Part shown: piece by piece, positions 1 through 52,466 of the stretch
Position numbering within the stretch: the first letter of the stretch is position 1
How the letters are laid out: each line of letters opens with the position of its first letter
IMG/VR virus record: IMGVR_UViG_3300021976_000020
Location: 1-52,466 of that record
DNA length: 52,466 bases
DNA from: a virus
Direction: 5' to 3' (one strand)
The notes under the pieces: model-generated
Seen by the model: only the letters and a program-made list of their open reading frames with translations
Databases searched by the model: none
What the model was told of the DNA's origin: nothing
Program-made: the position numbers and the translations under genes

Positions 1-32
1 GGCGTCTTCGCCTCGCGCCTGCCGCTACATGA
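1..32 (+). CDS. queD: Possible 3' end of queD (circular junction)
   Basis: If the window ends are joined, the queD frame that runs off position 52466 continues through ten more codons and stops at TGA 30-32. The join would give a protein of about 168 residues, a normal QueD length. The stop overlaps an ATG at 29 in the ATGA arrangement common in this genome. An alternative frame from position 1 is open to TAA 49-51, which overlaps the ATG of the next gene. Without sequence beyond the window I cannot decide between them, or show that the molecule is circular. Confidence 0.4.
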   Translation, partial: RLRLAPAAT

Positions 33-50
33 AGGGGTCGTGGTACAGTA

Positions 51-242
51 ATGCCGGCTCAGACACCGATCAAGTGCTTTAGGTACCTGCCAGGAATATT
101 CTTTGTGCAGGACTTCGCCAATCACGTAATGCCGTACCTCACCGTATTCGACGAGTCGACGATGGAAGTTGTCAAGAAGCTCCTGGCCGACCATCACAAG
201 CGTCCCGTCCTGGCATGGGACGAGGAGTACACGGATGCTTAG
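51..242 (+). CDS. Small hypothetical protein between queD and queE
   Basis: A 63-residue protein of unknown function. Its ATG overlaps a TAA in the upstream frame (TAATG) and its end overlaps the queE start by 8 bp, so it fits the tightly coupled deazaguanine operon. It has a hydrophobic stretch around residues 11-20 and an acidic C-terminus, with no recognisable catalytic motif. No strong Shine-Dalgarno sequence lies at the usual distance, so translation probably depends on coupling. Unassigned; it could be a pathway accessory protein or unrelated. Confidence 0.5.
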   Translation: MPAQTPIKCFRYLPGIFFVQDFANHVMPYLTVFDESTMEVVKKLLADHHKRPVLAWDEEYTDA

Positions 243-951
243 AGTCCTCGAGGTGTACGCATCCTTTCAAGGAGAAGGCCCGAATACGGGTAAGCCGACC
301 GTCTTCGTTCGGTTTGCTGGCTGCAACCTCAAGTGTCCACTGTGGCCTTGCGACACGCAACACGCCATCGATCCTAAGCAGTACAGGAAGGAGCAGATGT
401 TCGTCACAGCTGATACCCTGTACAGAGAAGCTGCAGCATTCGACATCAGAAACATCTGCGTTACAGGAGGTGAGCCCTTCCTCCAAGATGGACCATCGCT
501 AGCCATGTTCGTAAACCTTCTACGCATGGGTAGTCACACTGTCGAGGTGTTCACGAACGGGACGCTAGAAAGGTCGCAGCAGGCTGGCGAAACCTTCCGC
601 GGCTTCACCACCTTCGTGGTGGACTGGAAGCTGCCCGGCAGCGGAGAGCACAAGGAACCTCTCGACGTGAACTGGAAGAACCTCAACAACCAGAGCGCCA
701 TCAAGTTCACTATTCGAACCGTGGCAGATTTCAAAAGGGCAGTGAGCATCTGGAACGAGAAGATCCATCCATTCTACACTGCTAACGGGATACGCCATGC
801 AAGTGCCCCTGTGGTGTACTGTGGAGTGGTATGGGGAGGTGAGTTAAACACGGAGCAACTCGCCCAGTTGATCCTGAACGCGAAGCTTCCATGGAGACTC
901 AACGTTCAGGTTCACAAGTTCATATGGGACCCCAACGAGCGGGGAGTGTAA
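235..951 (+). CDS. queE: 7-carboxy-7-deazaguanine synthase QueE
   Basis: Radical-SAM enzyme that converts 6-carboxytetrahydropterin to 7-carboxy-7-deazaguanine, the third step of preQ0 synthesis. The 238-residue protein opens with the family signature (EVYASFQGEGPNTGKPTVFV, residues 6-25). The cluster-binding cysteines are C30, C34 and C39 in GCNLKCPLWPCDT, and a glycine-rich TGGEPFLQ motif follows near residue 80. The cysteine spacing is CX3CX4C rather than CX3CX2C. The start at 235 is chosen because the conserved N-terminus begins there; an upstream start at 169 would add only non-conserved residues. It is followed directly by folE. Confidence 0.93.
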   Translation: MLRVLEVYASFQGEGPNTGKPTVFVRFAGCNLKCPLWPCDTQHAIDPKQYRKEQMFVTADTLYREAAAFDIRNICVTGGEPFLQDGPSLAMFVNLLRMGSHTVEVFTNGTLERSQQAGETFRGFTTFVVDWKLPGSGEHKEPLDVNWKNLNNQSAIKFTIRTVADFKRAVSIWNEKIHPFYTANGIRHASAPVVYCGVVWGGELNTEQLAQLILNAKLPWRLNVQVHKFIWDPNERGV

Positions 952-1560
952 ATGGTATACGTTCCCAAAGTCGAACCGATCCCCGACCTGTTGCTTGATG
1001 AACACGAAGTGCAGCTACGTGACATCCTGCAAGAGTACGCAGGCCTCGAAGACGACGAGCACGGCAAGGACACTCCCGCAAGGTACCTCAAGGCCCTCGA
1101 TGAGATGACGGCCTGCAAGAATGATTCAGACGCACACATGGAGAGCTGCATCAAGTGGAAGACGTTCGACAGTCCCTCGGACGAAATGGTAACGCAGACG
1201 GGGATCACGTTCACGAGCCTATGCAATCATCACCTAGTTCCGTTTATCGGAGTCGCGCACATCGCGTACGTACCCAACGGCCGTATCGTTGGCTTGAGCA
1301 AGCTCGCGAGGGTTACGCGTCACTTCGCCAAGCAGTTGCAGGTTCAGGAGGAGCTGACAGCGGACATAGCGAACTTCATCCAGGCCTGCTTGAAGCCGAC
1401 GGGTCTAGCAGTAGTGCTGGAAGCGGAACATATGTGCATGACGATACGTGGCGTCCAAGCACCTGGAAGCAAGACGACAACAAGCAAGATGCTGGGAGTT
1501 TTCGCCGACCACACTCGCACCGCAAAAGCCGAGTTCCAGGCTATTCTCGCCAGACTCTGA
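952..1560 (+). CDS. folE: GTP cyclohydrolase I FolE
   Basis: Converts GTP to dihydroneopterin triphosphate, the entry step to both folate and preQ0; here it feeds QueD. The 202-residue protein has the family's zinc ligands at C91 and H94 (CNHH) and C162 (EAEHMCM), and the GLSKLAR and LQVQEELT motifs of the active-site region. The ATG comes directly after the queE stop, with GGGGAG upstream, so the two are co-translated. All active-site motifs are intact, so it is expected to be functional. Confidence 0.95.
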   Translation: MVYVPKVEPIPDLLLDEHEVQLRDILQEYAGLEDDEHGKDTPARYLKALDEMTACKNDSDAHMESCIKWKTFDSPSDEMVTQTGITFTSLCNHHLVPFIGVAHIAYVPNGRIVGLSKLARVTRHFAKQLQVQEELTADIANFIQACLKPTGLAVVLEAEHMCMTIRGVQAPGSKTTTSKMLGVFADHTRTAKAEFQAILARL

Positions 1561-1661
1561 ACGACTGGATCACTATCTGCATCGGTTTCGGAATGATGAT
1601 GCTGGGCATTCTTATCGGCTACTTCTTACGAATGGTGGTGGAAGCAAGTGGACTTGGGTGA
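1557..1661 (+). CDS. Possible tiny membrane protein after folE
   Basis: A 34-codon frame runs from a CTG that overlaps the folE stop (CTGA) into the start of the next gene. It encodes one hydrophobic segment (about residues 4-26, rich in I, G, M and L). ATG codons at 1593, 1596 and 1599 would give about 22 residues. No convincing ribosome-binding site is present. The hydrophobic run and the coupling-style overlaps at both ends are the only support. Confidence 0.33.
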   Translation: MNDWITICIGFGMMMLGILIGYFLRMVVEASGLG

Positions 1662-1998
1662 CACGATCCAGGAGTGCGTCGAGGATAGTGCTCGATGGTT
1701 CCCAGGCAAACAACAGTTGCCTTTCCTAGTGCTGGCGCTAGCTGGAGAGGTTGGTGAGGTGGCTAATGTCGTCAAGAAGATCGAACGAGGTAGTCACCAG
1801 CTGGATGAGGGACTGACCTTCGACCTGGCCATGGAGATCGTCGACGCTCTGACGTATCTGAGCGTCATCATGGGCCACCCCACCTTCTCCAAGATCGACT
1901 GGGACGAGATGTATCGGATCAAGCGTGCGTACAACGAAAGCCGCTTCGGTCCTCCTTGCGAGGAGTTCAGTGGAGGCATCATCGGGAACAAGATCTGA
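1648..1998 (+). CDS. MazG-like nucleotide pyrophosphohydrolase
   Basis: A 116-residue protein of the all-alpha NTP pyrophosphatase (MazG) superfamily, which hydrolyses (d)NTPs to monophosphates. The metal-binding pattern is visible: EVGE near residue 34 and EIVDA near residue 66, matching the EXXE...EXXD signature. The GTG at 1648 starts the conserved N-terminal helix. It lies between folE and dpdA, and its stop overlaps the next MazG-like gene (TGATG). It may adjust dGTP or other nucleotide pools during modification; that role is inference from position. Confidence 0.8.
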   Translation: MDLGDTIQECVEDSARWFPGKQQLPFLVLALAGEVGEVANVVKKIERGSHQLDEGLTFDLAMEIVDALTYLSVIMGHPTFSKIDWDEMYRIKRAYNESRFGPPCEEFSGGIIGNKI

Positions 1999-2324
1999 TG
2001 GGACAACCTATTGTCCCAGGAAACGTCGACAACCTGATCGAGACGGCTAATACAGCCTTCGAGCAGGACTGCTTCGATCGTCATGCGATGGGCGAGAAGA
2101 AGTACGGAGACGGCACCTTTCTGGATAAGGATACTATCCGGATGGCCATGGATGAAGCTATCGACATAGCCAACTACATGCGCTATACCTACGTTAAGCT
2201 CTTCCTGATGCGCGAAGGCGTCATGAACTGGGAAGGCGACGGCGTAGCCAAACCTCGTGAGGGCATGGAGAACATGGGTAAGAACGCCGTGTTCCTCCCG
2301 ATGCAAAGGAGACCGCGGGAATGA
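1998..2324 (+). CDS. MazG-like / phage nucleotide-pool protein
   Basis: A 108-residue protein translationally coupled to the preceding MazG-like gene by TGATG. The segment KYGDGTFLDKDTIRMAMDEA followed by IDIANYMRYTYVKL resembles the helical core of actinophage MazG-like proteins, with an acidic MDEAIDIANY helix that could bind metal. The full EXXE motif of the first gene is not obvious here, so it may be a divergent or partner subunit. The substrate is unknown. Confidence 0.6.
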   Translation: MGQPIVPGNVDNLIETANTAFEQDCFDRHAMGEKKYGDGTFLDKDTIRMAMDEAIDIANYMRYTYVKLFLMREGVMNWEGDGVAKPREGMENMGKNAVFLPMQRRPRE

Positions 2325-2779
2325 AGGAAGAGCTCTTCTGGGCTCACGTAGAGAGACGCAGCAACGGCTGTTGGATCTGGATGGGTGCTAAGCGTGCTGG
2401 CTACGGAGGCTTTGGACAAGAACTTGCGCACGTCTGGGCCTATAAACACTTCATCGGACCAATCCCAGAAGGATTTCAAGTCGACCACACGTGTCACAAC
2501 GGCGACCCCCACTGCCCGGGCGGTAAGCTTTGCTATCATCAGCCGTGCGTAAACTTTGAGGAGCATCTGGAGGCAGTAGCGCCTCTAGTGAACCAACTTA
2601 GAGGTCACGGTAATCAATACAAGAGCATCGCCTACTGCAAACATAGACACGAATTCACAGAAGAAAATACATACAGGTTCGGACCCGATAAGAAGTGGCG
2701 AGGATGCAAGACTTGTCGCTACGCGCGTCGACAGGGTAAGGATCCTGCGACCTATGTTAGGAGTACACCATCAAGGTAG
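2321..2779 (+). CDS. HNH endonuclease
   Basis: A 152-residue HNH nuclease of the short actinophage type. The layout is a CWIWMGAK...GYGGF module, the AHVWAYKHFIG helix, VDHTCHN carrying the catalytic histidine, and CPGGKLCYHQPCVNFEEHLEAV with zinc cysteines and the N/H residues. Two CxxC-type pairs follow (CKHRHEF; CKTC). Its start overlaps the previous stop, and its 3' end contains the ribosome-binding site and putative ATC start of dpdA. A free-standing homing role is possible. Confidence 0.85.
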   Translation: MKEELFWAHVERRSNGCWIWMGAKRAGYGGFGQELAHVWAYKHFIGPIPEGFQVDHTCHNGDPHCPGGKLCYHQPCVNFEEHLEAVAPLVNQLRGHGNQYKSIAYCKHRHEFTEENTYRFGPDKKWRGCKTCRYARRQGKDPATYVRSTPSR

Positions 2780-3528
2780 CACTGATCCCCCCGAAGGGCT
2801 GGGAAGACTGGGCACTGCAAGGTGATCTCCAGCTTGCCCTTGCCCAACTACCACCTGGTGGCCAGCACTCCAAGGTCTACACGGAAGCCTACACTCGTGG
2901 TGACTACGTCATCGTCGACAACGGTGCAAACGAAGGTGATGCGGTTGGCGACTACAAGCTCCTCGCACAAGCACATCTGTGGTGCGCTCAGGAGATCGTA
3001 GTGCCTGATGTGCTTCGTGATACTGCTGCAACGCTCCACCGAGCCAAGAAGTTCTTCATCAACCTGCGCGACTCTACGTACAACAAGCACGGCTTCACCT
3101 TCATGGGTGTCGTGCAGGGTACGTCATGGGAAGAGCTTATGACGTGCATTAAGTCCTACGAAGCAATGGACGAGATTACAGTACTCGGGATCCCTCGTCA
3201 TCTGATTCAGACCATGGAACAGAAGTTCGTACGGCTCATGTTGGCACAGAACATCGAAGCCAACTACGGTAGAAGGTTTCAGATCCATCTACTGGGCACT
3301 GCTCCGACGTTCGTACGTGAGTGCCGGACCGTATACGCAGATGCACCGTTCATCCGATCCATCGACACCTCGCTACCGTTCAATTATACCATCGCCGGAG
3401 AGGTTTTGCAAGTCGGCTCTCCACCCGTCGGCCGACCTCCTAACTACTTCGAACGTATTCAATCGATGGACAGTGTACGGTTGGCGAGGAATGCATCAAC
3501 GTTCCTAAGGTGGGCGCGTGGAGAATAA
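2770..3528 (+). CDS. dpdA: DpdA-like DNA 7-deazaguanine transglycosylase (non-canonical ATC start)
   Basis: A TGT-fold enzyme predicted to swap guanine for preQ0 in DNA. The 252-residue frame starts with KVALIPPKGWE after the initiator, followed by GDYVIVDNGANEG (substrate-binding/catalytic Asp region), EIVVPDVLRDT, GVVQGT, IHLLG and the RSIDTSLP motif carrying the second conserved Asp. A stop at 2758-2760 closes the frame upstream. No ATG, GTG or TTG occurs before GTG 3001, which would delete the DNGA motif. ATC at 2770 lies 6 nt after AGGAG and at the position where the family starts, so I propose an AUC start. It overlaps the polymerase gene by 11 bp. Confidence 0.82.
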   Translation: MKVALIPPKGWEDWALQGDLQLALAQLPPGGQHSKVYTEAYTRGDYVIVDNGANEGDAVGDYKLLAQAHLWCAQEIVVPDVLRDTAATLHRAKKFFINLRDSTYNKHGFTFMGVVQGTSWEELMTCIKSYEAMDEITVLGIPRHLIQTMEQKFVRLMLAQNIEANYGRRFQIHLLGTAPTFVRECRTVYADAPFIRSIDTSLPFNYTIAGEVLQVGSPPVGRPPNYFERIQSMDSVRLARNASTFLRWARGE

Positions 3529-5917
3529 GCATCCACTAGCTGACTGTGCTCACTGCCCTTTGGCAGACGAGCCGTACGTACCTAGTCTGATCCCTCTTGG
3601 TGAGGCTAGGCTCGCAGTCGTGGGTGAAGCGCCAGGATTTCACGAGTCAGTCCGGAAGGAGCCCTTCAAGGGCCCTTCCGGACAACTCCTGGACAAGGTG
3701 CTCAATCATCACGGCTTCAAACGAAGTGAGGTGTTATACACCAATGTTGTTGCGTGCCGCCCTCCTGATAACGCGAATCCTCCTAAGGCGGCGATTACTG
3801 CTTGTCGCCAGCGTCTCCTGGGGGAGCTCGGGGGAAGTGGAGCTGGAGATGTCGTCGCGCTCGGAGGGACAGCAACTAACGCTCTCGTGGACGATCCGCG
3901 GACTATCACTAGCCTTCGAGTCGGCCCACCTAAGCGACCGACCTCAGCACTACGCGGTAGTTCTGTTCAAAGAGTTATCCCGACGTGGCACCCTGCTTAC
4001 TGCCTACGAAATGCAGATGCGTTTCCTACCCTAGTCGACGACATCGAGAAGGTTACTCGTCACGGCTTCTCAACCTGGAAAGAGCCAGACTGGAAGTACT
4101 TCGACGAGGTTCCACTAGCCCTCCAGGCTCTGAACGCTCTGATCGAGTGGCAGGACCAGAAACAACGCTACGAACTGGTAGTGGACATCGAGGTTGGTAT
4201 CGAGAAGGATACCGCCTTCGACCACCCCAACCACTACCAGATGCTCTGTATCGGTCTTGCCTATACTAAAGGCAAGGCGATCGTAATCGGGGAAGAGGCG
4301 GTCAAGGATAAGAGTGTCATTGCACTGTTGGACAAGCTTCTCCGACGCTCGAAGCTAATCGCACAGAACGGCAAGTTCGACCTGGCAGGACTGTATCCAC
4401 TCATCCCGAGGCTGGAGCTATGGTTCGATACGATGTTGGGGCACTATGTGCTGGATGAACGTCCTGGAGGACATGGACTTAAGGTCATGGCCATTGAGCG
4501 GCTTGGAGCACCGGCGTATGACGACGCTATCAAGCAGTTCGTTCCTCGCGGAGGAAACTACGCCAATATTCCACGTGAGATCCTCTACAAGTACAATGCG
4601 TACGACGTTGCGTGCACTTGGGACCTCTTCGAAGAGTTCGTACCCCTACTCGATGCTCCCATTACTGACTGGCCGTACGAAGACCAGCCAGTACGAACGC
4701 TCCGAGACGTTCACGACTTCTTGGTTGAAGCCTCCAACCAGATAATGTACCTGGAGCTTAACGGTATCACGATCGACCGTGAGTACAGCAATCAGCTGCA
4801 GGAGGACTACCTCCAAGAGCTCGCAGCCATCGAACTTGAGATCGACAACATCGTCCTACAGAGCACACAGAAGTTTGACACGCCTATCAGTCAGATCAAT
4901 CCCCGCTCCCCCAAGCAGGTGTCAAACTACCTCGAATCGCAAGGAGTCAGAGTTGCCTCAACCAACAAGGAAACGCTCGCTGGAATCCTTGAGCGAACTC
5001 GAGACGGCGTTCCGGTCCACGAGTTCGTGTCGACGCTGCTGGACCATCGCAGGCGGCAGAAACTATACGGTACGTATATCAAGGGCATTAGGAATCGACT
5101 CTATAGGGGGCGGGTGTACACAACGTACATGCTCCACGGTACGACTTCCGGGCGGCTCGCTTCGCGTAATCCGAACCTGCAAAACATCGTACGTGATAAG
5201 GCAATCCGAAAGCAGTTTGCTGTTTCGAAGCCCGAGAACGTACTGATCCAGGCCGACTACAAACAGGCTGAAGGCCGTGTCATCACCTATCTTGCACAGG
5301 ACGAGTACCTCCGTTCCATCTTCTGTGATCCAACTCGTGACCTCTTTGACGAGCTCAGCAACCAACTCTATGGAGTCGACAACTGGCGCAAGGAAGTCGA
5401 GAGGGTTAGGACGAAGGCTTTCTTCTATGGCCTTAGCTATGGTCGTGAAGCTCTTAGCATCGCACTTGAGTTCAAGATGCCATTGTCAGAAGCCACCAGC
5501 ACAATGCGTACGTTCATGGACCTTATTCCTGCTACAACAAAGTGGCAAAGTCAGGTACGGCGTCGGGTCCTTGACGGGAAAGAGCTGGTTACACCTTTCG
5601 GAAGGCGACGACGCTTCTCTCTGATCACTGATCAGAACAAGAAGGATGTGCTCAATGAAGCATTGTCCTATCTGCCGCAGTCCACTGCTTCCGACATCTG
5701 CCTCAGTGCCCTTATCCGTTTGCGACCCTTGCTGCGTGGTATGGCATTCATCCGACTTACGATTCACGACGCTCTTGTTGTCGAGTGCGCGAAACAGCGG
5801 CAAGACGAAGTATCTGAACTACTCGCTAAAGTCATGGTCGAAGTCGGGCGGGAGTTCACCGAGTACGTGCCATTTGACGTTGACCTAAGTTCTGGACCTA
5901 GTTGGGGGTCATTGTGA
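3518..5917 (+). CDS. DNA polymerase I with N-terminal family-4 uracil-DNA glycosylase domain
   Basis: A 799-residue replicative polymerase. Residues 1-185 form a family-4 UDG-like domain: Fe-S cysteines C10, C13, C80 and C96, GEAPG (36-40), EPFKGPSGQLLD and HPAYCLR (158-164). Residues about 215-390 are a DEDD 3'-5' exonuclease (D223/E225; N284...D288; YNAYD). The rest is family-A polymerase: motif A ADYKQAEGR, motif B with K633 and Y637 in KAFFYGLSYG, motif C IHDALVVE. Tyr637 occupies the E. coli Phe762 position, as in T7 polymerase. Start GTG 3518. Confidence 0.93.
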   Translation: MENKHPLADCAHCPLADEPYVPSLIPLGEARLAVVGEAPGFHESVRKEPFKGPSGQLLDKVLNHHGFKRSEVLYTNVVACRPPDNANPPKAAITACRQRLLGELGGSGAGDVVALGGTATNALVDDPRTITSLRVGPPKRPTSALRGSSVQRVIPTWHPAYCLRNADAFPTLVDDIEKVTRHGFSTWKEPDWKYFDEVPLALQALNALIEWQDQKQRYELVVDIEVGIEKDTAFDHPNHYQMLCIGLAYTKGKAIVIGEEAVKDKSVIALLDKLLRRSKLIAQNGKFDLAGLYPLIPRLELWFDTMLGHYVLDERPGGHGLKVMAIERLGAPAYDDAIKQFVPRGGNYANIPREILYKYNAYDVACTWDLFEEFVPLLDAPITDWPYEDQPVRTLRDVHDFLVEASNQIMYLELNGITIDREYSNQLQEDYLQELAAIELEIDNIVLQSTQKFDTPISQINPRSPKQVSNYLESQGVRVASTNKETLAGILERTRDGVPVHEFVSTLLDHRRRQKLYGTYIKGIRNRLYRGRVYTTYMLHGTTSGRLASRNPNLQNIVRDKAIRKQFAVSKPENVLIQADYKQAEGRVITYLAQDEYLRSIFCDPTRDLFDELSNQLYGVDNWRKEVERVRTKAFFYGLSYGREALSIALEFKMPLSEATSTMRTFMDLIPATTKWQSQVRRRVLDGKELVTPFGRRRRFSLITDQNKKDVLNEALSYLPQSTASDICLSALIRLRPLLRGMAFIRLTIHDALVVECAKQRQDEVSELLAKVMVEVGREFTEYVPFDVDLSSGPSWGSL

Positions 5918-6120
5918 TCATCTTCCCTGTCCTTCTCATCATCGCCGGTGTGCTACTGGCTGTCGAGACCTACTACTCGACAATCCCTGCAAGTCGTACA
6001 GGTGGAGGGCACAGGTACGGCGGACGTACGTACGACAACCAGCGCACGTGTTACGTGTACAACATCAAGGCTGTCGCTGACCGCCTCGAGTACTTCAAGT
6101 CAGGAAGGATCACCTCATGA
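5914..6120 (+). CDS. Small single-span membrane protein
   Basis: A 68-residue protein whose GTG overlaps the polymerase stop (GTGA). One transmembrane segment at about residues 2-20 (IIFPVLLIIAGVLLAVE) is followed by a basic, tyrosine-rich tail likely to be cytoplasmic. Its stop overlaps the next ATG (ATGA). Function unknown. Confidence 0.65.
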   Translation: MIIFPVLLIIAGVLLAVETYYSTIPASRTGGGHRYGGRTYDNQRTCYVYNIKAVADRLEYFKSGRITS

Positions 6121-6344
6121 GAGTTCGACTCACGGCCGATGACCTCATCCAGATCGCATCAGCAGTATCCAAGATCGAGCAGCTGAAGGTACACATCAGT
6201 CAGTTCGAGAGCAACCAACACGTCGTGGACCTCGAATGGACTAACGACCAGCGAGATGGTACGAGCGTCTCCGTTGTCGGTATCACAGCAAAGCGAGACT
6301 ATCACAAGCAGGCCATGCGAGGCGAACCAGTTCCTGGGAGGTAG
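6117..6344 (+). CDS. Hypothetical protein
   Basis: A 75-residue soluble protein, coupled to the gene before it by ATGA. An N-terminal helix (LTADDLIQIASAVSKIEQLK) is followed by predicted strands around residues 38-58. No family recognised. Its TAG lies 1 nt before the GTG of the next gene. Confidence 0.6.
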   Translation: MRVRLTADDLIQIASAVSKIEQLKVHISQFESNQHVVDLEWTNDQRDGTSVSVVGITAKRDYHKQAMRGEPVPGR

Positions 6345-6345
6345 A

Positions 6346-6669
6346 GTGCCAAGAGGTCAGATCGCAAATATCGGCGACACGATGGTCAACGCTCTTGGCT
6401 ATCACAATACTCGTGTCGCTACTGGCTGGAGGCTCACGCATCACCTCGTTGCCGAGCAGATACTCCAGCGACCGCTTACAGCTAACGATACTGTAAGGTT
6501 CAAGGATGGTAACCGGACCAACTTGGAGCCAGACAACATCGAAGTCCTGAAGAAGCATACAGGATCGCTGAGGAGGAGGAAGGCGATCCTGGAGGCTAAG
6601 ATCGAGGATCTGCAGGCGCAGCTAGACGAAGTGAACAAGGAGATCGCAGAGCGTGGACAACGTAGCTAA
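6346..6669 (+). CDS. Degenerate HNH-type protein with C-terminal coiled coil
   Basis: A 107-residue protein with the actinophage HNH layout THHLVAEQILQRPLTANDTV, then RFKDGNRTNLEPDNIEVL. The position that is normally VHH (or DH) before xDGN reads VRF, so the catalytic histidine seems lost, while the N residues of GNRTN and PDNIEVL remain. The last 35 residues are a heptad-like charged helix, probably a coiled coil. Start GTG 6346 lies 1 nt after the upstream stop. It may bind rather than cut DNA. Confidence 0.65.
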   Translation: MPRGQIANIGDTMVNALGYHNTRVATGWRLTHHLVAEQILQRPLTANDTVRFKDGNRTNLEPDNIEVLKKHTGSLRRRKAILEAKIEDLQAQLDEVNKEIAERGQRS

Positions 6670-6811
6670 GGGCTCCGACAAGGACTACTGCTCCTCGTCA
6701 GCCCCCGACGAGCCGGGACATGTAATGGCTACGCACATGCGAGGAGGCGCACTAGCTTCTGTACGGCGGTGTATGCTATGTGGGGTGGATCGACTTCGAC
6801 GATCTCGATAA
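6653..6811 (+). CDS. Small CxxC protein
   Basis: A 52-residue frame starting at a GTG inside the end of the preceding gene. It ends with an RRCMLCGVDRLRRSR tail whose CxxC could be half of a metal site. There is no clear ribosome-binding site and no recognised family. The coupled overlap is its main support. Confidence 0.4.
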   Translation: MDNVAKGSDKDYCSSSAPDEPGHVMATHMRGGALASVRRCMLCGVDRLRRSR

Positions 6812-6894
6812 CCAGATCAAGTCTTTGATCGAGAAAGCTCTCAAGCGTTAGGGCTGGGAGTAGTAGGGAAAGTAGAATAGACTGAGTCTAACCT

Positions 6895-6970
6895 AGTTCT
6901 AACTCGTGACTTTGTGAGGTCTTTACCCTAGGGTAGCTAGAGGATCTTGCGAGTCTAACTACAGTCTAAC
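6895..6970 (+). repeat. 75-bp dispersed element, copy 1
   Basis: First of three related elements (others 28237-28312 and, inverted, 40156-40230). Shared blocks in order are TTCTAACT, TGACTT, GAGGATCTTGCG, and a closing TCTAACTA...GTCTA. It lies in the non-coding gap 6852-7016 upstream of the gene at 7017; the gap otherwise holds only an ACTCCACACGG site and a 23-codon frame I do not trust. Confidence 0.6.
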
Positions 6971-6989
6971 CGCTCGTACACTTGGCAGA

Positions 6990-7000
6990 ACTCCACACGG
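6990..7000 (+). repeat. ACTCCACACGG motif, copy 1
   Basis: One of 11 exact copies of this 11-mer. It sits 17 bp before the ATG at 7017, with GTCTAAC 19 bp upstream of it. Confidence 0.8.
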
Positions 7001-7016
7001 CGAAGGGACGGTTTAC

Positions 7017-7385
7017 ATGTTAGTTATGGTAAAGGGACGACGCGAGGGAAAGACTACCGCTCTGATTGACTGGCTCTTTCGGGGTAAGTCGATTCCCCAG
7101 TACCCTGGCTGGAACAGGATCATCGTCTGCACTACGCACGCAATGGTAAGGTACACCACTAAAATGGTAGTGGACCGCGTGCGAGAAGAGTCGTTATCTG
7201 ACACCATCGGGGTTGCCGACCTGCGCAAAGCCGTGTGGAGTGTTGCTGAGCTACAGAGCAACATCCGAGGCAGAGGGGAATTGTTTGACTACGCTGTCGA
7301 CAACGTGGATCAGCTGCTCATGCAAATGCTACAGACACACAAGTCCCCAGCTGCGATCACAATCAATGGAGAGCCGTGGGTATGA
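7017..7385 (+). CDS. P-loop NTPase-like protein
   Basis: A 122-residue protein with a Walker A-like GRREGKTT near its N-terminus (residues 7-14) and YAVDNVDQLL near residue 90 as a possible Walker B region. It is short for a stand-alone ATPase. It resembles small phage P-loop proteins that begin directly at the nucleotide-binding loop. Its stop overlaps the start of the RuvC-like gene (ATGA). An ACTCCACACGG motif in antisense lies inside it at 7231-7241. Precise function unknown. Confidence 0.6.
   Translation: MLVMVKGRREGKTTALIDWLFRGKSIPQYPGWNRIIVCTTHAMVRYTTKMVVDRVREESLSDTIGVADLRKAVWSVAELQSNIRGRGELFDYAVDNVDQLLMQMLQTHKSPAAITINGEPWV
7231..7241 (-). repeat. ACTCCACACGG motif, copy 2
   Basis: Antisense copy inside the coding region of the P-loop gene at 7017-7385; the flank CAGCAAC before the core resembles other copies. 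Confidence 0.75.
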
Positions 7386-7885
7386 TCATCGCCATCGATC
7401 CGGGGCCCCATACAGGTATCGCAGCCTACTACCCTCCCCCGAACTTCGGGTGGTACTTCGAGACGTTACTCTTCCTGGAAGGTGTCACACCTGCGAACTG
7501 TGCACATTTGTATGACCTGCTCAACTACAAAGTCCAGCGGGGCGATACGATCGTTCTGGAGAAGTTCGAGTACCAGAAGGAAAAGGCACAGACGCGTGAG
7601 TACCTGAATTACGACGCTTCTGAGTACGTAGGAGTAGTCAAAACGTGGCACGGCATATATGGTAAGGATCGAGGTGCCGGACTGGCCCTACAGTCACCTT
7701 CACAAGCCGTCGGCAAGCATACCGGTGATGATAGGACTTGCTTCTGGGACAACGAGAAGCTCAAGAAGCTCGGACTGTACAAACCTGGCAAACAGTTCAG
7801 GCACGAGATGGATGCTCTACGACACCTGCTGTATCACGTCAGCTTCACCTTGAAGGACAACGAGTTCATCAACCAGCTACGATAA
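7382..7885 (+). CDS. RuvC-like Holliday junction resolvase
   Basis: A 167-residue RNase H-fold nuclease. IIAIDPGPHTGIA places the first acidic residue at D6, IVLEKFEYQ gives E60, and the C-terminal HEMDALRHLLYH supplies the last acidic residue, as in the RuvC family that resolves recombination or replication junctions before packaging. ATG 7382 overlaps the previous stop; GTG 7376 is an alternative. It is the last gene of this plus-strand block and is followed by a terminator. Confidence 0.82.
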   Translation: MIIAIDPGPHTGIAAYYPPPNFGWYFETLLFLEGVTPANCAHLYDLLNYKVQRGDTIVLEKFEYQKEKAQTREYLNYDASEYVGVVKTWHGIYGKDRGAGLALQSPSQAVGKHTGDDRTCFWDNEKLKKLGLYKPGKQFRHEMDALRHLLYHVSFTLKDNEFINQLR

Positions 7886-7891
7886 CAGAAA

Positions 7892-7943
7892 CCTGCCCCG
7901 CTACTCGAGGGACCCAGTGTAGGCTGGGGAGTAGCGGGGCAGG
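7892..7943. terminator. Bidirectional terminator between convergent blocks
   Basis: A perfect 15-bp stem (7892-7906 with 7929-7943), GC-rich and symmetrical, with a 22-nt loop. It sits between the plus-strand replication block and the minus-strand virion operon, whose last gene ends at 7949. Confidence 0.9.
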
Positions 7944-7948
7944 AGTTT

Positions 7949-8218
7949 CTAGGCGGTCGCAGGCTTCCCTAGCAGCATGCGTGCGAAGTAGGACGTGACG
8001 GACACCAGGACAGTCTTAGCGAGCGATCCAGCTAGGACGATCCAGTACTCCCTGGTCCACTGGATGTCACTGCTGAATGCTACCGTCAGTACCACCACTA
8101 CTGCCGCTCCTACGTCCACCAGGAGTCCCCAAGCGAACGTGCGCACGGCGCGGTTGATCGCGTCCTGTTGTTTGAGGATCGGGTTCTCGGACGGGTGCGG
8201 GGTTACGAGTTTGGACAT
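7949..8218 (-). CDS. Putative holin
   Basis: An 89-residue protein with two likely membrane spans (about residues 28-48 and 57-79) and a charged N-terminus, at the end of the virion operon next to minor tail genes, where actinophage holins usually lie. The ATG at 8218 has a strong AAGGAAAGGAC ribosome-binding site. Its 5' half overlaps the 3' end of the upstream gene by about 150 bp, which is unusually long. Holin function is inferred from topology and position. Confidence 0.6.
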   Translation of the reverse strand: MSKLVTPHPSENPILKQQDAINRAVRTFAWGLLVDVGAAVVVVLTVAFSSDIQWTREYWIVLAGSLAKTVLVSVTSYFARMLLGKPATA

Positions 8219-8672
8219 CTTGTCCGTCCTTTCCTTTGCGCGTGTATTTGTTTGTGCGTTGTTCCCTTATCTTGGCTGTCGTCACCTGACCGATACGCTT
8301 GAGTATGTCATGGACCGACTCGCCTGTCGGGTAGTAGTCAGGGGAGATACCCTTCGCCTGGAGCCGTTCTGCACCACTACTACGCTCGAGGCCCTCCTGG
8401 GGAGCTACGCGCTCTTTGCACTTCCTGACGCTCTCCATCATCGAATCGGCAGCATCGTGTTCTGGATTCACATGCGGGCCGTATAGGATGATGTCTATAG
8501 CCTCATCAGGATCATCGACTCCATAGTGTGCTGCGTGATTGACGATAGCGTCGTACGGCACGACGTGGAGAAACATCTGGGGCTCGCCGCCACCCTCTGG
8601 AGTAATTTCCTTGACGATCTCAAGGTACTTACCATTCTCAGAAGGTCGCGCGTGAATGACTTCGACTGTCAT
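8067..8672 (-). CDS. Minor tail-region hypothetical protein
   Basis: A 201-residue protein whose ATG overlaps the previous stop (ATGA). The first 130 residues look like an ordinary folded acidic protein (MTVEVIHARPSENGKYLEIV at the start). The last 55, lying over the holin gene, are low-complexity, rich in R, G, S and P. The long overlap suggests either a true overlapping tail or a recent loss of an earlier stop. No family recognised. Confidence 0.6.
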   Translation of the reverse strand: MTVEVIHARPSENGKYLEIVKEITPEGGGEPQMFLHVVPYDAIVNHAAHYGVDDPDEAIDIILYGPHVNPEHDAADSMMESVRKCKERVAPQEGLERSSGAERLQAKGISPDYYPTGESVHDILKRIGQVTTAKIREQRTNKYTRKGKDGQDVQTRNPAPVREPDPQTTGRDQPRRAHVRLGTPGGRRSGSSGGTDGSIQQ

Positions 8673-9361
8673 GGTAGACGGAACCCCCAAAGGTTGACGG
8701 TCTTAGGATCTGTCCCGGCCCAGGATACAGTCCCGCCACTGTTGTCCTGGGCGGTTATGCACCAAGCGACAGGAACGCTGTTCTTTATAGTGATGATCGG
8801 AACCATCGTGCCTGACATCACAGTACTATAGCCCCAAATGAGGCCGCTCCAACCAGAGCCGACATCAATCTGATCAGTAATGAGTGCCTGATGACTGTCG
8901 AAAGCGTACCCGGGGAGCCATGTTCCTCGCACCCAGATGCTTTCTGGTTCCGACGAAGACAGCGCAATAAGGACTTCTTCGCCAACTAGTGGCTGGTAGC
9001 TTAGGTACGTGTTGCCGCTATACAACAATACCTTACCTCCGTCTTGCTGTCCGATACCCGTCTTGGAAGCAAGCTCCAACACTGAAGAGCCAGAGGTGCC
9101 AAACTCCCAAGCGGATATGGTGAGCTTGTTGGAGTCTCCGCCCATTGGCGTGAATTGGATCTCTGGGATGAAGCCTTGCTTGATGCGAAGTACTTCAACG
9201 CCACTGTCGTTCTGGATAACGATATCACCTCCTCTAACAGTCAGCTCGCCTGTGTCGATAGAGGTGTTACCGATACGCATAGCAGTTTCTAGATCGGCTA
9301 TGCGCTTCTCTAGTTTGATTACGACGTCGACCAGATCTTCCCTATCCCTCTGACGACCCAT
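8669..9361 (-). CDS. Minor tail protein
   Basis: A 230-residue protein with an N-terminal helical or coiled segment (DLVDVVIKLEKRIADLETAM) followed by beta-rich repeats such as GELTVRGGDIVIQNDSGVEV and a glycine/serine/tryptophan-rich C-terminal domain, typical of actinophage tail-tip or baseplate-like proteins. The start at 9361 is chosen because GGGAG lies 6 nt upstream; ATGs at 9367 and 9376 are possible. Its 5' end overlaps the preceding tail gene. Confidence 0.7.
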   Translation of the reverse strand: MGRQRDREDLVDVVIKLEKRIADLETAMRIGNTSIDTGELTVRGGDIVIQNDSGVEVLRIKQGFIPEIQFTPMGGDSNKLTISAWEFGTSGSSVLELASKTGIGQQDGGKVLLYSGNTYLSYQPLVGEEVLIALSSSEPESIWVRGTWLPGYAFDSHQALITDQIDVGSGWSGLIWGYSTVMSGTMVPIITIKNSVPVAWCITAQDNSGGTVSWAGTDPKTVNLWGFRLP

Positions 9362-10427
9362 CTTCATCTCCCTCAAAACTTAGGCGGGTCATTTCCACGT
9401 TCCCACTTTGCGGCGGATAATACTCTGCAGCTATTACGCGCGTGTCCTGCTGGAACTTGTTTGGGTACCTTGGATCCTTGATGATCAATCGGCACGTGTC
9501 GCCAATCGCGTTGCCGTAGAAGGCTTCCTTCACCTCTACCTTGATAACGGATCCAGGAGCTTTCTTGACGTGCGCTTCTTGCGTTGCTATGGACGTCAAG
9601 ATGTCGAGGTCCGCGATGTCCTTGTGGCTGCTAGTAACGTCGATACGTGGGTGTCCGCCACTAATCAGGTCCGCGTGTACGACAGTAACGATGGGCATTG
9701 ATTCACCCTCACCACCTCCGGCAGTGAACAAGTGTGTGCCAGAGCTTCCAATTGACGAGGTCTCCCAGTAGTTGAATATGTTTCCAGGATACTCGAAGAC
9801 CTGAATCGCAACGCTGTCGCTCTTAGAACCGATAGTTGGATATCCCCAGCGCACTTTCCGTGTGTAGACGCCTTCATTCCTGACGGTATCGACGGTCCAG
9901 TCGAACCCGTTATCACCATCAGCGAGACTATCTATAGCGGCGCCGTACGTACGTAGTTCTGTAGCAAGGATTTCGAGCGTGCGCAGCTGCGCTGTTGACG
10001 CGAACACTGGTGGCTCAATGTCGGGAGCATTAGCATCAGCTAACATGTTCAACCAGAAAGTTCGGAATATACTGATCTGGTCCACGTCTATGAATGACTG
10101 GTCTTGTTCGATGACGCGCATGTGTGGATAGGCTCGGAAGCCCTTGCCGAACAGCTGTACCGACTTTGCTTGCGCTTGGTACGTGCGACTGGTGAGTAAG
10201 AAGTCGCCAATGATTTGAGCGTCACGCTCCATGACACAGAAGCAGCGACCAGGAATGGTGGCAGAGACCAAGGAATCGTTAGTCTTGCCCGGCTGGTCCA
10301 GATGGAACGTACCACGGTACTCCGAGCCATCGAGCTTGGTGTTCACGGACACACCTTGCACTCGGATTTCCTGAATGATACGTCCCGTGAGCACGTCACC
10401 GAACATATACGTGACCTCTGCCACCAC
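9342..10427 (-). CDS. Minor tail protein (Gp37-like)
   Basis: A 361-residue beta-rich protein in the tail-tip cluster. Its N-terminal domain (FGDVLTGRIIQEI...), central region GFDWTVDTVRNEGV and C-terminal VEVKEAFYGNAIGDTCRLII, RVIAAEYYP pattern fit the siphovirus Gp37-like tail-hub proteins of actinophages. GTG start with AGGAG upstream. The exact family assignment is from memory of sequence patterns and should be treated as probable. Confidence 0.65.
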   Translation of the reverse strand: MVAEVTYMFGDVLTGRIIQEIRVQGVSVNTKLDGSEYRGTFHLDQPGKTNDSLVSATIPGRCFCVMERDAQIIGDFLLTSRTYQAQAKSVQLFGKGFRAYPHMRVIEQDQSFIDVDQISIFRTFWLNMLADANAPDIEPPVFASTAQLRTLEILATELRTYGAAIDSLADGDNGFDWTVDTVRNEGVYTRKVRWGYPTIGSKSDSVAIQVFEYPGNIFNYWETSSIGSSGTHLFTAGGGEGESMPIVTVVHADLISGGHPRIDVTSSHKDIADLDILTSIATQEAHVKKAPGSVIKVEVKEAFYGNAIGDTCRLIIKDPRYPNKFQQDTRVIAAEYYPPQSGNVEMTRLSFEGDEDGSSEG

Positions 10428-10432
10428 TTCTC

Positions 10433-11308
10433 CTAGGCTAGCAGGTCGACGATACGGGGAAGCCGATCCGGGCCGAGCAGTTCGCGAAGAACGTTCGCCA
10501 CTGCCTCATCAGGAGTGGTCTCGTCGGACAGCTTGGCCAGTAGCGCCTCGTCCACGTTTGTGACGGCCGTGAGCATCTCAGCATCTCGGCGGGCCAGCTC
10601 TGCGCGATCGGCGTCGAACTTCGTTGTGATGGCTGCCAGCTTGGCCTTGATGTCGTCGTCGACCAGATCGTTGACGCTCCTGATGAGTAGGTCTAGCTTG
10701 GCAGCGTTCTCGGCCGCATTGGTGTACAACATCCCCATGACCCAGAGTGTGGTGCTACCCTCGGGAACGTTTGCCATACCTCGTCCGTTGTACTGCCACG
10801 GGAAAGCTCTCATTTGCAACTCGGTGAATGCCATGTCGTCCTCCGTTACCCATAGGTTTGCACGCTGGTTGACACGCGATCGATACCAAGAGATATGCGA
10901 CCACTTGTCGTGTCCTGACCCTGTGTACTGCTTGAGGACCTTAACACCATTCCACCGCGCCCAGTAGTACACAGGCTTGTCAGCCCAAGGCTTGCCGATG
11001 AACTCACAGATCATCGGCAACTCGCCATTCATCAGGCGAGCCAACACGTTCCGATGAAGTGCCCTCAGTGTGGGATTGAACTCATGCGAGAAATCACCTG
11101 CGCACGCGTAGTCCCAGTCGACGTATGGTCCATCTGATCCGTTAGGATCCTGTCGCCGCGAGTAGTCAGTAGCAGGAACTTCATTCGCAGCACGATGGAA
11201 GCCAGACGGATGGTTGGTGAAGTTGTCTGCAGTGATGCCGAGGTTCTTACCGCCCAGCGCTAACCACTCCGCCATCTCCTCCTTGATCACCGGAGCTGCT
11301 ACTGCCAT
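10433..11308 (-). CDS. Lysin-like protein in the tail/lysis cluster
   Basis: A 291-residue protein. Residues about 35-170 contain DYSRRQDPNGSDGPYVDWDY, ACAGDF, LMNGELPMICEFIGKPWADK and SGHDKWSHISWYRS, a pattern I associate with an actinophage lysin-like domain; conserved H and D residues could form a metal or peptidase site. Residues about 190-291 are helical (ENAAKLDLLIRSVNDLV...). ATG 11308 follows GGAGGTG. No other endolysin is visible, so this is the best candidate, but a virion protein is also possible. Confidence 0.5.
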   Translation of the reverse strand: MAVAAPVIKEEMAEWLALGGKNLGITADNFTNHPSGFHRAANEVPATDYSRRQDPNGSDGPYVDWDYACAGDFSHEFNPTLRALHRNVLARLMNGELPMICEFIGKPWADKPVYYWARWNGVKVLKQYTGSGHDKWSHISWYRSRVNQRANLWVTEDDMAFTELQMRAFPWQYNGRGMANVPEGSTTLWVMGMLYTNAAENAAKLDLLIRSVNDLVDDDIKAKLAAITTKFDADRAELARRDAEMLTAVTNVDEALLAKLSDETTPDEAVANVLRELLGPDRLPRIVDLLA

Positions 11309-11420
11309 CGTCTTCACCTCCAAACTCTTCCTTCAGTCGTGCGCGAACATCGTCGAGTTCAGGATCAGACAAATCCTGAGTCCACTCTTCTGGCTGGCTG
11401 TTACCTGGGTCTTTATCCAC
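11247..11420 (-). CDS. Small acidic protein overlapping the lysin-like gene
   Basis: A 57-residue frame with GTG at 11420 preceded by GGGAGGT. It is acidic in its first half (ELDDVRARLKEEFGGEDD) and serine/glycine-rich in its last 20 residues, which overlap the start of the lysin-like gene by 62 bp. It contains that gene's ribosome-binding site, suggesting coupling. No family recognised. Confidence 0.5.
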   Translation of the reverse strand: MDKDPGNSQPEEWTQDLSDPELDDVRARLKEEFGGEDDGSSSSGDQGGDGGVVSAGR

Positions 11421-11434
11421 CTGCTTACCTCCCT

Positions 11435-12721
11435 CTAGAAGTAGGTCGTTACGATAACGAGACCAGGAGTACCATTCCCACCGGCACGAGAAGTAGCACC
11501 TGCGATAGCGTTACCGCCTCCCGCACCGAACCCTGTAGCTGCAGCTCCGTTCGACCCTGTAGACAGTGCTGTCTGTCCGCCAGCACCGAACTGACTAGAC
11601 GCGCCGATCTGCATGAAGGTCTGATCGAGACCAATAGTTCTACCTAGGACACCATGATCACCAGACCTGTTGAGAATGTTAGCACCCGAAGCAGCACCTC
11701 CTACGCCGGCAAGTGCTGTAGAACCTCCAGCCGCGTTAACACCTGCTGTACCACCACCGCCACCACTTGCAGTGAAGTGGCTACCAAAGGTAGTGTTACC
11801 ACCAGCTATACCTGCGCCACCAACGACACTAGTACCGCCAGTCCCAATTGTTACTGCAATCGTTGCTCCGACGGTCGAAGCGTCAATCATCGTCTCGCAG
11901 TAACCACCAGCAGCACCCGAACCACCACAAGCGACGTTTGCACCGCCCACGCTGCCGCCTCCAGCACCACCACCACCAACACCACGTGCCCAGATCGACT
12001 TCGCACCAGCCGGCTTAGTGTAGTTCCCTGTAACCTGAATGGTTTGCACGTTAACGATGGGAGTAGCGTAGCTCCTGGAAACCCATACGCCACCAAACTT
12101 CATCTGGATCTCACCGGTGTCGAAGAGGACAATCACTTGACCTTCGGCAACAGTGTTCAGTGCAGGCTTGTCTGTGGACTTGCAGGGGATGACTCCCTGG
12201 CTGATGAAGTCACGATCATCAGTAATCTCGCCAACGCTGATGCTCGTGTCGAGTGCTGCGACATTGACCAGAGCCAGCGGAATAGAGTTCACAGGCAACG
12301 CAGGAGCTGCAGGACTACCAGCAGCCGTTCCTGTAACCTTCTCGATTGTCCAAGTGTTAAGAGCGCCGCTGTAGACAGAATCTTGCACGCGAGCAATAAC
12401 TCGGTCAATACGAGGTAGTGACCCGTGGGCAGTATCCAGAGTAACCTGGAAGGTGGCATCACTAGTACAGATGTACACACCCTGAGTAGCTGCCTGAGTT
12501 CCTGGAATGTAACAAATCCCAGATGCCACGTTCAGGGTTAGGTTAGTGCTAGGCGAGACAACCATCCCACCACCAAGAGCAGGTGCTACACCGCCTCGAG
12601 CGTTCAAGCTAGCCGCAGAGCTAGCGCCTGCCAGTAGTGCGCCAACGCTCATTCGGTCGTTAGATGCTGTATGCGTAGCGCCAACGTTGGCAAGTACAAA
12701 GGGCGGTTGAATTAGTGTCAC
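11435..12721 (-). CDS. Glycine-rich tail fibre / minor tail protein
   Basis: A 428-residue protein. The first 230 residues are beta-rich, with an NLTLNVASGICYIPG motif and a DDRDF segment found in phage fibre N-terminal domains. The last 190 are strongly Gly/Ala/Ser/Thr-rich with VGGGGAGGGS-like runs, typical of phage receptor-binding or fibre tips that fold as polyglycine-rich domains. GTG 12721 follows GGAGGTG. It likely contacts the host surface. Confidence 0.75.
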   Translation of the reverse strand: MTLIQPPFVLANVGATHTASNDRMSVGALLAGASSAASLNARGGVAPALGGGMVVSPSTNLTLNVASGICYIPGTQAATQGVYICTSDATFQVTLDTAHGSLPRIDRVIARVQDSVYSGALNTWTIEKVTGTAAGSPAAPALPVNSIPLALVNVAALDTSISVGEITDDRDFISQGVIPCKSTDKPALNTVAEGQVIVLFDTGEIQMKFGGVWVSRSYATPIVNVQTIQVTGNYTKPAGAKSIWARGVGGGGAGGGSVGGANVACGGSGAAGGYCETMIDASTVGATIAVTIGTGGTSVVGGAGIAGGNTTFGSHFTASGGGGGTAGVNAAGGSTALAGVGGAASGANILNRSGDHGVLGRTIGLDQTFMQIGASSQFGAGGQTALSTGSNGAAATGFGAGGGNAIAGATSRAGGNGTPGLVIVTTYF

Positions 12722-12725
12722 GACG

Positions 12726-14042
12726 TCACCTCCAAGCAGGTCGGTATTGAACGGTAATAGCAGTAGGCTCCATCAGTGACAACGAGGCGTTGTCAATGTG
12801 GATGACATCTGTTATTGGTGGAGTTGATCCTTCCAGGACCATAACTCTTCCTTGTGCAGTCAGAGCAGGGGCAGTATATTCCTGACTCAGCAGTGTCCAC
12901 GTGTTAGCGGTTACAACCGTAGGCGTTGCTGACGTCGAGATATACGTCCCATCCGCTTCATGCCAGTTACACGCGATTGAAACGCTGCGTGTGGTAGGTG
13001 TACGCACTCGTGCCTGCAATAGGTGCTTCCTGCTAGCGATTGCCTGGACAAGCTCCGACCGAGCTTCTACAGTTGCTGTAACACCGTCAGGAGTGAGCAG
13101 TAGGCTGAAGGCCCCTTCATACACTTGCGCGCTAGACTGTGCAACAGTACCACCCACAGCTGCCCAAGGGCTAGCTCCCGACTCAAATGTTGTGATCGAG
13201 TTTTGTGCCGGCCCCGGAGTTAAGTTGCTCGACTCTGCACGGAACCTAATGTAGTTGTTTCCTGGATACAAAAAGAACCAGTCAGGCTCGCGAAGCGCTG
13301 TCCGACGGTTGGCACCGTTAACCGTAATCGAACGGGTCTTCGTGTCAATGAGCATCGTGTCACCGGCAAGTAGCTCAATGTCCAAGATCATGGTGATGCC
13401 AAGTGTATCATTGACGATCTGCATGTTCTTAGCCGGCCCAGGAATACTTATCACTAGAGGCGTAGGACGATTACCTCCAACAATGATGTTCACACCATTA
13501 GCAATGGCAGGGGCACCGTACCCGTAAGGGTAGCCTCTAGGATATCCTCGACCAGTAACAATCAGTTCACCCTGAGGAACAGGAACGGTTTGCAGCTCGG
13601 CAGAGTAGATACGCGGATCCTCTGCAGTACAGATGAACTGCACTTCTGCAGTACCTAGACGTCGTGCCTGTGTGCTAGCGTACCTACAGCCTTGTGGCTT
13701 GACGAATGCTACCCGCTCACTGACGCCAGGATGCTTAAGGTACAACGGCATGGGCAACGTACTAGGCGCCCAGTTCATCTTCAAGTCGTCTAGGAACGGT
13801 TCAAGAGGTGCACCCTCACCACTGTATACCGTACCCTCAATAATGATGGGCCGCGACTGCTCGAACTCAGCATCAACGAATCCGCCATCAGTACCTTCGT
13901 GGTCGTGCTCAGTCACCCTAGGCGGAGCGCTATCAAAGCCTTGGACATTAGTAACGTCCACGAAGGGAGGTACAAGTGAATCAGGGTTCAGGATAACGCC
14001 GTCGTCGCCTAGCATGTATGAGAACTCATCAACAAGAGCCAT
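12726..14042 (-). CDS. Distal tail (Dit-like) protein with C-terminal carbohydrate-binding-like domain
   Basis: A 438-residue protein directly after the tape measure gene, the usual Dit position. The N-terminal 140 residues fit a distal tail protein fold (VTNVQGFDSAPPRVTEHDHE...). A GRGYPRGYPYGYG linker and a middle beta domain follow. About residues 275-438 look like a jelly-roll carbohydrate-binding module (SITTFESGASPWAAVGG...HIDNASLSLME). Its start overlaps the tape measure stop by one base. Confidence 0.75.
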   Translation of the reverse strand: MALVDEFSYMLGDDGVILNPDSLVPPFVDVTNVQGFDSAPPRVTEHDHEGTDGGFVDAEFEQSRPIIIEGTVYSGEGAPLEPFLDDLKMNWAPSTLPMPLYLKHPGVSERVAFVKPQGCRYASTQARRLGTAEVQFICTAEDPRIYSAELQTVPVPQGELIVTGRGYPRGYPYGYGAPAIANGVNIIVGGNRPTPLVISIPGPAKNMQIVNDTLGITMILDIELLAGDTMLIDTKTRSITVNGANRRTALREPDWFFLYPGNNYIRFRAESSNLTPGPAQNSITTFESGASPWAAVGGTVAQSSAQVYEGAFSLLLTPDGVTATVEARSELVQAIASRKHLLQARVRTPTTRSVSIACNWHEADGTYISTSATPTVVTANTWTLLSQEYTAPALTAQGRVMVLEGSTPPITDVIHIDNASLSLMEPTAITVQYRPAWR

Positions 14043-17000
14043 TACCCGTTAAGCCTCCCTTCTAGCTCCCAGCCCAACTCCGCCGCATGCTTACGCGGAT
14101 CGATCTCTTGTGTATTGACCGTGATGTAGGTATTCTTGGTTACGTTCTGTGAAGTACTCGGCGGCATGAATGGCGGCCGTCGCGAATTGGCAAACTCCAC
14201 ACGGCCTGTGCCACCTGCTCCACTAAGCGCGAGCATTTCGGAGTGCATCCTAGTCGCCTTGCGCATCTGGTTCTTGTAGCCGATCAAGTAGCCTTGTGCA
14301 GTGTTGACACCGATGCCCTCGAAGACCTTTGACGGCGACTTGATGCCGAGCGACTTCTTGATGGCCTTAACCAAAGCGTTGGCGATCGCTTGCATCTGCT
14401 TAGTGATGGCCGCTGACTGCGACTGCAAGCCCTTGACTAGGCCCTGCGCTGCAGAGATACCAGCGTTGTACATCTGTCCAGCAACGTCGTTGCCTGTGCT
14501 AGCAGCTAGCTTGCGAATGTCGTCCTGTATGCGGTTGATCTGCTGGATGTCGGCAGAGGTAGCCTGAGCCAGAGTACCTGTAATGGCTCCTGCAGCGTCA
14601 ACGCCAGCCGACGCAAGGTCTGCGATGCTCTGCTTGCTTAGGCCCTTTGAGGCTAGTAGCGCTAGGTCGTTAGAGAACTTCGCCAGAGCTGCGTAGCGCG
14701 CCGCCAAGTTAGTCTTGAGTTCCTGAGGCGTTGTGCCTTCTAGGTTAGTCAGATCAGCTGCTTGCGATAGCTGATCACGAATCTTGGCAGCGAGTTCGGC
14801 TCGAGCCTTCCACTGGTCGTTCAAGCTTTTCTGTGCCGCCGCTAGCTTGGCGTTAACCTTCGCCCGAGCAGCTTCAAGCGCCAACAGCTTCGACGTGTCC
14901 TTCGTCAGCCTCTTCCGCCACGAAGCTGTCATCTTGCGAGAAGCATCACCAGCATCGAGCGACTTCATTACCGAGCTGGTCAGACTAACCATGGCGTTCT
15001 GAAGTGCCTTGCGGGAACCCTTAATGCCATTGATCATACCCTGAATGGTGTTCGCACCAATGTCCCGGAACCTCGTTGACGGTGAGTGGATACCCAGGAA
15101 GCCAGTAACAGCGTTCACTGCACCCCGAGCAGCGTCTCTCGCTGCATTAGCTGCAGCACCGGCCATATTCCTAATGCCTTGAATGAGCCCATCAATCAGT
15201 CGTGCACCGGCCGAGAGGAAGTTACTATGAAAGTTGAGGACAGCAGTTCTTGCACCCACTAGGGCCTTGAGTATGTTGACAACGATTCCGGTAGCCCATG
15301 CACCCATGGAGTTACGGAAGTCTTGGAAAGCCTTCCAGGCCGACTTGACCCAGCTGATGACCTCCATGATCGCCTTGCGAATGGCGATGAAGATACCGAT
15401 AGCAACTGTGACAACAGCTATGACTGCTAGTACGGCCGCGACGAAGGGTCCGACGAACGCTACAACCAACACGCCAATGACTACTGCTGCAACAATGGCG
15501 AGCCACTTAGCTACCTGACCTAGTATTGCTAGGATCGGCTTGAGCTCAGATTGGTTCTGCTTCCACCAGCTCGACAAGACTATGATCGCAGGAATGACTA
15601 CGTTAGTGATCATGTTACCCAAGACCTCAAAGGCCTTGCCTACGATGTCCTTGATGATCTGCGCAGCTTCCTTGAACTTAGGAAGTATGTTCTCCTGGAA
15701 CATCGTGAGCAGGCTTTGTAGGACTGGCAACAGGTGTGTCTGGATTGTGTTCCAGAGTTCCCTAAGCGGCGGCAACAAGTTCTCTTCGAACTTCGCCTTA
15801 ACGTCCTGGGCGAAGGCGACGATAATGCCCCAAGCCGTCTGGATGCCTGAACCGATCTGATCTATAAAGGCTCTGAAGGACTCGCTGTTCTTGTATGCGA
15901 GTACGAATCCGGCTCCAAGCGCAGCTATGGCACCTACTACAAGTAGAACAGCTGCGACGGTCAACAGCATCGTTCCGGTAATACTTGCTAGCGCCACTAT
16001 GAACACTGCGGAGACGCCCACCAAGGTCGCAAGACCACCCACAGCGATCATAATCACAGAACCCCAAAGCAGGAACTGTGCGATGGTGTTCTTAGTGCCT
16101 GCTGGGAGCTTGTTGAACCAGTCAAGCAGCTGAGTCATCTTGTCTAGGAGCTGACCGAAGGCAGGTATAAGCGCCTTGCCGATACCTTCTTGGACCAGCT
16201 TCCACTGGTTGCGAAGTGTCGTGCTCTTAGCGACTGTCGACTCTGACATCTCACCGTAAGCACGAGCGAAGGCGCCGGTATCGCCTTCCATCTCCTTCAA
16301 CATGTCCTGGAAGAGCTCGAGGCCTCCCTTTGTCAGGAGCATGTTCTGGAGGAAGCGTCGAGCCTCGATCGTCCCACCGGCACCCTTGAGAGTATCAAGG
16401 ATTGATGCAACGCGGTCGGCGGGCGGAAGCTTGTTTAGTACCTTGCGCCAATCCTCCATCACGTCGACCATCGGCCTGAACTTGCCCTTAGCGTCCACGA
16501 CTTGAACGCCGAGCTCTTTCAGGTTCTTGATCGTCTTCGGATGCGAGAAGGCGTCGAAGGCTCGAGCAACAGCTGTACCTGATCGTGCAGCTGACACGCC
16601 TAGTCGAGTCGAAGCAGCGAGCGCCGCAGCCATAGTCTCAATCGACTGCCCAGCTCGCACAGCCGATGGAGTAACCAGACCAATACGTTGCGCCCACTCT
16701 TCGTACGTACCGACACCTTCCTGGACGAGCTGGAACTGAATGTCCAGGATCTTGTTGACGTCCTTGAGAGGTATCTGGTAGGCGTTCATCAGACCAATAG
16801 TGGCCCGAGAAGCAGTCTGAATATCTACCTGACCTGCAACGGCTGCCTTAGAGAAGGCGCGCAGGAGCGCTTCGGCCTGAGGTAGATTCGCCTCCGTCGA
16901 AGAGAACACGTCGAACAGTGCTACCTGAATCTCTTCGAACGGTACAGCGATATCACGTGCTACGCGTCGACCTATTTCACCTAGCGCCTCTAGGCTGGGT

Positions 17001-17440
17001 TTGAAGCGCTTGTCGACCTGCGTATACGTGAAACGTACTTGACGATCGTACTCCGCAGCTACGTCAATGGCCTGCTTGAGGCCGTAGGCAACTGCTGCAC
17101 CAGCAGCCATTGTCGCTACGCCCATTGCAGTGGACGCGTCCCCGGCGTGCATGAAGGATCGCTGCAGCAGTTCAGATCGTTGCCGTGCCTGTGTTATGCC
17201 GCGTGCCTGCTCATCATAGGCTCGAGCGGATGCCATGACAGCACTGATCTGAGCCTTCGTAGCACCTGTTACGCGTAGGTGTTCAGCGTATGCCCTAGCA
17301 CCTGCAGCCTGTGCACGAGCGCTAGCTGCATCAGCAGTAGCAGACGCCCGACGCATTTCACGACTAATGCCGGCAAGCGCTCTCTGCGCATCCTCCTTGG
17401 TACGAATAAGGAGAAGCACATCGCGAACACTTGCCGGCAT
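14042..17440 (-). CDS. Tape measure protein
   Basis: At 1132 residues this is the longest gene in the window. The N-terminus is helical and alanine-rich (MRRASATADAASARAQAAGA). The TMP core has AAEYDRQVRFTYTQV and a middle region with several strongly hydrophobic segments (about residues 455-520 and 645-700), then long helical repeats in which SLGIKSPSKVFEGIGVNTAQ near residue 1055 mirrors LGIHSPSTRFRDIGANTIQG near 795. At about 0.15 nm per residue the tail would be roughly 170 nm, a siphovirus value. An ACTCCACACGG motif lies near its 3' end. Confidence 0.93.
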   Translation of the reverse strand: MPASVRDVLLLIRTKEDAQRALAGISREMRRASATADAASARAQAAGARAYAEHLRVTGATKAQISAVMASARAYDEQARGITQARQRSELLQRSFMHAGDASTAMGVATMAAGAAVAYGLKQAIDVAAEYDRQVRFTYTQVDKRFKPSLEALGEIGRRVARDIAVPFEEIQVALFDVFSSTEANLPQAEALLRAFSKAAVAGQVDIQTASRATIGLMNAYQIPLKDVNKILDIQFQLVQEGVGTYEEWAQRIGLVTPSAVRAGQSIETMAAALAASTRLGVSAARSGTAVARAFDAFSHPKTIKNLKELGVQVVDAKGKFRPMVDVMEDWRKVLNKLPPADRVASILDTLKGAGGTIEARRFLQNMLLTKGGLELFQDMLKEMEGDTGAFARAYGEMSESTVAKSTTLRNQWKLVQEGIGKALIPAFGQLLDKMTQLLDWFNKLPAGTKNTIAQFLLWGSVIMIAVGGLATLVGVSAVFIVALASITGTMLLTVAAVLLVVGAIAALGAGFVLAYKNSESFRAFIDQIGSGIQTAWGIIVAFAQDVKAKFEENLLPPLRELWNTIQTHLLPVLQSLLTMFQENILPKFKEAAQIIKDIVGKAFEVLGNMITNVVIPAIIVLSSWWKQNQSELKPILAILGQVAKWLAIVAAVVIGVLVVAFVGPFVAAVLAVIAVVTVAIGIFIAIRKAIMEVISWVKSAWKAFQDFRNSMGAWATGIVVNILKALVGARTAVLNFHSNFLSAGARLIDGLIQGIRNMAGAAANAARDAARGAVNAVTGFLGIHSPSTRFRDIGANTIQGMINGIKGSRKALQNAMVSLTSSVMKSLDAGDASRKMTASWRKRLTKDTSKLLALEAARAKVNAKLAAAQKSLNDQWKARAELAAKIRDQLSQAADLTNLEGTTPQELKTNLAARYAALAKFSNDLALLASKGLSKQSIADLASAGVDAAGAITGTLAQATSADIQQINRIQDDIRKLAASTGNDVAGQMYNAGISAAQGLVKGLQSQSAAITKQMQAIANALVKAIKKSLGIKSPSKVFEGIGVNTAQGYLIGYKNQMRKATRMHSEMLALSGAGGTGRVEFANSRRPPFMPPSTSQNVTKNTYITVNTQEIDPRKHAAELGWELEGRLNG
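14194..14204 (+). repeat. ACTCCACACGG motif, copy 3
   Basis: Exact copy inside the tape measure gene, flanked by GGCAA before and CC after, like several intergenic copies. Confidence 0.75.
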
Positions 17441-17447
17441 CGCGCAC

Positions 17448-17678
17448 CTACTTTCTGCTTCGCTTCGCTTCAGCTTCCTGGCGCTTGGCTTCGTTAGCCT
17501 CCTGCTCGGCGTAGGCCGTAGCGGTACATTCGAGAAGGTACATCAGTCTGCCTGGCTGATCTAACAGACCTCCAGGACCCGGAAGGGTATTGAACTTCAC
17601 GCATGACGAGTAAATACTGACTAACTCTACTACGTCCCCTTCTTTGTCTGGCCTACCAGCCAAGACGTAGGCACGCAT
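17448..17678 (-). CDS. Tail assembly chaperone, downstream (T) frame
   Basis: A 76-residue frame that can be reached from the upstream chaperone by a -1 frameshift at GGGAAAC (17690-17696). Such slippage would add 80 residues to the shorter protein. The frame ends in a charged helix (EQEANEAKRQEAEAKRSRK). Position, length and slippery site match the lambda G/GT arrangement just before the tape measure gene. An independent start at ATG 17678 exists but lacks a clear ribosome-binding site. Confidence 0.82.
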   Translation of the reverse strand: MRAYVLAGRPDKEGDVVELVSIYSSCVKFNTLPGPGGLLDQPGRLMYLLECTATAYAEQEANEAKRQEAEAKRSRK

Positions 17679-17686
17679 GCGCGGGA

Positions 17687-18055
17687 TCAGTTTCCCTTTT
17701 CGATGTCCTCGAAGCTGTTCATAGTGTCGATCAACTTACCGACCTCTTCACCGATTTTGGCCTGTAGCTTGTTAAGGTCGGCATCCTTGTGAAAGTCCAG
17801 CTTGCGACTGTCAGTGTCCTCCAGATTGTGATCGACGACGAGATTGGCGAAGTCCCAACGAGCAATACGCGCGACGGCCATCTCGATCTCGCCAGCGAAC
17901 TCTGAATTCTTGTCGCCGCTCACCTTCATCTTGCCCTGAAGGCTCGTGCGGAGCAGACGCTCGCCGTACGACATCTCTCGTACGACTACGAAGGCACCCT
18001 CAAGCGTCGTGAGCTCGTGCCTCTCTGTTACGTTCGTTACAACTGCGACTGGCAC
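17687..18055 (-). CDS. Tail assembly chaperone, upstream (G) frame
   Basis: A 122-residue protein located between the major tail protein and the tape measure gene. GTG 18055 is chosen over the longer TTG 18130 because GGGAGG lies 6 nt upstream of it. The final codons AAG GGA AAC TGA contain the X XXY YYZ heptamer G GGA AAC in the correct frame, so part of the ribosomes should slip by -1 and make a fusion of about 202 residues with the 17448-17678 frame. The chaperones guide tail tube assembly around the tape measure. Confidence 0.82.
   Translation of the reverse strand: MPVAVVTNVTERHELTTLEGAFVVVREMSYGERLLRTSLQGKMKVSGDKNSEFAGEIEMAVARIARWDFANLVVDHNLEDTDSRKLDFHKDADLNKLQAKIGEEVGKLIDTMNSFEDIEKGN
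17690..17696 (-). promoter_or_regulatory. Programmed -1 frameshift site GGGAAAC
   Basis: Reads G GGA AAC in the zero frame, immediately before the TGA of the G frame. A -1 slip continues in the open T frame (L-I-P-R-M-R-A-Y...). Confidence 0.85.
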
Positions 18056-18150
18056 TTTAGTCCTCCCTCTGAACTGTGCCTCTGCGAAATCACTTAACCA
18101 GTCAAGCCAACTGACGATTACGGTCGCCAACCAGATAGCCTCGACTAAAC

Positions 18151-19080
18151 TCAGGTGAGGTTCTCCAGCGTCTTGACTACCAGCTGGTATGCCGACGGTG
18201 AGCCGAGAATACCAGTGTACGCGATGTTGCCCCGAAGTAGATCACCTTGGCCCGACAGACCGACTTCGTACGAGTTCTTGATGGCGACCGGAATCAGCAT
18301 CGAGATGTTGTTGTTCACGCCCTTGGTAGCCTTCAGCGTGATGCTCTGGGACGTGAGAGCCTTGAAGGCATTGAAGTCGACCTTGCTCTCGAAATCCCGA
18401 CCTAACGTCAGTCCGACGTTACGCTCACCGTACTTGACGAACTGCGCTCCACGACCGGTGCTCTTCGCACGGAACTGCGGCTCGGCGTTGTCTTCGATCG
18501 TGAACTCGAAGGTATCCGTATCGAGTACAGGTGTTGACGTCGGGATCTCGATGTCATACGACCCTGCACCGTACGGAGTAGTAGTACCCCACGTAGTTAC
18601 GGGAGCTGCTTCCGTTGCCTCGTCAGCGCCAACGATACTGACGTTGAACCCTAGCACACCATCGCTCAAGGCGAAGCGGAAGCTCGAGACCACACAGCCG
18701 ACGAACCCGAACACCAAACCATTCCGCACGACGGTGATCGACAGCGTCTGGACAGGAACGGCTGCAGCTGTCGGAGTGATCGTGTAGATCCAGTTTGGAG
18801 TCGTTCCTGTCTTCACGACTGTAGCACGTGCAGCCGTGAAGAAGTACGGCAGACAGTCGTCGAGAGCATCCATCTCGATGTCGCCCTCAACGTGCGTGTC
18901 ACCAGGAACAGCCCAGATGACGTCAGCCGACTCACGAATGGGCCGACGGTACTGGGGCTCGCCCATGTACTGCAGCGACTCGTTGTTCACAGGAATGAAC
19001 TTGGTTGGAGCCTCGTACGTTCCTGAGACGGTCTCGAGAGCAATGCCCACGACACCACTCGCACCAATGCCCGGAGCCAT
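18151..19080 (-). CDS. Major tail protein
   Basis: A 309-residue beta-rich tail tube protein. The N-terminus GIGASGVVGIALETVSGTYE with PTKFIPV and RRPIRESADV is a common actinophage major tail protein opening. Later segments (DGVLGFNVSIVGAD, LTLGRDFESKVDFNAFKAL) fit the tube fold. It lies between the tail terminator region and the chaperone pair, the canonical position. Confidence 0.88.
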   Translation of the reverse strand: MAPGIGASGVVGIALETVSGTYEAPTKFIPVNNESLQYMGEPQYRRPIRESADVIWAVPGDTHVEGDIEMDALDDCLPYFFTAARATVVKTGTTPNWIYTITPTAAAVPVQTLSITVVRNGLVFGFVGCVVSSFRFALSDGVLGFNVSIVGADEATEAAPVTTWGTTTPYGAGSYDIEIPTSTPVLDTDTFEFTIEDNAEPQFRAKSTGRGAQFVKYGERNVGLTLGRDFESKVDFNAFKALTSQSITLKATKGVNNNISMLIPVAIKNSYEVGLSGQGDLLRGNIAYTGILGSPSAYQLVVKTLENLT

Positions 19081-19277
19081 TAGCCCTCCTTACCCTTCGT
19101 TGCTGTCAGCGTGACTTCGACGCCTTCAGGTACGTTATCGGTGATGAGCGGAATCCCGGCGATGCGCATGAAGGTCTCGTTAGCCTCTAGCCCGAAGGTC
19201 TGGGGCTCGTCCTTCTTGAATACGCCTAGGCCGGGAACTACTCGATCGCTGTCTGACACAACTTCATACTGCAGCAT
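19080..19277 (-). CDS. Small tail-region protein
   Basis: A 65-residue protein whose ATG overlaps the stop of the upstream gene (TGATG) and whose stop abuts the major tail protein start. Composition is beta-like (LQYEVVSDSDRVVPGLGVFK; VEVTLTATKGKEG). A longer start at 19316 would overlap the upstream gene more and lacks coupling. Unknown function; perhaps a small neck or tail accessory protein. Confidence 0.65.
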   Translation of the reverse strand: MLQYEVVSDSDRVVPGLGVFKKDEPQTFGLEANETFMRIAGIPLITDNVPEGVEVTLTATKGKEG

Positions 19278-19753
19278 CACGCCCCCAGAAGACGAGTCTT
19301 CGACTTGCCGTTCCAAGTAATTCGAACGGCCTGGTAAAGTGTACCTTCCTTAATCGAATACCCAGGGTCGATGCTGGTGCACCAGCCGTGGATCACGATT
19401 CCCTCTTCGCCTGTCGGTCCGATAAGCGTTAGGTTCTGATCGAGAAAGCTAACAATGCCTTCAGCGATCGTCTCTGACTCCAACTTGTTCGCCAGTGCAG
19501 CTTGAACCTTCGAGTGGTACACAAGAATGTAGCACTCGTGATTGTTCTCGACAACTCCACCAGGAGCAATGCCACCGAGCGGACGCTGTGTGGGGCCTGC
19601 CTCAATACATACCGTAGGGGTACTAGGCAACTTATCCTGATCACCGTAGAACAGGCTTCCAAGAGGTCCCAGGAGCGCGAGCTTGTTCGCAGGGAAGTTG
19701 AGGAGCAGGTGAATACGCTGGGCAACCTGCGACGGCCACTTAGCTGGTGCCAC
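19277..19753 (-). CDS. Putative tail terminator
   Basis: A 158-residue protein between tail completion and major tail genes, where the tail terminator is normally found. It has an alpha helix (WPSQVAQRIHLLLNF) followed by beta-strands with HECYILVYHSK and a C-terminal YQAVRITWNGK strand. GTG 19753 is preferred because GGGGGTG lies upstream and it begins in the overlap with the previous gene. Assignment is from position and fold-like pattern. Confidence 0.65.
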   Translation of the reverse strand: MAPAKWPSQVAQRIHLLLNFPANKLALLGPLGSLFYGDQDKLPSTPTVCIEAGPTQRPLGGIAPGGVVENNHECYILVYHSKVQAALANKLESETIAEGIVSFLDQNLTLIGPTGEEGIVIHGWCTSIDPGYSIKEGTLYQAVRITWNGKSKTRLLGA

Positions 19754-20441
19754 CGAACACCCCCGCTCGTCGAGCACGCTCTTCTAACCAGTCTGCGAAG
19801 ATTTCCTGAATGTCGTCCAAATCCTCATCCTGGAATACTGCGAAGGGGCGTGCAGGAATAGTCGCGGTTCCTGCAGGGGCAGGTCCGTGAGACACTAAGC
19901 GCTTGTCGAACAGCTTGAAGCCGAGCTCGTCGATTTCCTTCTTGTCAGCTTCCGGACCAAGAATCTGCTTAGCCTTCTTCTGGTAAGGTTCAAACCACTT
20001 GCCGGCACCAAAGCTGTTACCTTCAATGCCTCCCTGGTGAACCTTGCCGTACCAGATTCTCTCAGGCAAGTCCTTAATGGTTGCTGAGGTTGTGGTGAGC
20101 GTCCAGATACTGAGTGTCGTAACACCTCGCCGCAGCTTACCTGTGCGGATCAAGATAGGCCTGGACGACTTGCGCTTCCTAACAGTCGGCAGAGCTAGAG
20201 GCTCCCAAGGAGGACGGCCACCCACCGTGAAGTTCTTCCTGATGGACGGGATCATCACTTCCTGGATCGAGCGCTTTAGCGGCTCGCGCATCGACCTAAT
20301 ATCCATGCGAAACTTATCAACGTTCTTAGCCACGATGCCCAGCGAGGGCTTGAACTCGAAGGCTGTGATCTGCTTATCGAAACGCAGGTTCGCAATGGAC
20401 AAAGCGATTTGAGAAGGTGTCACCATATCGCCAGCAGACAT
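19740..20441 (-). CDS. Tail completion / virion morphogenesis protein
   Basis: A 233-residue protein resembling phage virion morphogenesis (Mu G / P2 S-like) proteins: MREPLKRSIQEVMIPSIRKN followed by FTVGGRPPWEPLALPTVRKR, then ILIRTGKLRRGV, a conserved succession in that family. It has a long C-terminal extension with acidic EDLDDIQEIFADWLEERAR. It likely joins the tail to the head or completes the tail. Confidence 0.75.
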   Translation of the reverse strand: MSAGDMVTPSQIALSIANLRFDKQITAFEFKPSLGIVAKNVDKFRMDIRSMREPLKRSIQEVMIPSIRKNFTVGGRPPWEPLALPTVRKRKSSRPILIRTGKLRRGVTTLSIWTLTTTSATIKDLPERIWYGKVHQGGIEGNSFGAGKWFEPYQKKAKQILGPEADKKEIDELGFKLFDKRLVSHGPAPAGTATIPARPFAVFQDEDLDDIQEIFADWLEERARRAGVFGGTS

Positions 20442-20453
20442 GTTGACCTCCTC

Positions 20454-20903
20454 TCAGAAAACTTGGCCCATAGAGAATGCTGCAGGACCCAATGACGGAT
20501 CTTGGCTCGTAGGACGTTGGGCAGACGACGCATCGTTAGGGTAGAACGAAGGCATCCCAACTTCTGGGACACCTGGCAGTGGAATGTCACCTGTCTGAAG
20601 ACCTAGCATCAAGGACTCAGCATTGGCCATCAGCCGTGCTGCATACACATTGGCATCTTCATCTTCGCTGTACGTACGATCGTAAATCCACGACACGTAG
20701 GTCTTGGTAATGATCGTCTTGACGATGGCCGGAGTGTTTGAGCTGTCCGTCCACGTACTAACATCGTAACCAAAGCCCTCAATGCGAGCAATGATTTCGC
20801 CTTCGAGCTGGTTGAGGAGAGCATTATCAAGTGCAGCAAGAGCGACGCCCATCTTGGAGGGCTCTCCCCAAGCTGCCGCTTCTGGCTGCGTGATCCTAGC
20901 CAT
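20454..20903 (-). CDS. Head-tail connector protein
   Basis: A 149-residue mostly helical protein (LNQLEGEIIARIEGFGYDV; VKTIITKTYVSWIYDR; AARLMANAESLMLGLQ) in the position of HK97 gp6-like adaptors, after the capsid genes and before tail completion. The C-terminus is proline-rich and probably flexible. ATG 20903 with GGAGGAGAG upstream. Confidence 0.7.
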   Translation of the reverse strand: MARITQPEAAAWGEPSKMGVALAALDNALLNQLEGEIIARIEGFGYDVSTWTDSSNTPAIVKTIITKTYVSWIYDRTYSEDEDANVYAARLMANAESLMLGLQTGDIPLPGVPEVGMPSFYPNDASSAQRPTSQDPSLGPAAFSMGQVF

Positions 20904-20923
20904 CTCTCCTCCTCTTCGGTATT

Positions 20924-20961
20924 GGGGGACTGGGGTCCCTCCCCAGAGCTCCCAGTCCCCC
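20924..20961. terminator. GC-rich hairpin between head genes
   Basis: A perfect 11-bp stem GGGGGACTGGG / CCCAGTCCCCC (20924-20934 with 20951-20961) and a 16-nt loop, in the gap between the genes ending at 20973 and starting at 20903. It may attenuate transcription after the capsid genes; no clear U tract follows on either strand. Confidence 0.65.
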
Positions 20962-20972
20962 GCACTCCGCGC

Positions 20973-21257
20973 CTACTGACCGCTTGCCCCAGCAGCAGGG
21001 GTAGCAGGTCCACCAGGCTGCTCGCCGGACGAAGAGCCAGAGCCTGAGCTCTTCTTCCCCTCGTCCGACTTGGAGTCGGTACCGTCCTTGCGCTCTTCGA
21101 GCGCGCCAGCCTTCCAGAGAGCCTTCATGTCCTCCGGCGAAAGGCCCGTGACCTTGTCCCCGACCTGGAAGATCTTCTCGCGGTTCTTACTGGGATCGTT
21201 CTCGTCGACGACCTCAGCCGACTTGATGCGGTTGAGCGCGTAGAAAGTCGATGCCAT
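20973..21257 (-). CDS. Hypothetical head-region protein
   Basis: A 94-residue protein downstream of the major capsid gene. A small N-terminal domain (FYALNRIKSAEVVDENDPSK...FQVGDKVTGLSPEDMKALWK) is followed by a Ser/Gly/Pro/Ala-rich tail from residue 60. Such proteins are common between capsid and connector genes in actinophages; the role is unknown. Confidence 0.65.
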   Translation of the reverse strand: MASTFYALNRIKSAEVVDENDPSKNREKIFQVGDKVTGLSPEDMKALWKAGALEERKDGTDSKSDEGKKSSGSGSSSGEQPGGPATPAAGASGQ

Positions 21258-21291
21258 TATTACACCTCCCTAGCAGAAGAAAGAGAACCGA

Positions 21292-22272
21292 TCACACGTC
21301 CGGAGCGAGCACGTCCTTGATCAGGTAGCCCGCGACCTGCTTGGAGGTGCTGTCGACTGCCGTCATCTTGACGTCGTACCGACGCCGAACTCGAACGAGG
21401 TCGGAAACCCGCTTCTCCTCGCGCCACCGGTCGACGAACTGCTGTCCCCACCGAAACTCGTAGCCGTACGCAGGGATCTTGAGTCCCGGGCGATCTGGAA
21501 CCCACGCCAGGATCACGTCGTCGCCCCAGATGTACGAGAGCGACTCAGCTGCACCGTAGTTGGCTGCGGCATTGTAGCCACCGCCCGGAACGATCCACCT
21601 GCGAACACTGGTGAGCGCCTGCAGGAGCTCTGTCGAGAAGATGGCCCGCTCCGAGTACCGGATACGGTCCAGGAACTTCGGGTGCTCTTCCAGTGCCGTC
21701 ATCACCTGGTAAGGAATGACGCCCAGGTTGGGCTCCATGAAGATCTTGGAGTGGACCATCGTACGTGCTACGCGCACGTCCTTGATCGGATCCGACGTGG
21801 CCGACGCGGTATTGTCCCACTGAGCCGCGAGCGCCAGGTTGGTCGAGTGGTTGGTTGCGTAGTTCGCAGCGGTGATCGCCAGGTTCCTAATGATGAGCTC
21901 ACGACCTAGCATGATCTTGCTGGTCACCAACTCGGTGGCATCGCGGTCCGGTCGAAGCGGCGAGTCAGCGTTCTCTCGCTCTTCATCCGTCACAGCGATC
22001 TCGAGCGCGTGCTCCTTGGCGTAGTACGGGTTCAGAGAGACCTGCATGCCAGGGATCTCGTTCGCCTCAGTACCCGGAGCACGCTCATCGCCACGCTCGG
22101 GGAACCAACCTTCACGTCCGAAGACGTAGTACAGATCCGACTGCTTGTTCACGCCAACTGCCGGGAACAGCGCATCGCCGACGAAGCCGTTGTTCGGCCA
22201 ACCGATGCTGATCTGAGTCAGGACCTTATCGACGTGGACGTTGCCGCCACCCGTCGGGTTGTAGACTGCCAT
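21292..22272 (-). CDS. Major capsid protein
   Basis: A 326-residue capsid protein. VDKVLTQISIGWPNNGFVGD, ALFPAVGVNKQSDLYYVFGR, the ELIIRNLAITAANY helix and VIPYQVMTALEEHPKFLDRI are typical of the actinophage major capsid family with the HK97-like fold. It follows the protease-scaffold and decoration genes. The codon usage is richer in G and C than in most neighbours, fitting high expression. ATG 22272 with GGGAGG upstream. Confidence 0.9.
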   Translation of the reverse strand: MAVYNPTGGGNVHVDKVLTQISIGWPNNGFVGDALFPAVGVNKQSDLYYVFGREGWFPERGDERAPGTEANEIPGMQVSLNPYYAKEHALEIAVTDEERENADSPLRPDRDATELVTSKIMLGRELIIRNLAITAANYATNHSTNLALAAQWDNTASATSDPIKDVRVARTMVHSKIFMEPNLGVIPYQVMTALEEHPKFLDRIRYSERAIFSTELLQALTSVRRWIVPGGGYNAAANYGAAESLSYIWGDDVILAWVPDRPGLKIPAYGYEFRWGQQFVDRWREEKRVSDLVRVRRRYDVKMTAVDSTSKQVAGYLIKDVLAPDV

Positions 22273-22295
22273 ATCGGTATTCCTCCCTTCTCAGA

Positions 22296-22694
22296 TTAGA
22301 GCGTCCGGCCGTTGGGCGTGAGCAGAACGTCGATCCACTCGCCGTTGGCGACTGGAGCCTGAAGCGCGATAGCGACCACCTTGTTGCCAGCTGTAGCAGC
22401 CAAGATAGCCTGCCCTGAGGCATCTGACATGAGCTCGGAACCGAGTACAATGCCAGTGAATACACCTACCTGGACCTTGCTGATGCCGAGCATCCGAACG
22501 TTGACCTGGGCGTTGCCCGTAGCACTGTCCGCAGCATCGATTCGATCCTGACACACGCCGACAGTGAAGATCGTCGCAGCGGTCTGCTGGAGCACGCTCG
22601 TCTCGGTCGCGAACTTCATGAACCGATAGATCGCCTGAGCTGCACCAGAGTTGCTGAGGGCAAAGCCCTTGTCGAGAACGTAGTTTGGACCCAT
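22296..22694 (-). CDS. Head decoration protein
   Basis: A 132-residue, small-residue-rich beta protein (IFTVGVCQDRIDAADSATGN; GIVLGSELMSDASGQAILAA; VVAIALQAPVANGEWIDVLL). It has the pattern of DUF2190-like capsid decoration or stabilisation proteins, and sits between protease-scaffold and major capsid genes as expected. Confidence 0.75.
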   Translation of the reverse strand: MGPNYVLDKGFALSNSGAAQAIYRFMKFATETSVLQQTAATIFTVGVCQDRIDAADSATGNAQVNVRMLGISKVQVGVFTGIVLGSELMSDASGQAILAATAGNKVVAIALQAPVANGEWIDVLLTPNGRTL

Positions 22695-22708
22695 TGTTTA
22701 CCCTCCCC

Positions 22709-23956
22709 TCAGACCTTGAACGAGTACGAGTCGTTCTGGTACTCGGTGAACAGCTTCGGATCGTCCTCGAAAACCTGCATGAGGGCGTCCGAGCGGTCCA
22801 TGTCCTTGTTCTCGGTCATGAGCTTCTTGGTACGCTCTTCGACAACGTCTTCGGCCTTCTTGCCATCGGTACGACGACTCGTCTGCACGCCTGCACCGAC
22901 CGTCTCGCCCAGCTGTACGGTGCCGTCGCCCGACTTCACCTTGTCCAGCATGTTGGTGACCAGCTCGTGGAGCTGCGTCGGAAGCACCGTCAGGAGCTTC
23001 TCAGCCTCAGTCAGAACGGCCGGCGACAGGATCTGGTTGCCGGTCTTGTACTCCGACAGCTTCACCGCGACAGCGTTCTTCTTGTTCTCCTGCATCAGCT
23101 CGGCCAGCTGCTTCTGCTGGGCGGCCTGGTCGGACAGCAGCTTCGCGATCACCGGGTTCGTCGCCGCGAGCTCGGACAACTGCTTGTCCAGATCCTTCGG
23201 CACATCTTCGACGATCGGCTTGCCATCCTTGTCCACACGCTGTGCGGCCGTAGTGGCATCATTGGGAACGCCACCAACGGTGGTCGTCTGGGTCGCAGGG
23301 GTGTTCGGCGCGTGGGTAGTCGCGGTGTGATCCACCGGAGCACCTCCTGGCGTCACACTCTGCTGGCGAAGCGATGTGGCTCGCTCGAGGACCTGCTCTT
23401 CCGATGCGTCCTCAGGCAGGCCGAGGTTCGCCCGAAGCTTCTTCGGATCCACGCCTTCCTCCTTTTTCGGGTTGTCGGCGAAACTGAGTTCGCTCAGGTT
23501 AAGAGGGAGCAGGTCCTTAAGGAAAGGCCTATTGGTGATCCCCCCGCCAAACAGTACGTCTACGTGCTCTTTCCCCGCAGCGTCAGTCCACTTGTCCTGA
23601 AACTCTGGGGAGAAGTACCTGTACGCACCCTCCCTGATCTTACCTACAGCCGTCTTGGTCCAGTCAACGAGTAGCCAAAGCGCACTGTTCTCGACCTTGG
23701 CATCCTTGACCCACCCAGCAGCTTCACGTCCCTTGGTGGGATCCAGCTTGTGATCGTAGTCGACATCGGGCTCAATGCCCCGAACCTTCGACTTCACGCT
23801 GTCAGCGAAGCGCATCAGACGATCTGGGGTGAAGGAGAGCTTACCGTACCTCGGGTGAACGTAGTCACCAACGCGCATAGCCTGAATCCAGCCACGTCCA
23901 TTCTCGTCCAGGACGATTGACCGGAGATCGGCGTAGAAACCGAAGCGCTGGGTCAC
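22709..23956 (-). CDS. Prohead protease-scaffold (Mu I-like)
   Basis: A 415-residue protein. The N-terminal 200 residues match Mu I-type prohead proteases: DVDYDHKLDPTKGREAAGWV, KIREGAYRYFSPEF and GGGITNRPFL, with the D-x-D-H and S residues of the serine-protease family. From residue about 210 it becomes scaffold-like: Thr/Ala-rich linker, then coiled helices (DLDKQLSELAATNPVIAKLL). GTG 23956 follows GGAGG and a good minus-strand promoter at 23981-24009, so head genes can be transcribed from here. Confidence 0.85.
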   Translation of the reverse strand: MTQRFGFYADLRSIVLDENGRGWIQAMRVGDYVHPRYGKLSFTPDRLMRFADSVKSKVRGIEPDVDYDHKLDPTKGREAAGWVKDAKVENSALWLLVDWTKTAVGKIREGAYRYFSPEFQDKWTDAAGKEHVDVLFGGGITNRPFLKDLLPLNLSELSFADNPKKEEGVDPKKLRANLGLPEDASEEQVLERATSLRQQSVTPGGAPVDHTATTHAPNTPATQTTTVGGVPNDATTAAQRVDKDGKPIVEDVPKDLDKQLSELAATNPVIAKLLSDQAAQQKQLAELMQENKKNAVAVKLSEYKTGNQILSPAVLTEAEKLLTVLPTQLHELVTNMLDKVKSGDGTVQLGETVGAGVQTSRRTDGKKAEDVVEERTKKLMTENKDMDRSDALMQVFEDDPKLFTEYQNDSYSFKV

Positions 23957-23980
23957 CTAGAACCTCCTAACCCTACCCTA

Positions 23981-24009
23981 ATTATATAGTAGTCACACTA
24001 AGAAATCAC
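23981..24009 (-). promoter_or_regulatory. Promoter for head genes, CGTGATTT class
   Basis: On the minus strand GTGATT (24009-24004), a 17-bp spacer, then TATAAT (23986-23981). The leader to GTG 23956 is about 18 nt. It shares the CCGTGATTT -35 with promoters at 28715-28743 (minus) and 38929-38958 (plus). Confidence 0.75.
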
Positions 24010-24059
24010 GGGGGCAAATTGATCTCCCATGTTTAACACACGCCCTAGTCTCGAACAAA

Positions 24060-24070
24060 ACTCCACACGG
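24060..24070 (+). repeat. ACTCCACACGG motif, copy 4
   Basis: In the gap between portal and protease genes. GTTTAAC (24031-24037) lies exactly 22 bp before it, as at the copy near 37771. Confidence 0.8.
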
Positions 24071-24084
24071 CTGATGTAACGTGT

Positions 24085-25638
24085 TCATGAACCTCCCGAC
24101 TTGTCTTTGCCTGCGTTACTCCTTGGAGGGTTCGCTGAAGGACTTGCTTGCCTAGGACCCTTAGCCGGAGCAGCTGTCGGAGGCTTCGGCTTGTTCGGCT
24201 CCCCGCCAGCTTCTCCTTGCGCAGGATCGCCCGGCGCCTGAGGTGCTTCGACCTCCTTACGGGTTTCGAAGTCGATTGGCGGCAGGTCGTTCTCTGCACG
24301 AAGGAAGACTTCCAGCCGCTCATCCGGAGTCAACAGGCCGGCTCCGACGTAGTTCCGCAGCGTGAACGACTGCGTCCGAGCGTCTTCCCATTCACCAATT
24401 CGCCGAGCCCGAAGCTTAGGTAGTTTTACACGTGAGTAATTCAAGTTAACCAAGTCCGGGATCACATGCTGATTGATTGTGTCGGTAATCAGCTCTGCAA
24501 CGTACCGAGTAGCCTTGTAGAACGTCTCCAAGGCTTCCTTCTTGGTGTTCGCAGCCGTCAAGAACGGCGCCAACACATTCGCCAGGATCATGTTGTTGTG
24601 GTGCTCGACCGACTTCATACAGTCGACCGGCTGCCCTTCGAGCTCGGCGAAGATAAGCTCCCAGCTCGGAGGCAGCGTCACGTGTGCCCGCTCGTTCGTA
24701 CGAAGGTTTCGGCCTAGGTTCTCCGCGATCCTCTTGTCTTCCTTCGTGAAGCCTGGCGGAAGCTTGACGACCGGAACGCCGATGCCATGACGTTCCTTCT
24801 GGATGGCGTCGATCTTGTACAACGCCTGCTTGAACGTGAAGTGCATGTAAGCGGATCGAAGAACCGAAGTGCCACGCAGATCCCCAGCCTCTGGCTCGTG
24901 CGAGAAGATGGCCAGCTTCTTGATCGCGATAAAGACACCCTGCGAATCGTCAGCAGGATTGCCCATCTCCGGAGGCTCCATCACGACGCCATCCGGACCG
25001 CCGTGGCTATCCCAAAGCCACTCGCGCACGTCTGACGGGTGCCGAGGAGCCAGCTTGCGCAGACGCACCTTGCCGTCAGAATCCAGCTTGTACACCTTCT
25101 CCATGATCATGTGACCGTAGTCGATCATGAGCAGGATGTCTTCCAGAATCCGTCCGAAAGACACATTCAGGTGCTCGCCGCTGAAGAGGTTTTCGTGTAC
25201 GAACTCTGCGACGTTCTTGTCCCTAGTACTGTCGGAAGCCGGCTCAACGAACCAGTGCGCACCTAGAACAGGCGTCTTGTACACACGGAGAGCGCCACGG
25301 ATAATTCCGTCGATACGCTTCATCTTGTAGTACTCGTTGATGCCGAACTTGTCGCGCAGCTTCGGGTTGTGCTCTTCCCTCGTCCACGAAGTCCACGGCG
25401 AAGGGCTAGAACTAGCCAACTCAGGCCCGACAGCTACCGTCTCGACAAGCTGCGTACTCTCACCACGCTCGCTGACAATGATGTAAGGGTTCTCGCCACT
25501 CTCAGCAGCCACCAGCTCGTACTTGTCAATGATCTCCTGCAGAGCGACCGAGCCAGGATCTTCCTCTGTCGGCAGCTCGAAGAGAGTTCCCTGTTGTGGT
25601 GTATCATCCCACCCTAGGTCGTTGACAACAACAGTCAT
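24085..25638 (-). CDS. Portal protein
   Basis: A 517-residue portal of the DUF935/Mu gp29-like type: KMKRIDGIIRGALRVYKTPV, the ILEDILLMIDYGHMIMEKVY helix, LRGTSVLRSAYMHFTFKQAL and a C-terminal stem with RNYVGAGLLTPDERLE. The last 60 residues are Pro/Ala/Gly-rich. Its ATG overlaps the terminase stop. It forms the dodecameric DNA gate of the head. Confidence 0.9.
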   Translation of the reverse strand: MTVVVNDLGWDDTPQQGTLFELPTEEDPGSVALQEIIDKYELVAAESGENPYIIVSERGESTQLVETVAVGPELASSSPSPWTSWTREEHNPKLRDKFGINEYYKMKRIDGIIRGALRVYKTPVLGAHWFVEPASDSTRDKNVAEFVHENLFSGEHLNVSFGRILEDILLMIDYGHMIMEKVYKLDSDGKVRLRKLAPRHPSDVREWLWDSHGGPDGVVMEPPEMGNPADDSQGVFIAIKKLAIFSHEPEAGDLRGTSVLRSAYMHFTFKQALYKIDAIQKERHGIGVPVVKLPPGFTKEDKRIAENLGRNLRTNERAHVTLPPSWELIFAELEGQPVDCMKSVEHHNNMILANVLAPFLTAANTKKEALETFYKATRYVAELITDTINQHVIPDLVNLNYSRVKLPKLRARRIGEWEDARTQSFTLRNYVGAGLLTPDERLEVFLRAENDLPPIDFETRKEVEAPQAPGDPAQGEAGGEPNKPKPPTAAPAKGPRQASPSANPPRSNAGKDKSGGS

Positions 25639-27086
25639 CAGAACTCCATCTTGGAATTGAAGAAGGTTTCCCTGCCAGCGCCAAAGAACTCACGCGCATC
25701 TCGTTCATTGAGAGTCACGTCAGCCAACGTGTAGATGTCGCTCAGCCTGGAGTTACATCCGAGCTTGTAGATGTGCATGAGCCCGTAGCGAAGTGCGTCG
25801 AGTGCATGGTCGTCGTGCTTCTTCGCCTGCTCCCGCACGTTAATTTCCGGGCGCGTGTCCGGAGCTCGATAGTTATTGAATTCGCGGATGAGATTTGTAC
25901 ACGAATGATCGATGTACAGTCGCGGCTCCTGACGAGGTGTCCCGTATTCGTCGGTAACAACTAGGCCTCCCCCATCAGGCGTGTACACATCCTGCAGCTT
26001 CAAGAACTTCTTGACCATGTCGATGCCCTCACGCCAGTTCTTCTTGGCGTCAGGCTCCGTGAACGTCGGAACGAAGTGCTCGGAGAGCGTTACTCCTGCC
26101 TCGGGATCGGCCGCATCTCCGAATCCGAGATCCAGGCGATACCCAGGTGGCTGTGGCAGGTTTCGCATCTTAGCAATGTGTTCCGCAAGCTGTCGATAAG
26201 CGAAATAGTACTCCCGCCACACATGCACGTTATCCCAAGGGTCAATTTGGAAGAACACAGCAGCAAATGGATTGGTGAATCCGAAGTCGAAGCCAACGTA
26301 AGAAGGCCAGTCCGGGTTAAACTTGACGGAACGGACATGCGTGGTCTCATTGAACTCGCCATAGATCTTCCCTACAAAGGCACTGAAGTCAGCACCGTAC
26401 TCCTGAAGGAACCACTCACGAGCTGTTGTGCGCTCGACGAGCAGGATCTCTGGGTCCTTACGACCCAGCGGGTACACATAAGGGTTCTCCCATGAAGGGA
26501 ACTGCCAGGACTCGAAATCCGGCTCGTCAGGGTTACGACCTGTCTGCCAGATATTGTATAGCCAGTTGTAGCCCTCAGGCGTCGTAGGGAACGTGGCGTG
26601 ACCGCGCTTGTCCGAGAGCGCCGGCCGAATGAATCGCTCCCACGTATCGTTCTTGTGCTTTGCCGCCTCAGACATAATGGCGAAGTTGAGGCTCTCACCA
26701 ACCAGGTTCTCTGGGTGGTCAGCACTTCGACACTCGACTCTGGTCTGCCATGGGAACTCAATGTACATCTCCCCAGAGCGCTTATTGTACGCCTTCTTGA
26801 CCCTCTTGTTCCGACCAAACTGCAGCTGGATGATGAAGATGTTCCAGAGTACACGAAACTCCTTCTCCGCCAAGTCATAGGTCGGCCCTACGATCCACCC
26901 GCGTCTATCCGGAATCATAAGGCCAGGAGCTTCCTCCATGGAGCTCATTCGGCTCTTCCCGAAGCGTCGACCGCAAACAGGAACCCTAAACCTAGCCTTC
27001 GAGTTGTGGAACAGCCACTGCTTCGGGTGCGGCTCGTAGCCCACGTACTTGAAGAAGTCGTTCTTGCTTACGGCCTTCACATTCAC
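25638..27086 (-). CDS. Terminase large subunit
   Basis: A 482-residue packaging motor. Walker A is GRRFGKS (residues 39-45). The Walker B region reads LNFAIMSEAA, with Glu as catalytic acid but Ser where Asp is usual. The C-terminal RNase H-like nuclease has YVGFDFGFTNPFAA (first Asp), a GDAADPEAG segment and DDHALDALRYGL (last Asp). GTG 27086 with GGGGGT upstream; GTG 27080 is an alternative. Confidence 0.93.
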   Translation of the reverse strand: MNVKAVSKNDFFKYVGYEPHPKQWLFHNSKARFRVPVCGRRFGKSRMSSMEEAPGLMIPDRRGWIVGPTYDLAEKEFRVLWNIFIIQLQFGRNKRVKKAYNKRSGEMYIEFPWQTRVECRSADHPENLVGESLNFAIMSEAAKHKNDTWERFIRPALSDKRGHATFPTTPEGYNWLYNIWQTGRNPDEPDFESWQFPSWENPYVYPLGRKDPEILLVERTTAREWFLQEYGADFSAFVGKIYGEFNETTHVRSVKFNPDWPSYVGFDFGFTNPFAAVFFQIDPWDNVHVWREYYFAYRQLAEHIAKMRNLPQPPGYRLDLGFGDAADPEAGVTLSEHFVPTFTEPDAKKNWREGIDMVKKFLKLQDVYTPDGGGLVVTDEYGTPRQEPRLYIDHSCTNLIREFNNYRAPDTRPEINVREQAKKHDDHALDALRYGLMHIYKLGCNSRLSDIYTLADVTLNERDAREFFGAGRETFFNSKMEF

Positions 27087-27089
27087 CCC

Positions 27090-27194
27090 CTAACTAGTAC
27101 GTCGCTGACACCAGCACTGGCAGACTATTTCAGCGCTCGGCGAGTGCAATCCTAACAGGCGACCTAGCCAACCAGCTCTCCACCCACGCTTCAT
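27090..27194 (-). CDS. Very small Cys-containing protein before terminase
   Basis: A 34-residue frame with a strong TAGGGGGTG ribosome-binding site before ATG 27194, ending 3 nt upstream of the terminase start, so translational coupling is likely. Its C-terminus reads CQCWCQRRTS. No family recognised; it fills an otherwise empty 120-bp gap. Confidence 0.45.
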   Translation of the reverse strand: MKRGWRAGWLGRLLGLHSPSAEIVCQCWCQRRTS

Positions 27195-27215
27195 GCAAAC
27201 ACCCCCTATATTAAA

Positions 27216-27374
27216 CTAGTTGCGCCTTCGCATCCATGGCGCTGGGGACAGCCAAGCATCGAGTAGCAGATGCGCTGAAATGAAAACCAGTCCCAGCAGC
27301 AACATGTTGATAGAGCCTAGCTGCACTCCGAAGAGTGCCAAGATGAACACAATCAACGCTGCAAGTGCGAACAT
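27216..27374 (-). CDS. Small two-span membrane protein
   Basis: A 52-residue protein with two hydrophobic segments (about residues 2-17 and 21-43: FALAALIVFILALFGVQLGS, then NMLLLGLVFISAHLLLDAWL) and a basic tail PWMRRRN. ATG 27374 has GGAGAA upstream. Proteins of this layout are common near terminase genes in actinophages; role unknown. Confidence 0.7.
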   Translation of the reverse strand: MFALAALIVFILALFGVQLGSINMLLLGLVFISAHLLLDAWLSPAPWMRRRN

Positions 27375-27382
27375 GCCTTCTC

Positions 27383-27757
27383 CTAACAGCTCTTGGGGAG
27401 ATCCGGATACGGATTGGCTGCCCTGACCTTATCGTTCCGGACCAGCAGCTCCTGGTGCTCCGTGATCTCACGTGCTATCCTTGCCTCGTCGCTGGCGACG
27501 ATAGCATCAAAGACCTCGGCAAGCGACTTTCGCTCCGCTTCAGCTACTGCAAGCCGTACGGTCTGCGCATCGTAGTTCTGCTTGGAGTAGCGCTCCACGC
27601 AATCCGTCAGGCGAAAGAACGCTGTGTAGCCAACAACAACAGCTACTGAGAGCACAGCGATAACAATCCACTGGCCCAGAATTACTTGTCGCAGCTGTGT
27701 AGCTGCCGCAGCTTCCGTCCTACCTGGTTTCGGCGTACTATCGTGATCTGTGTCCAT
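27383..27757 (-). CDS. Membrane-anchored coiled-coil protein
   Basis: A 124-residue protein with one membrane span at about residues 28-48 (WIVIAVLSVAVVVGYTAFF) followed by a charged helical domain (LAVAEAERKSLAEVFDAIVA). ATG 27757 is chosen as the first in-frame ATG that keeps a soluble N-terminus with GGGGAG upstream; ATG 27775 is possible. Together with its neighbours it forms a run of four small membrane genes between the terminase subunits. They could affect lysis or superinfection. Confidence 0.6.
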   Translation of the reverse strand: MDTDHDSTPKPGRTEAAAATQLRQVILGQWIVIAVLSVAVVVGYTAFFRLTDCVERYSKQNYDAQTVRLAVAEAERKSLAEVFDAIVASDEARIAREITEHQELLVRNDKVRAANPYPDLPKSC

Positions 27758-27840
27758 ACCAAGCCCACTCCCCATCCGCCTAAGCTCAGGGTTCCTATCC
27801 AGAACAGTCCCTGTACGTAGTAGGAACAACTACCCAGCAC
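27682..27840 (-). CDS. Small membrane protein in overlapping frame
   Basis: A 52-residue frame with GTG 27840 preceded by GAGGAG, overlapping the end of the upstream gene by 11 bp and the start of the downstream one by 76 bp. It has one hydrophobic segment (GLFWIGTLSLGGWGVGLVW) and a basic cytoplasmic-type tail (RRNQVGRKLRQ). The ribosome-binding site and topology support it; the double overlap argues for caution. Confidence 0.5.
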   Translation of the reverse strand: MLGSCSYYVQGLFWIGTLSLGGWGVGLVWTQITIVRRNQVGRKLRQLHSCDK

Positions 27841-28045
27841 TAGTACGCTCCTCTCGTAGGGCTCGCGGCACAAATGGCGGGTACACCGCTAACCACGTCC
27901 CCGTGGGAATACCCAGTAGTATGGGATCAGGTAAGGATCCGTCACGGAACAAGTACATGTACAACGCGGACCCTACCACTATCACCCATACTGACAATAC
28001 CACCGTTAGGAACCTCAGCTTGAATTGTGATTCTGTTACCGCCAC
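27830..28045 (-). CDS. Small membrane protein
   Basis: A 71-residue protein: basic N-terminus, one span at about residues 12-32 (LTVVLSVWVIVVGSALYMYL), then a proline-containing tail (YPPFVPRALREERTSAG). GTG 28045 with GGGAG upstream. It heads the group of small membrane genes between small and large terminase. Confidence 0.6.
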   Translation of the reverse strand: MAVTESQFKLRFLTVVLSVWVIVVGSALYMYLFRDGSLPDPILLGIPTGTWLAVYPPFVPRALREERTSAG

Positions 28046-28092
28046 CCCTAGCTCCCAACCTTGGTAAACTCACCCTCCTTGGCTAATCCACA

Positions 28093-28103
28093 ACTCCACA
28101 CGG
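28093..28103 (+). repeat. ACTCCACACGG motif, copy 5
   Basis: Intergenic, within the 280-bp gap. The 3' flank CGAATGGTCGG resembles copy 1 (CGAAGGGACGG), and GGTAAAC lies 23 bp upstream. Confidence 0.8.
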
Positions 28104-28236
28104 CGAATGGTCGGTGTTCCACACCTTAGGACGTCATCTTCCCGGAGTTGTAGTGCTACGCAGAAGGGGCGGCAAAACTCCTAAAGCTCTAGAGCTCGTG
28201 TGTAGTTTAGACTTTCGATTAGACTAGTTCTCTTAT

Positions 28237-28312
28237 AGTTCTAACTCGATGACTTTGTGGGTTAAACCCCTTAGTGCGGCTTGAGGATCTTGCGTTTCTA
28301 ACTAGAGTCTAG
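28237..28312 (+). repeat. 75-bp dispersed element, copy 2
   Basis: Shares AGTTCTAACTCG, TGACTTTGTG, GAGGATCTTGCG and TCTAACTA..GTCTA with copy 1 at 6895, and TTAGTGCGGCTT with the inverted copy at 40156-40230. Confidence 0.6.
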
Positions 28313-28324
28313 CTGATGACCTCC

Positions 28325-28690
28325 CTATTCGTCCTCGCTGTGGCTCTTGTCGCTTCCACCCTTGTTAGCATAAGCCTCAGCTTGAGAACTGATCTCCTTC
28401 ACGACCTTGTCGAACAGATCGCTCCAAGGCTCCTTGCCATCATCGCTCTTGCCCTCGCCAGCCTCAACACCAGCGCGGCTCAGGATCTCAGTCGATGCGC
28501 GAAGCCGTACGGTCTCCGAAGTAGCGAACCGCGCAAGGTTCACGAGCTGCATGGCAGCCATAGGGGAGGCTTCCTCTATGATGGAGCGGGCTTGCTGCAC
28601 GGACGTCTGACCGGTCAGTAGTGTACGATCCATCTTCAGGGCCTCGAGATCGGCGTTGCTCACGCCGAACTCGTCATCTGATGCTTCCAT
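28325..28690 (-). CDS. Terminase small subunit-like protein
   Basis: A 121-residue acidic protein at the head of the virion operon. The core QARSIIEEASPMAAMQLVNL with SETVRLRASTEILSRAGVEA matches the helical repeat seen in actinophage small terminase-like proteins, which recognise DNA for packaging. ATG 28690 has a strong GGAAGGGGGTGAT ribosome-binding site and a promoter just upstream (28715-28743). An N-terminal DNA-binding motif is not obvious. Confidence 0.65.
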   Translation of the reverse strand: MEASDDEFGVSNADLEALKMDRTLLTGQTSVQQARSIIEEASPMAAMQLVNLARFATSETVRLRASTEILSRAGVEAGEGKSDDGKEPWSDLFDKVVKEISSQAEAYANKGGSDKSHSEDE

Positions 28691-28714
28691 AATATCACCC
28701 CCTTCCGTACCTCT

Positions 28715-28743
28715 AGTATATATTAGTCACTTTGGAAAATCAC
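28715..28743 (-). promoter_or_regulatory. Promoter for the virion operon, CGTGATTT class
   Basis: On the minus strand GTGATT (28743-28738), 17-bp spacer, TATACT (28720-28715), about 25 bp before the small terminase start. Confidence 0.75.
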
Positions 28744-28753
28744 GGTCACGTAG

Positions 28754-28844
28754 TTAACCTTAGTCCGAAGTGGTTGCTTGCTAGTTTCCATACCACCACT
28801 TGTTATGTTTAACTAGGTCCCAAATGGTTGCTTGCTAGTTTCCA
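28754..28844. repeat. Pair of 37-bp imperfect direct repeats
   Basis: Copies at about 28754-28790 and 28807-28844 share a perfect 20-bp core (TGGTTGCTTGCTAGTTTCCA at 28771 and 28825, 54 bp apart) and a degenerate GTTAAC..GTCC..AA 5' part. They lie in the divergent intergenic region between the leftward virion promoter and the rightward promoter at 28861. Confidence 0.8.
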
Positions 28845-28860
28845 GTACCCCGTAGCGGGG

Positions 28861-28889
28861 TTTACATTATCAGGATCTTGCATTATAAT
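28861..28889 (+). promoter_or_regulatory. Strong rightward sigma-70-type promoter
   Basis: TTTACA (28861-28866), 17-bp spacer containing GGATCTTG, TATAAT (28884-28889). It drives the acidic DNA-binding-like protein at 28938. Confidence 0.8.
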
Positions 28890-28937
28890 ATAGTTAGAAG
28901 CAAAACAGCTTCCACCTTCCACGAAAGGATCAGGATC

Positions 28938-29306
28938 ATGACAACCACCGAGATCAACACCACCCCCGAGAACGAGATCGAGATCGACACCACCCTCGTG
29001 GACACCCCCGAGGTCGAGGACACCGAGGAGGAAGTCACCGAGGTTCCGGAGCCGATCACCCTGGATGAGCTGATCGCCACCCTCGTCCAGACGATGGGGG
29101 ACGAGATCACCGCGTACGGCCTCCACTCCCTGATCAACCACACGTTCAAGGCGTTCGGGGTGGACCGGGAGATCCCCCCGCAGATGATGTACAACTACGC
29201 CCGGCAGGGTATGATCGTGAAGGGCCACAAGGGTACCCGCAAGTACACCCAGGAGGAGGCGTACACGTTCGTCCTCAAGTACACCGCGAAGAGGATCACC
29301 AAGTAG
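28938..29306 (+). CDS. Acidic protein, first gene of the rightward block
   Basis: A 122-residue protein. Residues 1-38 are very acidic (ENEIEIDTT...EVEDTEEEVTEVPEP). Residues 40-122 are helical and more basic (DELIATLVQTMGDEITAYGL; PPQMMYNYARQGMIVKGHKG) and could be a winged-helix-like DNA-binding domain. Strong promoter, AAAGGATC leader, GC-rich codons and a strong terminator indicate high expression. It resembles the 38184-38819 protein in this acidic-tail plus DNA-binding-like design. Function unknown. Confidence 0.75.
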   Translation: MTTTEINTTPENEIEIDTTLVDTPEVEDTEEEVTEVPEPITLDELIATLVQTMGDEITAYGLHSLINHTFKAFGVDREIPPQMMYNYARQGMIVKGHKGTRKYTQEEAYTFVLKYTAKRITK

Positions 29307-29321
29307 ATCCCAGATGAGGGT

Positions 29322-29346
29322 AGAGGGGCCCGGCAGGGGCCCCTCT
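29322..29346 (+). terminator. Terminator after the acidic gene
   Basis: A perfect 10-bp GC-rich stem (29322-29331 with 29337-29346), 5-nt loop, followed by CCTTCCT. Confidence 0.8.
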
Positions 29347-29357
29347 CCTTCCTAGTC

Positions 29358-29378
29358 CTAAGGGTATAGTACCCTTAG
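29358..29378. promoter_or_regulatory. Perfect palindrome, possible operator
   Basis: CTAAGGGTA-TAG-TACCCTTAG, two 9-bp arms around 3 bp, between the terminator and the 29400 gene. It could be an operator for a dimeric regulator or a small RNA hairpin. Confidence 0.5.
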
Positions 29379-29399
29379 ACCTAGGTTGGGGAGGGTACC

Positions 29400-29534
29400 A
29401 TGATAAGGTTACTGAAAGAGGCCGTGAAGGACCTCTGGGATCCAGGAGTCCAGAATATGCTCATGTGCGGGATTCTGTTCGGGATCCTGCTGGTCGCGTA
29501 CTCCGGGGACTGCACGAACTGCTACGTCGGATAG
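29400..29534 (+). CDS. Small membrane protein
   Basis: A 44-residue protein with one span at about residues 19-34 (MLMCGILFGILLVAY) and a short C-terminal CTNC motif. ATG 29400 has GGGAGGG upstream. Its stop begins a run of ten G residues (29534-29543). Unknown function. Confidence 0.6.
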   Translation: MIRLLKEAVKDLWDPGVQNMLMCGILFGILLVAYSGDCTNCYVG

Positions 29535-29550
29535 GGGGGGGGGTAGGAAA

Positions 29551-29715
29551 ATGGACCGTCCGGAACTGTACATGTATCTGGGTGAGTACATCCAGATGGA
29601 GTCGGCCACCTTTACCAGGCCGACTGCGGAAGGGTTCGTGGTCTACATGTGGACGATCCGGGAAGTCGTGATCGATCCTGTGACCGCGTACCAGATGTTC
29701 GGGAAGGAGGAGTAG
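29551..29715 (+). CDS. Small hypothetical protein
   Basis: A 54-residue soluble protein (MDRPELYMYLGEYIQMESAT, then FTRPTAEGFVVYMWTIREVV). ATG 29551 has GGTAGGAAA upstream, just after the G10 run. No family recognised. Confidence 0.6.
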   Translation: MDRPELYMYLGEYIQMESATFTRPTAEGFVVYMWTIREVVIDPVTAYQMFGKEE

Positions 29716-29783
29716 GGTAGGACCACGGGGACGGGCTTCGAAGAAGGGCTCCACATGGGTCGATCGGAGAGGACGGGAGTCTG

Positions 29784-29945
29784 GTGAAAGGAGTCGGTCC
29801 TGGACCGAAGAAGTCGGTCCCGATTCGAAAGGAGTCGGACCCAAAAGTCGCATCAGCACTCGCTGGGAGTGCCTCGGCGGGCGCACGGGTCCTAGAGTCC
29901 GATATCGGTCGTGAATTCGGGATAGTCGGACTAAGTTGGAAATAG
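29784..29945 (+). CDS. Possible small basic protein
   Basis: A 53-codon frame from GTG with GGGAG upstream. It begins KGVGPGPKKSVPIRKESDP over three short GGAGTCGG-type DNA repeats (29787-29836), then an Ala/Gly/Ser-rich and a hydrophobic C-terminus. No family and no coupling to a neighbour; it may be chance. Confidence 0.3.
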   Translation: MKGVGPGPKKSVPIRKESDPKVASALAGSASAGARVLESDIGREFGIVGLSWK

Positions 29946-30200
29946 CGCCTTCTTTTGGCAATCGAACTCCCAACTCCTGATTATTAAGGGGCAGTGTTAT
30001 CATCGGGTGGAAGCGTGAAACAACTAAAACCGTATAAAACACGCTACATACCTATATATACACATCATAAGAATAATACTACTACGTATAGTTAATGGTG
30101 AAATTTAGAACCTGTCAAGCACCGATCTATGGTCTACCCAGATGCGCTCTGTGCAGAGGGATCCACGATCCTTGTGCAGAAAGCGTACCAAAAATACCCG
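29946..30200. other. AT-rich non-coding region, candidate replication origin
   Basis: About 250 bp without genes and much richer in A and T than the rest, including TATATATA and TATAAAA tracts and GCGTG...CACGC flanking arms (about 30013-30044). It lies close to the point where gene orientation switches. This fits an origin or a strong regulatory region, but no iteron family is visible. Confidence 0.35.
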
Positions 30201-30230
30201 TTGCGTTCAACGAGAGGTCTATGATATAAT
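30201..30230 (+). promoter_or_regulatory. Promoter upstream of 30298
   Basis: TTGCGT (30201-30206), 18-bp spacer, TATAAT (30225-30230). Confidence 0.7.
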
Positions 30231-30297
30231 AGAACTATATAGATCCTTAATCTTACAAAGGGTCGCGTAAATCCAACGAAGGTGAGGCACACAGATC

Positions 30298-30792
30298 ATG
30301 CCACTCACAAGAGCTCAGTGCACAGTTTTAGACCCACAACGCTTAGGAGATGTGCGTGTTGTGGAGATTGAATTCCTGGAGGGAGACGGACAGTTCGACG
30401 AGTGGCTAGCCCATCCTGTCGCACGTCAACGTCAACTGTTCCCTAGCGAGTTCGTCAAGGCCAATGGCGTCGTGATGTACCAGCGTGAGTCAGGTCGACC
30501 CGAGGTCTATCACTTCGAATTTGTCAGCTTCGAGGAGGCCAGAGGGTGGTTCGAGCACATCAACGCCCTGACCTCAACAGGTCACACGAAGGGTCGAAGG
30601 GCGACGGCTGTACAGCCGCGCCGGACCTGGAGAGAGATGCAAGGTAAGGACAGGCAGTGGAAGAGGTCGGCACCGATCGAACGTCTAGGTCCCCCACAGT
30701 CTCAGGCAGAAAAATTGAAGCTGGGCCGAATTGTGTCGCACGAAGAGTTCTATGGACCTGGGTATGCAAAAGATCTTGAAGAGAACCTCTAG
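30298..30792 (+). CDS. Hypothetical protein
   Basis: A 164-residue protein expressed from its own promoter. The N-terminal half is folded alpha/beta (RVVEIEFLEGDGQFDEWLAH; YHFEFVSFEEARGWFEHINA); the second half is basic and probably flexible (KGRRATAVQPRRTWREMQGK). It might bind nucleic acid. No family recognised. Confidence 0.7.
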   Translation: MPLTRAQCTVLDPQRLGDVRVVEIEFLEGDGQFDEWLAHPVARQRQLFPSEFVKANGVVMYQRESGRPEVYHFEFVSFEEARGWFEHINALTSTGHTKGRRATAVQPRRTWREMQGKDRQWKRSAPIERLGPPQSQAEKLKLGRIVSHEEFYGPGYAKDLEENL

Positions 30793-30822
30793 AAAAGTCC
30801 TAGGGCACCTGAGATATAATTA
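30772..30822 (+). promoter_or_regulatory. Promoter, GATCTTG...TATAATTAA family (member 1)
   Basis: GATCTTG at 30772 and TATAATTAA at 30815 with shared GAACC and GTCC blocks between, as in the promoter at 33354. A classical -35 is weak, so the upstream block may matter. Confidence 0.6.
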
Positions 30823-30858
30823 ATCGATCGACAAAATCTAGGCACTCGGAGGTAAGTA

Positions 30859-31215
30859 ATGGCAACAGGCCGTAAGAGCCAGGCACAGAGACTTAAAGAG
30901 GCCTCCGAGGCCCTTAGAGCGAGTCGCAAGGTAGAGCGGCGTGCCGCTGATGTGGTTCGCCTTACCAAACTCCAGAAGGACATTGGGCCGCCTAGTAAGA
31001 GGCGAGTCAAGAACATGGCTGGGAAGGCTGCGCCGAGTTGGCACTTGGCAGCCGTACAAGGAGTGCCTGGTGGGAATGGCAAAACCGCGATCTCACGAGC
31101 CAAGATGATCTGGGCACCGTACACAGGTTGCAGGGTCGCGAGTGCGCCGGTTGAGGTTCGCCTTACCAGATCAGCACAAAACTCTAACACCACGACGTTC
31201 AGGAGCGGAAGGTAA
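30859..31215 (+). CDS. Basic hypothetical protein
   Basis: A 118-residue strongly basic protein. The first 50 residues form a charged helix (RKSQAQRLKEASEALRASRK); the rest is Ala/Gly/Lys/Arg-rich. ATG 30859 follows GGAGGT and the promoter at 30772-30822. It may bind DNA or RNA; unassigned. Its stop overlaps the next start (TAATG). Confidence 0.65.
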   Translation: MATGRKSQAQRLKEASEALRASRKVERRAADVVRLTKLQKDIGPPSKRRVKNMAGKAAPSWHLAAVQGVPGGNGKTAISRAKMIWAPYTGCRVASAPVEVRLTRSAQNSNTTTFRSGR

Positions 31216-31361
31216 TGTACAAGTGCAAGTGGTGCTCGGAGGAGTTCGAGACCGACATCCAACGGAGCGTTCACCACGTGCTGCACCTTCAACTGAAGGA
31301 CGTGGAAATGGTGAGGCTGGAAGGGATCGAGGAGTACGATCTCGAGGCGCTAGACTTCTGA
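31215..31361 (+). CDS. C2H2 zinc-finger-like small protein
   Basis: A 48-residue protein beginning MYKCKWCSEEFETDIQRSVH followed by HVLHLQ. C4 and C7, then H20 and H24, give C-X2-C-X12-H-X3-H, with Phe three residues after the second Cys, the classical C2H2 finger layout. An acidic helical tail follows. It is coupled to the upstream gene by TAATG. It could bind DNA or protein. Confidence 0.65.
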   Translation: MYKCKWCSEEFETDIQRSVHHVLHLQLKDVEMVRLEGIEEYDLEALDF

Positions 31362-31371
31362 GGAGGAGAAC

Positions 31372-31767
31372 ATGTACGACGACCGGATCACCAAGAAAGC
31401 ACGCGGCACCGACCACATCAAGTTCACCTGCAAGAACCACCCTAACCTGGAGTGGTCAACCAAGAACATCTCGCCATTCGGCTCGCGCTCGATCTTCTTC
31501 AACGGTGAGGAGGGGCGCAGCAAGATGAGCGCGCAGGACTTCTACCCGACGTTCAAGCAGGCCATGCAGATGCTGATGGACGGGAAGCTTCTCGACCGCA
31601 AGGACCCGAAAGCCGAGGCGATCGCACAGTTCAACACGGACACCGTTGCTGAGTTGGCTGCGAGGTACGTGAAGCTGGAAGAGGAGTTCGTGTTCGAGTG
31701 TGCCTGCACCGGCGGTGAGCTGATCCTGCACCCGAAGTACAAGGACATGCCAAACGTGGAGGCCTGA
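31372..31767 (+). CDS. Hypothetical protein
   Basis: A 131-residue protein with GAGGAGGAG before ATG 31372. It contains KFTCKNHPNLEWSTKNISPF with one Cys/His pair and a later FECACTGGELILHPKY with two Cys and a His, together a plausible zinc site. The middle is helical. Its stop overlaps the next ATG. No family recognised. Confidence 0.65.
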   Translation: MYDDRITKKARGTDHIKFTCKNHPNLEWSTKNISPFGSRSIFFNGEEGRSKMSAQDFYPTFKQAMQMLMDGKLLDRKDPKAEAIAQFNTDTVAELAARYVKLEEEFVFECACTGGELILHPKYKDMPNVEA

Positions 31768-32081
31768 TGAAGACGATGCTGACTGAGCACCAGGTGAAAC
31801 TACTAGTACGTGCGGTGTACGAGTGGTGCCAAGCGAACAGCTCAAGGACCGAGGACGTCGAGGAGCTGGAGGGCATCGAGTTCCACGAAGAAGATGATGA
31901 TGTGCGGATCCGCACAGCGCTCGTAACGGCCCTAGTGGCGAAGTTGGGCGGCGGACCGATCATTATCTCCCGTGGAGAGGTGGAAGCCGTGGAAGATGTC
32001 GCCTTTAGATACGTTGTGGTAGGAGACGAGCACCTGGTGTTGGAGACGTGGAACGTAAAGGAGCACAGTGAAGGCATCTGA
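31767..32081 (+). CDS. Hypothetical protein
   Basis: A 104-residue acidic protein: an N-terminal helix (LTEHQVKLLVRAVYEWCQAN), an acidic stretch (EELEGIEFHEEDDDV), then alternating helix and strands. Overlaps neighbours at both ends. Unknown function. Confidence 0.65.
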   Translation: MKTMLTEHQVKLLVRAVYEWCQANSSRTEDVEELEGIEFHEEDDDVRIRTALVTALVAKLGGGPIIISRGEVEAVEDVAFRYVVVGDEHLVLETWNVKEHSEGI

Positions 32082-32361
32082 GCTGGTTGCGAAACTGGAA
32101 GCTCTGGCCAAGGTGTACGGAGACCTAGATGTGCTGGTCTTCGACGGCCATGATGAGCGCGTGCCTAAGCTGGAGTACAACACCGACATGGAGGACCCTG
32201 TCTTCTTGATCACGCTCGAAGAGAGTCCGATGAAGCTGGTCTGCAACTTCCTCGGCTGCTTCCGGCGGCTTGAGCAGAGGGTTGTGGCCCAGGTGCGATT
32301 TGAGGAAGACTGTGGAACTACGTCGTACAAGCTGGAGGAGTGCGGCCACTGGGTCATGTGA
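32068..32361 (+). CDS. Hypothetical protein
   Basis: A 97-residue protein starting at GTG. MKASELVAKLEALAKVYGDL followed by DVLVFDGHDE is a pattern frequent in small phage proteins of unknown role. A Cys/His-containing C-terminus (EECGHWVM) follows. Coupled to the previous gene. Confidence 0.65.
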   Translation: MKASELVAKLEALAKVYGDLDVLVFDGHDERVPKLEYNTDMEDPVFLITLEESPMKLVCNFLGCFRRLEQRVVAQVRFEEDCGTTSYKLEECGHWVM

Positions 32362-32421
32362 ACTCGGTTGAATTGCGATTCGTACACAGTGAAACACAGC
32401 CCACGAAGGGAGGTGATTACA

Positions 32422-32445
32422 ATGCGTGGTTGGGACTGGAGCTGA
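32422..32445 (+). CDS. Possible Trp-containing leader peptide
   Basis: A micro-ORF coding for MRGWDWS. It is preceded by GGAGGTGAT, a 9-nt perfect complement of the 16S anti-Shine-Dalgarno, at good spacing. It is followed at once by two hairpins (32442-32470 and 32476-32504). Two Trp codons out of seven and downstream stem-loops resemble an attenuator. A longer frame from GTG 32388 would give 18 residues. Confidence 0.45.
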   Translation: MRGWDWS

Positions 32446-32504
32446 TAGCTCCGTGAGAAGGTAGTATCAGTCACAGGGCTGTGTTGACGAGCTACACAGC
32501 GCCC
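32442..32504 (+). ncRNA. Two-hairpin leader RNA
   Basis: CTGATA (32442-32447) pairs with TATCAG (32465-32470); GGGCTGTGT (32476-32484) pairs with ACACAGC-G-CCC (32494-32504). The first stem overlaps the micro-ORF stop, so ribosome position could influence folding. The second may be a terminator. Confidence 0.5.
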
Positions 32505-32513
32505 GTGTGGAGT
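32503..32513 (-). repeat. ACTCCACACGG motif, copy 6
   Basis: Antisense copy directly at the base of the second leader hairpin, 48 bp before the gene at 32561. Confidence 0.8.
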
Positions 32514-32560
32514 TCTGTGGCTGGTACTATTGGCTTACGATCTTGTAAGGAGGAGTAGCC

Positions 32561-32788
32561 GTGATACACAAGAATAGGACAGGCGTAGCAATCGTAGACT
32601 ACATGTGCCGTGAGGGTGATCGTGACACACATGTCGTGATCACCATCGAGGACTCCGGGATCGTGTGTCACTGCGATGACCCGAACTGCGCACACAAGGT
32701 GCAGTGTGACAGGAGTTGTGAGAAGCCGTCCGTTAAAGGTCGGCACAGGCAAAAGTCGTACACCTCGATCGAGGAGATGGGGTACTGA
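32561..32788 (+). CDS. Cys-rich zinc-binding-like protein
   Basis: A 75-residue protein from GTG 32561 (AGGAGGAG upstream). The middle carries CHCDDPNCAHKVQCDRSCEK, five cysteines and histidines in a pattern suited to a structural zinc, followed by a basic tail. It lies downstream of the leader structure at 32422-32504. Coupled to the next gene by TGATG. Confidence 0.65.
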   Translation: MIHKNRTGVAIVDYMCREGDRDTHVVITIEDSGIVCHCDDPNCAHKVQCDRSCEKPSVKGRHRQKSYTSIEEMGY

Positions 32789-32934
32789 TGGCAGACTGTT
32801 CGAGGTGTGGGGAGCCGGGCGCAACCATTCCTGACCCTTGCTGCGGCGCCCCTGATTGCGACGGCCTGACCAATGTGTCGCATCTCGAGTGCATGCCCCT
32901 CGCACTACAACGGATCGAGATGGAGGAGGACTGA
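32788..32934 (+). CDS. Small Cys-rich protein
   Basis: A 48-residue protein, MADCSRCGEPGATIPDPCCG at the start, then APDCDGLTNVSHLECM: six cysteines and a histidine, probably one or two zinc sites. It overlaps its neighbours by TGATG at both ends. Third in a local run of small zinc-binding genes. Confidence 0.65.
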   Translation: MADCSRCGEPGATIPDPCCGAPDCDGLTNVSHLECMPLALQRIEMEED

Positions 32935-33344
32935 TGAACCTGAAGGAACGGAACAAGAAGCTCTTCGACCAGTTCACTATCGACGGTACGATAACCTGGG
33001 AGGAGTACTACTGGTTGAGGTTCGAGCCGACGGAGGAGAACGTCGCAGTCCTGGAGATCCTGAGCTGGGAAGTCTGCGTCGCACTGTTCGACAAAAGCAT
33101 CTGGCCGAACGCCGGGATCTACATGGACTACCACTCGCACGTGTACGGCGGGTGCGGGCACCGAGGCCTGTGTACCTGGAGCGTAGACCACGCGCTGGGG
33201 ACGCCGTGCCAGGCGTACGAGCACTGGGACAAGACCGACAAGTGCTGGGACTGTTCTATTAAGGGAAACTGTCACTGGTGTAACGCAGACACGGACAACA
33301 AGTACGGCCTGTGCGGAGCCTGCAAGAAGTTCCCGCCCAGGTAG
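32934..33344 (+). CDS. Zinc-ribbon-containing hypothetical protein
   Basis: A 136-residue protein. The first 60 residues are helical (LKERNKKLFDQFTIDGTITW...). The C-terminal 55 are rich in Cys and His (YGGCGHRGLCTWSVDH; CWDCSIKGNCHWC; CGACKK), likely two zinc-binding knuckles. The ATG overlaps the previous TGA. The start at 32934 is preferred to an upstream in-frame one for this coupling. Confidence 0.7.
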   Translation: MNLKERNKKLFDQFTIDGTITWEEYYWLRFEPTEENVAVLEILSWEVCVALFDKSIWPNAGIYMDYHSHVYGGCGHRGLCTWSVDHALGTPCQAYEHWDKTDKCWDCSIKGNCHWCNADTDNKYGLCGACKKFPPR

Positions 33345-33353
33345 TAGGAAAAA

Positions 33354-33404
33354 GATCTTGCGAGGAACCACTTGAATGGTCCTTGAGGTTCCAAGTATAA
33401 TTAA
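33354..33404 (+). promoter_or_regulatory. Promoter, GATCTTG...TATAATTAA family (member 2)
   Basis: GATCTTG (33354-33360), then TTGAAT (33372-33377), 18-bp spacer, TATAATTAA (33396-33404). Confidence 0.75.
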
Positions 33405-33439
33405 GTTAACAGCAAAAGCTGCAGAGGGGAGGGGTTCGA

Positions 33440-33637
33440 ATGCCGTGCGAACACACGCTGTGCAACGAGGCGACAAAGCCAGGTATGACCGCCGAGGAAG
33501 TACAGCAGATTATCGACTGCCTTGTCGAACAAGGTACGCTGGTGGATTGCGGTAACGGAAGGTACGCCGTCAACGACGAGAAGTACCGGGCGTACGGAGA
33601 CACCAAGAACTACTACAGGATCTCCGACGGTACGTAG
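33440..33637 (+). CDS. Small winged-helix-like protein
   Basis: A 65-residue protein following the promoter at 33354-33404. After a CEHTLC opening, MTAEEVQQIIDCLVEQGTLV with DCGNGRYAV reads like a small winged-helix core (helix, wing with G/N). GGGGAGGGG upstream of ATG. It ends just before the hairpin and tRNA-like element at 33643-33740. Confidence 0.6.
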   Translation: MPCEHTLCNEATKPGMTAEEVQQIIDCLVEQGTLVDCGNGRYAVNDEKYRAYGDTKNYYRISDGT

Positions 33638-33659
33638 CAACAAGGCCCGAAAGGGCTGC

Positions 33660-33740
33660 GCCCCTGAAGCTCAGTGGTAGAGCACCTCCAAGCTATGAAC
33701 GCGGAAGAGGAAGGTACAGGTTCGACACCTGTCAGGGGCA
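33660..33740 (+). tRNA. tRNA-like element 1 (enlarged anticodon loop)
   Basis: Acceptor GCCCCTG (33660-33666) pairs perfectly with CAGGGGC (33733-33739), discriminator A. The D arm GCTC/GAGC with AGTGGTA and the T arm ACAGG-TTCGACA-CCTGT are canonical. The anticodon stem CCTCC/AGAGG has four pairs and a C.A mismatch, and encloses 16 nt instead of 7, so no anticodon can be assigned. The variable loop is AAGGT. No CCA is encoded; CGTAA follows. A GAAA-loop hairpin (33644-33657) precedes it by 2 nt. Confidence 0.65.
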
Positions 33741-33767
33741 CGTAAACATTGATCCTGGAGGAAGGTC

Positions 33768-34109
33768 ATGCCGGACAAGTACAGTAACGACAAGGGTCAC
33801 TACTCCGAGGGAGGGAACATGTTCGACCTGGACAAGCTGGCCGACATGTTGAACGACGCGATCAACAACCCGGAGTCCTCCGAGGTCAAGCTAATCAAGA
33901 TCAACTCGGAGCTAGATGCTGCCGCTGCACATGCAGTGCTGAAAGGACAAGGCTACTTCCGCAATATCACTGCCCAAGGGATCTCCGAGCTGGAGGAGAG
34001 GCAGCCAAACCATCCCATACCGCGACTGTTCTGGACCACTCGGAGCCTAATGACTGCTCAGGTCTACGGGCTCGCGGCCAGCAAGTTGGCCTACTGGAAC
34101 AAAATCTAG
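33768..34109 (+). CDS. Hypothetical protein
   Basis: A 113-residue protein starting 28 bp after the first tRNA-like element, with GGAGGAAGG upstream. Internal ATG 33819 (MFDLDKLADMLNDA) is an alternative start. Mostly helical, with no recognised family. Confidence 0.65.
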   Translation: MPDKYSNDKGHYSEGGNMFDLDKLADMLNDAINNPESSEVKLIKINSELDAAAAHAVLKGQGYFRNITAQGISELEERQPNHPIPRLFWTTRSLMTAQVYGLAASKLAYWNKI

Positions 34110-34121
34110 GGGAGGAACACA

Positions 34122-34412
34122 ATGCCAGGACCGAACTCGAAGCCATCTGCCAAGACCAAGAGCGGTGCAACCGTGAACGGGAAGTCGAAGCTGAAGCACC
34201 TGAAGCTGAAGAGCGGAGAGAACCTGTACCGGGACAGCAAGGGCCGTACCCGAGAGGACGTAGTACTGACTCGGGAGTTCCAGGAGCATCAGGAGCGCGT
34301 TGGGCGTCTTTTTCCGAAGCAGCGGACCGAAATCGAGGGTCCCGTCGCCGATGACATCATCGTCTCCGAGGCCGAAGCGTTCCACGAGAAGCTGGAGGAC
34401 CAGTCCGCATGA
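34122..34412 (+). CDS. Basic hypothetical protein
   Basis: A 96-residue protein with a lysine- and serine-rich N-terminal 45 residues (KTKSGATVNGKSKLKHLKLK) and a helical acidic C-terminus (EAEAFHEKLEDQSA). GGGGAGGAAC upstream of ATG. It could bind DNA. Coupled to the next gene by ATGA. Confidence 0.65.
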   Translation: MPGPNSKPSAKTKSGATVNGKSKLKHLKLKSGENLYRDSKGRTREDVVLTREFQEHQERVGRLFPKQRTEIEGPVADDIIVSEAEAFHEKLEDQSA

Positions 34413-34597
34413 AGATCGACACGAAAGAGAAGTACGAGGCCAAGCACCGTCGGATCGTGCACAAGAACCGCAACAGGGTTCGCAACGCTGACGTGAAGGG
34501 CGACAACGGTACGCTGACAGCCATGGAACCGAAGCACCACTTGCGGTTCCAGAGCATCTTCGATATCTTCCCACCCCTGAGGAAGACCACAGTCTGA
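34409..34597 (+). CDS. Small basic protein
   Basis: A 62-residue protein, ATGA-coupled to the previous gene. It is strongly basic in residues 5-28 (KEKYEAKHRRIVHKNRNRVR) and hydrophobic near the end (LRFQSIFDIFPPLRK). Unknown function; it ends 14 bp before the structured RNA at 34611. Confidence 0.6.
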   Translation: MKIDTKEKYEAKHRRIVHKNRNRVRNADVKGDNGTLTAMEPKHHLRFQSIFDIFPPLRKTTV

Positions 34598-34610
34598 CGA
34601 CTGCGCACTT

Positions 34611-34703
34611 CTGCATGTGGCCTGATAGCTAGGTAAGGACCCGAGTTAGCCCGTCGAGCTAGTTGGTCGGGACCCGCAAGCTGACTCGAGTCGCCACATG
34701 CAG
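34611..34703 (+). ncRNA. Structured 93-nt leader RNA
   Basis: Closed by an 11-bp perfect stem CTGCATGTGGC / GCCACATGCAG (34611-34621 with 34693-34703). Inside, CCCGA/TCGGG (34640-34644 with 34667-34671) encloses a hairpin GTTAGC-CCGTCGA-GCTAGT with a 7-nt loop. It ends about 10 nt before the GGAGGTGAT ribosome-binding site of the 34732 gene. It may be a riboswitch-like leader or a small stable RNA; no known class matched by eye. Confidence 0.6.
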
Positions 34704-34731
34704 GACTCGGAATCGTTAGGAGGTGATAAAC

Positions 34732-35475
34732 ATGGGTCATTATGGGGACTCAGAGGACATCCGGACGAATGAGGAGATCTCGGACGACGAGGAAGCGTAC
34801 GAAGGTAGAAGCTGGGATCTTATGCTAGCCGAGTTAGCGGGGTACGTCAGTCCGATTGGAGATGGTCCACGAGGACCTTCGTCACACCTTCATGACTATG
34901 CCGAGGTCGACGTCCGCAACACCATCGCGTTTCAAGAGAACCTGAGGGTACATCGAAATCCGACAGTCCAAGACTGGTACGAGATCGAGAAAGCTCGGCA
35001 GCGTGAGCGTGAGGACGCGCACCGCAGGGTGATCGCCGAGCGCATCTCTACGACCTCGCAACAGAGGATCAATGCACAACTGGCAGACAAGAGGGGAAGG
35101 GACAGACAAGTGAACATCGAGTCGGAGATCCGATCGCAGCGCCGACACCTGGCGCGGCTGGAGGAGCTCAAGGAGAGGCACGAGGCACTAGCTCCGCTAC
35201 GAGATCTGGACGCGGGGTCCGTAGTGTACTTCACCAAGGAGCTCCCCTCCAAGAGGGTCGGCGGGATCGTCAAGGAGAAGAAGACGTACCACTACGCAGC
35301 TGTTCGAAGCGGTGACGCAGATGGCGCAGCCTGGCACGTCACAGGTGCTCAGGGCAACCTGGCCTGGGTGAGCGACGACGCCTTCATCGAGATGCTGGAA
35401 GACGCCAAGCTGGTCGGGCTGGTACAGACGTACCGGTCGCTCGTTGGCGGACCTGAGGAGGTCAAGGGTGCCTGA
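34732..35475 (+). CDS. Coiled-coil hypothetical protein
   Basis: A 247-residue protein. The N-terminus is acidic (SEDIRTNEEISDDEEAYEGR). A long charged helical region spans about residues 80-155 (EIEKARQREREDAHRRVIAE; QRRHLARLEELKERHEAL), and the C-terminal 80 residues form a beta domain with GSVVYFTKELPSKRVGGIV and WHVTGAQGNLAWVSDDAFIE. ATG 34732 is chosen for its near-perfect GGAGGTGAT ribosome-binding site. The structured leader upstream may control it. Confidence 0.7.
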   Translation: MGHYGDSEDIRTNEEISDDEEAYEGRSWDLMLAELAGYVSPIGDGPRGPSSHLHDYAEVDVRNTIAFQENLRVHRNPTVQDWYEIEKARQREREDAHRRVIAERISTTSQQRINAQLADKRGRDRQVNIESEIRSQRRHLARLEELKERHEALAPLRDLDAGSVVYFTKELPSKRVGGIVKEKKTYHYAAVRSGDADGAAWHVTGAQGNLAWVSDDAFIEMLEDAKLVGLVQTYRSLVGGPEEVKGA

Positions 35476-35848
35476 GAGTCGCGCGGTGACTGTAGTCATC
35501 AACACGCACATCGGTCCGGGAGAACTTCTCGAACAAGTACGTGAATCGCTCAAGAGCGACGGCTTTGTCGTCGAGAAGGTGAGGAACGCACCCGTCGAAC
35601 TGGTGGTCACGCGATCGATTCAGGTCACGTACACTTCACCGCTAGCTTCGTACGGCGGTGACACGCTCGAGCAGGCGATGGAGTACGAGCGGACGCTGGA
35701 AGGGTCTGAAGCTCTCGAGGCCCTCATCACCGCCGCAGAGGTTGAAGATGAGAACGTGCAGTACGGAGTGCACGTAACTGTCAAGAACGGAGAGGAACAC
35801 GGAAGCATTCAGGCACTCTCCGGCCCGAATCCGGTGATGTCCGACTAG
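35468..35848 (+). CDS. Hypothetical protein
   Basis: A 126-residue alpha/beta protein from GTG 35468 (GAGGAGGT upstream), overlapping the previous gene by 8 bp. Residues 5-50 (VTVVINTHIGPGELLEQVRE...) look like a small ferredoxin-like fold. No family recognised. A perfect terminator follows. Confidence 0.65.
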   Translation: MPESRAVTVVINTHIGPGELLEQVRESLKSDGFVVEKVRNAPVELVVTRSIQVTYTSPLASYGGDTLEQAMEYERTLEGSEALEALITAAEVEDENVQYGVHVTVKNGEEHGSIQALSGPNPVMSD

Positions 35849-35860
35849 GAGCTGGCAGGA

Positions 35861-35891
35861 GGGTCCAGAAGCGCCCCTTACTTCTGGACCC
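35861..35891 (+). terminator. Terminator
   Basis: A perfect 11-bp stem GGGTCCAGAAG / CTTCTGGACCC with a 9-nt loop, 13 bp after the stop at 35848. Confidence 0.75.
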
Positions 35892-35935
35892 GATGCTATC
35901 GCCTATCTGGGGAGGAACATGCAAAGGAGGAGGCT

Positions 35936-36268
35936 ATGGCAGGGATTGTTGCTAAGTGCAATACCAGTGGTCGATGCTGTGTTCACAGTAGTCCAGTGGA
36001 CCAGGGCTCTACTGTGATTCTGGGACAGCTACCTACACGATTCACGCAATTTGAAGTCTACGTCCTGAAAAAGTACGTAGACGGAAGGAATGACCTCTAC
36101 GAGAAGGTGGGGATCGCTTGGCCTAACGAGCATGCTGCAGAGCAGTTCGTCAGAGGGTTCGAACGTAGGAACGCTTGGGCGAGAGGCAAGACGAAGATCC
36201 TGGAGAAGACCACGACCTACGTAGTCCCATCGGACTATGAGGAGGGGACAAGTGCACACGCTGCGTAG
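35936..36268 (+). CDS. Hypothetical protein
   Basis: A 110-residue protein with AAAGGAGGAGG before ATG 35936. The N-terminus has CNTSGRCCVH (three Cys and His), then an alpha/beta region (FEVYVLKKYVDGRNDLYEKV; EHAAEQFVRGFERRNAWARG). A hydrophobic 33-codon frame starting at 35920 overlaps it; I do not trust that one. Unknown function. Confidence 0.65.
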   Translation: MAGIVAKCNTSGRCCVHSSPVDQGSTVILGQLPTRFTQFEVYVLKKYVDGRNDLYEKVGIAWPNEHAAEQFVRGFERRNAWARGKTKILEKTTTYVVPSDYEEGTSAHAA

Positions 36269-36563
36269 CGGGGAGACGACCTTCCATCACCACGGTGACT
36301 TCACTGGCAAGGTTAGGATCATCATTCCGTCAGCCGGTAGCAACTACGAGCTGCGTCACAATGATCATACGGTAACGTTCGAAGTCCCGTACAGGGATCT
36401 CGAAGTGCTAGTACTGACGAAGATCCAGCGTGACCTGGTCGAGGAAATCGAGGGCATCGACATTGCCACCCCTAGGGGCGTCGAACGCATACTCACCTTC
36501 ATGAATGCGGCTATGGTAGCTCAGCAAAACTCCACACGGCTCGGGCCAGGTGGGCAAAGGTAA
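36252..36563 (+). CDS. Hypothetical protein containing a repeat motif
   Basis: A 103-residue protein from GTG 36252 with AGGAGGGG upstream; ATG 36237 is possible but poorly placed. Beta-rich first half with FHHHGDFTGKVRIIIPSAGS, helical second half. Its last codons run over an ACTCCACACGG motif (36529-36539), encoding NSTRLG, so the end of the gene may have been reshaped by the motif. Confidence 0.6.
   Translation: MHTLRSGETTFHHHGDFTGKVRIIIPSAGSNYELRHNDHTVTFEVPYRDLEVLVLTKIQRDLVEEIEGIDIATPRGVERILTFMNAAMVAQQNSTRLGPGGQR
36529..36539 (+). repeat. ACTCCACACGG motif, copy 7
   Basis: At the 3' end of the 36252 gene, 50 bp before the ATG at 36589; flank GCAAA before the core. Confidence 0.8.
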
Positions 36564-36588
36564 GACCCGATACATTCTCGAGGGAGGA

Positions 36589-37350
36589 ATGGACGGTATG
36601 GTAAGAGGTAGGAAGGTAACAAACACTAACGAGCTTCTGGCTCGTAAGGTGAAGTGCCCTGTCTGTGCGGTGGGCGTAGGAGAGCCTTGCCGAACTAGTA
36701 GGGGCATGCGCAGGGGTCACCACGTGGAGCGCTACAACGCGGCCGTGCGGCTCGCCGACCTCGCGACAAAGCCGCGGGGGCGGAAGTACGACACCGCCAA
36801 AGAGGCGAAGGTCCGTAAGGTCGTGTGCCCGAAGTGTAAGGCGGGCAACGGCGATCAGTGCACCACCTACAGCGGTCGCAAGATGGGCTTCAGTCACACG
36901 GAGCGCTACGAGAAGTTCGATGAGCTGGTGTCTGAGGCCAGAGTCGAGAATGGTCTCGAGGTGAAGGCGGAAGCTACGCCCGAGGTGAAGGCGGAGTCGG
37001 ATACCCCGGCCGTCGATTGGTCGTGGGATTCGTTGCAGGATGCGGAAGCGCAGGTGAATGCTGCCACGAAGCAGTGGACGAGCGACAAGTCGTACGTTAT
37101 CGATAACCTCCCAGGCATCCAGGAGGAGATCAAGAGGAATACCATCCAGCACCTGGACAACATGATCGAGGATTCGAACAAGATCGTCAAGGCCGCCCTC
37201 GGTGGCTCCACTGAGGAGGTCTTGGCCCGCAAGGAGCAGATCAAGATGATCACCGACGCCTTCTGGATGCTGTACAACCTGGAAGGTACTGAGTGGTTCA
37301 TCAATCGTATCGCCGAGATGATCGTCGATGGGGAGGACTGGCTAGGCTGA
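36589..37350 (+). CDS. Protein with tandem phage zinc-binding domains
   Basis: A 253-residue protein. Residues 22-55 and 80-110 are two copies of the same motif: CPVCAVGVGEPCRTSRGMRR...HHVERY and CPKCKAGNGDQCTTYSGRKM...SHTERY, each with CxxC...C...H, a small zinc-binding domain found in actinophage proteins. A linker with repeated EVKAEA/EVKAES and a helical C-terminal domain (IQEEIKRNTIQHLDNMIEDS...) follow. ATG 36589 has GGGAGGA upstream. A nucleic-acid-binding role is likely. Confidence 0.75.
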   Translation: MDGMVRGRKVTNTNELLARKVKCPVCAVGVGEPCRTSRGMRRGHHVERYNAAVRLADLATKPRGRKYDTAKEAKVRKVVCPKCKAGNGDQCTTYSGRKMGFSHTERYEKFDELVSEARVENGLEVKAEATPEVKAESDTPAVDWSWDSLQDAEAQVNAATKQWTSDKSYVIDNLPGIQEEIKRNTIQHLDNMIEDSNKIVKAALGGSTEEVLARKEQIKMITDAFWMLYNLEGTEWFINRIAEMIVDGEDWLG

Positions 37351-37404
37351 TGGATGTCGTCCGCGAGAAAACTGAATAGCACGGAGCGGGCGAGAGCCCG
37401 TCTT

Positions 37405-37485
37405 GGGCGGGAACCTTGTACAACGATCGACGGATCAGTACAACGGTACACACGGCATCTGCAGGTTCGAGTCCTGCCCCGCCCT
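37405..37485 (+). tRNA. tRNA-like element 2 (no recognisable D/anticodon arms)
   Basis: Acceptor GGGCGGG (37405-37411) pairs perfectly with CCCGCCC (37478-37484), and the T arm GCAGG-TTCGAGT-CCTGC (37461-37477) is canonical. The 49 nt between them do not form normal D and anticodon arms: TTGTAC/GTACAA encloses GATC-GACG-GATC. Discriminator T, then CGTAA. A GAGA-loop hairpin CGGGC/GCCCG (37387-37400) lies 4 nt upstream. It may be a decayed tRNA or a tRNA mimic. Confidence 0.45.
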
Positions 37486-37523
37486 CGTAAACGGGGAGGC
37501 ATCCGTCGCAAAAGGGAGACTCT

Positions 37524-37763
37524 ATGGCAACTGTAGCAACATGGTCCCGCAAAGAACTAGTGGGATCAGACATCGGAATGGTCGTTCGTGACCTCCGACG
37601 CAAACGTGCGATATCGCCACGTGTACTAGCCGAGTTAGCTGGCGTAACACACAACACCGTATACGACTTGGAGAACGGGCGTAACGTCATGGTCTCCTCG
37701 TTGGTAGCCATCCTGGCTGCGCTCAACTACGATCTGACCGTACAGAAGAAGGCGAACACGTAG
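37524..37763 (+). CDS. XRE-family helix-turn-helix regulator
   Basis: A 79-residue protein with a Cro/CI-type helix-turn-helix: IGMVVRDLRRKRAISPRVLA, ELAGVTHNTVYDLENGRNVM and VSSLVAILAALNYDLTV follow the XRE pattern helix by helix. ATG 37524 with AAAGGGAGAC upstream. It lies between tRNA-like element 2 and an ACTCCACACGG site that begins 8 bp after its stop. It is a candidate for the protein that binds that motif; this is inference. Confidence 0.85.
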   Translation: MATVATWSRKELVGSDIGMVVRDLRRKRAISPRVLAELAGVTHNTVYDLENGRNVMVSSLVAILAALNYDLTVQKKANT

Positions 37764-37770
37764 ACAAAAG

Positions 37771-37781
37771 CCGTGTGGAGT
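37771..37781 (-). repeat. ACTCCACACGG motif, copy 8
   Basis: Directly after the XRE gene. On the minus strand GTTTAAC (37810-37804) precedes it by exactly 22 bp. Confidence 0.8.
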
Positions 37782-37826
37782 TCTGACTGAGCTTCGAGCG
37801 GTTGTTAAACAAGGACTGGAGGAGAT

Positions 37827-38066
37827 GTGCGCACTATCAGTAATGGAGAAGGCGTGGAGATGTCGTTTCGGGTAACTGCAACGCAGCCAATGCCGAAGTC
37901 CAACCTCAGTTACGGCCGAGAGTGGCTGGAGGCCGAGGAGGATGCCGAAAGCTTGGACGACGCCATCGAGATCATCCGCCGGAGAGGTAGAGCCGTACGG
38001 CCACGGCGAGGTAGCATTCCACATCACCGCCACCCCGAAGAACCTGGAGGTCGTAAACCTAACTGA
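37827..38066 (+). CDS. Hypothetical protein, probable frameshift
   Basis: A 79-residue frame; ATG 37860 is an alternative start. The first part (MSFRVTATQPMPKSNLSYGR...DDAIEIIR) looks like a real domain, but after about 37980 the frame becomes Arg/Pro-rich. Another frame then reads AGEVEPYGHGEVAFHITATP, then KNLEVVNLTER, stopping at 38073, and looks far more protein-like. One missing base near 37978-37982 would explain this, either a true mutation or an assembly error. Confidence 0.5.
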   Translation: MRTISNGEGVEMSFRVTATQPMPKSNLSYGREWLEAEEDAESLDDAIEIIRRRGRAVRPRRGSIPHHRHPEEPGGRKPN

Positions 38067-38076
38067 GCGGTAAAAA

Positions 38077-38136
38077 GATCTTGAAAGAAATTCGCTTGCC
38101 ACCCTTGCTTTTCACTTTAGGCTGCTGTATAATTAA
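38077..38136 (+). promoter_or_regulatory. Promoter, GATCTTG...TATAATTAA family (member 3)
   Basis: GATCTTG (38077-38083) upstream; TTGCTT (38105-38110), 17-bp spacer, TATAATTAA (38128-38136). Confidence 0.8.
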
Positions 38137-38183
38137 TCCAGAAGCGCAAGACAAACAACTACCCCAGAGGGAAGGGTACAGAA

Positions 38184-38819
38184 ATGTCAGAGCACGAGTA
38201 CAAAGAGCCAAACTTCGAGGACAACTCGCACAGCGAGGGCGACCACCCGGCCTTCGAGGGTCAGGCAGAGCCGGCCGACGAGATCGACTTCAACGTCGAC
38301 CCGGATGCCCCGGACGTGGATCCCGACGTGGAGATCGGCGCGGCGGACGATGAAGACGCCGAGGTCGTGCCGCCGCAGGGCAGCGACAAGGCGCCGACGG
38401 ACCCGAAGGCTGCGAAGGCGAAGAAGGAGTCCACCAGGCCGCCGGTGCCCGAAGGCTTCATCAGCCCGGTCCAGTTCGCAAAGCTCCTGGGTGAGCACCT
38501 GACCGCCAAGGCTCGTGAGACCAACCCCGAGGCCGAGGCCATCGAGGTGCGTCCGCAGGTCGTGTACAGCTACATCAAGAACAACGACGCCAGCAGCAAG
38601 AACCCCTTCCCGTGCCGCACCGACGTGCCGGGTCGCGCGATCGTCCTGAAGGCCGACGAGGGCCTGGCCTGGTGGGACGAGAAGAACGCTCGGGTCGCCA
38701 AGAGCAAGGCGGACCGTGCAGCTGCTGCCGCCGCGAAGGCCAAGAAGGCCGAAACCTCCCCGCAGGCCGCTGCCGAGACCGGCGAGGTCGCGACGGGTCA
38801 GGTCGAAGAGGTCGAGTAA
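38184..38819 (+). CDS. Acidic/Ala-Lys-rich DNA-binding-like protein
   Basis: A 211-residue protein with strong promoter and terminator and very GC-rich codons, so probably abundant. Residues 1-75 are acidic (DEIDFNVDPDAPDVDPDVEI). About residues 90-160 form a folded domain (FISPVQFAKLLGEHLTAKAR; VRPQVVYSYIKNNDASSKNP, reminiscent of small histone-like or HTH modules). The end is a Lys/Ala-rich helix. It resembles the 28938 protein in design. It might be a phage nucleoid or regulatory protein. Confidence 0.72.
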   Translation: MSEHEYKEPNFEDNSHSEGDHPAFEGQAEPADEIDFNVDPDAPDVDPDVEIGAADDEDAEVVPPQGSDKAPTDPKAAKAKKESTRPPVPEGFISPVQFAKLLGEHLTAKARETNPEAEAIEVRPQVVYSYIKNNDASSKNPFPCRTDVPGRAIVLKADEGLAWWDEKNARVAKSKADRAAAAAAKAKKAETSPQAAAETGEVATGQVEEVE

Positions 38820-38851
38820 CAAGCTCCTATGCTGCGAGCATAGGAAAAGGG

Positions 38852-38888
38852 GAAAGGTCGTCCACCACCGCAGGCTGGGCGACCTTTC
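38852..38888 (+). terminator. Rho-independent terminator
   Basis: A 9-bp stem GAAAGGTCG / CGACCTTTC (38852-38860 with 38880-38888) followed by TTCT. A smaller hairpin CCTATGC/GCATAGG (38826-38844) precedes it. Confidence 0.75.
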
Positions 38889-38928
38889 TTCTGCACCATT
38901 GTTACTACAATATCCACAAGTGTAACCC

Positions 38929-38958
38929 GTGATTTACCCCTTGGTTCACCGGTATAAT
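38929..38958 (+). promoter_or_regulatory. Promoter, CGTGATTT class
   Basis: GTGATT (38929-38934), 18-bp spacer, TATAAT (38953-38958). The expected transcript start is only about 7 nt before the GTG at 38972, so the message may be nearly leaderless. Confidence 0.7.
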
Positions 38959-38971
38959 AGAAGGTAGAGAC

Positions 38972-39226
38972 GTGAGTGCATTAGCTGACCTCTCCGACGA
39001 CGATATCGTCGAGTGCATATCACTGATCGAGAATTGGTTCAGAGACGACCGTGAGATCGAACAGGAACGCTATACCGACCCTTCGTACCGAGATCCAGAG
39101 TCGTTCCTGCAAGACCTTGACGAGCATCCGAAGCAACGCACAGCGATGATCAGGATGCTCAACCTACTGGAGGACGAACGTGACAGACGAAAGGCCGGTG
39201 CCAGCGCAGTACGACTGGGCCCTTAA
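38972..39226 (+). CDS. Hypothetical protein
   Basis: An 84-residue acidic helical protein (LSDDDIVECISLIENWFRDD). GTG 38972 lies just after a promoter, with little room for a ribosome-binding site (GAAGGTAGAGAC). It overlaps the next gene by 47 bp. Confidence 0.6.
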   Translation: MSALADLSDDDIVECISLIENWFRDDREIEQERYTDPSYRDPESFLQDLDEHPKQRTAMIRMLNLLEDERDRRKAGASAVRLGP

Positions 39227-39632
39227 GGTATGGGAGGCGATGCGGGACGCGGCCACTCCTGAGCAGATGGAAGGGGAAGACGCGCCTGTTCTGGTTTACC
39301 AGGGGCATCTGACGAACCTGTTCCAGCAGTTCAAGGTGCCGAATCCTTACTACAGCAAGATCACCACTGCCTTCAAGAACCAAGGCTACGCTGTACAGCT
39401 TCGCCGAGGTGGAGGAAGTGCGGAGTCTCGCTGGGCGCTCCTAAAGGAGCCAGACCCGGAGAGCTTTCGGGAGGCAGCTACCCGCAACAGAGTACGCCAG
39501 GGAAAGGTGGGCCAGCTAGAGCAGAGGGTCAATGACCTGCAGAAGCTTGCCATCTCGAGCGTGGAACGGTTGGAGCGAGTGACCCTTCGTCTCCAGGAGC
39601 GCGTCGAGGCGTTGGAACAGAAAGGAATCTGA
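39180..39632 (+). CDS. Hypothetical protein with coiled coil
   Basis: A 150-residue protein starting at GTG 39180. The N-terminal 100 residues may be a winged-helix-like domain (LFQQFKVPNPYYSKITTAFK...QGYAVQLRRGGGSAESRW). Residues 105-148 form a heptad coiled coil (KVGQLEQRVNDLQKLAISSV...). Probably a DNA-binding oligomer; no family name. One-base overlap with the next gene. Confidence 0.65.
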   Translation: MTDERPVPAQYDWALKVWEAMRDAATPEQMEGEDAPVLVYQGHLTNLFQQFKVPNPYYSKITTAFKNQGYAVQLRRGGGSAESRWALLKEPDPESFREAATRNRVRQGKVGQLEQRVNDLQKLAISSVERLERVTLRLQERVEALEQKGI

Positions 39633-39958
39633 TGGCATCTAGCTGGGAAGATGCAAGGCGGTGCCCTTCGGACGAGTCTCCTGGTGAGATCGTAGGGCGC
39701 CGTCCAGCGTCGAGGGAATCTGGTGCAGCGCCAGGTAGTCAGTTGGTTACGCTGCAGTGCAAGAACACACGGTGCGCGTATCACGAGACGCCGTGGGTCG
39801 TGCAGATCAATCCAGACAACACCATTCCGGACCCAATCACAGATCGGGAGAAGTTCTTTCCGAAGCTGCCTGGAGGTCAACGTGCCAGAGACGTCGTGGA
39901 CATGTTGACCCGTCAGGTAGAACGGGAAACGAAACCGGGAGGTGAGATCCGCGGGTGA
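39632..39958 (+). CDS. Hypothetical protein
   Basis: A 108-residue protein. The middle carries VTLQCKNTRCAYHETPWVVQ, a C..C..H set that could bind zinc, then a helical C-terminus (ARDVVDMLTRQVERE). Coupled at both ends to neighbours. No family recognised. Confidence 0.6.
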   Translation: MASSWEDARRCPSDESPGEIVGRRPASRESGAAPGSQLVTLQCKNTRCAYHETPWVVQINPDNTIPDPITDREKFFPKLPGGQRARDVVDMLTRQVERETKPGGEIRG

Positions 39959-40170
39959 AGATCTACGTCGTGTCACAAGGCAACGAGGAGTTCCATCGCA
40001 TCTCGCACGTGGATAGTGACTGGAATCGCGCTGTGAAGCACGCTGTCGAAGAGCTCAGGGTCGACGATGTAGAGCTCCGCAACAACAAGAGAGACCGAGA
40101 AGGCGTTGTAGCATGGGAGTTCTGGAGCGGCGCTACGCTTACCAGGATATCCCAGCTAGAACTTAGTTAG
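39955..40170 (+). CDS. Hypothetical protein
   Basis: A 71-residue protein whose GTG overlaps the previous stop (GTGA). Alternating strand and helix (KIYVVSQGNEEFHRISHVDS, then NRAVKHAVEELRVDDV). The 3' end lies over the edge of the inverted 75-bp element. Confidence 0.6.
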   Translation: MKIYVVSQGNEEFHRISHVDSDWNRAVKHAVEELRVDDVELRNNKRDREGVVAWEFWSGATLTRISQLELS

Positions 40171-40230
40171 ACTTCGAGGATCTTGAAGCCGCACTAACCG
40201 TACTAAAGCGGTAAGTCATCTAGTTAGAAG
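40156..40230 (-). repeat. 75-bp dispersed element, copy 3 (inverted)
   Basis: Read on the minus strand it carries TTCTAACTAGATGACTT, TTAGTGCGGCTT and TCTAACTA..GTTCTAG in the same order as copies 1 and 2; the central GAGGATCTTG block is itself inverted (CAAGATCCTC). It occupies most of the 130-bp gap before the helicase gene. Confidence 0.55.
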
Positions 40231-40300
40231 TAGGTTAGATCGGGTCTAATCAACCTTCTCTAAGCTACGAGAGCTCTAGCTAGATGAGGGAAGGGACATT

Positions 40301-41794
40301 GTGCCAAAGCTGTTCGACTTCCAGCAGGTGAGCACCAAGAGGCTGGTACCTGAACGTTCGGTGCTCAACGGTGATGACATGGGCCTTGGCAAGACGGTTC
40401 AGGCCATTGCGATGGACGTGATGCGCCGCAATATGCACAACTGCGGCCTCACAGCTCAGACACTCGTAGTGACAAAGATGACGGTTATGGGGAGCTGGAA
40501 GGACCACTTCGAAGAATGGGCACCCAACCTACGGGTCTTCGTAATGAACCCGAAGAACAGACGCAAGTTCACAGCAGCTTTTCACGCGAAGGATTCCAAG
40601 GGGCTACCGCTCTACCACGTGTTCGTATGTCACTGGCCGGCCCTGAGGTTCATTACGGACGAGCTCAAATCGGTAGCATGGTTTCACGTTGTTGGCGACG
40701 AGATCCACGCGATCAAGAATCGCAAGGCCCAAGTTACGAGATCGTTCAAGGCCATGCGCCCGTACTACAGGACAGGCCTATCGGGCACATGGGCAGATAA
40801 CAACCCGGACGATGCGTGGAGTGTCCTGAACTGGCTTTGGCCGAACGTGTTCACAAACTTCACCCGCTTTAGTAACTACCACACCATCAAGGTGCAGAAG
40901 GAGACCCAAGACGGACGCAAATACAATGTCATTGCCGGGACTGCGAACGCTGAGGAGCTTCACGCCCAGATTGCGCACGGATACGTAAGGCGCACCAAGG
41001 AAGAAGTACTGGACGACCTTCCTGACAAGTACTACAGTACCGTCAAGGTTGACCTGCATACGAAGCAGAGATCCGCGTATAACCAAATGCGCGATACTAT
41101 GCTGGCCTGGGTGGGGGAGCACGAGAACGAACCGATCGCAGCACCAATGGTCATCGCAAAACTGGTGCGGTTGCAGCAGTTCGCTTGTGCCTACGGTCAA
41201 CTCGAGACGATCTACAAGACGATAGTCGACGCTGACGGGGAAAAGCAGAAGATCCCCATGCAGGTACTTCGTCTAACCGAACCCAGCTCTAAGCTGGACG
41301 CGGTGATGGAGATTATCGATGCGACATCTACACCCGTGGTGGTGTTTAGCCAAAGTAAGCAGGTCATCAACCTATTGGGTAAGAGGCTACAGGCTGAAGG
41401 TATTGCGGCCGGGATTCTTACTGGAGACACCCCAGCGAGAGATCGTAGTCAGTTGGTATCGGACTTTCAGTCGGGGCGGCTACGTGTGTTTGCGGGAACC
41501 ATCGCGGCTGGTGGTACTGGGATCACCCTTACAGCTGCTAGTACATGCATTTTCATTGACCGAGCGTGGTCGCCGTCGCAAAACCGTCAGGCTGAGGATC
41601 GCCTTCACCGTATTGGACAAAAGAATGCGGTCCACATCATTGACATTGTGGCACGAACTACCATCGACTCTGGGAGAAACAGAAAGATCGCCCTCAAGTG
41701 GGAGTGGCTCCGAGAAATGCTGGGCGACAAGGGCGAAGAGCTTCGTAAGGAAGTACACATCAACGACGTAATCCCCTCGGTAAAATTCTGGTAA
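40301..41794 (+). CDS. SNF2-family DEAD-like helicase
   Basis: A 497-residue SF2 ATPase of the SNF2 type. Motif I is GDDMGLGKT (24-32), Ia TLVVTKMTVMGSWKDHFEEW, II DEIH (133-136), III LSGTWADNNPDDAW. The second RecA lobe has PVVVFSQSKQVINLLGKRL, motif V AGTIAAGGTGITLTAA and motif VI NRQAEDRLHRIGQ. Small size without accessory domains is common in phage versions, which remodel DNA during replication or recombination. GTG 40301 with GGGAAGGGAC upstream. Confidence 0.92.
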   Translation: MPKLFDFQQVSTKRLVPERSVLNGDDMGLGKTVQAIAMDVMRRNMHNCGLTAQTLVVTKMTVMGSWKDHFEEWAPNLRVFVMNPKNRRKFTAAFHAKDSKGLPLYHVFVCHWPALRFITDELKSVAWFHVVGDEIHAIKNRKAQVTRSFKAMRPYYRTGLSGTWADNNPDDAWSVLNWLWPNVFTNFTRFSNYHTIKVQKETQDGRKYNVIAGTANAEELHAQIAHGYVRRTKEEVLDDLPDKYYSTVKVDLHTKQRSAYNQMRDTMLAWVGEHENEPIAAPMVIAKLVRLQQFACAYGQLETIYKTIVDADGEKQKIPMQVLRLTEPSSKLDAVMEIIDATSTPVVVFSQSKQVINLLGKRLQAEGIAAGILTGDTPARDRSQLVSDFQSGRLRVFAGTIAAGGTGITLTAASTCIFIDRAWSPSQNRQAEDRLHRIGQKNAVHIIDIVARTTIDSGRNRKIALKWEWLREMLGDKGEELRKEVHINDVIPSVKFW

Positions 41795-41810
41795 GGAGCA
41801 CACACCCCTC

Positions 41811-42077
41811 GTGATCGCAGCAGGTAAAGGTGCCGTAGGTAAGAACTGGGCCAAACGACGTAAGTCCTCCAAACTGGGCTTCGTACCGGTCATGGAAGAC
41901 CTCAAGGGATGTCTGCACGCACTGACCTTCCACGAAGAAGTCACAGGTAAGAACGGTCGACCGAAGACCGTTAAGTACGCACTGCCCTGCCGTGCCAAGC
42001 ACACCGCCAAGATGGCCAACGGTAAGCTCCAGGTAGTAGGTGCACACAAGACCACGACAGGGGTGACCTGGCAATGA
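41811..42077 (+). CDS. Hypothetical protein
   Basis: An 88-residue basic protein from GTG 41811 (AAGGAGCAC upstream). It is Lys/Gly-rich at the N-terminus (AAGKGAVGKNWAKRRKSSKL), then a small beta-like domain (HALTFHEEV; TVKYALPCRAKH). No family recognised. ATGA overlap with the next gene. Confidence 0.6.
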   Translation: MIAAGKGAVGKNWAKRRKSSKLGFVPVMEDLKGCLHALTFHEEVTGKNGRPKTVKYALPCRAKHTAKMANGKLQVVGAHKTTTGVTWQ

Positions 42078-42319
42078 TCAAGATCGGTGACTACGAAGCA
42101 GACCGACACAGCTATCACCACCCCGACCTGGGCACCGATCTCCAGGTCATCCAGCAGCAGTCGATTAAGGCTGCGCAGGACAAGTACTACCCACACAGCT
42201 CGGTAGTTCACCACCACCTGTCGACAGAGCCTTGCAAGGTGGAGGGCTTCGACAACAAGGAACACGACAACGTTCACGAAGTCTACCCAATTATACCAAG
42301 CCAGCGGGTGGGCGACTAA
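42074..42319 (+). CDS. His-rich hypothetical protein
   Basis: An 81-residue protein with eight histidines spread through it (HSYHH; SSVVHHHLS; EHDNVHEVY), possibly metal-binding. Coupled to the previous gene by ATGA; its stop directly precedes an ACTCCACACGG site. Confidence 0.6.
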   Translation: MIKIGDYEADRHSYHHPDLGTDLQVIQQQSIKAAQDKYYPHSSVVHHHLSTEPCKVEGFDNKEHDNVHEVYPIIPSQRVGD

Positions 42320-42321
42320 AA

Positions 42322-42332
42322 ACTCCACACGG
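42322..42332 (+). repeat. ACTCCACACGG motif, copy 9
   Basis: Between the genes at 42074 and 42344, 12 bp before the GTG; followed by GCGAGGA, which serves as the ribosome-binding site. Confidence 0.8.
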
Positions 42333-42343
42333 GCGAGGACACT

Positions 42344-42523
42344 GTGGCAGTTACGAAGAAGCCGATCCTGAAGCTTGTATCGGACAATCCAGGATTCAAG
42401 CACTGTGACGCCTGTAAGATTGAAGGCGTTCCGATGGAAATGGTTCGCAAGAGTGGTTACGACATCGTAATTTGTGTCGAGCCTGTCTCATGCAGGAGGC
42501 GGTATGAGAAGTCTTCTGATTGA
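42344..42523 (+). CDS. Small Cys-containing protein
   Basis: A 59-residue protein from GTG 42344. FKHCDACKIEGVPMEMVRKS and DIVICVEPVSCRRRYEK give a CxxC and two later cysteines, consistent with a small zinc-binding fold. It overlaps the next gene by 20 bp. Confidence 0.6.
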   Translation: MAVTKKPILKLVSDNPGFKHCDACKIEGVPMEMVRKSGYDIVICVEPVSCRRRYEKSSD

Positions 42524-42608
42524 CGCCATTGTCATCACAACCATTGCACTGATGTGTGTATTTGGCTACATACTCTGCTCTGGGATTGCCGGACAGAGTT
42601 ACCAATAG
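42504..42608 (+). CDS. Very small membrane protein
   Basis: A 34-residue frame with GGAGGCGG before ATG 42504 and one hydrophobic segment (LLIDAIVITTIALMCVFGYI). It precedes the exported-protein module. Unknown function. Confidence 0.5.
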   Translation: MRSLLIDAIVITTIALMCVFGYILCSGIAGQSYQ

Positions 42609-42620
42609 AAGAGGAGAACC

Positions 42621-43223
42621 ATGAGGGTAAGGACTGTAGCGGTGGCGACTTCTGCCTTCGCTCTGTTGCTGCTCGGGGGAACCGCTGCTCAGGCGGCCAC
42701 CGACACAACCAAGCACGAGTCGGGCCTGATGGACTTCGGTCCCAATGGCTTCGGCGGATGGTCGTGCCCGGAAGGCACCGAGGTGGTCACCGGCGGATAC
42801 ACCTACGCCGAAGGCGCGGAACACCTCGATGTCAAGGTCGACGCCAAGATGGAGGCCGCGACCGAATACCCGCACTACACCACCAAGGCCGATGAGACCG
42901 GTTGGTACGTGCAGAACGGTGAGCAGGCGCAGAAGCTGAACGTGTGGGTCGAGTGCAAGGCCAAGGTGGAGGAGAGCCCCAGTCCTGAACCGGAGCCCAG
43001 TGAGACCGTTTCCCCAAGTCCTGACGTGACGGCTTCTCCGAGCACCTCCCCGAGTACCGCGCCGACCTCGCCCGTCCCCGGACAGGCTGGCTCGGATGAC
43101 GACCAGCCCGGCTTGCCCGTAACTGGTGCAAAGGGGAAGGTCATCCTGGCTAGTGGCGCAGGGCTCCTGCTTGCAGGGGTTGCTCTGATGTTCATCGCGC
43201 GTCGACGACGCTTTACTGCATAG
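42621..43223 (+). CDS. LPXTG cell-wall-anchored exported protein
   Basis: A 200-residue protein with a signal peptide (basic start, AFALLLLGGTAAQA, cleavage after AQA near residue 25). A folded domain at about 26-115 (GPNGFGGWSCPEGTEVVTGG; two Cys) is followed by a Pro/Ser/Thr-rich stalk (about 117-165). The C-terminus has LPVTG, a hydrophobic span (VILASGAGLLLAGVALMFIA) and RRRR, a complete sortase sorting signal. It should be displayed on the infected cell's surface. GC-rich codons suggest origin from a host gene. Confidence 0.88.
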   Translation: MRVRTVAVATSAFALLLLGGTAAQAATDTTKHESGLMDFGPNGFGGWSCPEGTEVVTGGYTYAEGAEHLDVKVDAKMEAATEYPHYTTKADETGWYVQNGEQAQKLNVWVECKAKVEESPSPEPEPSETVSPSPDVTASPSTSPSTAPTSPVPGQAGSDDDQPGLPVTGAKGKVILASGAGLLLAGVALMFIARRRRFTA

Positions 43224-43228
43224 GAATG

Positions 43229-43258
43229 CCCCCGACAGGATGCAAGTTCTGTCGGGGG
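43229..43258 (+). terminator. Terminator hairpin before tRNA-like element 3
   Basis: A perfect 10-bp stem CCCCCGACAG / CTGTCGGGGG with a 10-nt loop, after the LPXTG gene and 5 nt before the tRNA-like element. Confidence 0.75.
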
Positions 43259-43263
43259 AACAA

Positions 43264-43378
43264 GGTCCGGTAGCACGTATTGGAAAGTGCATCCATGCGC
43301 AGCCCTGCATGTACGTAGTAGTGATTAGAGATACTCGTACGGGGTGGAAGGTAGCAGGTTCGAGTCCTGCCCGGGCCA
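43264..43378 (+). tRNA. tRNA-like element 3 with a 40-nt anticodon-loop insertion
   Basis: Acceptor GGTCCGG (43264-43270) pairs with CCGGGCC (43371-43377, one G.U), discriminator A. The D arm GCAC/GTGC with GTATTGGAAA and the T arm GCAGG-TTCGAGT-CCTGC are canonical. The anticodon stem TCCAT/GTGGA (43292-43296 with 43344-43348) and a 5-nt variable loop AGGTA are normal, but the loop is 47 nt instead of 7. It contains its own hairpin, GTACG-T-AGTA with TACT-CGTAC. No group I core fits in this length. CGTAA follows. Confidence 0.65.
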
Positions 43379-43417
43379 CGTAACTAACAACACATCCCCC
43401 AAACTAAAGGAGTCGTA

Positions 43418-43834
43418 ATGAGGAAAGGCACGAAGATCGCGCTGGTAACTGTTGGTCTCGCTGCGTGTTGCGGTGGCGGCGGTACACTCGCCGTGGCAGG
43501 GCTCTCAGGGATCGCGGAGTCAGCACCTGAGACCTTCGCCCCGACGCTCGCGCCCGACAAGACCACAACCCCCAATCCTGGCACGCGTCCGAAGGTGAAC
43601 ACCGCTCCGACCATCGAGAGCGGTACGTGGACGATCAGCGTCGATGTCCCTGCGGGCACGTACAAGCTCAACCAGCCCCAAGATGGTCCCTGTTACTGGG
43701 GCATCTACAAGAGCGGGACCAACCTAGAGAGCATCATCACCAACGACATCGTGGACGGCGGACGCCCGAGTGTGACTCTGAAGAAGGGTCACGACTTCAA
43801 ATCCGACTGCGGAACCTGGACGAAGACCAAGTAA
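43418..43834 (+). CDS. Secreted protein
   Basis: A 138-residue protein with an N-terminal signal or anchor (KIALVTVGLAACCGGGGTLAVA) and a Pro/Thr-rich linker. The C-terminal domain has SGTWTISVDVPAGTYKLN, CYWGIYKSGTNLESII and FKSDCGTWTKTK, the GTW/VPAGTY/CYW/CGTW pattern of small secreted domains common in Streptomyces. Two domain cysteines may form a disulfide. With the LPXTG gene it makes an exported-protein module around tRNA-like element 3. AAAGGAGTC before ATG. Confidence 0.8.
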   Translation: MRKGTKIALVTVGLAACCGGGGTLAVAGLSGIAESAPETFAPTLAPDKTTTPNPGTRPKVNTAPTIESGTWTISVDVPAGTYKLNQPQDGPCYWGIYKSGTNLESIITNDIVDGGRPSVTLKKGHDFKSDCGTWTKTK

Positions 43835-43843
43835 TCGCAAGAA

Positions 43844-43870
43844 GGTGAAATGTCCATCGAACATTTCACC
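43844..43870 (+). terminator. Terminator
   Basis: A perfect 10-bp stem GGTGAAATGT / ACATTTCACC with a 7-nt loop, 10 bp after the secreted-protein gene. Confidence 0.65.
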
Positions 43871-43889
43871 GTGACAACGTTTCAAAGGC

Positions 43890-43900
43890 CCGTGTGGAGT
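43890..43900 (-). repeat. ACTCCACACGG motif, copy 10
   Basis: Antisense copy 20 bp after the terminator hairpin and 42 bp before the gene at 43942. Confidence 0.8.
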
Positions 43901-43941
43901 ATTGCCTGAACAACTAGTCGTATTGAGGAAGGTGAATGAAT

Positions 43942-44337
43942 ATGAGTACATGGAAAGAGTCCATGGTCAAGTACATGGGCAAGGCCGTCGTCGCACGGGA
44001 ACAATTCTACAAAGGTCTGGACGAGGCGCGAGACGATTTCATCAATCGTGTTCCCGGTTCACCATACGCCAACGCTTCGACTGCGGAGGATGCGGAGTAC
44101 CAGTTCGGCAATACGCCCAAGGGCAAGCTCTTCATCAGCGACAACCGTTGGCACATGGCCCAAGCGATCATGTTCGGCGTGGCTTCCATTGCTGGCAAGA
44201 TGGGCGACATCGCCGCAGACGTACATGCAATACGACAGATGATGGAGGAAGACCGTGTCGACCACCCCTCAGATGCCGGAACCGGACGGCAGCGTAACAT
44301 TCTACTTCCACGACAGGGCTCCGGACAGGAAGGGTGA
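43942..44337 (+). CDS. Hypothetical protein
   Basis: A 131-residue mostly helical protein (MSTWKESMVKYMGKAVVARE; MFGVASIAGKMGDIAADVHA). ATG 43942 is 9 nt after GGAAGG; ATG 43936 is the alternative. The last 27 residues lie over the start of the next gene and look low-complexity. Unknown function. Confidence 0.6.
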   Translation: MSTWKESMVKYMGKAVVAREQFYKGLDEARDDFINRVPGSPYANASTAEDAEYQFGNTPKGKLFISDNRWHMAQAIMFGVASIAGKMGDIAADVHAIRQMMEEDRVDHPSDAGTGRQRNILLPRQGSGQEG

Positions 44338-44605
44338 GCTCCATCAGATAGCACACTTTCCCTTCAAGGACATCGAGTGCTGGGGCCCTTGGCCTGCCGA
44401 CCTCAACAACTTCATGCACGTTCGGCTCAAAGACGATCGGTACCTCCTGTACCCTATCGCGAACATCTCTGGCATCATCGTGCAGAAGAATTCGAAAGAG
44501 TGGCGAGAGAAAATGCACGAGGCTGCTCTCGAAGCTCTCGCGGACGATCTGCTGTCGAGCCTCTACACCGAGGAAGAGCGCCAGCGTAACAGCGATCTGA
44601 ACTAG
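44255..44605 (+). CDS. Hypothetical protein
   Basis: A 116-residue protein from GTG 44255, overlapping the previous gene by 83 bp. The N-terminal two-thirds is beta-rich (SVTFYFHDR; FMHVRLKDDRYLLYPIANIS) and could be an SH3-like domain; the C-terminus is helical (EKMHEAALEALADDLLSSLY). No family recognised. Confidence 0.65.
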   Translation: MSTTPQMPEPDGSVTFYFHDRAPDRKGELHQIAHFPFKDIECWGPWPADLNNFMHVRLKDDRYLLYPIANISGIIVQKNSKEWREKMHEAALEALADDLLSSLYTEEERQRNSDLN

Positions 44606-44606
44606 A

Positions 44607-44828
44607 ATGGGATTCGAGGTCAAGAGAAGCGGTATGGCTGGCGGAGCAACCCCTCGAGGACATGAGTATGTGTGCCCTCTGTGCAAGACGGTCATGAAGT
44701 CTGGCGCTCTAACCATGATAGCACGTCTCCCTCAGGAGACGCACACTGAGGTCCGAAAGGTGCACGTGATCTGTGTGCCTGTAAGCAGTCCGAACTACGC
44801 AGAAGCGCTACAGCTGCTGGGGGCATGA
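44607..44828 (+). CDS. Small zinc-binding-like protein
   Basis: A 73-residue protein starting 1 nt after the previous stop. HEYVCPLCKTVMKSG has a CxxC, and a later HVICVPV supplies further ligands. ATGA overlap with the next gene. Confidence 0.6.
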   Translation: MGFEVKRSGMAGGATPRGHEYVCPLCKTVMKSGALTMIARLPQETHTEVRKVHVICVPVSSPNYAEALQLLGA

Positions 44829-45277
44829 TGGCAAGGTACGTACTACTAAGCTTTGACGACAACGCTGAGGCCGAACGCTTCATCGAAGCCGTCAAGCAGC
44901 GCGATGTCTTCTTTTCCGCTGCCAATCCTAATGGAGAGGGGGGTAGCTACGGATACTTCTCGGACAACGTATTCACCCGTGCTGTCTGGGGTAAGCCCGT
45001 CAAGTTCTGTGAGTGCACGAACCCTGGCGACAACTCCGTACTAGGCGCAAAGTTCGGCTGGTGGGTCCATCGTCCTTGCGGAAGGCCCAAGAAGGGTCAG
45101 TGGCAGCATCCGAAGAACCTCATCGAACCGCTCACGCATCCCCGTGAGCGGAGTGCGTACTTGGGGATCGAAGAGCCCACACGGCCTACTGTCCTGGAAC
45201 GCCTAGGAACTATCGAACCAATCCCGCCTGATCAGGAGGCCCACTTCAAGGGAGGAACGGATGCTCGACCTACGTAA
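44825..45277 (+). CDS. Hypothetical protein
   Basis: A 150-residue protein. YVLLSFDDNAEAERFIEAVK is a ferredoxin-like beta-alpha unit; the middle has FCECTNPGDNSVLGAKFGWW, VHRPCGRP with Cys/His residues that could bind zinc, and the C-terminus is proline-rich. Start 44825 overlaps the previous stop; 44828 is equally possible. Confidence 0.65.
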   Translation: MMARYVLLSFDDNAEAERFIEAVKQRDVFFSAANPNGEGGSYGYFSDNVFTRAVWGKPVKFCECTNPGDNSVLGAKFGWWVHRPCGRPKKGQWQHPKNLIEPLTHPRERSAYLGIEEPTRPTVLERLGTIEPIPPDQEAHFKGGTDARPT

Positions 45278-45434
45278 GATACTCGACTGCGGTCTCTGTC
45301 CGGAAGAGACAGAGGTACCCGTCTTCTACCAGCTCGTGCACGAACGTGGGTACCCCTCCCGCGAGCCTGCACACCCTCCCCAGTTGAAGGTGATTGAAGG
45401 GACCGCCGTAGAAAACAACAAAAAGTCCTCTTAA
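45261..45434 (+). CDS. Small hypothetical protein
   Basis: A 57-residue protein with GGGAGGAAC before ATG 45261, overlapping the previous gene. DCGLCPEET has a CxxC. It is the last gene before the AT-rich promoter at 45445-45477. Confidence 0.6.
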   Translation: MLDLRKILDCGLCPEETEVPVFYQLVHERGYPSREPAHPPQLKVIEGTAVENNKKSS

Positions 45435-45444
45435 TTACCCCCTA

Positions 45445-45477
45445 GTGTTCATCACGGTTTACCCGTTATAATATAAT
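45445..45477 (+). promoter_or_regulatory. Promoter for the recombination block
   Basis: GTGTTC (45445-45450) and overlapping TATAAT boxes at 45467-45472 and 45472-45477, in the gap 45435-45532. The -35 is weak but the -10 is doubled. Confidence 0.6.
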
Positions 45478-45532
45478 AGAACACAAGAACACAAACGAAC
45501 AAGTATCCCCCTCATAGCTAGGACACCCCTCC

Positions 45533-46819
45533 ATGCTACGGAGTGTAAACGATTACATCAATGCGGGTCTGACGCACTCACTGCACACCTCTGAGCGTCG
45601 GTCCTTTCGTGGTTGCCGCAGGCGTTGGGACTGGATCTCTCGCCAGATGTACTACCCGAGAGTGACCGCACGTCCTCTTGAATTCGGCGTTGCGTTTCAC
45701 GCAGCGATGGAAGCCTATTACGGCTTCTGGTTGGGTCTATGGGAGAACCCAGACCCGGAAGCAGCGTTACAGTTGGCGCTGATAAAGTTCCGGGAGATCA
45801 CCGATTCCCAAAGGGCCGCATACATTCGCATGAACGACGAGATCAGTCCTGAGATGTCTGCGGACTACAAGGACAGGGTCAAGCTCGGCGAGAGTATGCT
45901 CAAATACTACTTCCGAACCATAGCACCAAAAGCGGACATGGATCTCAAGCCTTTGAAGGTCGAGATCAAGTTCGAAGTACCCATTACCGGTCCGAACGGC
46001 GAAACTCTGTGGTGCAAGTGTGACCACTGTTGGGCTCGCTACACTAACTGGTGGTTGAGCAAGCGTCCAGAGCCTCTCGGTGGAGTCGATCCAGAACAAG
46101 AGAGAGCTCACTGGAAGGGTTTGCCTGTTACCTACGGTGGACGTATCGACATCATCTTCCAAGATCGGTACGGACGCATTTGGGTCGGTGACTGGAAGAC
46201 AGCAGCACGTCTGTCAGGTGTTGATACGAACACAACGGACGACTATATGTGGAACGATGACCAGATCACCTCGTACTGTTGGGCACTAGCATCTATTGGA
46301 CTGGACGTCGCAGGCTTCATCTATGCCGAGATTAAGAAGGCAGTTCCCGAAGAGCCTGAGTTGCTTTCCCGTCCGTACAAGGGTAGAATGTTCTCCACCA
46401 ACAAGCAGCAAACTACTACCCTGGCGCTATTCCGAAATACGGTGTCGGAGAACGATGTTGAAGCGTATGAGTCAGGTGCCTACGATGACTTCCTCGAGTA
46501 CCTGAAGCACAACGCTCCGCAGTTCCATGCACGTCACCAGATTCATCGGAACGACGAGGAACTCCGACAAGCTGGCGAGATGATCTATCTCGAGGCGACG
46601 GAGATGACCAACCCGAGCTTGCCGATCTATCCTAATCCAGGACGCTTCCACTGCAAAGGTTTCACTGACGCTAGTGGATGTGCCTTCTGGGAGCCTTGCC
46701 TCGGGAAGAACCGTGGCGAGGATTATGAGTACACCTTGGAAACAATGTTCGAAAAACGTACACGTCACTACTGGGAAGAGGCTCAACCAAGTACTGACAA
46801 GAGGATGGAGGCTCTGTGA
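45533..46819 (+). CDS. PD-(D/E)XK nuclease, Cas4/RecB-like with Fe-S cysteines
   Basis: A 428-residue nuclease. The core is GGRIDIIFQDRYGRIWVGDW followed by KTA, the ID...GDWKT version of the PD-(D/E)XK site, with a Q motif region (DDQITSYCWALASIG). C28 near the N-terminus and three C-terminal cysteines (HCKGFTDASGCAFWEPC) match the four-Cys iron-sulphur cluster of Cas4/AddB-type exonucleases. It heads the recombination block with the Sak4-like ATPase and SSB. No strong ribosome-binding site precedes ATG 45533. Confidence 0.85.
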   Translation: MLRSVNDYINAGLTHSLHTSERRSFRGCRRRWDWISRQMYYPRVTARPLEFGVAFHAAMEAYYGFWLGLWENPDPEAALQLALIKFREITDSQRAAYIRMNDEISPEMSADYKDRVKLGESMLKYYFRTIAPKADMDLKPLKVEIKFEVPITGPNGETLWCKCDHCWARYTNWWLSKRPEPLGGVDPEQERAHWKGLPVTYGGRIDIIFQDRYGRIWVGDWKTAARLSGVDTNTTDDYMWNDDQITSYCWALASIGLDVAGFIYAEIKKAVPEEPELLSRPYKGRMFSTNKQQTTTLALFRNTVSENDVEAYESGAYDDFLEYLKHNAPQFHARHQIHRNDEELRQAGEMIYLEATEMTNPSLPIYPNPGRFHCKGFTDASGCAFWEPCLGKNRGEDYEYTLETMFEKRTRHYWEEAQPSTDKRMEAL

Positions 46820-46980
46820 ACCACCTCGACTTAACATCACTGCTTAACCCGTCGGAACACTCCGGTTCAGCAAGAAAGGTTCAGGTACTTACGGAGGGCG
46901 GAGAGGTCTGGGATATCATGGACGTAGAGTTCGATCCCGAGGCTGCCACGCTCTACCTTAAGTGCGAACCGGAGGAATAA
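46816..46980 (+). CDS. Small acidic hypothetical protein
   Basis: A 54-residue protein whose GTG overlaps the nuclease stop (GTGA) and whose stop overlaps the next ATG (TAATG). Acidic, beta-like C-terminal half (VWDIMDVEFDPEAATLYLKC). Unknown function. Confidence 0.6.
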   Translation: MNHLDLTSLLNPSEHSGSARKVQVLTEGGEVWDIMDVEFDPEAATLYLKCEPEE

Positions 46981-47132
46981 TGCGCACCAAGTTGTTGTAC
47001 CGACTATTTCCCTACCTCAAGAGGCGAGCAGTCATCCGGCAGCTCGAGCAGTACCGTGCGTACGACATGAAAATCGATCCTAACGTGAAGGCCGCGCTGC
47101 GTGCACGGCTTCTGCGGGAGATGAACAAGTGA
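46980..47132 (+). CDS. Small basic hypothetical protein
   Basis: A 50-residue basic helical protein (MRTKLLYRLFPYLKRRAVIR; AALRARLLREMNK), coupled by TAATG to the previous and by GTGA to the next gene. It could bind nucleic acid or a partner in the recombination block. Confidence 0.6.
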   Translation: MRTKLLYRLFPYLKRRAVIRQLEQYRAYDMKIDPNVKAALRARLLREMNK

Positions 47133-47893
47133 CTGAGACGATCACGCCGACACAGTTCGCTGGACTGCCGATTCAACGGCCACGTGATCGAGTACGCAAC
47201 GTTAACATGCTGATCTATGGTGAAGCGGGTGTTGGCAAGACTTGGCTCGCAGGGTCAGCACACGAAGTGCCTGGAATGCGGAACGTCCTCTACGTGGATG
47301 CCGAATCGGGTGCAGACACTTTGAAGCAGGCCTGGCCTGACGTCGAGACGCTGACCGCAACATGTTGGGCGGACTACGATCGGATCTACGCAGCATGCTT
47401 GGCTGGTGCTCACGACTACCGAACGATTGTTCTAGACTCCATCAGCGAGATCCTGGAACACTGTAAGGAAGCCGTGATGGAAGAGCTCAAGATGGATCCC
47501 GAGAACGAGAAGCGGGATCCGGACATTCCTAGCATCCGCGAGTGGGGCAAGATTCTTGTCCGTATGCTGCGGTTCGTTCGTAGATTCCGGGACTTGCCGA
47601 TGAACGTCATCTTCATTGCCCATGCTGACCTCACAAAGGACAAGATGGGCAAGTCGAAGTGGGAGCCGCTCGTCAACGGCAAGTTCCAGAAGAAGCTACC
47701 TCAGATCCCTGATGTAGTCCTCTTTATGTACAGACAGGAGATTGAAGGCGTCCAAACTCGACTTCTGCTTACACAGCAGACTGACAAGGCAGTAGCAAAA
47801 GTGCGCGGCGTAGTCATGCCGATGGTAATCGGTGCAGAAAACGAATCGGTAACAATGGAAACGATCATGAACTACTACAAGGAGAACGCGTAA
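47129..47893 (+). CDS. Sak4-like RecA-fold ATPase
   Basis: A 254-residue P-loop ATPase. Walker A is YGEAGVGKT near residue 35, Walker B TIVLDSISEI near residue 107. NVIFIAHADLTKDK and an ending that covers only the RecA core are typical of Sak4/AAA_24 phage single-strand annealing ATPases, which usually act with an SSB encoded next to them, as here. GTG 47129 overlaps the previous stop. Confidence 0.85.
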   Translation: MTETITPTQFAGLPIQRPRDRVRNVNMLIYGEAGVGKTWLAGSAHEVPGMRNVLYVDAESGADTLKQAWPDVETLTATCWADYDRIYAACLAGAHDYRTIVLDSISEILEHCKEAVMEELKMDPENEKRDPDIPSIREWGKILVRMLRFVRRFRDLPMNVIFIAHADLTKDKMGKSKWEPLVNGKFQKKLPQIPDVVLFMYRQEIEGVQTRLLLTQQTDKAVAKVRGVVMPMVIGAENESVTMETIMNYYKENA

Positions 47894-48399
47894 TGGGTAT
47901 CACCGTTAACATGTCCGACAAGGAAGCCAAGGCTGGTGTAATCGAGCCAGTCCCGGCTGGGTGGTACAAGGTCGTCATCTCTGACGGCGAGCTCAAGGAG
48001 TCGAACTCGCAGAAGAACTACGGCAAGCCGTACTACAGCCTCGAGTTCACCATCGCGGAGCCGGAGGCGTACGAGGGTCGGAAGATCTTCACCAACGCCA
48101 TGCTCTTCGACAAGGCTCTGTACACGATCTCGGGTCTGATGAAGGCTCTCGGCTACAACGTCACGGCTGGCGAGCTCGAGGTTCCCGACCTGGACGAGCT
48201 CATGGGCCGTGAGGTCATGCTGAAGGCCAAGATCACGCCGGAGCGCACAGTGACTGACGCGAGCACCGGCGAGAAGAAGACCTACGAGCCGCGGAACGAC
48301 GTGAGTGGGTTCAAGGCCCTCGGCGAGGTTACTGCTTCAATCCCTCAGCAGCGGACTGGCGGAAGCGTCACTGCCGCTGGCAAGAGCATCCTCCCGTAG
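47893..48399 (+). CDS. Single-stranded DNA-binding protein (DUF669-like)
   Basis: A 168-residue protein following the Sak4-like ATPase. VPAGWYKVVISDGELKES, YSLEFTIAEPEAYEGRKIFT and a GREVMLKAKI strand fit the DUF669 OB-fold family of phage SSB-like proteins. Codons are GC-rich compared with neighbours, suggesting strong expression. A terminator follows. Confidence 0.8.
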   Translation: MGITVNMSDKEAKAGVIEPVPAGWYKVVISDGELKESNSQKNYGKPYYSLEFTIAEPEAYEGRKIFTNAMLFDKALYTISGLMKALGYNVTAGELEVPDLDELMGREVMLKAKITPERTVTDASTGEKKTYEPRNDVSGFKALGEVTASIPQQRTGGSVTAAGKSILP

Positions 48400-48417
48400 T
48401 ACCCCTTTCCAATTGAG

Positions 48418-48453
48418 TTGGGGCCACTCATCGTCGCGCCTGGGTGGCCCCAA
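48418..48453 (+). terminator. Terminator
   Basis: A perfect 10-bp stem TTGGGGCCAC / GTGGCCCCAA with a 16-nt loop, followed by TTCCCTT. Confidence 0.85.
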
Positions 48454-48482
48454 TTCCCTTCCATTCCCACGCGGAGGGGAAC

Positions 48483-50687
48483 GTGAGCGATGATATACAC
48501 AAGACTCTTGATACGTTCTTCCGTGCGGCCTTCGGTCCTAGGGCCACTGGCTTCGTTTGCCTCGCGTTCCTAGCTACGAACTCAGGCGAACGAAAGCTCA
48601 CGGAACACTTCTTTGAGTACCCGACACAACTGAACAACATGATTGCCACAGTACAACGTGGCATGCTAGAAAGTAACGCATACTACTGCCCTATGCTCTT
48701 CTCGGAGCGGAAGCGCAGAAAGGATACGGTTAAGGAATGTCCAGCAGCGTGGGCGGATCTGGACACTTGCGACCCGACCAAGATGCTAGTATCACCGACG
48801 CTAGCAGTGGAATCAAGCCCTGGGCGGTACCAAGCCCTATGGCGCTTCACAGAGCCGCAGCCGCCGCACGTCGCAGAAGACTTGTCGAAGAGAATCGCCT
48901 ACTATCACGCCTCCGATGGCGCAGATCGTAGTGGCTGGGATCTGACACAGCTCCTGCGACTGCCCGGTACGCCTAACTTCAAGTACAGCGGCCATCCTAG
49001 AGTGCAAACGATCGCAACTGATCGAGCACTGTACACACTGAAAGATTTCGGCAAGTATCCTGAGGTACAACACTCCGAGTTCCTAAAGGCGCCGATGCCG
49101 ACGGCAGAGGAGCTGCCAGAAGAAACCGCAGAGCAGTTGTTCCTTAAGTATCGCCATCAAGTACTACCAGCAGCACTAGCCACCTTCATGCACGAGCCAG
49201 AAGGATCATGGAGCGAGGCTCTGTGGAAGATGGAGATGATGTGCTTCGAAGGGGGCATGTCAAAGGAAGAGGTATTCGTCGTAGCTAGTGCGGCGAAGTG
49301 TAACAAGTACCAGCGCGATCATAAGGACCCAACGTACCTGTGGATAGAAGTATGTCGAGCGTTCGTTAAGTACCAGGAGAACGTGAACGCAGTCTTCTTC
49401 CAAGGCGCGGAGATCCAACCGCTACTGTCAATCGAAGAGTCCAAGATCGCTGATGCGCAGGAAGGCTTCGCAGAGAGGTACGTCGAATGGGCTTCGTCGC
49501 TGGGGGATGCCGCTGTTCAGTATCACCAGGCTGGTGCCTTCACGATTCTATCCGCTTTGCTAAGCGGTCGGCTAGTACTGCCGACCAGCTTCGGAACAGT
49601 GATACCGAACCTTTGGTTTATGATTCTCGGCGACACAACGTTGACGAGGAAGAGTACGGCGATGGACATCGGGATCGACCTCCTACTGGAAGTCGATCCT
49701 GACGTTATCTTAGCAACTGATGGATCGATCGAAGGCCTCCTGCAACAGCTAGAGGCAAGGCCGAAGAGACCGTCAGTGTTCTGGAGGGATGAGTTTAGTG
49801 GACTCCTCGAGCAGATTACCAAGAAAGACTACATGGCAGGCATGGCCGAGGTGCTTACCAAACTGTACGATGGAAAGATGCAGAAGCGAGTCCTGCGAAA
49901 GGAGACAGTTACTGTTCGCGATCCTATTCTGCTTGTTCTGGCGGGAGGGATTCGCAATCGCGTGCAGTCACTACTTACGCACGAACATGTCAGTTCAGGT
50001 TTCATACCACGATTCATCTTCGTTACAGCGGAATCTGACACAACTCGAGTCAAGCCACTTGGACCACCTGCGCTACGCGATATGGGCAACAAGGCGGCGC
50101 TCGTAGAAGAGATGGAGAAGATCCGCGACCACTACGGTCAACAGCGGACGATCCACATCAAGGCACTAGACCAGCACAGACCGATCGAAGGTGGCTTCGA
50201 AGCGCATCTGACACCAGATGCTTGGGAGCGATACAACAGACTAGAGGGCGAGCTGCTGGAGTGTGGACTCAAATCGGAGAAGCCCGACTTGATGACACCA
50301 CTATTCGATCGGTTAGCCAAGTCAGGCCTTAAGGCAGCGGTCCTCTTAGCAGGCGCCAGACAGTTCGACAAGCACGTGTCAGTAGAAGTAACCGACATCC
50401 TACATGCGATCCGATATGTCGAGCAGTGGCGTACGTATGCCATCGAAGTCGTCAACGGGATCGGCAAGACAGTGTTCGAGCGAGACATTGAGAAGATCCT
50501 AGGCGCGATTGTAAAGCGTCCAGGTGTCAGTCGAGCACAACTGATGCAGAGCTACCACCTCACAGCGAGGATCGCAGACCAAGTCTTCGACACGCTAATC
50601 CAACGAGGCCAGATAGCAATGCAGCGGACAGATGGCACAAGTCGGCAAGTGTACTATCCGACAGTATCACGAGGAGGAGTTAAGTGA
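48483..50687 (+). CDS. Primase-helicase (RepB-like primase plus DUF3987-type ATPase)
   Basis: A 734-residue replication protein. The N-terminal 250 residues look like a RepB/prim-pol domain: ATGFVCLAFLATNSGERKL, CPAAWADLDTCDPTKM with paired acidic residues, DLTQLLRLPGTPNFKY. The central ATPase has a Walker A-like GDTTLTRKST (383-392) and Walker B WRDEF (D436, E437). The end is a winged helix (RPGVSRAQLMQSYHLTARIA...). GTG 48483 is chosen because the longer start lies inside the terminator and GGAGGGG precedes this one. Confidence 0.85.
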   Translation: MSDDIHKTLDTFFRAAFGPRATGFVCLAFLATNSGERKLTEHFFEYPTQLNNMIATVQRGMLESNAYYCPMLFSERKRRKDTVKECPAAWADLDTCDPTKMLVSPTLAVESSPGRYQALWRFTEPQPPHVAEDLSKRIAYYHASDGADRSGWDLTQLLRLPGTPNFKYSGHPRVQTIATDRALYTLKDFGKYPEVQHSEFLKAPMPTAEELPEETAEQLFLKYRHQVLPAALATFMHEPEGSWSEALWKMEMMCFEGGMSKEEVFVVASAAKCNKYQRDHKDPTYLWIEVCRAFVKYQENVNAVFFQGAEIQPLLSIEESKIADAQEGFAERYVEWASSLGDAAVQYHQAGAFTILSALLSGRLVLPTSFGTVIPNLWFMILGDTTLTRKSTAMDIGIDLLLEVDPDVILATDGSIEGLLQQLEARPKRPSVFWRDEFSGLLEQITKKDYMAGMAEVLTKLYDGKMQKRVLRKETVTVRDPILLVLAGGIRNRVQSLLTHEHVSSGFIPRFIFVTAESDTTRVKPLGPPALRDMGNKAALVEEMEKIRDHYGQQRTIHIKALDQHRPIEGGFEAHLTPDAWERYNRLEGELLECGLKSEKPDLMTPLFDRLAKSGLKAAVLLAGARQFDKHVSVEVTDILHAIRYVEQWRTYAIEVVNGIGKTVFERDIEKILGAIVKRPGVSRAQLMQSYHLTARIADQVFDTLIQRGQIAMQRTDGTSRQVYYPTVSRGGVK

Positions 50688-51541
50688 CTCAGCCGATCGA
50701 GTTCCCCCCGGTCACGCACCAGCCTGACAGCGTCGCCATTGTTTCTGGCGGTCTCGACAGTACGACGTTGGTCTACGACATGCTGGACAAGGGCTACACG
50801 CCGCATCTGCTCAGCTTCAACTACGGACAGCGGCACGCCAAGGAACTGACCTTCGCCAAGATGACCGCACAGATCCTAGGCCTCAAGCACGACATCGTCG
50901 ACCTGACAGGACTGACACACCTGATCAGCAACTCGGCTCTGACCTCCGATCACAAGCATGCCGAAGGCAACGACATCATCGAAGTTCCTGAGGGGCACTA
51001 CGCTGAGGACAGCATGAAGGCTACGGTTGTCCCAAACCGTAACATGATTATGCTGAGCATCGCTACAGGCTTGGCTGTCAACAATCACTACCGCACGGTC
51101 GGTATCGGTGTTCACGCGGGTGACCATTTCGTATACCCTGACTGCCGACCAGAGTTCATCTTCTCCCTGGGTCAGGCAATACTGCGGGGTAACGAAGGTT
51201 TCCACAATTTCACCACCAACGATGAAGTCGTCGAATTTGGTGGTATGCAGTTCAAGGGAACGGCTCTTCCAATCTACGCACCGTTCCTACACTACTCGAA
51301 GGCAACCATTGCCTATCGTGCCATCGAGCTCAGTGTTCCGTTTCATCTGACCTGGAGCTGCTATAAGGGTGGCGAGAAGCACTGCGGTAAGTGTGGGACC
51401 TGCGTGGAGCGCCTAGAGGCTATCAATCATGCTCAGTGGCAGATTTCAAAGGACGTTCCAGAGTGGTGCGACACTCCGTATAAGATCGAGGACCAGACAG
51501 AGTACGAGAACACAGATTTCTGGAAGACCGCGAAGAAATGA
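50684..51541 (+). CDS. queC: 7-cyano-7-deazaguanine synthase QueC
   Basis: Converts 7-carboxy-7-deazaguanine and ammonia to preQ0 with ATP, the last step of preQ0 synthesis. The 285-residue protein has the PP-loop SGGLDS (21-26), NYGQRHAKEL, the SALTSD segment and the zinc-binding cysteines C226, C234, C237 and C240 (CYKGGEKHCGKCGTC). There is no fused glutaminase domain. GTG 50684 overlaps the primase stop (GTGA). Confidence 0.95.
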   Translation: MTQPIEFPPVTHQPDSVAIVSGGLDSTTLVYDMLDKGYTPHLLSFNYGQRHAKELTFAKMTAQILGLKHDIVDLTGLTHLISNSALTSDHKHAEGNDIIEVPEGHYAEDSMKATVVPNRNMIMLSIATGLAVNNHYRTVGIGVHAGDHFVYPDCRPEFIFSLGQAILRGNEGFHNFTTNDEVVEFGGMQFKGTALPIYAPFLHYSKATIAYRAIELSVPFHLTWSCYKGGEKHCGKCGTCVERLEAINHAQWQISKDVPEWCDTPYKIEDQTEYENTDFWKTAKK

Positions 51542-51708
51542 GCTGGCAGAGGAGTTCGCGATGCGAATCTCAATCCTGTGTCGAGGTTCGAAGAGTAGCT
51601 ACCGGACGAGAAGTTCGGAACAGTCGCGGTAGTGAGCGACAGGTGTACTTCAGCGAAGCCGAATGGCGGGAGTTCCTCGAAGCCGTCAGACGCGGTGAGT
51701 TCGATTAG
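51538..51708 (+). CDS. DUF397 domain protein
   Basis: A 56-residue protein: MSWQRSSRCESQSCVEVRRV, VRNSR, then VYFSEAEWREFLEAVRRGEF. The W-R-S-S...C-V-E-V...V-R-N-S-R...F-S..E-W..F-L..V-R.G-E-F-D series is the DUF397 signature, a family essentially confined to actinomycetes, where it is paired with XRE-type regulators (WhiJ-like systems) that control development. Its ATG overlaps the queC stop, so it is co-translated with queC. A phage copy suggests interference with a host regulator. Confidence 0.9.
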   Translation: MSWQRSSRCESQSCVEVRRVATGREVRNSRGSERQVYFSEAEWREFLEAVRRGEFD

Positions 51709-51739
51709 TGTTTAACAAGCAATAGAGCTCCTAAGCAGT

Positions 51740-51750
51740 ACTCCACACGG
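51740..51750 (+). repeat. ACTCCACACGG motif, copy 11
   Basis: Between the DUF397 gene and 51768; GTTTAAC (51710-51716) lies 23 bp upstream. Confidence 0.8.
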
Positions 51751-51767
51751 GCCTAGGAACGGTGGTC

Positions 51768-51995
51768 ATGAAGCGTGCGATAGTGTCCCTGAGCGAAGAG
51801 CTCATTTGGCAGATACTGGATCTGCCTGAGAACGTTCACCTAATGGGGGTGCGTGACAACTTTCTACAGCTAGGCATCGACGTCATGATAGAGGGTGAAG
51901 GTCTGCAAGGCATACCGGATCACATGGTGGGAACGGAGCCGTGGCGGCTAGAAGCGCGTATGGTGGATGGCCGAATCAAGCTGGAGCTGGCATGA
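51768..51995 (+). CDS. Hypothetical protein between DUF397 gene and queD
   Basis: A 75-residue protein (MKRAIVSLSEELIWQILDLP, then ENVHLMGVRDNFLQLGIDVM). ATG 51768 has AGGA 9 nt upstream; GTG 51762 is an alternative. Its stop overlaps the queD start (ATGA). No family recognised; preserved in the deazaguanine operon. Confidence 0.65.
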   Translation: MKRAIVSLSEELIWQILDLPENVHLMGVRDNFLQLGIDVMIEGEGLQGIPDHMVGTEPWRLEARMVDGRIKLELA

Positions 51996-52466
51996 GCTTT
52001 ATCGAACTGAAGCACAACATGGAAGTGGCACATCGACTGTACAATCTGCCTGGTAAGTGCCAGAAGATTCACGGCCACTCGATGGTTGTGACGCTTCGAG
52101 TGCACGGAGAGATCAAGCCTGGCGGAATCTTGCACGGCTTCTTGGGTCAGCAGTTCGAGTTCGGTGCGATGAAGAAGTCGTTCAGGAGCTATCTGGATGA
52201 CCACTACGATCACCAGCTGCTGCTGAACAAGGTAGATCCATGGGCTGGACCGATCTTCCAGCTCAAATCGGATTACAGCCAGTCGGTGGATGGTGACCCT
52301 GCAGCGTACCTGCTGGACTCGACGCAGAAGTTCCTGCCTGGTCTAGTTCCGTGCGAAGAAGATCCGACCACGGAGAACATTGCCAAGTGGATCGCCGAGA
52401 AGATGTGCGAGATGTTCGACGCACACGTGGAGGTCTTCGTTCAAGAGACAGCTACGAATGGTGTTG
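51992..52466 (+). CDS. queD: 6-carboxytetrahydropterin synthase QueD (cut by window end)
   Basis: Converts dihydroneopterin triphosphate to 6-carboxytetrahydropterin, the second step of preQ0 synthesis. The 158 visible residues have zinc ligands H14, H27 and H29 and catalytic C23 (GKCQKIHGH), DDHYDHQLLLN, PTTENIAKWIA and the C-terminal VQETATN glutamate motif. Only the last few residues are missing; joining to the window start would supply them. Confidence 0.92.
   Translation, partial: MSFIELKHNMEVAHRLYNLPGKCQKIHGHSMVVTLRVHGEIKPGGILHGFLGQQFEFGAMKKSFRSYLDDHYDHQLLLNKVDPWAGPIFQLKSDYSQSVDGDPAAYLLDSTQKFLPGLVPCEEDPTTENIAKWIAEKMCEMFDAHVEVFVQETATNGV

What the first reader, a model, noticed from the sequence alone, without database searches (positions are those of the whole stretch)
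33643..43383. Three tRNA-like elements share intact ends, abnormal anticodon arms, an upstream hairpin and CGTAA
Elements at 33660, 37405 and 43264 each have a perfect or nearly perfect 7-bp acceptor and a canonical T arm, but none has a normal 7-nt anticodon loop. Each starts 2-5 nt after a GC-rich hairpin, is followed by CGTAA after the discriminator base, and lies 27-39 bp before a gene start. Selection has kept the parts recognised by RNase P, RNase Z and the CCA enzyme while decoding is lost or hid. They may serve as mRNA processing sites, tRNA decoys against anticodon nucleases, or aminoacylation sensors.
Basis: partly seen in the sequence, partly recalled or inferred. Interest (0 to 1): 0.8.

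Follow-up and report, generated by a model that had tools for sequence, protein, structure and literature searches.

The report
Anticodon-less tRNA punctuation in phage operons
A bacterial virus carries three tRNA look-alikes between its genes that keep the half of a tRNA needed for being cut out of RNA but have lost the half that reads the genetic code, and its relatives show the same thing, so they probably mark where a long viral message is cut into separate messages, as tRNAs do in mitochondria.

Summary
E1 (33660-33740), E2 (37405-37485) and E3 (43264-43378) each have a perfect 7-bp acceptor (one G-U in E3), a 5-bp T arm with a TTCGA loop and no 7-nt anticodon loop. No element of this kind turned up on the minus strand or in 180 shuffled genomes.

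The same kind of element recurs in nine diverged relatives: 23 elements in 10 genomes, all sense-strand, most just upstream of the helicase gene. Top-half pairing is 98% with massive compensatory change (68 double-changed cells against 17 expected). The bottom half varies from 32 to 114 nt and lacks a canonical anticodon stem-loop in 22 of 23.

Larger relatives carry ordinary tRNAs placed singly between genes. In 26 of 92 the next ORF starts exactly one base after the discriminator (N-C-ATG/GTG), leaving no room for a ribosome-binding site. One anticodon-less element in a sister phage (G002-B) does the same.

Best reading: host RNase P and RNase Z cut these elements out as mRNA punctuation, analogous to mitochondrial tRNA punctuation and plant mitochondrial 't-elements'. 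Processing itself is not shown. CGTAA is specific to this phage and the upstream hairpin is not universal. I found no description of this in phages in the open-access library.

The parts
33644..33657 (+). hairpin GGCCC-GAAA-GGGCT, 2 nt before E1
   Evidence: p 0.08 against shuffles; similar hairpins precede tRNA-Ile(tat) in relatives G012, G021, L032
33660..33740 (+). E1: tRNA-like element, acceptor GCCCCTG/CAGGGGC, normal D arm, 4-bp anticodon stem with 18-nt loop, discriminator A
33741..33767 (+). E1 trailer (CGTAA...) and 5' leader with SD-like GGAGGAAGG
33768..34109 (+). ORF after E1 (113 aa, family F17 conserved in sisters, function unknown)
37386..37401 (+). hairpin GCGGGC-GAGA-GCCCGT, 3 nt before E2
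   Evidence: p 0.04
37405..37485 (+). E2: tRNA-like element, acceptor GGGCGGG/CCCGCCC, T arm GCAGG/CCTGC; D and anticodon arms replaced by one long hairpin; discriminator T
   Evidence: not called by ARAGORN or Rfam
37486..37523 (+). E2 trailer (CGTAA...) and 5' leader with SD-like AGGGAGA
37524..37763 (+). ORF after E2 (79 aa, HTH_3 regulator)
43229..43258 (+). 10-bp hairpin CCCCCGACAG/CTGTCGGGGG, 5 nt before E3
   Evidence: p<0.005
43264..43378 (+). E3: tRNA-like element, acceptor GGTCCGG/CCGGGCC (one G-U), normal D arm, 5-bp anticodon stem with 47-nt insert, discriminator A
   Evidence: not called by ARAGORN or Rfam
43379..43417 (+). E3 trailer (CGTAA...) and 5' leader with SD-like AAAGGAG
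43418..43834 (+). ORF after E3 (138 aa, hydrophobic N-terminus; looks secreted, inferred)

Best explanation
E1-E3 are RNA punctuation marks in the early/replication operon of the phage. A long transcript reads through several genes and the tRNA-like elements between them. The 12-bp acceptor/T-arm stack with the T loop is recognised by host RNase P, which cuts at the 5' end, and by RNase Z, which cuts after the discriminator. The upstream mRNA is left with a short 3' end, often closed by a hairpin; the downstream mRNA gets a new 5' end close to its start codon. Larger relatives do this with ordinary tRNAs, often leaving a one-base leader before the start codon. In this lineage the decoding half was no longer needed and drifted or was replaced. 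Shown: structure, position, conservation and compensatory pairing, start-codon positions. Inferred: transcription through the elements, the two cleavages, and benefit for translation or stability.
For: Twelve-pair stack 98% paired over 21 elements with 68 double-changed cells against 16.6 in shuffles and 9-25 in slid controls. None on minus strands or in shuffles. Two positions kept across sisters while bottom halves are unalike. One canonical anticodon stem-loop in 23 elements, 4.5 expected by chance. Six relatives that keep elements (G002, G004, G005, G017, G018, G022) have no ARAGORN tRNA at all. Larger relatives have 92 ordinary tRNAs, 82 of them single; 26 are followed by an ORF start exactly at discriminator+C, about 1-2 expected per offset, 0 of 57 in control phages, Fisher 9e-7. 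Those starts lack an SD-like motif in 23 of 26, against 7 of 22 for later starts. The anticodon-less element G002-B abuts a GTG start whose protein aligns N-terminally with homologues. Cultured Streptomyces phage Bmoc is annotated with CDSs starting directly after tRNAs. RNase P measures the T-arm/acceptor stack and cuts RNAs presenting it (PMC4919913).
Against: No RNA data exist. In the window itself all three downstream genes have their own SD-like motif and 27-39-nt leaders, so cutting is not needed for their initiation. Elements were first found by their pairing, so pairing percentages are biased upwards (the shuffle control answers most of this). Elements sit at partly different junctions in the window than in its sisters. 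Upstream hairpins are not universal.
Confidence: 0.62

Rival explanations
1. Decaying tRNA genes: the phage lineage lost the need for its tRNAs and these are relics on the way out.
For: Larger relatives carry real tRNAs in the same region; several elements keep a tRNA-type D arm TAGCTCA..GGTAGAGC.
Against: Relics would lose the acceptor and T stems too; here they are 98% paired with many double changes while everything else diverges. They persist in all ten genomes.
Confidence: 0.13
2. Working tRNAs whose anticodon-arm inserts are removed by splicing.
For: Some elements (E3, G009-1, G009-3, G005-C) have a canonical D arm and a 5-6-bp anticodon stem around a 40-60-nt insert.
Against: Inserts share no ends or sequence and range from about 8 to over 60 nt; others have no room for, or no trace of, an anticodon arm (E2, G004-A, G009-2); almost none has a U33/R37 loop. 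No RNA ligase was recognised among the about 30 window ORFs scanned (not every ORF was scanned).
Confidence: 0.09
3. Decoys or protected tRNAs against host anticodon nucleases, or aminoacylation sensors.
For: Anticodon loops are exactly the part that is altered; cultured distant relatives encode RNA ligase and polynucleotide kinase, which suggests anticodon-nuclease pressure in such phages.
Against: A decoy should keep the nuclease target, which is missing. No shared identity elements or insert sequences were seen. Does not explain the gene-junction positions or start codons one base after the element.
Confidence: 0.06
4. tRNA-scaffolded regulatory RNAs or cis-acting leader elements that act uncut, with the insert as the active part.
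For: B-type elements share a motif GATC..GATCC-GCCC..GGGC-AAGGGGGAAGC; in E2 the segment CGACGGAT (37428-37435) can pair with ATCCGTCG in the leader (37501-37508).
Against: Most inserts are not conserved between elements at the same position; the one common denominator is the processing half.
Confidence: 0.1

Closest known systems
Plant mitochondrial t-elements (e.g. 5' of cox1, 3' of ccmC)
   Same: tRNA-like elements at mRNA ends, cut by RNase P and RNase Z, CCA-tailed but not aminoacylated, with a diverged anticodon loop in at least one (PMC11658184)
   Different: Organelle, not phage; here the bottom half is far more degenerate and several elements recur along one operon; cutting not yet shown
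Mitochondrial tRNA punctuation
   Same: tRNAs placed singly between genes of a polycistronic transcript, with start codons at or next to the tRNA 3' end, matching the larger relatives; the mitochondrial side is from general knowledge
   Different: Those are decoding tRNAs; in the window the punctuation marks no longer decode, and the downstream genes have SD leaders
Phage P1/P7 C4 antisense RNA and phage M3 RNA (RNase P substrates)
   Same: Phage RNAs cut by host RNase P (listed in PMC11143913)
   Different: Single antisense or stable RNAs, not repeated intergenic elements with acceptor, T arm and discriminator (from general knowledge)
Interspersed tRNAs of cultured Streptomyces phage Bmoc (Samistivirus)
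   Same: Annotated CDSs start directly at tRNA 3' ends
   Different: Normal tRNAs in a 133-kb phage; no paper found that reads them as punctuation

Membership tests
Canonical tRNA (RF00005) | 7-bp acceptor and 5-bp T arm with TTCRA loop | tested here: met
   E1-E3 and relatives
Canonical tRNA (RF00005) | 5-bp anticodon stem with 7-nt loop, U33, purine 37 | tested here: not met
   absent in E1, E2, E3 and in 22 of 23 elements
Canonical tRNA (RF00005) | Rfam score above gathering | tested here: inconclusive
   E1 51.9 bits; E2 and E3 no hit; some sister elements score 35-55
t-element / tRNA punctuation | tRNA-like element at gene junctions, sense strand of a gene array | tested here: met
t-element / tRNA punctuation | descent from tRNA genes | tested here: inconclusive
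   D arms of tRNA type in many; ordinary tRNAs in the same region of larger relatives; no direct orthology shown
t-element / tRNA punctuation | RNase P and RNase Z cut at the element ends, giving mRNA ends | not testable with these tools
   needs RNA
Mitochondria-type tRNA punctuation | mRNA 5' end at or near the start codon | tested here: inconclusive
   27-39 nt in the window; exactly 1 nt for 26 of 92 tRNAs of larger relatives and at G002-B
tmRNA | match to the tmRNA model or a tag reading frame | tested here: not met
   no tmRNA hit in the window

The most novel reading that the evidence does not exclude
Phages independently evolved mitochondria-style tRNA punctuation: tRNA excision by host RNase P/RNase Z makes leaderless or short-leader mRNAs, and in one lineage the punctuation marks shed their decoding half to become dedicated, anticodon-less processing elements.
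Probability: 0.5. Interest if true: 0.85.

Novelty: new variant of a known kind. Interest (0 to 1): 0.76.

Why it matters
It would give a second reason why many phages carry scattered tRNAs, gene-expression punctuation rather than codon supply, which is a long-debated question. It can be tested at once in cultured Streptomyces phages whose annotated genes begin directly after tRNAs. It would also be a natural case showing that the acceptor/T-arm half of a tRNA is a self-sufficient unit kept by selection when decoding is dropped, and it would link tRNA processing to leaderless translation, which is common in actinobacteria.

Tried and rejected
DNA similarity to cultured phages: none for the region; the one hit for E3 is a short match to a tRNA-Phe. 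CGTAA as a shared signal: a collection scan for a T-arm-like stretch followed by CGTAA found mostly unrelated or ordinary tRNAs. Encoded C after the discriminator as special: rejected, common in control phages. Attachment site (att) or integration role: no supporting feature seen, not pursued. Y RNA/YrlA: considered because of tRNA mimicry; no Ro/TROVE domain among the ORFs scanned. tRNA-decoy reading: no support found. Literature: no paper on phage tRNA punctuation in the held library; most subscription journals are not held.

Full report
What is there. The window is an IMG/VR virus record of 52,466 bases with no close relative among cultured phages. Its plus-strand replication region encodes a SNF2-type helicase (40301-41794), an exonuclease, a primase and a DNA polymerase. 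Three elements lie between genes of this region. E1, E2 and E3 each have an acceptor stem of 7 pairs, directly stacked on a 5-pair T arm with a TTCGA loop, a discriminator base and then CGTAA. E1 has a tRNA-type D arm and a 4-bp anticodon stem with an 18-nt loop. E3 has a tRNA-type D arm and a 5-bp anticodon stem with a 47-nt insert. E2 has neither arm, but one long hairpin in their place. Only E1 is called by ARAGORN and Rfam.

Chance. A scan for a perfect acceptor and T arm with at most one G-U in each finds 15 elements on the plus strands of nine genomes (the window and eight relatives), none on the minus strands, and none in 20 shuffles of each genome. A relaxed scan gives 20 and 0.

Relatives. 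The helicase leads to about 25 relatives in IMG/VR at 43-59% identity. Six of about 51 kb are sisters with 64-66% identical primase. They carry elements of the same kind in the stretch upstream of the helicase. Position A lies before gene family F11, in six sisters. Position B lies before or near family F46, in five. Together with the window and more distant relatives this makes 23 elements in 10 genomes; one further near-duplicate record (G003) repeats G002. ARAGORN calls only five of the 23, all with odd anticodon arms.

Conservation. Reduced to acceptor and T arm, 21 elements are 98.0% paired. 68 cells have changes on both sides (shuffles 16.6, slid controls 9-25), and the covariation score is 0.848 (shuffles 0.202). 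The segment between acceptor and T arm ranges from 32 to 114 nt. It takes many forms: cloverleaf with inserts, single hairpin, D arm only. A stem with a 7-nt loop, U33 and purine 37 is found in one of 23, where 4.5 are expected by chance. Selection therefore appears to act on the processing half alone. Caveat: the elements were found by pairing, but the shuffle control shows the search cannot create them. Three sister elements (G004-A, G018-A, G022-B) share the same U1-C72 mismatch, unexplained.

Ordinary tRNAs in larger relatives. Eight more distant relatives, several of them 64-81 kb and less GC-rich, have 92 ordinary tRNAs, 82 of them standing singly. In 26 of the 92 an ORF of at least 40 codons starts exactly one base after the discriminator, as N-C-ATG or N-C-GTG. 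Other offsets have 0-6 each, and 57 tRNAs of control phages have none there (Fisher 9e-7). Of the 26, 23 lack an SD-like motif, against 7 of 22 for later starts. Several such starts are kept between relatives (families F61, F87, F88, F103). If RNase Z cuts after the discriminator, these mRNAs would have a one-base leader. If C74 stays with the tRNA, they would be fully leaderless. The arrangement recurs in other viral contigs (these were chosen by a pattern containing it, so the rate there is biased). It is visible in the deposited annotation of the cultured Streptomyces phage Bmoc, where CDSs start directly after tRNA-Leu genes.

The link. In sister phage G002 the anticodon-less element B is followed by C-GTG. 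The protein read from that GTG (VKPVTVFSVVVAAGIGPAVALG) resembles, from its first residue, the start of its homologue in G007 (MKPLGLFAAIVGVGLLPAVG) and, with a few extra residues, that in G018. So an element that cannot decode also abuts a start codon without room for a ribosome-binding site. In the window the three downstream genes have SD-like motifs and leaders of 27-39 nt, so there the cut would define an mRNA end but is not needed for initiation.

Mechanism. RNase P binds the T-arm/acceptor stack, measures it as a ruler, and cuts RNAs presenting such a stack (PMC4919913); phage RNAs such as C4 and M3 are known substrates (PMC11143913). Plant mitochondrial t-elements are cut from mRNA ends by RNase P and RNase Z and CCA-tailed but not charged (PMC11658184). 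I propose that E1-E3 work in the same way. The upstream hairpin, present before all three window elements and significant in 8 of 23 overall, would then lie at the 3' end of the upstream mRNA and could protect it; this is inference.

Limits. There are no RNA data. The window elements are not all at the same junctions as in the sisters. Gene calls in relatives are plain ORFs, not curated genes. The literature search covers open-access papers only.

Noticed in passing
L314:48-128, L375:5218-5298, L222:10374-10454 (minus): 81-nt elements match the full-length Rfam tmRNA model from first to last position (51.6-65.5 bits) but have almost the whole mRNA part deleted: tmRNAs without a tag reading frame. 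Similar ones by eye in L182, L287, L330, L336.
   Followed up: partly
L356:1066-1142, L311:7602-7676, L157:1732-1808, L200:2130-2206, L234:1446-1522: tRNA-like elements in which an ordinary-looking anticodon arm seems nested inside the D stem (CCC..arm..GAAAGGG); not called by ARAGORN, just at the Rfam threshold in L356 and L222.
   Followed up: no
L332:7723-7842, L332:7858-7976, L156:6519-6630, L165:2747-2872: tRNA-like elements of AT-rich phages with inserts of tens of nt carrying a hairpin followed by CAGCAA or similar.
   Followed up: no
relatives G010, G012, G013, G021, L032, L033, just after several tRNAs: Conserved motif GTGTCATAGGCTGT downstream of tRNA-Gln, -Leu or -Thr; possibly a promoter.
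   Followed up: no
window 952-1560, 50684-51541, 169-951: GTP cyclohydrolase I, QueC and a radical SAM protein: likely deazaguanine DNA modification.
   Followed up: no
window 3518-5917: Family A DNA polymerase with an N-terminal uracil-DNA glycosylase-like domain.
   Followed up: no
G004-A, G018-A, G022-B (first base pair): Three elements share the same U1-C72 mismatch, each preceded by G.
   Followed up: no
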